A DNA stretch of 35,696 nucleotides from Oscillospiraceae bacterium (GTDB lineage: Bacteria; Bacillota; Clostridia; Oscillospirales; Oscillospiraceae). The stretch lies in assembly GCA_015068335.1 (NCBI GenBank), contig SVKT01000002.1, positions 1 to 35,696 on the forward strand, given 5' to 3'. How positions within the stretch are numbered: position 1 is the stretch's first letter; every line of letters starts with the position of its first letter. Below the pieces are notes generated by a model. It was not told the origin of the DNA. It made no database searches and saw only the letters and a list, made by a program, of their open reading frames with translations. Shown here one piece after another: positions 1 to 35,696 of the stretch. The translations under genes and the position numbers were made by a program.

Positions 1-3000
1 ACCGGCGTGTTTTGGAGCACCAGCCAGTCCGACCTGCGCAGAGAAAACCTGATCACCTACACGCCCAACGAGTCCGTGAAGCCCATCGTGACCTACGGCA
101 GCGTGCTGACGGAGAAGAATACCGTCTCCCGCACGGCGCGCCAGTTGGAGGCGGCGGGCTACCGCGTGGTGGCGGGTATGAACGGCGACTTTTACAACGT
201 GAACAACGGCCTGCCCATCGGCGTGGTCATTACGGAAGGCGAACTGCGCAGCAGCGACGCCGGCTATTACGCCATCGGCTTCCGCGCCGACGGAACGGCG
301 GTGCTGGGTCGCCCCCAGACGGCTACATATCTTGACCTGACGCCCCGCGCACCCGCTGCCGCGGAGCCGGACGCGGAAGATCCCGCGGAAGAACCTGCGG
401 AAACGCCCGAAGAAGCGCCCGTGGAGACGGCGGAAGTCCAGCAGGTGCTGCGCAAAGTCGCAGGCATCAACAAGGCACGGGTCTCCACCGGCGGCATCTA
501 CATCTATACCCGCGACTTTAACGCCGCCCACACCACCGGAACGGTGGAACCCGGCGTGGATGCGGTCTGCTCCGTGGTTGAGGGGCGTCTGGCCATCGGC
601 CAGACGATGAAACTGCGGGTGGAGCGCGTGACGGAAACGTCCGCCGCCACCCCCGTGGAGGAAGGACAGGTCGTGCTGTCCGCCAATGTGCAGTCCGGCG
701 TCTATTTCACAAGCGCGCTGAAAGGACTGACCGTGGGGCAGGAGATCACCCTGACCTGCACGTCTGCCGAGCCGGTGTGGAACGAAGTGGAATATGCGGT
801 GGGCGCGCTGTACTCTCTGGTGGAGAACGGTGCTGTGGTCTCCGGATTGCCTGCCGGCGCCAACCCCCGCACCGCCATCGGCCAGAAAAAGGACGGCACG
901 CTGATCTTCTACACCATCGACGGCCGGCAGTCCGACCACTCCATCGGCGCTTCTATGCAGCAGGTGGCGGAGCGGCTCATTGAACTGGGCTGCGTCACGG
1001 CGCTGTGCCTGGACGGCGGCGGGTCCACCACCCTTGCCGTGACCCAGCCGGACGCCCTGACGGCAACGCTGCTGAACCTGCCTTCCGGCGGACAGGAACG
1101 GGCGGTGTCCAACCAGATCTTCCTGGTGGCGCAGGCCGCACCCACCGGGCGGCTGGGCTCGTTCCATATGAGCGCGGAGAACCGGTTTGTACTGGCCGGC
1201 GGCCGGGTGGAGATCCGGGCCACCGCCATCGACACCAACTATATCCCGATGCCGGATGCGCAGTTTGACCTGTGGGCCAGCGCTGGCACGCTGGAAGGCA
1301 ATGTGCTGACCACGCCGGAGGAGGGCGGAGACATCATTGTAACCGCCGAAAGTGAGGGCAGACAGGGCATCACTACGGTCTATGCCATCGCAGATCCGGA
1401 CCAACTGCTGATTTGCAGCGACAGCGGAGAAACCCTGGACGCCCTGAGTGTGTCCCCCGGAACCACGATGCAGTTGCGCGCCTCTGCCTTCTATGGAAAC
1501 ATTGTGCTGAAAACGGATCCTGAACAGTTTACGTGGTCGGTCACGGGAGATATCGGCACCGTGGATGAGAACGGCGTGTTCCGCGCCCATACCCCCGGCA
1601 TAGGTACCGTCACGGTCACCGCCGCGGGAAAAACGGCCCGGATCTGGGTCGCGGTGTCCGAGATGCCGCTGATGCGCGTCGAGGATTTTGAACAGGAAGA
1701 AACCATTTTCGGCGGCGAGCAGGACGAAAATGTGTCCATAACGAAGACACGAGCGGAGGAATTCGTCCGCCTGGGACGCGCGGCCGGTGCGTTTGCCTAC
1801 ACGCTGGCAGAGGACGAAAACCGGACGATGACCGCGACGCTCCGCACCGATGTGCCGCTGAACAGCGCATACAGCGCCGTGAATCTGTGGGTCTATGGCG
1901 ACGGTTCCGGCAACCTGCTGGAACTGCTGTACCATCATACGGAGGACGGGGAGCAGCGCCGCCCGGTCGGCGTGCTGGACTTTACGGGCTGGCAGCCCTT
2001 TGCGGTGGAACTCTGGAATGCCGATGCGCTGCTGGGTCTTGTGGTCAACGGCGGACAGGCCGAGGAGACCTACGAGGAAAGCACGGCGCCTGCGGAGACG
2101 GTCGTTGAGACCGCTGCGGAGGATGTTGCGGAGTCCCCTGCCGAAACGCCCGCGGAGGAAGCGCCGGAACGCCCGGCCCCGGAGCCTGACGGCGTCATTT
2201 ATATCGACCAGATCGTGTCTTCTTTCTGTGGTGTGACCGATCAGGAAGCCCCTGTCATTTCGTTGTCGGAGAACGCCGGTCAGTTTACGGCGAAGATCAA
2301 AGACGGGGTGGACGGCATCCTGCCGGCAGACGCCCTGCGCGCAAGTTATGACGGCGCCGCGCTGGAATTCCAGTATGACGCGGAACGCGGCGTCCTGACG
2401 GCTGTGCTGCCGGAGAGCGACGGCGCGGCGCACCGTGTTACGGTGACGGCGGCTGACGCGTCCGGCAATCTGGGCCGCGCTTCGCTGGATCTTCCCGCGG
2501 GTGAGGACTGGACCTCACGCTTTTCCGATATGCAGGGCCATTGGAGCGAGGCCTATGTGGATTACCTGCATACCGCCGGCATCACCGGCGGCTATGCGGA
2601 CGGCACCTTCCATCCGGACGAGAAGATCTCCCGCGCCCAGTTCGCCACGATGCTGTTCCGCTACCTCAAACTGGACGCAGAGCAGTATGCTGCCGTGGAA
2701 CTGCCCTTTGCGGATCTCGACAAGATCCCCGGCTATGCGCTGCCCGCCATCAAGGCGCTGTATACGGAGGGCGTGGTGAACGGCAGCACGGGCGCCGATG
2801 GCCTGCTGTATTTCAACCCCGGCAACACCCTGACCCGGGCGCAGGCGGCGGCGATGCTGGGCCGCACGATGGAAAAGGGCTATGCGTCGGTGGAACTGCC
2901 CTTCACGGATGCGGCGGCGATCCCCAACTATGCAAAGAGCCACGTGCAGACGCTGGCCGCCATCGGCGTGTTCGGCGGCTATGGGGACGGGACCTTCCGT

Positions 3001-3057
3001 CCCGGCAGCCCGCTCACCCGTGGCCAGACCGCCAAGATTTTGTACCATCTGCTGTAA
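1..3057 (+). CDS. Secreted phosphodiester glycosidase (NAGPA-like) domain protein with C-terminal SLH repeats; 5' end outside window
   Basis: Frame +1 is open from base 1. Motifs VVAGMNGDFYN...LPIGVVITEGEL and FYTIDGRQSDHSIGASMQQVAERLIELGCVTALCLDGGGSTTLAV match NAGPA-type domains. C-terminus has three SLH-like repeats (FSDMQGHWSEAYVDYLHTAGITGGYADGTFHPDEKISRAQFATML...). Confidence 0.85.
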   Translation, partial: TGVFWSTSQSDLRRENLITYTPNESVKPIVTYGSVLTEKNTVSRTARQLEAAGYRVVAGMNGDFYNVNNGLPIGVVITEGELRSSDAGYYAIGFRADGTAVLGRPQTATYLDLTPRAPAAAEPDAEDPAEEPAETPEEAPVETAEVQQVLRKVAGINKARVSTGGIYIYTRDFNAAHTTGTVEPGVDAVCSVVEGRLAIGQTMKLRVERVTETSAATPVEEGQVVLSANVQSGVYFTSALKGLTVGQEITLTCTSAEPVWNEVEYAVGALYSLVENGAVVSGLPAGANPRTAIGQKKDGTLIFYTIDGRQSDHSIGASMQQVAERLIELGCVTALCLDGGGSTTLAVTQPDALTATLLNLPSGGQERAVSNQIFLVAQAAPTGRLGSFHMSAENRFVLAGGRVEIRATAIDTNYIPMPDAQFDLWASAGTLEGNVLTTPEEGGDIIVTAESEGRQGITTVYAIADPDQLLICSDSGETLDALSVSPGTTMQLRASAFYGNIVLKTDPEQFTWSVTGDIGTVDENGVFRAHTPGIGTVTVTAAGKTARIWVAVSEMPLMRVEDFEQEETIFGGEQDENVSITKTRAEEFVRLGRAAGAFAYTLAEDENRTMTATLRTDVPLNSAYSAVNLWVYGDGSGNLLELLYHHTEDGEQRRPVGVLDFTGWQPFAVELWNADALLGLVVNGGQAEETYEESTAPAETVVETAAEDVAESPAETPAEEAPERPAPEPDGVIYIDQIVSSFCGVTDQEAPVISLSENAGQFTAKIKDGVDGILPADALRASYDGAALEFQYDAERGVLTAVLPESDGAAHRVTVTAADASGNLGRASLDLPAGEDWTSRFSDMQGHWSEAYVDYLHTAGITGGYADGTFHPDEKISRAQFATMLFRYLKLDAEQYAAVELPFADLDKIPGYALPAIKALYTEGVVNGSTGADGLLYFNPGNTLTRAQAAAMLGRTMEKGYASVELPFTDAAAIPNYAKSHVQTLAAIGVFGGYGDGTFRPGSPLTRGQTAKILYHLL

Positions 3058-3067
3058 AAGAAAGCAA

Positions 3068-3100
3068 AAAAACCATCCACGCATCGCGTGGATGGTTTTT
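3068..3100. terminator. Bidirectional intrinsic terminator between the SLH gene and the XkdU-like gene
   Basis: Perfect hairpin AAAAACCATCCACGC-atc-GCGTGGATGGTTTTT between convergent genes, with A/T tracts on both sides. Confidence 0.9.
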
Positions 3101-3102
3101 CT

Positions 3103-3612
3103 TTATGCCCGGAATTCCATCAGGACCCCGCCGTGCAGGGCGGAGAAGCGCGGCTGTGTGCCGGCCAGATCGCCCACGGGGATCACGTCGATGGAGAGAT
3201 GGGCAGGTTTCAGGCGGGCAAGCGCCCGTTCCAGAGCGGCGGTGTCCTCCGGAACGCGGTTTTTGGAGATGGCGTGCAGACAAACGCGATAGCCGGCGAA
3301 ATCTTCCGTCATCCCGGCGCTGTCGGCGCCGCCCAGCGTTGCGGCCAGTTCCGTGAGATAGGCGGGGGTCAGCGTGCGGCCGCCCGCTATGGCGATGCGG
3401 ATGTCCAGCCGCCGCTTCTGCGCGTCGCCGCCGGAGCGGTCCTGCAAGCCGTAGTCCGCCTCCCAGAGGGAGAGCGCGTCCGTGGCGGTGCTGACGCAAA
3501 CCTGGGCGTTTTTGTCGGCCACGGCGCCCAACAGAAATGCCTCACCGGCGTCCACGGAGGAGAGCGTTTCCCCCACGGGGGAAAGTTTGGTTAAAAATTC
3601 GGGGAGTTTCAT
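3103..3612 (-). CDS. Phage tail protein, XkdU/DUF2313 (YmfQ, Mu gp48-like)
   Basis: Start MKLPEFLTKLSP at 3612; ATGA overlap with the upstream baseplate J gene; LTELAATLGGADSAG...FRVCLHA-type context and position after XkdT. Confidence 0.75.
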   Translation of the reverse strand: MKLPEFLTKLSPVGETLSSVDAGEAFLLGAVADKNAQVCVSTATDALSLWEADYGLQDRSGGDAQKRRLDIRIAIAGGRTLTPAYLTELAATLGGADSAGMTEDFAGYRVCLHAISKNRVPEDTAALERALARLKPAHLSIDVIPVGDLAGTQPRFSALHGGVLMEFRA

Positions 3613-4391
3613 CCGCGAACCTCCTGTACGGACAGGGCGCCGCATACCGGCACCGCGGTTTCCGCCAGCACCAGACTCTGGTCGCCGCCGTTGAGGGTGA
3701 AGCCGCTCACGTCCGCCACACCCTCGCAGTCCAGCAGAAGGCGCAGCGTCTTGGAGTAACTGACCGTGGTGGTGCGCAGCGCCAGATCACGGCAGAAGGC
3801 CGTCAGGGCGGCGGTAAATGCGGCGCATACGGCTTCGATCTCGACGCCGTCCATCAGTTTGATGGCGGCGGAGACATTCAGCGCCGTTTCTTCCGCGGCA
3901 AGGACGCGGGCGTCGGCGCCGATGGGGCGCTCACGATCCACCACGGCCTGGGTTGCGGCAAGCACCGCTGCGGAGGGGGCTTTTCCGTCCGAGGCCACCG
4001 TCACAATGTCCACGGTACCGTTTCCTCTGGCCAGAGGAAGCACCTTCACGCGGAGAAGGTCGGGATTTTCCAGACACCAGGCCTCGTAGTGGTCCACGTT
4101 GCCGGAGGCGGGGGTGCCGGAGAGTTTTTCCAGCGTGCGCTGGCGCAGGGCCTCGTCGCTTTCGTTTTCACGGCGGACAACGCCCCGGTCCGCGCAGACG
4201 GCGGTCAGCCAGTCGCCGGCGGCGGTGGAGACGAATGCGCGGCGTTCCAACCCGTCAATATCCATACTCCACAACTGCGCCATACCGTCGGCGCAGGCGC
4301 GGAGCACGTCGCCGGCAAAGGTGCCCTCCCGTGTGCTGCCGGGGCCGGTGTAGGCGTCCAGCAGCAGAGTCAACATTTCATCCCTGGTCAT
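3609..4391 (-). CDS. Baseplate J-like protein (XkdT-like)
   Basis: 260 aa; MTRDEMLTLLLDAYTG...RRAFVSTAAGDWLTAVCADRGVVRRENESDEALRQRTLE typical of baseplate J; operonic position. Confidence 0.85.
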   Translation of the reverse strand: MTRDEMLTLLLDAYTGPGSTREGTFAGDVLRACADGMAQLWSMDIDGLERRAFVSTAAGDWLTAVCADRGVVRRENESDEALRQRTLEKLSGTPASGNVDHYEAWCLENPDLLRVKVLPLARGNGTVDIVTVASDGKAPSAAVLAATQAVVDRERPIGADARVLAAEETALNVSAAIKLMDGVEIEAVCAAFTAALTAFCRDLALRTTTVSYSKTLRLLLDCEGVADVSGFTLNGGDQSLVLAETAVPVCGALSVQEVRG

Positions 4392-4825
4392 CCGATAGGA
4401 ACCTCCAATTTCTGAATATATTCGTCATAAACGGTGTGGACGGTGAATGACGCCTCCACCAGACTGCCCGCCCTTGAAAAGGAAAAGGTGTCAACGGCGG
4501 TGATGTAGGGCAGGACCAGCAAAGCATCCCGGATATACTGTTTCAGCCGGCTTTCCAGAATGCCCTGGTCGGTGACGCCGCCCAGAAGATGCTCCAACTC
4601 GTTTCCGTAATCTGCGGACCACGCGGTGCAGCAAAAGCGCCGGCTCTCCGGGTGCAGCGTGCGCCAGACCCATATCTTCACGGCGTCAATGCCTGACACG
4701 GTGTAGAAGGCGCCGTTTCGCAGGGCGAAGGCGCCGGTGTCCCGGTCCACGGCCCATTCGATAAACAGGGGGAGGGCGCTGCCCGCGGTCTCCTGGGACA
4801 CCGTCCCCCAGTCCGGAAAGATCAT
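4388..4825 (-). CDS. Phage baseplate wedge protein, DUF2634 / XkdS-like
   Basis: 145 aa, overlaps neighbours by 4 nt; located between DUF2577-like and baseplate J genes as in PBSX-type modules. Confidence 0.75.
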   Translation of the reverse strand: MIFPDWGTVSQETAGSALPLFIEWAVDRDTGAFALRNGAFYTVSGIDAVKIWVWRTLHPESRRFCCTAWSADYGNELEHLLGGVTDQGILESRLKQYIRDALLVLPYITAVDTFSFSRAGSLVEASFTVHTVYDEYIQKLEVPIG

Positions 4826-5082
4826 ATGCTCGCCTCCTCGATTTGAAATAAAATCACAAACCCCTCCTCACAGGGCAGCAGGGCCACTTCCCGGCCGAGA
4901 TCCTCCTGCCCGAATACCGTTCCGCGGGGGCAGAACAGACCCCGGCTGATCTCCCGGCCCCGTACCCGCAGCGTCAGGGGAGAGAGGGCGGTCAGCGTGC
5001 CGAACAAGCCGGCGGGAGATGCGGAGGGCTTTGTTCGCAGGAGATCCAGAAGTTCTCCGTAAATCATTCCGTTTGTGCCCAT
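4822..5082 (-). CDS. DUF2577 / XkdR-like phage protein
   Basis: 86 aa from MGTNGMIYGELLDLLR; the longer ORF start lies inside the upstream gene; order XkdQ-R-S. Confidence 0.65.
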   Translation of the reverse strand: MGTNGMIYGELLDLLRTKPSASPAGLFGTLTALSPLTLRVRGREISRGLFCPRGTVFGQEDLGREVALLPCEEGFVILFQIEEASI

Positions 5083-5152
5083 AGTCGTGGCTTCCTCGCT
5101 TTCTTTGTTTGTGTGTTGCGCGGTGTAGGGAAGTGCCGCCCGTGCAGAGCGG

Positions 5153-6046
5153 TCACTCCCGGATAAATTCCAGTTGCATCGCGGTGGTGTAAATGCCGCC
5201 CTCCCAGCGATGCTCCGCGGCGGTGACGGCGTATACACCGTCCAGCCCCCACTCGCTGCGGCGCAGTTCCACGGCGCAGCCGCAGCGGTAGTTCAGATTG
5301 CCCATCACCGTCACTTCGCCGTACAGACTTCGGCCGGACAGGGCGGTCTGCGCCTGCGCCGCCGGGTCGTCGCCGTTTTGCGGCAGGAAAGTCTGAAACT
5401 GCCCGTAGGCGGCGATGTCGTCGGCGCGCTCTGCCGCGGCGCGGACGATGTTCTTCCGGTCCACTATGGCACAGCGGTTGACCATACGTTCCAGCGTCGC
5501 CGTGCCGGAGACCTCCAACACCTGGGAGGGTTGCAGCACATAGACGATGTAGGCACCCTTCGTGACGCACAACGCATCGTCCCGGACGGAGATCTCGTAC
5601 TTTTCTCCTATGGTCTGGCGCAGGATGGAAAACGCGCTCTCACCGGAATAAGAGGCGAAGAAGCGCATCCCCGGCCCGGTCTCCACCGTACCCACGGCGA
5701 TGCCCAGATCCTCCGCCACCTGATGCACGATGTCCGCGCTCTCGCCGAAGTATGCGCCGCGCAGTTCGTTGCGGGTGAGGAAAATGCCCCGGTCATAGGC
5801 GGTGAGGGACACGCGGTCCGGGGTGCGCTCCAATCTGTGGATGCTGCCCAGAAACGCCTCGTTGCCGTCGTCATCCAGCAGCCGCACCGGATCACCCAAC
5901 GCGAGGGACGGTTTTTGAAGATAGGTGTCCGCGGCGGCCAGGAGGATGGTGGCGGTGAGCGTGGCGGCGGCCTCGCTGCGGGCTTTGTGCAGCGTCAGGG
6001 TTTCCAGCACCGGAAGGACCATCTGCTGTCCGATGTACAGTTTCAC
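5153..6046 (-). CDS. XkdQ-like phage late control/hub protein (gpD/VgrG-like)
   Basis: GTG start at 6046 (VKLYIGQQMVLPVLETLTLHKAR) with GTGA overlap to the upstream LysM gene; ends in TTAMQLEFIRE. Confidence 0.75.
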   Translation of the reverse strand: MKLYIGQQMVLPVLETLTLHKARSEAAATLTATILLAAADTYLQKPSLALGDPVRLLDDDGNEAFLGSIHRLERTPDRVSLTAYDRGIFLTRNELRGAYFGESADIVHQVAEDLGIAVGTVETGPGMRFFASYSGESAFSILRQTIGEKYEISVRDDALCVTKGAYIVYVLQPSQVLEVSGTATLERMVNRCAIVDRKNIVRAAAERADDIAAYGQFQTFLPQNGDDPAAQAQTALSGRSLYGEVTVMGNLNYRCGCAVELRRSEWGLDGVYAVTAAEHRWEGGIYTTAMQLEFIRE

Positions 6047-6699
6047 AGCGTGATCACCTGCCCGATCTGCAACTTGCGGGGATCGGAAACCCCGTTTTTG
6101 GCGGCCAGTTCCTGCCAGCGGGTGCCGTCGCCGAAAAACCGGCAGGCGATGTCCCACAGAGTGTCGCCCTTTTTCACGGTGTAAGTCTGGGGCGTGACGC
6201 GCTCGTCCGTTCTGGCGGGCGCGGACGGCACTCCGCCGGACGGCACTTTGCCGGACTGCCCCCCCACGGACTGCTTTTCCGCCAGAGCCGCCAGGGCGGA
6301 TTTGAATTTATACTCCCGCAGGGTGATGGAAAGCCACACGTCCGGGTCGCCCTCCCGCAGACACTCCGTTACGTCCTCGATCAGGAACGCATCGTTGATG
6401 TCGCTGCCGGAGAGGATCAGACGGATGGGGTCGCCGGAGTCCTGCCAACTTTTCAGCATCGAGAGAACGGTCTCGGGATCGTTCCCGTCGGAAAAGGGGG
6501 AGCGGGCGGCGGGGAGAAAGGTGGTCAGCCGCACTTCCCGCAGACCCCGCCCGCCCCAGAGGTTCACCGTGCCGCCCATAGCCAGGGCGGCGACGCGGTT
6601 CCGGTTGGGGCGGGATACGGAGATCTCCGCAGGGTTGACGGCGAAATAGATGCGCTCTGCTCCGTTGTTGTGCCAGAGCAAAACGGTTCTGGTGTTCAT
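6043..6699 (-). CDS. XkdP-like LysM-domain tail protein
   Basis: C-terminal LysM: TYTVKKGDTLWDIACRFFGDGTRWQELAAKNGVSDPRKLQIGQVITL. Confidence 0.88.
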   Translation of the reverse strand: MNTRTVLLWHNNGAERIYFAVNPAEISVSRPNRNRVAALAMGGTVNLWGGRGLREVRLTTFLPAARSPFSDGNDPETVLSMLKSWQDSGDPIRLILSGSDINDAFLIEDVTECLREGDPDVWLSITLREYKFKSALAALAEKQSVGGQSGKVPSGGVPSAPARTDERVTPQTYTVKKGDTLWDIACRFFGDGTRWQELAAKNGVSDPRKLQIGQVITL

Positions 6700-6709
6700 A
6701 ACAGTCCTC

Positions 6710-7576
6710 CTATCTTACGGCGGCGGCATTCCGCAGCCCCGCCAGAATGCGGCGGGCGACCTGCTCTGCCAGCGCATCTGCGCTGACGGCGTCCTGCTCC
6801 GGGAGGGGCAGCCGGACTTCGACGGCGTCTTCCAAAGCAGATTCCGCCGCCGGGGACTCGGCCGCGCGTATGGAGCGGTCGCCGGCTGCGGCGGAACGCT
6901 GCGGGGCTGTGGGAGCTTCCTTGAATGCTGCCGGCTGCGGCGTCCCAAAGGGGGCGGGGGCCGCCGGCTGCCGCAGGCCGTGCGCCGCTTCCAAACCGCC
7001 TTTTTCGGGGGCCGCCTGCCGGGGGTCGGCAGGCAGTTCCCCCGGCGCGGCAGGCGCGGCTGCGAGTACAGCAAGGGGCCCGGGGAAACGAGTGGGCGTC
7101 TCTGCCGCAGTCGTTTCCAGAGGGGAAGTGCCGGGCGCTGCCGTTGCGGCAAGGGGGTCCGGGAAAGCGCCGGGCAGGAGGGCGGGGTCCGCGGGAGCGA
7201 CCTCTGCCTCGTCGGCGATGCCTGCCGGCAGAGGAGTGCCCTCTGCGTGTGCGGCACGCTCCGGGAGAGACTGCTCCATCCCGCTCAGTTCCAGGATCGT
7301 CCCCACCGCCGCCTGCGTTTCCTCCTCGGAGACAAAGGCCAGGATCTCGTCCGGCTGGAACACTTCCCCCGTTTTGCGCAGCGCCTCTCCGGCCTCCTGC
7401 AATTCCCGGCAAGCGGCGTAGAGCACGGCGCGCGCTCCGCCGCTGCCGCGCAGCAGAGCGGTCAGTTCGGCCGGGGGCAGCGCCTCCACGGTCAAAAGAC
7501 CCAGTTCACCGCAGACGACCTGCGCGCGATTCCCTTTGCGGGAGATACGCTCCCGCAGAACATCCGCCAGCGCCAT
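6710..7576 (-). CDS. XkdN-like tail assembly chaperone with long Ala/Pro-rich C-terminal extension
   Basis: First ~105 aa chaperone-like (...FQPDEILAFVSEEETQAAVGTILELSGMEQS); remainder low complexity, ending SADALAEQVARRILAGLRNAAAVR. Overlaps the tail tube stop by ATGA. Confidence 0.6.
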   Translation of the reverse strand: MALADVLRERISRKGNRAQVVCGELGLLTVEALPPAELTALLRGSGGARAVLYAACRELQEAGEALRKTGEVFQPDEILAFVSEEETQAAVGTILELSGMEQSLPERAAHAEGTPLPAGIADEAEVAPADPALLPGAFPDPLAATAAPGTSPLETTAAETPTRFPGPLAVLAAAPAAPGELPADPRQAAPEKGGLEAAHGLRQPAAPAPFGTPQPAAFKEAPTAPQRSAAAGDRSIRAAESPAAESALEDAVEVRLPLPEQDAVSADALAEQVARRILAGLRNAAAVR

Positions 7577-8019
7577 TATTCAGCGGTCCGGATGCGATCC
7601 AGACATTGCAGGTCGCTGGGACGGAAGCGGAAGGGCAGTTTCTGCTGGTTTACCTCGCCCATTTTGTAACTGATGAAGGGCAGTTCGGTAAATGCCACGC
7701 CGGAGATGCTGTAACGCTCTTCCATCCCGCCGGCGGCGTCGGGATCTTTCAGCGCGGTGGTGATGGTGCAGCGCTTGTCCAGTCCGTTTCTGGCCTGTTC
7801 CAGAACCTCGAAAAAGCGACTGTAAACCTGTTTCAGGGTCATCGTGCCCTCGCCGGAATAGCCGGTGATCTTGCTGTCGATGTCCATCCCGAACTGCACC
7901 TTTTCCCGCTGCACCTTGACGGTGAGGGTCAGTTCGCTCAGTTCGGCGATGCGGGCGCCGTCCACCCACACCTCGGCGAAGGAGCCGGACAGGGTGCGGT
8001 TTGCCTGTAAATTGCTCAT
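7576..8019 (-). CDS. Phage tail tube protein (XkdM-like)
   Basis: 147 aa; MSNLQANRTLSGSFAEVWVDGARIAELSELTLTVKVQREKVQFGMDIDSKITGYSGEGTMTLKQVYSRF. Confidence 0.88.
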   Translation of the reverse strand: MSNLQANRTLSGSFAEVWVDGARIAELSELTLTVKVQREKVQFGMDIDSKITGYSGEGTMTLKQVYSRFFEVLEQARNGLDKRCTITTALKDPDAAGGMEERYSISGVAFTELPFISYKMGEVNQQKLPFRFRPSDLQCLDRIRTAE

Positions 8020-8035
8020 AATTTGTTACCTCCTC

Positions 8036-9064
8036 TTACATAGCGATGCGCAGGGAGAGGTCTTCCATCGCGTCACAGAACGTCAGGCTCGCTTCCAGAA
8101 ACACCTCGCTGCCGGTGTTGGCCCGCAGGATCTGGGCGTCCGTCATATCGCCGGTGTCGATGCCGCGGGATTCCAGATAGGTCTTCTGCCCGGCAAAGGA
8201 CACCGCGCAGCGGTTGTCGGCGGTCTTGTCCAGCACATCGCCCTCCAACTGGGCCAGATAGGCATTGATGGCGGTGACCAGAAGCAGTTTGTTGTCGTAA
8301 TCGTTGAGGACTTTGCCGATGTAGCCGGACTCGAAGGTTCTGGCGATATCGGTGCGGATCAGGTCGATGCCCTCCACGATCTTGATCTTCCGGAAGGGCG
8401 CGCCCTTGTCGGCGGTCAGCGTGGTCAGGGAATTGACGGCGCGGCCCAGGCGGTAACCGTCCTGGCCTCTGACGATGATGAGTCTGCCGGCGTCCACCTC
8501 GGCATCGGCGTCCTCATAGCCTGCGCAGGACACCACCTCGTCCAGCGCCACATAGGTGGCGGAGCGGGTCAGGGGCAGCGCGGCCAGAATGGCGGCAACG
8601 CGGACGGCGTAGTCGGCGGCCTCGATGGCGCCGTCGTCCAGAACCAGCGCGTCGGCGCAGAGGTTCACAATGCCCTCGTGATCGGCGGCGGTGTCGGCCA
8701 CCACGGCCTTGACGCCGCGGCCGCGGCTGCGCTGGTCCTTGATGAAACTCACCACCTCGCCGGGGTCCATACCGGGGGCGGCCAGCCAGTCGAATTGCAG
8801 GCGTTCCAGGGCAGCCAGCGTGCCGTCTCCGGCGCGCAGGACGCACACCTTGGAGGGCGCTGCGCGGAAGGCCAGCGCCAGCAGGCGGTAATTGTCCGCG
8901 GTAAACTGCTCCGCGGGGACCTCGGAGAGGCTGCGGTAGACGGCCTCGGCAGCCCCGCCGGCAGTCCCGTCATCCAGGACAACCGCCAGAACGCCTCGGG
9001 CGGAGCGGGTGATGGCGGATACGGCTGCGGTTTCAAATGCGATAAAAATTTCGGGTAAACCCAA
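8036..9064 (-). CDS. Contractile tail sheath protein (XkdK-like)
   Basis: 342 aa; MGLPEIFIAFETAAVSAITRSARGVLAVVL... resembles clostridial prophage tail sheath N-termini; followed by the tube gene. Confidence 0.88.
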   Translation of the reverse strand: MGLPEIFIAFETAAVSAITRSARGVLAVVLDDGTAGGAAEAVYRSLSEVPAEQFTADNYRLLALAFRAAPSKVCVLRAGDGTLAALERLQFDWLAAPGMDPGEVVSFIKDQRSRGRGVKAVVADTAADHEGIVNLCADALVLDDGAIEAADYAVRVAAILAALPLTRSATYVALDEVVSCAGYEDADAEVDAGRLIIVRGQDGYRLGRAVNSLTTLTADKGAPFRKIKIVEGIDLIRTDIARTFESGYIGKVLNDYDNKLLLVTAINAYLAQLEGDVLDKTADNRCAVSFAGQKTYLESRGIDTGDMTDAQILRANTGSEVFLEASLTFCDAMEDLSLRIAM

Positions 9065-9113
9065 TGAAAAAGCCTCCTTTTTCCGCCCTGCCGCAGCAGG
9101 AGCGGTTGATCTG

Positions 9114-9536
9114 TCAAATCTCGAAATACAGAGTGTTCATAGACTCTGTGACCGGCGCGGCGGCGGTTTCCGCAGGCGGGACGGGGACGCACAGTTCCAG
9201 AGAAAAGGTCAGGCGTTCCTCCTCCGTGCGGATGTCCAGTGGATGCAGATGACGGCGCGTGCCGGAACGTTCCAGAGGGATCCCCCGCAGCAGGTGCGGC
9301 ACAAGGGAGGATACCAGCGCCGTGCCCTCGTCCCGCTCCCGGTCGCTGACGACGGTGACGGTCACCTGATAGGTGTGCTCCGCCTGCCGTCCGCCGCAGA
9401 TGAGCACGGTGCCACTCTCCTGCACGGATACCGCCAGCAGAGGGTATGTCCCGCGCACCCGCGTGCGGTCGGACACCGTGGTTATGCCGGTCTGCTCCTG
9501 CAAATAGGCCCTTACGGCCTCCTGAATGGTTTTCAC
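9114..9536 (-). CDS. Tail terminator/tail completion-like phage protein
   Basis: GTG start VKTIQEAVRAYLQEQTGITTVSDRTRVRGTYPLLAV; GTGA overlap with upstream gene; located just before the sheath gene. Confidence 0.6.
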   Translation of the reverse strand: MKTIQEAVRAYLQEQTGITTVSDRTRVRGTYPLLAVSVQESGTVLICGGRQAEHTYQVTVTVVSDRERDEGTALVSSLVPHLLRGIPLERSGTRRHLHPLDIRTEEERLTFSLELCVPVPPAETAAAPVTESMNTLYFEI

Positions 9537-9883
9537 GGCTCCGTCACCTCCCTGATCTCCACAACGGTCACGCAGTGGGAGGGGTAGCGAATGCTGTCGG
9601 AAGATCTGCCGTGAAACACGCGGCCTGCGGTGTCGGTGATCTCCAAGCGGTCTCCCAACTGAAAAGTGCGCTGGGGCAATGTGTAAAGGCTGAGACGATA
9701 CGCCGCCTCCGGCAGCACGTAGGTGCTGTCGGGGGGCGCAGGCGCCGCAACCATAGCCGAGCGGCTGAGGGCGCATTTTGCATCTTCGCAGACCGGCTGC
9801 TCGCCATCCGGGCCCATCCGCCACGCGGAAACGCGGTGGTAGTAGGTGCGGGAGAGGATGGCTGCATAAGCGTTGTCGGTCAT
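9533..9883 (-). CDS. Head-closure / minor capsid-like protein
   Basis: 116 aa between connector and tail terminator genes; GDRLEITDTAGRVFHGRSSDSIRYPSHCVTVVEIREVTEP. Confidence 0.5.
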   Translation of the reverse strand: MTDNAYAAILSRTYYHRVSAWRMGPDGEQPVCEDAKCALSRSAMVAAPAPPDSTYVLPEAAYRLSLYTLPQRTFQLGDRLEITDTAGRVFHGRSSDSIRYPSHCVTVVEIREVTEP

Positions 9884-10206
9884 ACGGCATCCCTCCCCAG
9901 CCGGCCCAGTCGGCGAAACGGCGCCAGACCGGCAAGGGGACTGGCGGCAGCGCTGCCGGTGTCATAGGTGATGGAAGTGTCGCCCCGGGTCAGGGCCTTG
10001 ACCGTACTGCCGTTTCCGTCGGCGGCTGCCGCCACCAACTGTGCCAGGGGCAGTTCCATCGCCTCAGGGATATCCTCTCTGCGGCAGTAGGCAAGGGCCC
10101 ACAGCACCACCATAGAGACCAGCGCGTCGCCGTTTTCTCCCAGAGAGCGTTCCAGAAGAAGTTCCGCCTTGCTCCGGACAGAGGGGATCTTGTCGGCGGC
10201 GCTCAT
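9880..10206 (-). CDS. Head-tail connector-like protein
   Basis: 108 aa immediately downstream of the capsid gene, overlapping start/stop; position-based call. Confidence 0.45.
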   Translation of the reverse strand: MSAADKIPSVRSKAELLLERSLGENGDALVSMVVLWALAYCRREDIPEAMELPLAQLVAAAADGNGSTVKALTRGDTSITYDTGSAAASPLAGLAPFRRLGRLGRDAV

Positions 10207-11138
10207 CAGGCCTCCACGATGGCGCCGATGGAGGCCAGACGCTTTTCGGGCACAAACAGGTCGTACAGATAGCGGGCCTGAATGGAAGTGCCGTCGAAGA
10301 ACTGGTTCTCCTGAGGGCCGAACTGCTTGATGGAATCCAGTTTGCTGACAGCCAGAGGGGTGTCGCAGTGGGCGATGAGCACGGCGATGTCCTGTGCATC
10401 GGCGCCGGCCACGATGCCGCCGGCGTTTTCGTCGCCGTCCTGAATGGTGATGGTGGTCTTCATACGGTTCTGGGGCACGAAGATGCAGGGCAGATCGTCC
10501 AGCATCATCACGTTGTCGTAGGTCACGCCGTTGATGGAAACGCTGTTGCCGAAGGTGATGCTGTGGTAGGTGTCGTTGGCGGCTTCCAGGAAAGCGGTCT
10601 TGTTCTTGTGACTGACGAGGGCCACATAGCCGTCCATTTCCTCGGCGTCGTCGCGAATGGTTTGCAGCAGAGCGCTGACGGTGGAAATGGCGTTGCCCTT
10701 GGTCAGGGTCTGGGTGAGGATGTGGCTGTCGCTGTGGGTGTCGCCCTCTGCCAGAGCGTACAGTTTGTTGATTCGGTACATATCCTGCTCACGCACCAGG
10801 GCAGAGCGGGAGAACTCGCGGATGACGTTTTCGGCGGTGACGATGAAGCCGGTGTCATTGGGGTCGGTGCGGTCCAGGGCGAACTTCACGCCGCGGTCCA
10901 TAGAGAGGGGATAGGACTTCCAGGCGTTGGTCACGGTGCCGCTGGGGTAGGCGGAACCGTCGGACTTGGAGGCGTCATAACTGCCGAGCCCGGTGGTGGA
11001 CAGGGTGGAGATCTCCACATCACGCCCGCCGGTAAAGCGGACCTTGCCGGCCTCGGGGACCATCCACGCGGTGGCGGACAGGGCGGTCATCTCCTCGTCG
11101 ATAAACTGCTGGTATGCTTTTGCGTAGTCGAAAGCCAT
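10206..11138 (-). CDS. Phage major capsid protein
   Basis: 310 aa; MAFDYAKAYQQFIDEEMTALSAT...VRFTGGRDVEISTLSTTGLGSYD...LSMDRGVKFALDRTD...; strong RBS AGGAGG upstream. Confidence 0.8.
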   Translation of the reverse strand: MAFDYAKAYQQFIDEEMTALSATAWMVPEAGKVRFTGGRDVEISTLSTTGLGSYDASKSDGSAYPSGTVTNAWKSYPLSMDRGVKFALDRTDPNDTGFIVTAENVIREFSRSALVREQDMYRINKLYALAEGDTHSDSHILTQTLTKGNAISTVSALLQTIRDDAEEMDGYVALVSHKNKTAFLEAANDTYHSITFGNSVSINGVTYDNVMMLDDLPCIFVPQNRMKTTITIQDGDENAGGIVAGADAQDIAVLIAHCDTPLAVSKLDSIKQFGPQENQFFDGTSIQARYLYDLFVPEKRLASIGAIVEA

Positions 11139-11283
11139 TCAAAAAACCTCCTGAATTTGTTTTGCGGGCAGCTGCTCCCTTATGGCTGGAAGCCCAGCCA
11201 TTTGAAGTTACTTTACCGCAAAAAAAGTCCCCTGCCGTGGGAACCGCTTCCTGAAAAAGCGGCGCACGGAGGGGGAAGCAAAA

Positions 11284-11304
11284 ACGGCTGCCAAAGGCAG
11301 CCGT
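11284..11304 (-). terminator. Intrinsic terminator of the COG2426-like gene
   Basis: Hairpin ACGGCTGCC-aaa-GGCAGCCGT with a T tract on the minus strand, just after the stop at 11319. Confidence 0.8.
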
Positions 11305-11318
11305 CTGGATTTGAGGAT

Positions 11319-11786
11319 TCAGAACAGGTGGATCACGCCGGCGGTGACCAGCGCGACGATAAGACCGGCGACGCAAACGCCGAAGAAGATGGCGGGCAGG
11401 GCGGACTTCATCCGCATATTCAGCACGCTGGCCACCAGCGCGCCGGTCCAGGCGCCGGTGCCGGGCAGGGGGATGGCCACCAGGATAAACAGACCCAGCG
11501 TGCGGTATTTCTTCACGGTCTGCCCTTTCAGATGGGCCCGCTGTTCCAGCCGGTCGATCAGACCGCCCAGTTTCGGGAAACTCCGCAGCCAGGCAAAGAC
11601 TTTCCGCAGCAGCAGCAGAATAAACGGGACCGGGAGCATATTACCGATGATGGAAATGATGGTGGCGGCGGGCACGCTCAATCCGGCTGCCACGCCCACG
11701 GGCAAGGCGCCGCGCAGTTCGATCACAGGCACCATAGACATCAAAAAGGTCATAATCACAGCGCCCGAAAGACTTTCTCCAAACAT
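11319..11786 (-). CDS. COG2426-like putative small multidrug export / membrane protein
   Basis: 155 aa hydrophobic; MVPVIELRGALPVGVAAGL...GNMLPVPFILLLLRKVF...LFILVAIPLPGTGAWTGALVASVL characteristic of the family. Confidence 0.85.
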   Translation of the reverse strand: MFGESLSGAVIMTFLMSMVPVIELRGALPVGVAAGLSVPAATIISIIGNMLPVPFILLLLRKVFAWLRSFPKLGGLIDRLEQRAHLKGQTVKKYRTLGLFILVAIPLPGTGAWTGALVASVLNMRMKSALPAIFFGVCVAGLIVALVTAGVIHLF

Positions 11787-11954
11787 AGTTCTCTCCGTTT
11801 TTCAGGTAGGTATTTGTCGAATCATTGTAGCATAACGGGCGCAAAGTTGCAACGTGTTTCCGCTTTTTTAACGCGTGTGGAACGGCGCGGATCTGCCGTG
11901 CTCCGGGCGGAGAAAAATGGTTTGCCGTGTTTGCCGAAAACCGGGAGAGGGGGG

Positions 11955-11983
11955 TTGAAAAGGGCTTGCGGGAAAGTTATAAT
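11955..11983 (+). promoter_or_regulatory. Sigma-A type promoter for the Wzy_C-like gene
   Basis: TTGAAA - 17 bp - TATAAT upstream of the GTG start at 12038 with AGGAGG RBS. Confidence 0.8.
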
Positions 11984-12037
11984 GGAAAACGATCAAAATA
12001 GGAGTATTCTGCGCATTTTCAGTCAGGAGGACAGAGT

Positions 12038-14503
12038 GTGAAACATAAATTACCCGAAGCAAAACAGAATGCGGTCGCCGGGAAAAAGGGCCGCGCCGCC
12101 GCAGGGGCAGTCCTGCCGAAGGGCGGAAAACTTTCCGGTGATACGCTGAAAGCGATCCTGTTTGCGGTGCTGTTGTTCGCCGCAATGACCGTCCAGACAG
12201 GGAAGATGACGATGATCCTGGTCGCCATTGCGTTTCTTTCCGTGGTGCCCTTCAAGGGGAAGCGGATGGAGCATCTGTCCCGCTGCCTGAGTGTTCCCGT
12301 GCTTGGCCTTCTGGGCTTTGCACTGGTCAGCGGTTTGGCGGCGGTGTATTCCCCCTTCGATTCGGACGCGGTGGCGGAACTGTATAAATTCCTGGCCGCC
12401 TTTTCCCTGGCGGTGATCCTGCTGTCGTGGTTTGAAAAGCGCCATACGCGCAGCCTGCTGTGGGGCGGCGCTGCCGTCAGTTCCATCATCGCGTTTTTGA
12501 GCATCGATATGGCCGCCGATGGACGGTGGTTCAAAATCTTCAAAACGGTCACGGAAGCGCTGGACGGCCATTTCAGCGACATCATCCAGGCCCCCGGCCG
12601 CATTTCCGGCATTTACGGCGACGCCAACGTGACGGCAAACCTGTTTGCCGTGGCGGTTCTGGTGCTGCTTTATTTGCTCACTGCCGAAACAAGCCGGAAC
12701 AAGCGGTTTGCAGCGTATGTACTGCTGGGCGTTTGTTCGCAGGGCTTCATTCTCTCTATGAGCCGCGGCGCCATTGTGATCTTGGCGGTGGCGATGCTGG
12801 TGATGCTTGCCGCTGTGGGGAAAGAGCAGCGTCTGCGCCTGTTCCTGCTGATGTTTGCGGCTGCTGCGGTGGCGGTGGCGGGGTCCGCCGCTGTGATGGC
12901 AGTCCTGTATAAGAGCACGCTTCTGGCAGAACTGCTGGTTCTGGCCTCCGGATTGCTGATCTTTGCGGCAGACCGGTTTGCCGGCGCGCGGCTGCTTGCG
13001 CTGCTGGAAGGGAACGGCAGACGGGTGGCAGGCACTGTGGCTGCGCTGGCGGCGCTTTGCGTGGCCTATGCCGTGACCGCTGTCACGGTCACCACCGCGT
13101 ATACCTTTGACGAGTCGGCTTATTTTACCAGAGCCGTTCAGGTCTCCTCCGGAACGTATGAGGTTTCCGGCGACTGGGACGACGGCGTATACGTCTGGGT
13201 CGTGGCAAAGACGAGAGCGGAAGTCCTGATGGGCCGGGAAACAGAAGTCTACGCAGGCCCCCTCGCCGGTGCAGCCTTCACGATACCGGAGGGTACGATC
13301 CAGGCCGAGTTCCGCTTCAACGGAACGCCGGGGACGAAATTGAAGTCCCTGACCCTTTCCGACGGCACAAAGGTGCCCCTGGGCTACCCGCTGATGCCGG
13401 AGTTTTTGGCGGTCAGAGTGCAGGGCGGCATCTTTGCGGACAACAGCGTGCTGCTCCGCCTGCAATATATGAAAGACGCCCTGACTCTGTTTGCGCAAAG
13501 CCCTCTGGTGGGCCACGGTCTGGCCAGTACCGTCAACCTGTATCCCTCGGTGCAGCCGTTCTTTTATGAGTCCAGATACGTCCATAACCACATTTTGCAG
13601 GTTATGAGCGACACGGGTCTTGTCGGCGTGATCTTCTTTGCGGCGTTTTTGGGCGGCGTTTTGTGGCTGCTGGTGCGTCAACTCCGGAAGGAACGCGACG
13701 GTCTTGCCGCCGTGCTGCTGGCCTGCTGGGTGATGATCAATCTCCACGGCCTGATGGAGATCAGTTTCTCAGTCAGAGGCTATCTGTGCGCGGCGTTTTC
13801 CGTGCTGGTGCTTCCTGTGGTGCTGTATGCCCGGCCTCTTTCGGAAAAGAAGCGGGTTGCCCGCAGCGGGACGGCTGTGTTCGCGGGTGCGGCTGCGCTG
13901 TATCTCGCTGTTTTCGGCGTGCTGCTGGGGGTTCACCGCTCCGTGGCACAAAAGAGCGCGCAGGTGTCTCCCATCAGCCGCGCCGACTATATGGAAACAC
14001 TGAAAGGCTATATCCGGACGGATGTATTTGACAATGCGCGGCATAAACTGAATTTTGTGGGGAATGCCGTGCTGAGCCAGGATGACCTGTATGATGCGGA
14101 TATGGAGCGCTGGGCAGAAGACCTGCGCCGCAGCGGCACGTATACCAACTGCTCCGGTCTGGCCCGGTACTATTACCTCCCCAGAGGGGAATATGAAGAG
14201 ATGTTTGCCTGCTCCCGGGAGGGCATCGCGCAGGTTGCATCGTTGGATGACGGCTGGAATCTGCAAATGGACTTCTATCGGGGCGAGGTTCTTGATACCA
14301 TCGGTCCGGAAGATGTGGAACGCTATCTGGACGGCGTGCTGGCGCTGGGCGCCGGCCTGGACGCCTATAACGAGGGCCGTATGGACACGGTCGCCCTGTC
14401 GGAGAAGAATGCGGCCTTCCTGACGCTGGCGCAGCGGCTTCGCGAAGGCGGCATCAGCGGCTCCGCGGCGTATCTGACGCTGGCGGGAAATGCGGCAAAC
14501 TGA
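12038..14503 (+). CDS. O-antigen ligase/polymerase-like (Wzy_C family) membrane protein with inserted extracytoplasmic domain
   Basis: 821 aa, multiple TM segments; LVGHGLASTVNLYPSVQPFFYESRYVHNHILQVMSDTGLVGVIFFAAFLGGVLWLL; GTG start with RBS. Confidence 0.8.
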   Translation: MKHKLPEAKQNAVAGKKGRAAAGAVLPKGGKLSGDTLKAILFAVLLFAAMTVQTGKMTMILVAIAFLSVVPFKGKRMEHLSRCLSVPVLGLLGFALVSGLAAVYSPFDSDAVAELYKFLAAFSLAVILLSWFEKRHTRSLLWGGAAVSSIIAFLSIDMAADGRWFKIFKTVTEALDGHFSDIIQAPGRISGIYGDANVTANLFAVAVLVLLYLLTAETSRNKRFAAYVLLGVCSQGFILSMSRGAIVILAVAMLVMLAAVGKEQRLRLFLLMFAAAAVAVAGSAAVMAVLYKSTLLAELLVLASGLLIFAADRFAGARLLALLEGNGRRVAGTVAALAALCVAYAVTAVTVTTAYTFDESAYFTRAVQVSSGTYEVSGDWDDGVYVWVVAKTRAEVLMGRETEVYAGPLAGAAFTIPEGTIQAEFRFNGTPGTKLKSLTLSDGTKVPLGYPLMPEFLAVRVQGGIFADNSVLLRLQYMKDALTLFAQSPLVGHGLASTVNLYPSVQPFFYESRYVHNHILQVMSDTGLVGVIFFAAFLGGVLWLLVRQLRKERDGLAAVLLACWVMINLHGLMEISFSVRGYLCAAFSVLVLPVVLYARPLSEKKRVARSGTAVFAGAAALYLAVFGVLLGVHRSVAQKSAQVSPISRADYMETLKGYIRTDVFDNARHKLNFVGNAVLSQDDLYDADMERWAEDLRRSGTYTNCSGLARYYYLPRGEYEEMFACSREGIAQVASLDDGWNLQMDFYRGEVLDTIGPEDVERYLDGVLALGAGLDAYNEGRMDTVALSEKNAAFLTLAQRLREGGISGSAAYLTLAGNAAN

Positions 14504-14516
14504 CCATCCCATAAAG

Positions 14517-14548
14517 AACCGTCTCTCCTTGCGGAGAGGCGGTTTTTT
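14517..14548 (+). terminator. Intrinsic terminator after the Wzy_C-like gene
   Basis: AACCGTCTCTCC-ttgc-GGAGAGGCGGTTTTTT hairpin with U tract. Confidence 0.88.
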
Positions 14549-14608
14549 GCGCCGCGGGGGCGGGAAAAACCGGCCCGAAAGCGGCGGCGAAAAGGAGAAA
14601 GGTGGGGG

Positions 14609-14637
14609 TTGAATCTGTATGGAGGTAGTGCTAAAAT
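14609..14637 (+). promoter_or_regulatory. Sigma-A type promoter of the polysaccharide operon
   Basis: TTGAAT - 17 bp - TAAAAT, preceded by a G-tract. Confidence 0.7.
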
Positions 14638-14735
14638 AATATAAGTATTATTATGGCCGTATTGTGCGCTTGTGCGCCGGACAAGCCCGGCTCCGGCGGC
14701 AGGCGCTGAAAGGCCATACGGAAAGGGATGCCGAT

Positions 14736-15854
14736 ATGCAGGAACGCATTTTTCTTTCTTCTCCCACGATGCACGGGGAAGAGCAGATGTTTGTAAAAGA
14801 AGCCTTTGACACGAACTGGGTGGCCCCTCTCGGGAAAAATGTCAATGAACTGGAACGGGAGATGGCGGCGTATCTGGGCGTCGGCCACGCCGCGGCGCTG
14901 ACCTCCGGTACGGCAGCGCTGCACCTGGCCATCAAACTGGCCGGGGTGAAGGCGGGCGATAAGGTGTTCTGCTCCGACCTGACGTTTTCTGCCACGGTGA
15001 ATCCGGTCAGTTACGAGGGTGCCGAGCAGGTGTTTATCGACAGTGAGCGGGACACCTGGAATATGGACCCCCGCGCGCTGAAAAAGGCCTTTGAAAACTA
15101 TCCGGACTGCAAATGCGTGATCGTAGTCAATCTGTACGGCACGCCGGCCAGACTGGACGAGATCCGCGCCATCTGTGACGCCCACGGCGCCACCCTCATC
15201 GAAGATGCGGCAGAGAGCCTGTCCGCCACGTATCAGGGCCGGCAGACCGGCACCTTCGGCAAGTACAGCGCCATCAGTTTCAACGGCAATAAGATCATCA
15301 CCACCTCCGGCGGCGGTATGCTGCTGAGTGATGACGAGGCCGCCATTTCCAAGGCCCGCTTCTGGTCGACCCAGTCCCGGGAGCCGTTCCCCTGGTATCA
15401 GCACGAGGAGATCGGCTACAACTACCGGATGAGCAACATCGTGGCCGGTATCGGCCGCGGCCAACTGCTCCATTTGGAAGAACACCGGCAGCGCAAAGAG
15501 GAGATCTACCGTACATACGAAGCCGGATTGCGCGGCTTGCCCGTGCAGATGAACCCGTACCCGGCAGACAGCCGCCCCAACTTCTGGCTCAGTTGCCTGC
15601 TGATCGATGAGGACTGCGCCGTTACCCCGGAGCAGATCCGTCTGGCGCTGGAAAAGGAGAACATCGAGGCGCGTCCCATCTGGAAGCCGATGCATATGCA
15701 GCCGGTCTTTGCTGACCGGGCCTTCGTTGCCGTGGAGAGCGGCGACGGCGTGGGCGGCGATATTTTTTCCCGGGGTCTGTGCCTGCCCAGCGACATCAAG
15801 ATGACGCAGGAACAGCAGGCAGAGGTCATCCGGCTCATCAGAGCGCAGTTCTGA
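14736..15854 (+). CDS. DegT/DnrJ/EryC1/StrS aminotransferase (PglE-like UDP-4-amino-sugar aminotransferase)
   Basis: MQERIFLSSPTMHGEEQMFVKEAFDTNWVAPLGKNVNELEREMAAYLG...; AISFNGNKIITTSGGGML PLP-Lys context; start chosen with RBS GGAAAGGGA. Confidence 0.9.
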   Translation: MQERIFLSSPTMHGEEQMFVKEAFDTNWVAPLGKNVNELEREMAAYLGVGHAAALTSGTAALHLAIKLAGVKAGDKVFCSDLTFSATVNPVSYEGAEQVFIDSERDTWNMDPRALKKAFENYPDCKCVIVVNLYGTPARLDEIRAICDAHGATLIEDAAESLSATYQGRQTGTFGKYSAISFNGNKIITTSGGGMLLSDDEAAISKARFWSTQSREPFPWYQHEEIGYNYRMSNIVAGIGRGQLLHLEEHRQRKEEIYRTYEAGLRGLPVQMNPYPADSRPNFWLSCLLIDEDCAVTPEQIRLALEKENIEARPIWKPMHMQPVFADRAFVAVESGDGVGGDIFSRGLCLPSDIKMTQEQQAEVIRLIRAQF

Positions 15855-15983
15855 CCCGCCGCCGGACGGCGCACGATCGTTCTGCGCCGAACGTCCGTGG
15901 GCGTTGGCGGCCGCGCCGCCGGGTGACACAGGCGTTTTGAAAATAAACCTGCCCTGCACCGCGGGGCGTTTGGAGAGTCAGTT

Positions 15984-16598
15984 ATGTACCGTAAATATGG
16001 TAAGCGCTTCTTTGATATTGTCCTCTCCGGCGGCGCCTTGCTGGTGCTTTGGCCGGTGCTGTTGGTCGTGGCGGTGCTGGTGCGCTGCAAACTGGGCAGC
16101 CCTGTGATTTTCTGTCAGGAGCGGCCCGGCAAGGACGAAAAGATCTTCAAAATGTATAAATTCCGCTCTATGACCGACGCCCGGGATGAAAACGGCGAAC
16201 TGCTGCCCGACGATGTGCGGCTGACGAAACTGGGGCGCATCCTTCGCGCCACCAGTCTGGACGAACTGCCGGAACTCTGGAACATCTTCAAGGGGGATAT
16301 GTCCATTGTCGGCCCCCGCCCACTGCTGGTGCGGTATCTGCCGCTCTATAACGAAGAACAGCGCCGCCGCCACGACGTCCGTCCCGGCCTGACGGGACTG
16401 GCACAGGTCATCGGAGATGTGGATATGACCTGGGAGCGGCAGTTTGCGCTGGATGTGGAATATACGGAGCGGATCCGCCTGATCGACGATTGCAAAATCA
16501 TTCTTCTGACGGTGAAGCAGGTTTTTGTCAGAAGAAAGCACGATTACGGCACGTACGTGCGGGAAGAATTTAGAGGAAGTGATTTGGTTGAGAAATAA
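15984..16598 (+). CDS. PglC-like bacterial sugar transferase (initiating phosphoglycosyl transferase)
   Basis: 204 aa; KRFFDIVLSGGALLVLWPVLLVVAVLVRCKLGSPVIFCQERPGKDEKIFKMYKFRSM...RATSLDELPELWNIFKGDMSIVGPRPLLVRYLPLY. Confidence 0.93.
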   Translation: MYRKYGKRFFDIVLSGGALLVLWPVLLVVAVLVRCKLGSPVIFCQERPGKDEKIFKMYKFRSMTDARDENGELLPDDVRLTKLGRILRATSLDELPELWNIFKGDMSIVGPRPLLVRYLPLYNEEQRRRHDVRPGLTGLAQVIGDVDMTWERQFALDVEYTERIRLIDDCKIILLTVKQVFVRRKHDYGTYVREEFRGSDLVEK

Positions 16599-17250
16599 TC
16601 GCCTCTTTATCTATTGCGCCGGTGGTTTGGGCCGAGATGTACTGCGGCTGGCGCGGCGTATCCAGCAGGAAAGTGATTTCTGGACGGAGATTCGCTTTAT
16701 TGATGATCGCAGTGTAGGCGTGACTGTATGCGATGCGGAAGTATGGAGTTTTGAACAGTATTTGGAACGGCGCAGAGCCGATGATGAATTTGTGATTGCT
16801 ACAGGTGAAACGGTATTTCGGAAGACATTGTATGAGAAGTTGATGGCGTACGACTGTAAGTTTACAACTATCATCCATCCTTCGGTCTATCTGGATAAGT
16901 ACGATTTTCTTGGTGAAGGGTGTGTTCTTACAGAAGGGACCGTGTTGGGAGGATATGCGTCCTTCGGGAAATGTACATATGTCAATTTGGGATGCATTCT
17001 AGGCCATAATGTATCATTGGGGGATTTTGTCACAGTATCGCCTGGTGCCATTATTTCCGGCAATGTTTCCGTTGGTGACGGAACGTATATCGGCACCGGA
17101 GCCATCATCCGTGACGAAGTAAAAATCGGCAAAAACTGTATCATCGGTATGGGAAGCGTCGTGACGAAGGATATCCCCGACGGGGTCGTAGCCTACGGCT
17201 CGCCGTGCTGCGTGGTGCGTGAAAATAAAGACGGGATCGTGTTCCGTTAA
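16588..17250 (+). CDS. NeuD/PglD-family hexapeptide-repeat acetyltransferase
   Basis: TTG start LRNNRLFIYCAGGLGRDVLRLARRI; left-handed beta-helix hexapeptides ...GEGCVLTEGTVLGGYASFGKCTYVNLGCILGHNVSLGDFVTVSPGAIISGNVSVGDGTYIGTGAIIRD; GAGGAAGTG RBS. Confidence 0.85.
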   Translation: MRNNRLFIYCAGGLGRDVLRLARRIQQESDFWTEIRFIDDRSVGVTVCDAEVWSFEQYLERRRADDEFVIATGETVFRKTLYEKLMAYDCKFTTIIHPSVYLDKYDFLGEGCVLTEGTVLGGYASFGKCTYVNLGCILGHNVSLGDFVTVSPGAIISGNVSVGDGTYIGTGAIIRDEVKIGKNCIIGMGSVVTKDIPDGVVAYGSPCCVVRENKDGIVFR

Positions 17251-17261
17251 GGAGAGCGTGT

Positions 17262-18209
17262 ATGGTCAGTGCGAAACAACTTTGCTGCGCATTGGAGGCG
17301 GCGGGAATGTCCGCCTCGGCGCAGGGAAACATCGATGCGGAGATCGGCGGCTTTTCCAGCCTCTTTCGCTATCGTCCCGGAACGATGACGTTTATCGTCC
17401 CGGAGCGGGCGTTTGCCGATTATGCAGGCCGGTTTTCGGAAAACGGCATCCCGGTGCTGATCGCCGCCAGACCGGAGGAAAAGCCTGCCGCCGCACAATG
17501 TGTCATCTATGTGGAGGATCCCCGCAAAGCATTTTTCCATCTGGTGGAGACCTTCTTCGATGTGCAGGAGTCCGAAGAGGTCACCGGCATTTCCGCAGAT
17601 CCGTCGGTATACCGTGCGCGCTCGTTCGTGTCCCCCGCCGCGCAGATCGGCGAAGGCGTGCAGATCGGCGTGGGCTGCGTCATTGAGGGCGGCGTCACCA
17701 TCGGCGGGGGAACGGAGATCCACCACCGTGTCATCATCCGCTCCGGAACGAAGATCGGGAGCAACTGCACGGTGTATTCCGGCGCCTGCATCGGCGAACG
17801 GGGTTTCAATTATACCGTGGGGCCCAACGGCGAGAAGCATATGCTCAAACATTACGGCGGCGTTTCCATCGGGAATGACGTCCACATCGGCGAGAACGTC
17901 TGCATCAGCCGGGGCGCCATTGACGATACCGTCATCTGCGACGGCGTGAAGATCGATGCGCTGGCGCATATCGCCCACAACTGCGTGATCGGAAAACACT
18001 CTATGGTTCTGGTGCCCACCAGCATCAGCGGCAGTGTGGAGATCGGCGAAAACTGCCATATTGCGGCGGACATCATCCGCAATCAGGTGCAGGTCGCAGA
18101 CAATGCGATGCTGGGACTGGGTTCTGTGGTGGTCAGGGACATCCCGGAGAACACCGTTGCCTACGGCAACCCGGCACGGCCCGTGCGGAAGCGCTTTGAG
18201 GAGGCTTGA
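17262..18209 (+). CDS. LpxD-like UDP-sugar N-acyltransferase
   Basis: 315 aa; N-terminal FRYRPGTMTFIVPERAFADYA-type domain plus long hexapeptide helix (IGEGVQIGVGCVIEGGVTIGGGTEIHHRVIIRSGTKIGSNC...AHIAHNCVIGKHSM). Confidence 0.78.
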   Translation: MVSAKQLCCALEAAGMSASAQGNIDAEIGGFSSLFRYRPGTMTFIVPERAFADYAGRFSENGIPVLIAARPEEKPAAAQCVIYVEDPRKAFFHLVETFFDVQESEEVTGISADPSVYRARSFVSPAAQIGEGVQIGVGCVIEGGVTIGGGTEIHHRVIIRSGTKIGSNCTVYSGACIGERGFNYTVGPNGEKHMLKHYGGVSIGNDVHIGENVCISRGAIDDTVICDGVKIDALAHIAHNCVIGKHSMVLVPTSISGSVEIGENCHIAADIIRNQVQVADNAMLGLGSVVVRDIPENTVAYGNPARPVRKRFEEA

Positions 18210-18210
18210 T

Positions 18211-18888
18211 ATGAAAGTATTGGTGATTGCGGCTCATCCCGATGATGAAGTTTACGGTATGGGCGGCACGATTGCGAAACTGTCCGGTCAGGGTCACGAG
18301 GTCCACGTGCTGATCGTAACAGACGGCTGCACGGCGCAGTATGCCGGCCGGAGTGACCTGCCGGAGATCATAGAGAAGAAGCGCGCGGAAGCGCAGGAAG
18401 CCGGCCGCATTCTGGGCGTGAAGGAAGTCCGGTTCGGCCCCTTCCCCGATATGCGGCTGGATACCGTCGACCACGTGGAGGTCAACCGTGTGATCGAGCG
18501 TGCGGTGAACGACATCCGCCCCGACGTGGTCTATACCCACTTCTACGGCGACGTGAACCTGGACCACCAGATGGTCTACCGCTCCACGCTGGTGGCGGTG
18601 CGTCCGGTGCCGGGACAGTGCGTGAAGGAAGTATATTGCTACCGGGTCCCCTCCTCCACGGAGTGGTCGCCCCAACTGGCGCAGACCGCCTTCCTGCCCA
18701 ACGTGATGGTATCCATTGCCGGATTTGAGGAGGCGAAGGAGCAGGCTCTGCTGGCCTACCAGACGGAAGCCCGACCCTATCCCCATCCCAGAAGCGCACA
18801 GTATGTGCGGGAAACGGACCGCGCCTGCGGCCTTCAATGGGGACAGGGCAGCAGCGAGGTCTTTATGCTGCTGCGAAAACTGATGTAA
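18211..18888 (+). CDS. PIG-L/LmbE family deacetylase
   Basis: MKVLVIAAHPDDEVYGMGGTIAKLSGQGHEVHVLIVTDG; ...VVYTHFYGDVNLDHQMVYRST metal-binding HXXH region. Confidence 0.93.
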   Translation: MKVLVIAAHPDDEVYGMGGTIAKLSGQGHEVHVLIVTDGCTAQYAGRSDLPEIIEKKRAEAQEAGRILGVKEVRFGPFPDMRLDTVDHVEVNRVIERAVNDIRPDVVYTHFYGDVNLDHQMVYRSTLVAVRPVPGQCVKEVYCYRVPSSTEWSPQLAQTAFLPNVMVSIAGFEEAKEQALLAYQTEARPYPHPRSAQYVRETDRACGLQWGQGSSEVFMLLRKLM

Positions 18889-18900
18889 GCGGGAGTCGTT

Positions 18901-20094
18901 ATGAATATCTTGTTTATGTCCCTGGTCCGCATCGGCACGCTGGAAGAGCGGGGGCTTTATACAGACCTGCTGCGGGAATTCGTCAAAGAGGGACACTATG
19001 TGCGGCTCGTCTCGCCGGTCAGCGGAGAGCCCACCCGTGACATCCGCCGGGACACCTATGGAATTTTGCAGGTGGAAACGGCGCCCATCCAGAAGATGGG
19101 CCTGATCAAAAAGGGCATTGCCACGTTGCAGATCGCCCCGAAGGTCAAGGCTGCGCTGAAAGCCTACTGCGCCGACGAGCGGTACGACCTGATCCTGATG
19201 GCCACGCCGCCCATCACGCTGGCCAGCGTTGTGGAATATGTGAAAAAGCGGGACGGCGCAGAAGTCTACCTGCTGCTCAAAGACATCTGGCCGCAGGGGA
19301 TCGCAGACCTGGGCGCCATCTCCGTGAACGGCCCGGTATACCGCTATTTCCGGGGCAAGGAGAAGCGGCTCTACCGCATTTCCGACCGCATCGGCTGTAT
19401 GAGCCCGGCGAATGTGGATTACGTGCGGCGGCACAATCCCCGGCTGGACGGAAGCATCGTGGAGTTGTGTCCCAACTCGGTGGAGCCGGTGGATACCTCC
19501 CTTACGGCGCAGCGGCGTGCGGAGGTGCGCGCAAAGTATGGCATCCCGCAGGATCGGACCGTGTTTGTGTACGGCGGTAATCTGGGGCGTCCCCAGGGCG
19601 TCCCCTTCCTTGTGGATTGCCTGCGTGCTTGCTCCGCCTGCCCCGATGCCTTTTTCGTGATTTGCGGCACCGGCACCGAGTATCCCAAACTGAAAAGTTA
19701 CGTGGATGCGGAGCGTCCGGAACACGTGCTGCTCCTCAACGGCCTGCCCCACGACGAGTATGAGTCCCTTGCGGCGGCCTGCGACGTGGGTCTGATCTTT
19801 CTGGACTACCGCTTTACCATTCCCAATTTCCCGTCCCGGCTTTTGTCCTATATGCAGGCGGGGCTGCCGGTCATCTGCTGTACCGACCCCAACACGGATA
19901 TCGGTGCCGTTGCGGAGACGGGGGGCTTTGGCTGGAAATGCCCCAGCAACGACGTTTCCGCCTTTGCGGCGTGCGCAGAAACTGCCTGCCGCGCGGACAG
20001 GGCGGCTATGGGCGCGGCGGGAAGACGGTTTTTACTGGAAAACTACACCGCCCGGCGAGGATATGAGATCATAACCAAAAAAGAGAACGCCTAA
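18901..20094 (+). CDS. Glycosyltransferase family 4 (WbuB-like)
   Basis: 397 aa; MNILFMSLVRIGTLEERGLYTDLLREFVKEGHYVRLVSPV...; FVYGGNLGRPQGVPFLVDCLRAC; adjacent to FucNAc genes. Confidence 0.85.
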   Translation: MNILFMSLVRIGTLEERGLYTDLLREFVKEGHYVRLVSPVSGEPTRDIRRDTYGILQVETAPIQKMGLIKKGIATLQIAPKVKAALKAYCADERYDLILMATPPITLASVVEYVKKRDGAEVYLLLKDIWPQGIADLGAISVNGPVYRYFRGKEKRLYRISDRIGCMSPANVDYVRRHNPRLDGSIVELCPNSVEPVDTSLTAQRRAEVRAKYGIPQDRTVFVYGGNLGRPQGVPFLVDCLRACSACPDAFFVICGTGTEYPKLKSYVDAERPEHVLLLNGLPHDEYESLAAACDVGLIFLDYRFTIPNFPSRLLSYMQAGLPVICCTDPNTDIGAVAETGGFGWKCPSNDVSAFAACAETACRADRAAMGAAGRRFLLENYTARRGYEIITKKENA

Positions 20095-20113
20095 TGATAT
20101 TGGAGGCAGAGAT

Positions 20114-21154
20114 ATGTTTCAGGGAAAAACACTGATGATCACCGGCGGCACCGGCTCTTTCGGCAACGCCGTTTTGAACCGTTTCTTGCAGACGGACATC
20201 GGGGAGATCCGCATTTTCTCCCGCGATGAGAAGAAGCAGGACGATATGCGCCACGAGTTTCAGGCAAAGATGCCGGAAGCGGCCGGCAAGATCAAGTTCT
20301 TCATCGGCGACGTCCGGGATCTTTCCAGCGTGAAGAATGCGATGCACGGCGTAGACTATATTTTCCACGCCGCGGCGCTCAAGCAGGTGCCCTCCTGCGA
20401 GTTCTTCCCTATGGAGGCCGTGAAGACCAATGTGGTGGGCACGGACAATGTGCTGACCGCCGCCATTGAAGAGGGCGTGCGGAGCGTCATCTGCCTGTCC
20501 ACGGATAAGGCGGCCTATCCCGTCAACGCAATGGGCACCTCCAAGGCGATGATGGAAAAGGTCGTGGTGGCCAAGAGCCGCACCGTCAGCCCGGAAAAGA
20601 CCAAGATCTGCTGCACTCGCTACGGCAACGTGCTGTGTTCCCGCGGCAGCGTGGTGCCCCTGTGGATCGACCAGATCCGCGCCGGCAATCCCATCACCAT
20701 CACCGAGCCCTCTATGACCCGCTTCGTGATGAGTCTGGAAGAGGCGGTGGATCTGGTGCTCTTTGCCTTCGAGCACGGAGAAAGCGGCGACGTTCTGGTG
20801 CAGAAGGCGCCTGCCTGTACCATCGGGGTGCTGGCAAAGGCAGTGACCGAGTTGTTTGCCCCCGGCCACGAGATCCGGGTCATCGGCATCCGCCACGGCG
20901 AGAAGATGTATGAAACGCTGCTGACCAACGAGGAGTGCGCCAACGCCGAGGATCTGGGCAGTTTCTACCGCGTGCCCTGCGACAAGCGGGACCTGAATTA
21001 CGACAAGTTCTTCACCCACGGCGATACGGAGCGCAACCCCCTCACGGAGTTCAACTCCAACAACACGGCGCTGTGGTCTGTGGAGCAGGTGAAAGAGAAA
21101 CTGCTGAGCCTGCAATATATCCGTGACGAGTTGGCGGTTTGGGAGGGCAAGTGA
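20114..21154 (+). CDS. UDP-GlcNAc 4,6-dehydratase/5-epimerase (FnlA/CapE-like)
   Basis: MFQGKTLMITGGTGSFGNAVLNRFLQTDIGEIRIFSRDEKKQDDMRHEF...; followed by CapF- and CapG-like genes. Confidence 0.9.
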   Translation: MFQGKTLMITGGTGSFGNAVLNRFLQTDIGEIRIFSRDEKKQDDMRHEFQAKMPEAAGKIKFFIGDVRDLSSVKNAMHGVDYIFHAAALKQVPSCEFFPMEAVKTNVVGTDNVLTAAIEEGVRSVICLSTDKAAYPVNAMGTSKAMMEKVVVAKSRTVSPEKTKICCTRYGNVLCSRGSVVPLWIDQIRAGNPITITEPSMTRFVMSLEEAVDLVLFAFEHGESGDVLVQKAPACTIGVLAKAVTELFAPGHEIRVIGIRHGEKMYETLLTNEECANAEDLGSFYRVPCDKRDLNYDKFFTHGDTERNPLTEFNSNNTALWSVEQVKEKLLSLQYIRDELAVWEGK

Positions 21155-21155
21155 T

Positions 21156-22349
21156 ATGAAGATCCTCATCACCGGAGCCAAGGGCTTCGTGGGGCAGAAT
21201 CTCTGCGCCGCCCTGTATGAGATCAAAGCCGGCCGGGACCGGCGGGAAGACCACGTTGTCTGTCCCAATGCCGCAGACCTGGAACTGTACGAATACGATC
21301 TGGGCAACACGCCGGAGGAACTGGATGCGTGGTGCGCGGATTGCGACTTTGTGTTCAATCTGGCAGGCGTGAACCGCCCCAAAGACAATGCGGAATTTAT
21401 GGCGGGCAATTTCGGTTTTGCCTCCACACTGCTGGATACGCTGAAACGGCACGGCAATTCCTGCCCGGTGATGCTTTCCAGTTCCATCCAGGCCAGCCTT
21501 GCCGGCCGTTACGCGGGCAGCGTGTACGGCGAGAGCAAAAAGGCCGGCGAGGATCTGTTTTTCCGCTATGGGGAGGAGACCGGCGCGCAGGTGCTGGTGT
21601 ACCGCTTCCCCAACGTGTTCGGCAAGTGGTGCCGTCCCAACTACAATTCCGCCATTGCGACCTTCTGCCACAACACGGCCAACGGCCTGCCCATTCAGGT
21701 GAACGACCCCTCTGTGGAGATGGACGTGGTGTATATCGACGATGTGGTGGAGGAAATGATCCAGGCGCTGCGGGGCAACGCCAACCGGGAGGGGAACTAC
21801 TGCGCCGTTCCCGTCCACCACGAAACCACCCTGGGCTTTCTTGCGGACACGATCCTGTCCTTCCCCGCGCTGCGGGAAACGCTGGGCGTGCCGGAACTGG
21901 CAGACCCCCTGACCAAAAAACTGTATTCCACCTATCTCAGTTACCTGCCCGCGGACAGGTTCGCTTACGACTTGAAGATGAACTGTGACGAGCGGGGCAG
22001 TTTCACCGAGATCATCCGCACGGCGGACCGTGGCCAGTTCAGTGTGAACATCTCCAAGCCCGGCATCACCAAGGGCAACCACTGGCACCACACGAAAAAC
22101 GAGAAGTTTGTGGTGGTAAAGGGCGAGGGCCTGATCCAACTGCGCCGCATCGGCAAACAGCAGGACGGCAGCGCCTGGCCCGTGGAGGAGTTCCGCGTCA
22201 GCGGCGCGCGCATTCAGGTGGTGGAGATGATCCCCGGCTATACCCACAACATCATCAACCTTTCGGAAACGGAAGACCTTGTGACCTTTATGTGGGCGAA
22301 CGAGCCCTTCGATCCGGCCAAACCGGATACATTCTTTGAAAAGGTGTGA
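21156..22349 (+). CDS. CapF/FnlB-like bifunctional epimerase/reductase of UDP-L-FucNAc synthesis
   Basis: SDR N-terminus MKILITGAKGFVGQNLCAAL; C-terminal cupin-like ...FTEIIRTADRGQFSVNISKPGITKGNHWHHTKNEKFVVVKGEGLIQLRRI. Confidence 0.92.
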   Translation: MKILITGAKGFVGQNLCAALYEIKAGRDRREDHVVCPNAADLELYEYDLGNTPEELDAWCADCDFVFNLAGVNRPKDNAEFMAGNFGFASTLLDTLKRHGNSCPVMLSSSIQASLAGRYAGSVYGESKKAGEDLFFRYGEETGAQVLVYRFPNVFGKWCRPNYNSAIATFCHNTANGLPIQVNDPSVEMDVVYIDDVVEEMIQALRGNANREGNYCAVPVHHETTLGFLADTILSFPALRETLGVPELADPLTKKLYSTYLSYLPADRFAYDLKMNCDERGSFTEIIRTADRGQFSVNISKPGITKGNHWHHTKNEKFVVVKGEGLIQLRRIGKQQDGSAWPVEEFRVSGARIQVVEMIPGYTHNIINLSETEDLVTFMWANEPFDPAKPDTFFEKV

Positions 22350-23539
22350 ACCATATGGCGATCAATCGTGCGTATTCCGACGTGCACTTCCGGAACGACG
22401 GCAAACTGAAACTGCTCATCATCGTGGGGACCCGCCCGGAGATCATCCGGCTGTCCGCCGTGATCAAAAAGTGCCGCCGGTATTTCGATTGCATTCTGGC
22501 CCATACCGGTCAGAACTATGACTATAATCTCAACGGCGTGTTCTTCCGCGATCTGGGTCTGGAAGACCCCGAGGTGTATATGAACGCCGTGGGCGACGAT
22601 CTGGGCGCCACCATCGGCAATATCATCGACTGCTCCTACAAACTGATGCATCAGATCCGTCCGGACGCTCTGCTGATCCTGGGCGATACCAACAGTTGCC
22701 TGTCCGCCATCGCGGCCAAGCGTCTGCATATCCCCATTTTCCATATGGAGGCGGGCAACCGCTGCAAGGACGAGTGCCTGCCGGAGGAGACCAACCGCCG
22801 GATCGTGGATATCATCTCCGACGTCAACCTGGCCTATTCCGAGCACGCCCGCAAGTATCTCCACGAGTGCGGCCTGCCCAAGGAGCGCACGTATGTCACA
22901 GGCTCTCCGATGGCGGAGGTCCTGCGGGAGAATCTGGCCTCCATCGAGGCCAGCGACATTCACGCCCGTCTGGGTCTGGAAAAGGGCAAGTACATCCTGC
23001 TCTCCGCCCATCGGGAGGAGAACATCGACACCGAGAAGAATTTTCAGTCTCTGTTCTGCGCTATCAATGCGATGGCGGAGAAGTACGATATGCCCATCCT
23101 GTATTCCTGCCATCCCCGCAGCCGCAACCGTCTGGAACAGAGCGGCTTCGTGCTGGACAAGCGGGTCATCCGCCACGAGCCTCTGGGCTTCCACGACTAT
23201 AACTGCCTGCAAATGAATGCCTTTGCCGTGGTGAGCGACAGCGGTACGCTCCCGGAGGAGAGCAGTTTCTTCACCTCCGTGGGACACGCCTTCCCGGCGG
23301 TTTGCATCCGCACCTCCACCGAGCGGCCCGAGGCGCTGGACAAGGCCTGCTTCATTCTGGCCGGCATTGACGAGGCGTCGCTGTTGCAGGCGGTGGATAC
23401 CGCCGTTTCTATGAACGCGGACGGCTGGAACGGCATCCCCGTGCCGGATTATGTGGAGGAGAATGTCTCCACCAAGGTCGTGAAGATCATTCAGAGTTAT
23501 ACCGGCGTGGTGAACAAGATGGTGTGGCGAAAGGGCTGA
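22346..23539 (+). CDS. UDP-N-acetylglucosamine 2-epimerase family (FnlC/CapG-like)
   Basis: LLIIVGTRPEIIRLSAVIKK...FHMEAGNRCKDECLPEETNRRIVDIISDVNLAYSEHARKYL...; ATG/GTG overlap with previous stop. Confidence 0.92.
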   Translation: MNHMAINRAYSDVHFRNDGKLKLLIIVGTRPEIIRLSAVIKKCRRYFDCILAHTGQNYDYNLNGVFFRDLGLEDPEVYMNAVGDDLGATIGNIIDCSYKLMHQIRPDALLILGDTNSCLSAIAAKRLHIPIFHMEAGNRCKDECLPEETNRRIVDIISDVNLAYSEHARKYLHECGLPKERTYVTGSPMAEVLRENLASIEASDIHARLGLEKGKYILLSAHREENIDTEKNFQSLFCAINAMAEKYDMPILYSCHPRSRNRLEQSGFVLDKRVIRHEPLGFHDYNCLQMNAFAVVSDSGTLPEESSFFTSVGHAFPAVCIRTSTERPEALDKACFILAGIDEASLLQAVDTAVSMNADGWNGIPVPDYVEENVSTKVVKIIQSYTGVVNKMVWRKG

Positions 23540-23573
23540 TCGCCCCAAATTCCAAAGCGAAGGATCGAAACGA

Positions 23574-24839
23574 ATGAAGAAAAAAGTGCTCATCATCAGC
23601 GCAAATCCGGTGGATCTCTGCCAGAACAACGGCAAGACGCTGCTGTCCTTTTTTGACGGCTATGATACCGACCGGATCGCCCAGTTGTATTTCTACCCCA
23701 CCGTCCCCAATACGGATGCTGTGCAGAATTTCTTCCGGATCAGCGATCTGGATGTGCTGCGCAAACGGCTTGGGCGTGTGCCTGCGGCGGGCGGCACCGT
23801 GAAGCCGGCAGCCGCCGCTGCGGTGGAGGAGGATGAAGATACCGCCCGTATGGGTCGGGTGAAAAAAGGCGCGCTGATGCGGCTGGCAAGAGAAGTCCTC
23901 TGGAAGGGCGCGTGGAAAAGCAGGGCGCTGGACGCCTGGCTGGACGATTTTGCGCCGGAGTGCATTTTCTTCGTAGCCGGTGACGGCTTGTATACCTACG
24001 ATATTTTTGAGTATGCAAAGCGGCGCAGCGGGGCAAAGAGCATCGTCTATGTCACGGACGACTATATTCTGCCAAGACGCACGTGGAATCCTGTCAGAGT
24101 TCTGCGCCAGCGGCTGACCCTGCGCCGGATGAAGCGCTGCGTGCGGGAGGCGGACGCCTTTCTCACCATTTCAGAAAAGATGCGCCGCACGTATCGGGAC
24201 GTGCTGGGGAAAGACAGTATGCTGGCGGTCAATATGTCCGACTGCCTGAAAGAGGACGATGCAGCCGCCGCTCCCGGCGGTGGGCTGTTGCTGACCTATC
24301 TGGGCGGTCTGCACTACAACCGGGACAAGACGCTGCGCCGGCTGGGCGAGGCCGTCGCCGCCGTCAACGCCTCCGCGGGGACGGAACTGTTTCTGGAAAT
24401 CTACTCCAACGCCCGGCTGGACGATGCGCAGCGCGCGGCATTGGAAGTCCCGGGCGCCAGCCGCTTCTGCGGTCAGGTGGATCGCAGCGGCGTTCGCCGG
24501 AAGGTGAACGAGGCGGATGTGCTGGTCCACGTGGAATCGTTTCTGGCAAAGAATGTGGAGGATGTGCTGCTGTCCGTGTCCACAAAGATCCCGGAATATC
24601 TGTCTGTGGGCAAGCCCATTCTGGCCATCGGCCCGGCGAATGTGGCCTCGATGGAATATTTGCAGGAGATCGCCTGCTGCGTGACGGATGAGGCTGCGCT
24701 GGAAGCGCGGCTGCGGCTGCTGGCGGAAACGCCGGCGCTTCGCAGCGAACTTGGCCGCCGGGCGGAAGAGGCGTATTGGACCAACCATTCCTGTGATGTC
24801 CAGAGAGACCGTCTGTGGCAGTTGATCGACCAACTGTAA
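23574..24839 (+). CDS. Putative glycosyltransferase
   Basis: 421 aa; GT-B-like features (LLTYLGGLHYNRDKTLRRLGEAV; STKIPEYLSVGKPILAIGPANVASMEYL); operon context. Confidence 0.75.
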   Translation: MKKKVLIISANPVDLCQNNGKTLLSFFDGYDTDRIAQLYFYPTVPNTDAVQNFFRISDLDVLRKRLGRVPAAGGTVKPAAAAAVEEDEDTARMGRVKKGALMRLAREVLWKGAWKSRALDAWLDDFAPECIFFVAGDGLYTYDIFEYAKRRSGAKSIVYVTDDYILPRRTWNPVRVLRQRLTLRRMKRCVREADAFLTISEKMRRTYRDVLGKDSMLAVNMSDCLKEDDAAAAPGGGLLLTYLGGLHYNRDKTLRRLGEAVAAVNASAGTELFLEIYSNARLDDAQRAALEVPGASRFCGQVDRSGVRRKVNEADVLVHVESFLAKNVEDVLLSVSTKIPEYLSVGKPILAIGPANVASMEYLQEIACCVTDEAALEARLRLLAETPALRSELGRRAEEAYWTNHSCDVQRDRLWQLIDQL

Positions 24840-24850
24840 AGAGGAGAAGT

Positions 24851-26170
24851 ATGCAGGTAAAGAAAATCGTTGCGATTTTTTATCTTATGTACACGGCGTA
24901 TATTCTGATCATCTGCGGGATGACGGACATCACCGTGTTATATATCCTGCCGGCACTGGGTGCGCTGTGGCTGTCCTATGCGTGCTTTGCCGGGGGGGCA
25001 AGGCTGTCGGGAAGGCTGCAAACGCAGCGGATACCGATCTCCCTGCCGAACTACATTTCTCTGCGGCCGGGAGAGCAGGCCCTTTTGTGGGCGGCTGCGA
25101 TCTTCGGCTCGATGGTGTGCTCTGTGTTTGTGGTGCACTTTTATACCGGTATGTGGCCTGCCGCCGTTGTGAGAAATCTGCTTACCGGCGTTTCCAATTA
25201 CTATACCTACGCGTACTATTTCGCAGAGTATGTGGCGGATCTATCCGCCTTTGCCAAACTGCCGTATATCCTGATGAATGCGTTTATTATGGCGGTGTTT
25301 GCCTTTGGCGTTGTGTACTGGGGCTTCCGGCCAAGGGTCACGCCGGGCGCGCTGCTGATGGCGCTGCTGTGCAGTGCGGGCTATCTCTGCGTTTCCGTGG
25401 GACGAGGCACCAACATTGAACTGTATCTGTTTGTGATCCTTGTGGTGTATATCATTCTTCGCAGGGTGAAACTGGCGCTGGCGCTGGACCATTTCAGCGC
25501 AAGGATCATCAAGACCCTGCTGCTTTGCTTTTGCGTGGGCCTTGCGCTGGTGGCGGTGTACTATGTGGTGCTGGACGCCCGCGGCTACCATCCGCAGGTG
25601 TGGATCACCGAGGACATTATGTATGATTCCTCCACGCTGATCGCCCGGTATCTGCCGACCTTTGCGCTTTTGATCCTGAACCTGTTTGGCTACCTGGGCT
25701 TCGGCCTGTTTTATATTGCGTCCTTTATGCAGGAAGTATGGGTCGCAAGCCCTGTGAATTTTCTGGCGGCCTTCCTTCCGGGCGGCTATTCGCTGCTGGT
25801 GGGGGAGAACACCATCAGCATTATGGAGCGCACCATCGACGTAGGTGTCAAATGGCACGCGGATCTGATCAACGGGGTCAATACCTTTGGCATTTTCGGG
25901 CTCTTTCTGCTGATCGGCCTGCTGGGCTTTGTCTGTGAGAAACAGGAGGCTCTGGGCGGCCAGTGGAGCCATATGCTGGAATTTCTGATCCTTCTGCAAA
26001 TGCTTTCTTTTCCTGTGGGAAATTTTGTTGTGGTTTCCAGCGGCACACGGATCCTGGCGCTGCTGGTGATCGCAGCATCTGTCGTAAGACGCCGCCCGCA
26101 AACGGCTGCGGCAAATGCCGCGGCGCCGGCAGAGGGCACAGAGCAGAACATAACACAACAGATGGGATAA
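24851..26170 (+). CDS. O-antigen polymerase-like membrane protein (Wzy)
   Basis: Polytopic ~440 aa protein from MQVKKIVAIFYLMYTAYILIICG with GAGGAGAAG RBS; lies between glycosyltransferase and Wzz/Wzx genes. Confidence 0.75.
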   Translation: MQVKKIVAIFYLMYTAYILIICGMTDITVLYILPALGALWLSYACFAGGARLSGRLQTQRIPISLPNYISLRPGEQALLWAAAIFGSMVCSVFVVHFYTGMWPAAVVRNLLTGVSNYYTYAYYFAEYVADLSAFAKLPYILMNAFIMAVFAFGVVYWGFRPRVTPGALLMALLCSAGYLCVSVGRGTNIELYLFVILVVYIILRRVKLALALDHFSARIIKTLLLCFCVGLALVAVYYVVLDARGYHPQVWITEDIMYDSSTLIARYLPTFALLILNLFGYLGFGLFYIASFMQEVWVASPVNFLAAFLPGGYSLLVGENTISIMERTIDVGVKWHADLINGVNTFGIFGLFLLIGLLGFVCEKQEALGGQWSHMLEFLILLQMLSFPVGNFVVVSSGTRILALLVIAASVVRRRPQTAAANAAAPAEGTEQNITQQMG

Positions 26171-26185
26171 AAGAGGGGAAACGAT

Positions 26186-27499
26186 ATGAACGATACCATT
26201 ACGACAACAGAACTGATTGCGCTGGTGATCCGGGGCGGGAAAAAGATCCTCTGCGCCGCTTTGGTGTGTGCGGTGCTGCTGGGCGCTGTGCAGGCGAGCG
26301 TTGAGATTCGCGGCAAAGACAGCGAACTGGCCACCAAGGAGGAGGAAGAATACTACCAGGAACTCCGCCGTCTGGAAAAAACCGTTGCCCGGGAAGAAGA
26401 GCGCCTTGCGGAGCGGCAGGAGTATCTTGACAACAGCCTCTATATGAAACTGAATCCGTATGATATCTATACCACGACCATTTCTCTGGCGGTGGCGGAT
26501 CTGGACTACGAGGCGGTCCATCAGGCTTATCTGGAAGATGTGCCGGTGGAATACCTGACGAATAAGATCGTCAACTACTATCTGACGCTGTGGAACGCGG
26601 CGGATCTCCCCTCTGTGCTGGGTCTGCCTGCGTATGAGGCGGTTGCCGAAAAATACGTGCGCGAACTGGTGTCTGTAACGGCAGCGGGCGACGGCGGCCT
26701 GACGATCCTGGCAGTGGGAGCCGATGCGGCGCAGAGTGAAGCGCTGGCAAGCGCTGCGCAGGATCTGCTGCACGCCAAGCAGGCGGCAGTTGCTGCCGGC
26801 TCCTATGACCACGCATTTTCCCTTTTGGGCAATACCACCAAGGGCATCATTGATTACGGTATGGCAACGGCTCAGCAGGAACGGTATGACGATCTGGATC
26901 TCATCAAAGAAAATATTATCGACGCGAAACTGAAAATGAGAGAACTGTCGGCTCCGGATTCCGGGGCAGTCGCCGTCATTAAACTGGTGATCGCCGGTGC
27001 GTTCATTGGCGCCGTGGCGGCCTGCCTGTGGATCTGCCTGCAAGGCATTCTGGGCGGCAAGGTGCTGTCCTCCCATCAGGTGGAGCGCACGTTCCAACTC
27101 CCCATTCTGGGTTCTGCGGAGCGCAGCACGGGCCTGTTTGTCCGCGGGGCAAACGCCGTGGCCGGGGAGCGTATGTGGCGGGATCAGACCCAGGCGCTGG
27201 ATTATATCGGGCAGCGGGCAAAGGTGCTGTGTGCCGGTAAGAAGATCCTGCTCACCTCCACGCTGCCCTGCGCGGCTGACTGTGCAGCGGTGCAGGCGCT
27301 GACCGCCGCTGTGGGCGAGGAGCACGTGCGGTTTGTGGCAGATTTTCTGCACGATCCCGATGCCGTGCAGTCTATGGCGGAATGCGAGGAAGTGCTGCTT
27401 CTGGAAGCGGTCGGCCGCACGAAACTGTCTGCGGTGTCTGCGGTGGTGGATGCCGCCCGCCGCTGCGGCTGCCCCGTCAGCGGATTTGTGCTGATTTGA
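26186..27499 (+). CDS. Wzz-like chain-length determinant with degenerate BY-kinase-like C-terminal domain
   Basis: 437 aa; two TM segments flanking a coiled-coil-containing periplasmic-type region; C-terminal KILLTSTLPCAADCAAVQALTAAVG...EEVLLLEAVGRTKLSAVSAVVDAARRCGCPVSGFVLI. Confidence 0.75.
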   Translation: MNDTITTTELIALVIRGGKKILCAALVCAVLLGAVQASVEIRGKDSELATKEEEEYYQELRRLEKTVAREEERLAERQEYLDNSLYMKLNPYDIYTTTISLAVADLDYEAVHQAYLEDVPVEYLTNKIVNYYLTLWNAADLPSVLGLPAYEAVAEKYVRELVSVTAAGDGGLTILAVGADAAQSEALASAAQDLLHAKQAAVAAGSYDHAFSLLGNTTKGIIDYGMATAQQERYDDLDLIKENIIDAKLKMRELSAPDSGAVAVIKLVIAGAFIGAVAACLWICLQGILGGKVLSSHQVERTFQLPILGSAERSTGLFVRGANAVAGERMWRDQTQALDYIGQRAKVLCAGKKILLTSTLPCAADCAAVQALTAAVGEEHVRFVADFLHDPDAVQSMAECEEVLLLEAVGRTKLSAVSAVVDAARRCGCPVSGFVLI

Positions 27500-27520
27500 T
27501 TTGGCAGTCAGGCTGACAGT

Positions 27521-28738
27521 ATGAAAAACGATTCTCTGTCCGGCTCTTTGAAGGGTCGGGTGGCCAGTATCGCGGGAGACTTTGTCGTTCACATCCTGGC
27601 CTTTTTGATCTACACGGTGGCGCGCCAGATCATCGTGTTCCCGGTGCTGGCGCACCACTTGGCAGACGATGTGTACGGTATGCTTCTGACGGTGGTGGGC
27701 TTTGCCAATGTCTGCACGGCGCTGATCGGCGGCTCGCTGAACAATATCCGCCTGATCCGTGATGCGCAGTATCAGGAAAAGGGGGAACTGGGCGATTTCC
27801 AGATCCTCGGCGCGGTGGGCTCCGGCGTTTCGGTGGTTGTTGCCGCGGTCTTGTGGGCGGTGTTCCGTCTGCACGCGCTGACGGCGCTGCTGCTGGCCCT
27901 TTATCTTGTGGTTTCCAATTACTATCAGTATGCAACGGCGTTTTATCGTCTGAAACTGGATTTCAAGCGCAACCTGATCGCTTACAGCATCTCTGCCGGC
28001 GTGTATGTGCTGGCGGCGTTCTGCCTGGCCACGCCGCTGCTGTGGCCTGCGGTGTTCCTGCTGGGCGAAGGGGCGGGACTGGCCTATTGCATCGTGACCA
28101 CGAAGTTCCATCGAGAGCCCTTCCGCCGCACGGCCCTTATGGCGGCCACGGCAAAGGACTTTGTGGGCTATATGATGACCAACCTGGTGGGCAACCTGCT
28201 GACCTATGCCGACCGCTTCATCGTCTTTGCGGCGATGAGTGCCGCCAGCGTGTCCTACTATTCCACGGCCTCTTTCTTCGGCAAGAGCGCCGCGCTGGTT
28301 ATGACGCCGGTGGCCAGTGTGCTTCTGGGCTACTTTGCGCAGAAGAACTTTAAGCCCTCAAAGAAATTGTTTGCCCTGATCAACGGCATTTCGCTGGCCT
28401 GTATTGCAGCCTTTCTGCTGGTCAGTCAGGTGCTGGCGCCCTGGGTCACGAAACTGCTCTATCCCACGTTGTTCCAACAGTCGGCGCCCTATATTTTCCT
28501 GGCGAATCTGGGCGCTATGCTGGGGATTGCCGCCGTGATGGCGCAGCCGATGATTTTGAAGAGTTGCTCCATCAAGTGGGTCCTGGCGATCCAGATCCTG
28601 TACGGCGCGGTGTATCTGGCCGCGGCGCTGTGGTTGCTTCCGCTGTATGGACTGTACGGCTTTTGCTGGGCAACGATCCTTTCCGGCGCTGTGCGGATGC
28701 TGGCGTTGTATATCCTGGGTTTCCTCAAACTTCCCTGA
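27521..28738 (+). CDS. Polysaccharide flippase (Wzx/MATE-like)
   Basis: 405 aa polytopic; IYTVARQIIVFPVLAHHLADDVYGMLLTVVGFANVCTALIGGSLNNIRLI.... Confidence 0.85.
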   Translation: MKNDSLSGSLKGRVASIAGDFVVHILAFLIYTVARQIIVFPVLAHHLADDVYGMLLTVVGFANVCTALIGGSLNNIRLIRDAQYQEKGELGDFQILGAVGSGVSVVVAAVLWAVFRLHALTALLLALYLVVSNYYQYATAFYRLKLDFKRNLIAYSISAGVYVLAAFCLATPLLWPAVFLLGEGAGLAYCIVTTKFHREPFRRTALMAATAKDFVGYMMTNLVGNLLTYADRFIVFAAMSAASVSYYSTASFFGKSAALVMTPVASVLLGYFAQKNFKPSKKLFALINGISLACIAAFLLVSQVLAPWVTKLLYPTLFQQSAPYIFLANLGAMLGIAAVMAQPMILKSCSIKWVLAIQILYGAVYLAAALWLLPLYGLYGFCWATILSGAVRMLALYILGFLKLP

Positions 28739-28743
28739 AAAGC

Positions 28744-28776
28744 AGATCCCCGCTGTCCGTCGGACAGCGGGGATCT
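28744..28776. terminator. Bidirectional terminator between flippase and XkdX-like gene
   Basis: Near-perfect hairpin AGATCCCCGCTGTC-cgtcg-GACAGCGGGGATCT between convergent genes. Confidence 0.85.
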
Positions 28777-28793
28777 TTCTGCGCCTGCGGCGT

Positions 28794-28934
28794 TTATTTT
28801 TCCAGAGCGGCGGTGAGCGCGGCGATCTCCGCCCCGGTCAGGCGGGGATAGTCTTTCAGGATCGCTTTCAGCGCCTCGCCTCTGTCCATTCTGCGGCGCA
28901 CGACCCGCAGCAGGACTTTCAAAGCGGTGGTCAT
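28794..28934 (-). CDS. Small XkdX-like phage protein (46 aa), not in supplied ORF list
   Basis: Manual translation: MTTALKVLLRVVRRRMDRGEALKAILKDYPRLTGAEIAALTAALEK*; ATGA overlap with upstream ORF; size and position fit XkdX. Confidence 0.6.
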   Translation of the reverse strand: MTTALKVLLRVVRRRMDRGEALKAILKDYPRLTGAEIAALTAALEK

Positions 28935-29191
28935 TCTGCGTCACCTCCGTAGATCAGTTCCGCCAGCAGATCTTCCAGTTCTGCCATACGGTCGGCGGGA
29001 GAGGGGTTTTCGTTCTTCCAGTCTGCCCGCAGGGTTTCAGAGCAGTCGGCACGGGAGGACAGTTCCGTCCACGGAGCCAGCGGTGCAAAGACGCCGTTGG
29101 CGGTAACGACCCTGGAATCGGTATAGGAAAGCACGTCCTGCATTTCCGTCACGACCTGTCTGGTTTCGGTGTTGTAAAGATACAGATTCAT
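28931..29191 (-). CDS. Small phage tail-associated protein (XkdW position)
   Basis: 86 aa MNLYLYNTETRQVVTEMQDVLSYTDSRVVTANGVFAPLAPWTELSS...; translationally coupled to neighbour. Confidence 0.55.
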   Translation of the reverse strand: MNLYLYNTETRQVVTEMQDVLSYTDSRVVTANGVFAPLAPWTELSSRADCSETLRADWKNENPSPADRMAELEDLLAELIYGGDAE

Positions 29192-29205
29192 CCGGCATTC
29201 CTCCT

Positions 29206-30267
29206 TTACGCGGTGGGTGTCCCGTCGGGATAAACGATCAGACCGCCCTGATTCAGATTGGAGGCGGCGCCAAACGTTTCGTCCACATCGATGCCCATTG
29301 TGATAATGGCGCCGTGCTGTACGATGGCGCCGATGGTGTTGTCGGCATATGTGCCGTTGTGGACGGCCAGTCGTCCGGTGCCGCTCCCCTGTAAGGCGAT
29401 CCAGAAGTTTTGGATCGTGGGATTATCCAGAAAAACTTTGGAACGGTCGAAGTGGAGACCGTAAGCGGAGGGAGCGCCGGCGCCGTTCAGGACGCAGGAG
29501 GACAGCCGCACGTTGGCGCAGTTTGCAATGTACAGCGCCTGACCGTATTGTTCGGCGGCCCGGGGAGCAAAGGAACTGCTTGTCATAGAGACCGGCAGGG
29601 AGATTTCCTGCAAAATGACTTCCTGAGCAAACTCGCCGCCGAAGAGTTGCAAACTGCCGCTTCCGTAGAAGGAGGAGATGGTGATCTTCTCCTCCACGGC
29701 GCCGGACACATAGATGCTCAGATGCTTGGTGAGCAGTTTGGGGATGGCGTCCAAATACGCTTGCAGCGCCGAGGCTTCCACAACGGCGGTTTCGGAGGGC
29801 ACCGCAGCGGCGGTGACCTGCGTGCGGATGGGGGCAAAGGCCTCTTCCGTGATCAGACCGGCGGGGGCGCAAAGAATGTGGATCTCCTGGGCCTGGGCAA
29901 GCGTTTCTTCCAGATAAAAGCGCAGCACCATCCGGGAAGCGGGAGAGATGGCGATGGGGGCGTCCGGACGGTATACCTTGTACAGGATTTCTCCCTCATC
30001 GGGATCGGTGGCGAAAACACCCACCTCCGTCAGGAGATATTCGCCGGAGGCTTCTGCGGCAACCAGGATCGCCGGCAGGGTGGCGATGTTTTCGGAAAAA
30101 ACGGGGGAATTGACCGCCAGCGCCTGCATCGGCTGGTCCAACTGGGTGGCGGAATCAGAGGTGGCGCCGCAGCCGGCCGCCACGCGGGTAATGGTCAGGG
30201 GCGCGCCGATGCCCGACTTTGCGGACAAAGCCAGCCCCTTTTGCGTATAGAAACCGTGTACTTCCAT
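29206..30267 (-). CDS. Phage tail fibre / tail-collar-type protein with beta-helix-like C-terminus
   Basis: 353 aa; N-term FYTQKGLALSAKSGIGAPLTITRVAAGCG...LLTEVGVFATDPDEGEILYKVYRP typical of tail-collar fibre N-termini; C-term NCANVRLSSCVLNGAGAPSAYGLHFDRSKVFLDNPTIQNFW repeat character. Confidence 0.75.
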   Translation of the reverse strand: MEVHGFYTQKGLALSAKSGIGAPLTITRVAAGCGATSDSATQLDQPMQALAVNSPVFSENIATLPAILVAAEASGEYLLTEVGVFATDPDEGEILYKVYRPDAPIAISPASRMVLRFYLEETLAQAQEIHILCAPAGLITEEAFAPIRTQVTAAAVPSETAVVEASALQAYLDAIPKLLTKHLSIYVSGAVEEKITISSFYGSGSLQLFGGEFAQEVILQEISLPVSMTSSSFAPRAAEQYGQALYIANCANVRLSSCVLNGAGAPSAYGLHFDRSKVFLDNPTIQNFWIALQGSGTGRLAVHNGTYADNTIGAIVQHGAIITMGIDVDETFGAASNLNQGGLIVYPDGTPTA

Positions 30268-30282
30268 AGGATACTCCTTTCG

Positions 30283-30573
30283 TCAGCGAATGCGGCGCAC
30301 GCCGCGGGGGAGCCGCTGGGGCGTGGGAGGGGTCATCAGGGGCGGCTGCTGGGGAAGGCGCTTGCGGACGTCTTCGGTGAGGGCTGCCTGGTAGGCGCTG
30401 CAAAACTGCTCGGTCCTCGCGTCGGTGTCGCGGTCATCTGCACCCACCAGCAGAGAGGAAAAAGCGGTGGGGATGCCTGCCGCTTCCAGAGCGGTCTGGG
30501 CGCGGGACTGCTGGATGCGCTGGTGCTTTTCCAGACGCAGGGCTTCCAGTTCCTGCTTTTCTTCTTCGGTCAT
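30283..30573 (-). CDS. DUF4355-like capsid scaffolding protein
   Basis: 96 aa MTEEEKQELEALRLEKHQRIQQSRAQTALEAAGIP...; directly downstream of portal; AAAGGAG RBS. Confidence 0.6.
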   Translation of the reverse strand: MTEEEKQELEALRLEKHQRIQQSRAQTALEAAGIPTAFSSLLVGADDRDTDARTEQFCSAYQAALTEDVRKRLPQQPPLMTPPTPQRLPRGVRRIR

Positions 30574-30587
30574 CTTAAAAACTCCTT

Positions 30588-31847
30588 TCAACGGTCGGGC
30601 TGCTGGCTGCGCTGCAAATCCTCTGCCTTTCTGCGCAGTTCGTCGTCCACGTCGCTCACCCAGGGCAGTTGTTCCAGAATGGTTCGCTGGGACAGCACGG
30701 GAGACAGGGATAGCAGCGTTGCTGCCAGTTCGGCGTGGTTCTGGGGCAGATTTTTGTAGAAGGTGATGTGACCCTGGGTCAGATCCACCGGAGCGCCCAG
30801 CAGAGAATACCCGCCGGAGAGGGTTTTCAGCAGGTGATGCATCCCCTCGGTAAAACTCCGCTCCTTGGCCGCTCTGACCTGTTCAATGCCCCACAGTTTG
30901 TATTGCAGCGCCACACCGGAGGCGTTGCCGGAAAAACTTTCGTCAGAGAGATCCGGCGTCATAGAAAGTTGCAGGATGCTGCGGCGCAGGTTGTTTTCCA
31001 ACTGGGCCAGCGCCTCGTGGTTCAGGTTTTTCACCACGAATTCTGCCCGGCCTCCCTCTGCCAGAGAGAGGACACGGGTGCGGTTGGCGTTGTCGATGTC
31101 CCCCTGTGTTGTCCCCTGCATCCCGTAGAGCGCGAGGAACGCATTGGCCACGGACTGCATATCGTCCATCGCGCCGGAGAGCAGGAGGTTGTAGGAATCC
31201 ACCAGATCGGTCACCATTTCAAAGTCTCCGGTCCGCTGGCAGTTGTTGGAGAAGGGGATCAGGGCGACAGCGCCCAGCGGGTTTTCCTCCGGCGTGCCGA
31301 AGCGGACGCGCTGGCCGTCCCAGAGGAACGGTGTGTTTCTGCCTGCTTGGTAAAGCACGCCGCCGGTCGTGCCCTCGGCCTGACGAAATAGCCGCACGCA
31401 AGCCAGCAGAGGGTCGCCGGCCTCTGCGCTGCGCAGGGCAAAGCAGGAGCAGGGGTCGCAGCGGCAGATGTGGATGCCGCTGCGGTCCAGCCATACCAGC
31501 AGAAAGCCCTCGCCGCAGATGCTCAGATCTCTGCCGATGTCAAAGAGCGTGTGCTCCATAGAAAGGGCGGCGTAAGCCCGGGCGTCCTCTGCTCTGGTGT
31601 AGGACAGAGTAGGGGGAAGACCGAGAAAATAGCCGGTCTGCACCTCTGTGATGTAGCGGGGGAAGGGGACGCGCAACTGGTTGTTGGGGCGACCCCGGAC
31701 GGCCTCCCCCTTGGGGACGGGCTGTTCGCCCCGATAGTAATCCATCAGCCGTTCCCTGTGGGGGCGGACACGGCGGAAGAATTCGGCCACGGCGTCAGAG
31801 AGGGTGTCCTCTGTCAGCGGCCCGACGCAAATGATATCCTGATTCAA
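30588..31847 (-). CDS. Phage portal protein (SPP1 gp6-like)
   Basis: TTG start LNQDIICVGPLTEDTLSDAVAEFFRRVRPHRERLMDYYRGEQPVPKGEAVRGRPNNQLRVPFPRYITEVQTGYFLG; AAGGAGGT RBS. The longer ORF in the supplied track is antisense to the PglF-like gene upstream of this start. Confidence 0.88.
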   Translation of the reverse strand: MNQDIICVGPLTEDTLSDAVAEFFRRVRPHRERLMDYYRGEQPVPKGEAVRGRPNNQLRVPFPRYITEVQTGYFLGLPPTLSYTRAEDARAYAALSMEHTLFDIGRDLSICGEGFLLVWLDRSGIHICRCDPCSCFALRSAEAGDPLLACVRLFRQAEGTTGGVLYQAGRNTPFLWDGQRVRFGTPEENPLGAVALIPFSNNCQRTGDFEMVTDLVDSYNLLLSGAMDDMQSVANAFLALYGMQGTTQGDIDNANRTRVLSLAEGGRAEFVVKNLNHEALAQLENNLRRSILQLSMTPDLSDESFSGNASGVALQYKLWGIEQVRAAKERSFTEGMHHLLKTLSGGYSLLGAPVDLTQGHITFYKNLPQNHAELAATLLSLSPVLSQRTILEQLPWVSDVDDELRRKAEDLQRSQQPDR

Positions 31848-32105
31848 CGATTGACCTCCTTTTCGGTTTTTTTCAGTGTAGGAGGGATCGGTGAGATGTA
31901 CTTGGGAAGAAAAACAGGAAAATGCTTCCGGGAAAACGGACATTTGGGAAGGAACGTGACGCAGCCTCTTCCCGGAATTTTGACAAAAACCTTTCCATCG
32001 TCGGGAAAATGTGATATATTGCGAGTTGAAAAAGTGCGTGCCGCCCCGAAGGGTCTGGCGCGCTTTCGGTACGAGATAGACGGAATGTGAAAGGCTGACA
32101 GGAAT

Positions 32106-34004
32106 ATGAACCGATTTCGAAGACCTCTTTTGTTCTTGCTGGACAGTGTGATCCTGCTGGTGGTCGCCCTGCTTTTGAGCGAATTTTCCCTGCGGTACGG
32201 CTTGTCCGACGCGGTGGGCATCGGCAGGCTGCCTGAAAATCTGCTGCTGCTGTACGGCTGCACGGTGCTGTTTCAGGTCCTGTTCCATACATACGACAGT
32301 CTGTGGCGCTATGCGGAGAGTCGGGAGTACCTGTTTTTGCTGCTGGCCGCCGGCTGCGGCTTTGCGGCGTATGAGGTCGTCAGCCGCTTTGTCCTTCGCG
32401 AGACCGTGATCTCTTTCTTGCTGCTGGTGGCGATTTCCAGTCTGTGGGTGCTGCTGATGCTGCTGGCGCGCTTTGCCTACCGTGTTTACCGCAGCCGGGT
32501 GCTGTTCCGCAGGGAGGGGACGAAAGTCCCGGTGGCCATTGTGGGCGCCGGCGCGGCAGGCGTGCAGTTGTTGGAGGAATTGTGCAGCAACCCGGACAGC
32601 CGCTATGCGGTCCAGTGCTTTTTCGACGATGACCCGGCCAAGATCCATAACCGCATCCACGGCGTAGAGGTCAAAGGCCGCATTTCCGACATTCCGGACC
32701 GTCTGCGGGCGATGGACATTCGCGAATTGCTGGTGGCGATCCCGTCCATCACGGAGGAGCGCCGTCAGGAGATCCTGCGGGAACTGTCCGGACTGGATCG
32801 GGTGCGGGTGACCATTCTGCCCGGCAGGCTGGATCTGCTCTCTCAAAAGCCGATCCGGAGCCAACTCCGTGAGATCAAGATCGAAGACCTGCTGGGCCGC
32901 AAGCCGGTGCAGTTGGACAGCGAGCCGGTGGACGCGTATGTAAGAGGAAAGACCGTAATGGTCACCGGCGGCGGCGGATCCATCGGTTCGGAACTGTGCC
33001 GCCAGATCGCAAAACATCGTCCGAAGAAACTGGTCGTTGTGGACATTTACGAAAACAACGCCTACGACATTCAGCAGGAACTGCGGTATCTTTACGGCGA
33101 GAAACTGGATCTCACCGTGGAGATCGCCTCGGTCCGTGACGCCGGGCGGCTGGGGCAACTGTTTGCGGCCTACCGCCCCCAGGTGGTGTTCCACGCCGCG
33201 GCGCACAAGCACGTGCCGCTGATGGAGCAGAGCCCCCAGGAGGCGGTGCGGAACAATGTGTTCGGCACGCTGAATCTGGTGCGGACGGCGGATGCATACG
33301 GCGTGGAGAAGTTCATCCAGATCTCCACGGACAAGGCGGTCAACCCCACCTCCGTGATGGGCGCCACGAAGCGTCTGTGCGAAATGATCCTGCAATCGAT
33401 GAAGGGACGGAGCAATACCACCTTCGCCGCGGTGCGCTTTGGCAACGTGCTGGGCTCCAACGGCAGCGTGGTCCCGCTGTTCAAGCGGCAGATCGCCGCG
33501 GGCGGCCCCATCACCATCACGGATAAGCGCATCATCCGCTACTTTATGACCATCCCCGAAGCCGCCCAACTGGTGTTGCAGGCGGGCGCGATGGCGCAGC
33601 AGAATGAACTGTATGTGCTGGATATGGGTCAGCCGGTGAAGATCCTGGATCTGGCGGAAAACCTGATCCGCCTGTCCGGCTATATGCCCTACCGCGACAT
33701 CGACATTGTGGAGACCGGTCTCCGCCCCGGCGAAAAGTTATACGAAGAACTGCTGGTGGCCAGCCGGGACATTGAAAAGACGGAAAACGAGCAGATCTTC
33801 ATTGAACGCCAGCCGGCCATTACGCCGGAGGAACTGCGGGATAAACTGGCGGTTCTGGAAGCGGCGCTGGAAAAGAACGACCCTAAGGTCATTCGCAGCG
33901 CCATCCATCAGGTGGTTCCTTATTTCTACGAGCCTGAGGAACTGAATCAAAATCAGGGCGACGAAGTGGAGATCCCCGAACAGGATCCCACCGTGGTACA
34001 GTAA
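32106..34004 (+). CDS. PglF/CapD-like nucleoside-diphosphate-sugar 4,6-dehydratase (membrane-anchored)
   Basis: 632 aa; N-terminal TM bundle, then VPVAIVGAGAAGVQLLEEL...KTVMVTGGGGSIGSELCRQIAKHRPKKLVVVDIYENNAYDIQQELR.... Confidence 0.93.
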   Translation: MNRFRRPLLFLLDSVILLVVALLLSEFSLRYGLSDAVGIGRLPENLLLLYGCTVLFQVLFHTYDSLWRYAESREYLFLLLAAGCGFAAYEVVSRFVLRETVISFLLLVAISSLWVLLMLLARFAYRVYRSRVLFRREGTKVPVAIVGAGAAGVQLLEELCSNPDSRYAVQCFFDDDPAKIHNRIHGVEVKGRISDIPDRLRAMDIRELLVAIPSITEERRQEILRELSGLDRVRVTILPGRLDLLSQKPIRSQLREIKIEDLLGRKPVQLDSEPVDAYVRGKTVMVTGGGGSIGSELCRQIAKHRPKKLVVVDIYENNAYDIQQELRYLYGEKLDLTVEIASVRDAGRLGQLFAAYRPQVVFHAAAHKHVPLMEQSPQEAVRNNVFGTLNLVRTADAYGVEKFIQISTDKAVNPTSVMGATKRLCEMILQSMKGRSNTTFAAVRFGNVLGSNGSVVPLFKRQIAAGGPITITDKRIIRYFMTIPEAAQLVLQAGAMAQQNELYVLDMGQPVKILDLAENLIRLSGYMPYRDIDIVETGLRPGEKLYEELLVASRDIEKTENEQIFIERQPAITPEELRDKLAVLEAALEKNDPKVIRSAIHQVVPYFYEPEELNQNQGDEVEIPEQDPTVVQ

Positions 34005-34013
34005 GCCGATAAA

Positions 34014-34046
34014 AAAGCACCTCGCACAAATCGTGCGAGGTGCTTT
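34014..34046. terminator. Bidirectional terminator between pglF-like and recR genes
   Basis: AAAGCACCTCGCAC-aaatc-GTGCGAGGTGCTTT hairpin between convergent genes. Confidence 0.9.
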
Positions 34047-34056
34047 CGTTTGCGTT

Positions 34057-34656
34057 TCAGATGTCCCGTCTGCCTTCCAGCGCCCGCATCAGCGTGGCGT
34101 CGTCGGCAAATTCCAGGTGTCCGCCCACGGGAATGCCGTAGGCGAGGCGCGTAATTCTTACATCGAAGGGGCGCAGCAGCCGCGCCAGATACATTGCGGT
34201 GGCTTCGCCTTCGGTGTCGGGGTTGGTGGCCATAATGACCTCCTGCACGCCGCCCTTTGCCACCCGGTCCAGCAGGGGCTTGATGGAAAGATCGTCCGGC
34301 CCCACGTGGTTCATAGGGGAGATCACGCCGTGGAGCACGTGGTAGTGACCGTTGTACTCGCGGCTGCGCTCAATGGCCACCACGTCCCGGGGGTCGGCCA
34401 CCACGCAGATGGTGCCTGCGTCCCGTTTGGGGGAGGAGCAAATGGGGCACAGCCCGCCTGCGGTAAAGTTCTGGCACACGGGGCAGCAGGTCACGGAGTG
34501 CTTGGCGTCCAGAATGGCGGCGGCAAATTCGGCGGCTTCCGCTTCGGGCAGACCGAGCACGTGGAAGGCCAGACGCTGGGCGGACTTGCTCCCGATGCCC
34601 GGCAGCCGGGCAAACTGTTCCACCAGTTTTTCCAGCGGTGCGGGAAAGTATTCCAT
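34057..34656 (-). CDS. recR: Recombination mediator protein RecR
   Basis: 199 aa; LEKLVEQFARLPGIGSKSAQRLAFHVL; CPVCQNFTAGGLCPIC zinc finger; Toprim IMATNPDTEGEATAMYLARLL. Confidence 0.97.
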   Translation of the reverse strand: MEYFPAPLEKLVEQFARLPGIGSKSAQRLAFHVLGLPEAEAAEFAAAILDAKHSVTCCPVCQNFTAGGLCPICSSPKRDAGTICVVADPRDVVAIERSREYNGHYHVLHGVISPMNHVGPDDLSIKPLLDRVAKGGVQEVIMATNPDTEGEATAMYLARLLRPFDVRITRLAYGIPVGGHLEFADDATLMRALEGRRDI

Positions 34657-34689
34657 AAGCGTGATGCTCCTTTAAGTGTCAGATGTAGA

Positions 34690-35334
34690 TCAGCCGCGCA
34701 GCAGGGCGATGCGCGCGGGGATGTCCTCTGCCTTGTACACGGCGCTGCCCGCCACCAGCACGTTGGCGCCGGCGTCGATGCAGGTCTTGCAGGTGTCGGG
34801 GGCCACGCCGCCGTCCACTTCCAGTTCGCACTCGGGGTTCTTCTCGTCGATGAAGGCGCGGATGGCGGAGACCTTGGGCATCATATCGGCCATAAACTTC
34901 TGGCCGCCGAAACCGGGCTCCACGGTCATCACCAGGATCAGTTCCACCTTCTCGATAAAGGGCAGCACAGCCTCTGCGGGGGTCTTGGGCTTGACCACGA
35001 TGCCGGCCTTCTTGCCCTTGGCGTGGATCTTGTCGATGGCGGCGTGAATGTTCTCCTCCGTGTCGGACTCCACGTGGACGGTCACCAGATCGGCGCCGGC
35101 GTCGCAGAACTGCTCCACATAGCGCACGGGCTGGACGATCATCAGATGCACGTCCAGGAACATATCGGTCACCTTGCGGATGGACTCCACCACGGGGATG
35201 CCGATGGAGATGTTGGGCACGAACACGCCGTCCATCACGTCCACGTGGACATAGTCGGCGGCGGCGATGCGGTGGATGTCCCGTTCCAGATTGGCAAAAT
35301 CGGCGGAGAGGATGGAAGGAGCAATTTTGATCAT
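34690..35334 (-). CDS. rpe: Ribulose-phosphate 3-epimerase
   Basis: MIKIAPSILSADFANLERDIHRIAAADYVHVDVMDGVFVPNISIG...VMTVEPGFGGQKFMADMMPKV...; start at internal Met of the supplied ORF. Confidence 0.97.
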   Translation of the reverse strand: MIKIAPSILSADFANLERDIHRIAAADYVHVDVMDGVFVPNISIGIPVVESIRKVTDMFLDVHLMIVQPVRYVEQFCDAGADLVTVHVESDTEENIHAAIDKIHAKGKKAGIVVKPKTPAEAVLPFIEKVELILVMTVEPGFGGQKFMADMMPKVSAIRAFIDEKNPECELEVDGGVAPDTCKTCIDAGANVLVAGSAVYKAEDIPARIALLRG

Positions 35335-35361
35335 AAGAAAGCCCTCTTTCTGTAAGATGTT

Positions 35362-35500
35362 CGGCGGCGGGCCCGGCGCTGCGGGACAGGCCCGGTGTCG
35401 CGTCAGGCGGCAGAGCATAGGATGATGCAGGCGGCAGGCGCCCCTGAACCATATTTCTGCGCAGTGCCCTGCCTCTCGGGTGCGGCGCCGCCGCTTTTTT
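35362..35500 (+). ncRNA. Candidate structured transcript of unknown class
   Basis: CGGCGGCG (35362-35369) can pair with CGCCGCCG (35486-35493), followed by a T tract (35495-35500); interior contains further GC-rich pairings; no ORF explains it. Confidence 0.25.
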
Positions 35501-35505
35501 GAATA

Positions 35506-35536
35506 CGGAGCCGGTGGGGAAAACCTGCCGGCTCTT
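35506..35536 (+). terminator. Possible intrinsic terminator
   Basis: GAGCCGG...CCGGCTC followed by TTTTTT; no recognised plus-strand gene ends here. Confidence 0.5.
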
Positions 35537-35673
35537 TTTTGCTGCCATTAGTGTACCAAACTCCGGAAGCGAAAGCAACCAATGACAAAAAATTTTGCTT
35601 GTTGCAAAAACAACCGAAAGCCGCAGTATATTATGATATTCTAATGCCAACCTAGAAGAAAGGCGGTGAGCTT

Positions 35674-35696
35674 TTGAAAGAGCGCATCGATTATGG
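35674..35696 (+). CDS. Start of a gene truncated by the window edge
   Basis: AAAGGCGGTGAG RBS followed by TTG AAA GAG CGC ATC GAT TAT GG; AT-rich promoter-like region upstream. Confidence 0.4.

Follow-up and report, generated by a model that had tools for sequence, protein, structure and literature searches.

Tape measures are regarded as obligatory in long-tailed particles, and as separate from the tail assembly chaperones. How, then, would a contractile tail be built from a PBSX-type gene module in which a single small gene takes the place of both? We addressed this question at a locus in an Oscillibacter MAG (G000, 78% complete), using a 35,696-nucleotide stretch of its DNA, hereafter referred to as the window.

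The tape measure slot is occupied by a single 288-residue ORF

The minus strand of the window encodes, in this order, the capsid, adaptor, two neck proteins, sheath, tube, a 288-aa ORF, the LysM protein and XkdQ, R, S, T and U (dN/dS, where given, is for the single genome pair G000 and G066):

10206-11138, minus: major capsid protein (MCP; phrog_422; dN/dS 0.11)
9880-10206, minus: head-tail adaptor (phrog_132)
9533-9883, minus: neck protein (position and conservation)
9114-9536, minus: neck / tail-completion protein (position and conservation; no family match)
8036-9064, minus: contractile tail sheath, XkdK type (phrog_1480; related to the diffocin sheath CD1363, E = 1.4e-61)
7576-8019, minus: tail tube (DUF2001, phrog_365; dN/dS 0.04)
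6710-7576, minus: XkdN-like chaperone / mini-tape fusion, 288 aa (architecture shared by 10 other loci)
6043-6699, minus: LysM / XkdP protein (phrog_380)
5153-6050, minus: XkdQ-like hub protein (PF24032, phrog_400; start inferred)
4822-5082, minus: XkdR-position protein, putative spike/needle (position and conservation in relatives; no family match; start inferred)
4388-4825, minus: XkdS sheath initiator (PF10934)
3609-4391, minus: XkdT, short baseplate J protein (PF04865)
3103-3645, minus: XkdU-like wedge protein (Mu gp48; PF10076)

The original prediction that the tape slot is empty, with the 288-aa XkdN-like ORF lying directly between the tube and LysM genes, is borne out by gene calls and family matches: no XkdO-type tape measure lies between the two, the slot consisting of one 867-bp gene that has base 7576 in common with the tube ORF. 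The encoded protein has no Pfam or PHROG match, nor does any of 50,697 phage records match it; Foldseek against the PDB returned nothing significant, and a PDB profile search only a weak, unrelated match. A tape measure hidden in another frame of the window was ruled out by a six-frame scan with a tape-measure C-terminal profile (see below), in which the sole match is the end of the 288-aa ORF itself.

For comparison we used 15 loci: four annotated phages and 11 prophage-like loci, mostly from Oscillibacter genomes. In all 15, the slot spans 1.65-4.05 kb and encodes a chaperone and a tape measure of 390-1125 aa, usually with a short further ORF.

As for the remainder of this end of the window, no convincing solved structural relative was found for the XkdR-position protein. 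The plus strand carries a gene for a phosphodiester glycosidase (NAGPA) protein that bears three SLH domains (7-3057), directly convergent with the end of the tail cluster. Long antisense ORFs (P0001; 2515-3084, minus, beneath the SLH domains) were taken as shadows, and the ORF at 2515-3084 is probably spurious.

A chaperone head is joined to a tape measure C-terminus

The 288-aa protein divides into three parts:

7271-7576, minus: tail-assembly-chaperone head, residues 1-102 (AlphaFold and HHalign)
6794-7270, minus: low-complexity linker, residues 103-261 (pLDDT about 43; 17% Pro, 28% Ala)
6716-6781, minus: C-terminal amphipathic helix, residues 266-287, homologous to tape-measure C-termini (putative spike anchor; profile and AlphaFold)

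Sequence and model comparisons support assignment of the head as an XkdN-type tail assembly chaperone. As in that family, it is a fold of about 100 residues encoded right after the tube gene; it aligns with the phage XkdN family (HHalign Prob 93.8, E = 1.7e-7), and is predicted with a pLDDT of 72-91, apart from residues 1-20 (about 60-71). The three top-ranked BFVD matches are also tail assembly chaperones, but weak ones (E 0.13-0.39). In the phage comparators a short extension ORF, likely a frameshift product, lies between the chaperone and the tape measure; it has no match in the XkdN-like proteins or in the six frames of the window.

The C-terminus, which is identical to the one quoted in the original prediction as reminiscent of tape measures, was compared with a profile of phage tape-measure C-termini only (the 42 final residues in each of 13 proteins), with no XkdN-like proteins included. 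The match is positive (E = 5.7e-6 with Z=1, that is, one sequence searched; 14.9 bits), and none of 500 shuffles of the window's tail reached this score (maximum 7.2 bits). With the same setting of Z=1, the profile matches the exact C-terminus of 9/11 XkdN-like proteins at E <= 0.005, the remaining two being L067, with a weak C-terminal match (E = 0.11), and L074, whose best match is internal. When 1533 ORFs from the loci collected were ranked, nearly all readable XkdN-like proteins followed immediately after the true tape measures, and C-terminal matches in unrelated ORFs did not exceed 0 bits. Profile-profile comparison of the C-terminus with tape measures by HHalign gave a modest match over ~20 residues (Prob 58, E = 1e-4). 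AlphaFold assigns the body of the C-terminal helix a pLDDT of 80-92.

The phage tape-measure C-terminal segment in turn matches residues 778-813 of the diffocin tape measure CD1366 (E = 7e-6), and in the diffocin structure tape residues 795-817 form helices that bind the spike trimer (PMC11329794). Since the phage segment corresponds to the spike-binding part in diffocin, the retained part is the one that would anchor the tape. As judged by the profile and its controls, the protein has the spike-anchoring C-terminal helix with the family motif that is characteristic of XkdO-type tape measures. That the protein is a chaperone fused to a miniature tape measure, as originally predicted, is well supported: an XkdN-type head is joined to the C-terminal end of a tape, and the long tape is absent. 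The tail length of 25-30 nm that was attached to this prediction did not hold up, as detailed below.

The linker is variable and predicted to be disordered

The long, mostly helical and often membrane-spanning body of XkdO-type tape measures is missing from the fusion. AlphaFold predicts the linker to be disordered between the folded head and the confident helix, and it has no continuous coiled coil. No strongly hydrophobic or transmembrane segment was detected in the fusion with a 19-residue hydropathy cut-off, a crude one below which several true tape measures also fall. Among orthologues the linker varies about sixfold in length, from about 60 to 357 residues, and between the window and its closest relative (G066) it shows indels and a dN/dS of 0.49.

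The estimate of 25-30 nm had been obtained with the established relation of 1.5 Å per residue. This rule is not transferable to a Pro/Ala-rich linker that varies in length and forms no continuous helix. At the 1.7 Å per residue of diffocin, residues 104-288 would correspond to about 31 nm, a figure that assumes a helical tape, which is not predicted. Given the lack of a continuous coiled coil and the sixfold length variation, any role of the linker as a ruler is at most putative.

Seven homologues (L064-L067, L070, L074 and L075) carry HExxSE repeats in the linker, the last of which runs into the anchor helix. The repeats are spaced by 11 or 15 residues (20 instances each; the remainder are nearly all sums of these) and, in the two loci examined at the DNA level, they are tandem units of 78 bp. 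For a homologue with such repeats, AlphaFold yielded low confidence over the repeat region, again with a folded head and a confident C-terminal helix. Repeats of 11 residues with F/W markers have been described for tape measures (Belcaid et al. 2011, PMC3271669). The seven homologues resemble those tape measures in having spaced repeats, but their repeats contain prolines, which argue against one long helix, and no such repeats were found in the window's own copy.

The architecture is shared by homologous clusters

Scanning GTDB genomes with the capsid protein yielded 13 loci, including those of the isolates O. valericigenes An890 (L065) and Oscillibacter sp. MSJ-31 (L075). Ten of the 13 have a readable slot of 0.56-1.45 kb with one XkdN-like ORF (186-483 aa) and no tape measure; left out of this count are L071 (G020), which is broken, and L069 and L072, which stop short of the slot. 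With the window included, the tape-less fusion architecture is thus present in 11/11 readable clusters, although, being related to one another, the eleven homologues are not independent tests. The nearest relative of the window's cluster is L063 (genome G066; 93% MCP identity), and the sheath is 71-77% identical to its copies in four genomes of the same genus. The best phage match to the window's MCP among the 50,697 records is 32% identical. Because the homologues share the architecture down to 55% MCP identity, and because the window's genes are under purifying selection (see below), a fresh deletion scar accompanied by pseudogenisation, which would have undermined the original prediction, is rejected. 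One copy of the cluster does appear to be decaying: in G020 (L071 / L032; G020:C129) the sheath, capsid and TerL matches contain internal stops, and the XkdT and XkdN frames are interrupted, unless these are assembly errors.

A tape measure of this system encoded at a distance in the same genome would likewise have been damaging to the prediction. We searched the carrier genomes with three kinds of query – PF10145, a related tape measure and a three-member profile – and found none in G000 or in six other carriers, two of which are 96% complete. The exceptions are G020, with phage-type tape matches on other contigs only, and G094, with a decayed tape-measure fragment only. The latter (L088 250-471, minus; G094:C73) is an isolated tape C-terminus with stops, lies beside host-type genes and is presumably the remnant of another decayed prophage.

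The element is split over host loci and under purifying selection

The portal of the element is encoded in the window, away from the tail and near recR:

30588-31790, minus: portal, SPP1 type, split-off locus (PF05133; conserved in relatives; dN/dS 0.21)
30283-30591, minus: small conserved protein after the portal, possible scaffold (conserved in relatives; no family match)
29206-30267, minus: putative tail fibre (conserved beside the portal in relatives; after XkdU in L064)
28931-29191, minus: small conserved protein after the fibre, 86 aa (conservation)

Between this portal/fibre locus (28931-31790) and the tail lies a cluster of polysaccharide genes, an arrangement seen on one contig in the window, G066, G093 and G028. 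In the window, polysaccharide biosynthesis genes (Wzy-type ligase, aminotransferase, glycosyltransferases, epimerases) lie between and around the portal and tail loci, at 12038-28738 and 32106-34004 on the plus strand, and related genes lie between portal and tail in G028, G066 and G093. A close portal homologue is present in six other carriers, the G093 copy having two stops; G020 has a fragment, and none was found in G021.

Large terminase was first sought with PF04466, PF03237 and the TerL of a second module (described below), with no match in G000 and five other carriers. With TerL from a related G032 prophage as the query, a lineage TerL was recovered in 9/9 carriers (43-56% identical to that of the prophage; broken in G020). 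It lies divergently beside the capsid gene in 7/9 carriers and on another contig in G000 and G066, and the G000 protein retains the ATPase motif. The element is distributed over two or three chromosomal loci: terminase, portal/fibre and capsid/tail. For the capsid/tail module we could identify neither a small terminase nor lysis genes, and none of the window's ORFs that were searched matched an integrase or a replication gene.

The element is present in 9/86 Oscillibacter genomes, with open, syntenic clusters in seven besides the window's. MCP identity roughly tracks the host marker prfB, with the exception of G075, where the MCP is more similar than the marker predicts. The near relatives G063 and G087 (96-97% complete) are without the cluster, and this patchy distribution indicates that losses or horizontal transfer occurred.

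As judged by sequence comparison of the one pair G000 and G066, the capsid, tail, portal and terminase genes are under purifying selection: those capsid and tail genes that were tested have dN/dS values of 0.04-0.22, TerL has 0.05 and the portal 0.21. Within the XkdN-like protein, the same pair gives 0.17 for the head and 0.25 for the C-terminal anchor, as compared to 0.49 for the linker. Phage-derived head, packaging and contractile-tail genes that are kept by selection (dN/dS from two genomes only) and dispersed over several host loci resemble a contractile gene transfer agent (GTA), which is the most likely kind of element here.

Oscillibacter carries a second contractile module, with TerS, TerL, portal, capsid, sheath, tube, chaperone, a short slot protein, LysM and baseplate genes (L100, L105 (G007:C22), L101/L106, L107, L169-L172). 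Its TerL has matches in up to 65/86 Oscillibacter genomes, some of the weaker of which may be other phages; the module is possibly a genus-wide GTA. The tape slot of this module, as read in seven genomes, encodes a separate protein of 136-278 aa whose ends are conserved and whose middle varies. As this protein has no match to the tape C-terminal profile, it is a parallel to the fusion and not a shown homologue.

A reduced tape measure and its alternatives

Our preferred reading, which we consider probable, is that a tape measure was reduced to its C-terminal anchor and fused in frame to the chaperone in a domesticated contractile phage-like element of Oscillibacter. The C-terminal helix would seat as a bundle on the spike/hub, like the homologous diffocin segment; the tethered chaperone heads would recruit tube subunits; and the linker would occupy the interior of a very short tube until capping by the terminator. 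The fusion suggests a very short-tailed, possibly gene-transferring particle, and we infer that the protein may reside inside the tube and limit tail length, with the particle packaging host DNA. The full proposal – a contractile-tailed Oscillibacter GTA encoded at two or three loci, in which a chaperone-linker-anchor protein replaces chaperone and tape and yields a very short contractile tail – is more tentative, and we give it something short of even confidence. A conserved fusion that retains only the spike anchor would show which part of the tape is indispensable and make the role of the chaperone testable.

The strongest competitor leaves the fusion itself intact: the particle could be a tailocin-like killing device of the PBSX or diffocin kind, with no function in DNA transfer. 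The sheath and baseplate are of the diffocin/XkdK lineage, and for PBSX, tailocin action has been described in spite of DNA packaging (PMC12946183). We nevertheless regard this as somewhat unlikely, given that capsid, portal and terminase are all under purifying selection and that the fusion is without the membrane helices of the diffocin tape, which are proposed to form the killing pore (PMC11329794). It is also unlikely, slightly more so, that the XkdN-like protein is a chaperone with a mere adapter tail, in which case there would be no tape, tail length would be set via tube supply or the terminator, and the helix would dock the chaperone on the baseplate without ever entering the lumen. 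The predicted disorder of the linker, its length range of about 60-357 residues and the absence of a membrane segment would all fit such a protein, but its C-terminus is homologous to tape anchors and encoded exactly where XkdO ends, and the second Oscillibacter module still has a slot protein of its own, short and conserved at its ends.

A real tape measure encoded elsewhere and missed by our searches is quite improbable. The incompleteness of the window's genome (78%) and the quick divergence of tape measures leave some room for it; against this, six of the eight other carriers, among them the two that are 96% complete, gave no tape measure with any of the three kinds of query, and G094 and G020 offer only the decayed fragment and the phage-type matches on other contigs. 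Least probable is a decaying prophage remnant, its tape measure deleted and the fusion a functionless relic: the dispersal of the genes over several loci and the broken G020 copy, in which the matches to sheath, TerL and MCP have internal stops and the frames of XkdT and XkdN are interrupted, are what one would expect of decay, but not the open syntenic clusters in seven other Oscillibacter genomes, nor a dN/dS well below 1 (G000 versus G066) for tail, capsid, terminase and portal.

Comparison with known systems

The window resembles the PBSX-type tail module (xkdK-xkdU) and the C. difficile diffocin in gene order, in the homologous sheath, tube, chaperone, LysM protein and baseplate, and in the C-terminal anchor. 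Both known systems have a separate tape measure, which in diffocin is an 817-aa protein spanning about 1388 Å (PMC11329794), whereas the window encodes chaperone and anchor in one 288-aa protein. Relative to diffocin, the tape body and its membrane helices are gone.

RcGTA of Rhodobacter capsulatus is siphovirus-like and non-contractile, and its tape measure is a protein of its own that is not known to be joined to a chaperone. This tape, g11, has about 216 residues for five tube rings, with a helix of 20 residues at its end (PMC7296036). Measurements of GTA-like packaging exist for Oscillospiraceae (Onthomonas); the only genes identified are those of the podovirus-like FpGTA of Faecalibacterium (PMC12946183). 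By description, the window's element can be likened to RcGTA as a domesticated phage-like element with a short tape, and to FpGTA, where packaging was measured, in its clostridial gut host and split genes (two operons in FpGTA; PMC12946183). The split, selected gene set reported here offers concrete candidate genes for the GTA-like packaging recently measured in Oscillospiraceae. The two differ in the tail: FpGTA is reported to be podovirus-like, whereas the element of the window encodes a contractile tail.
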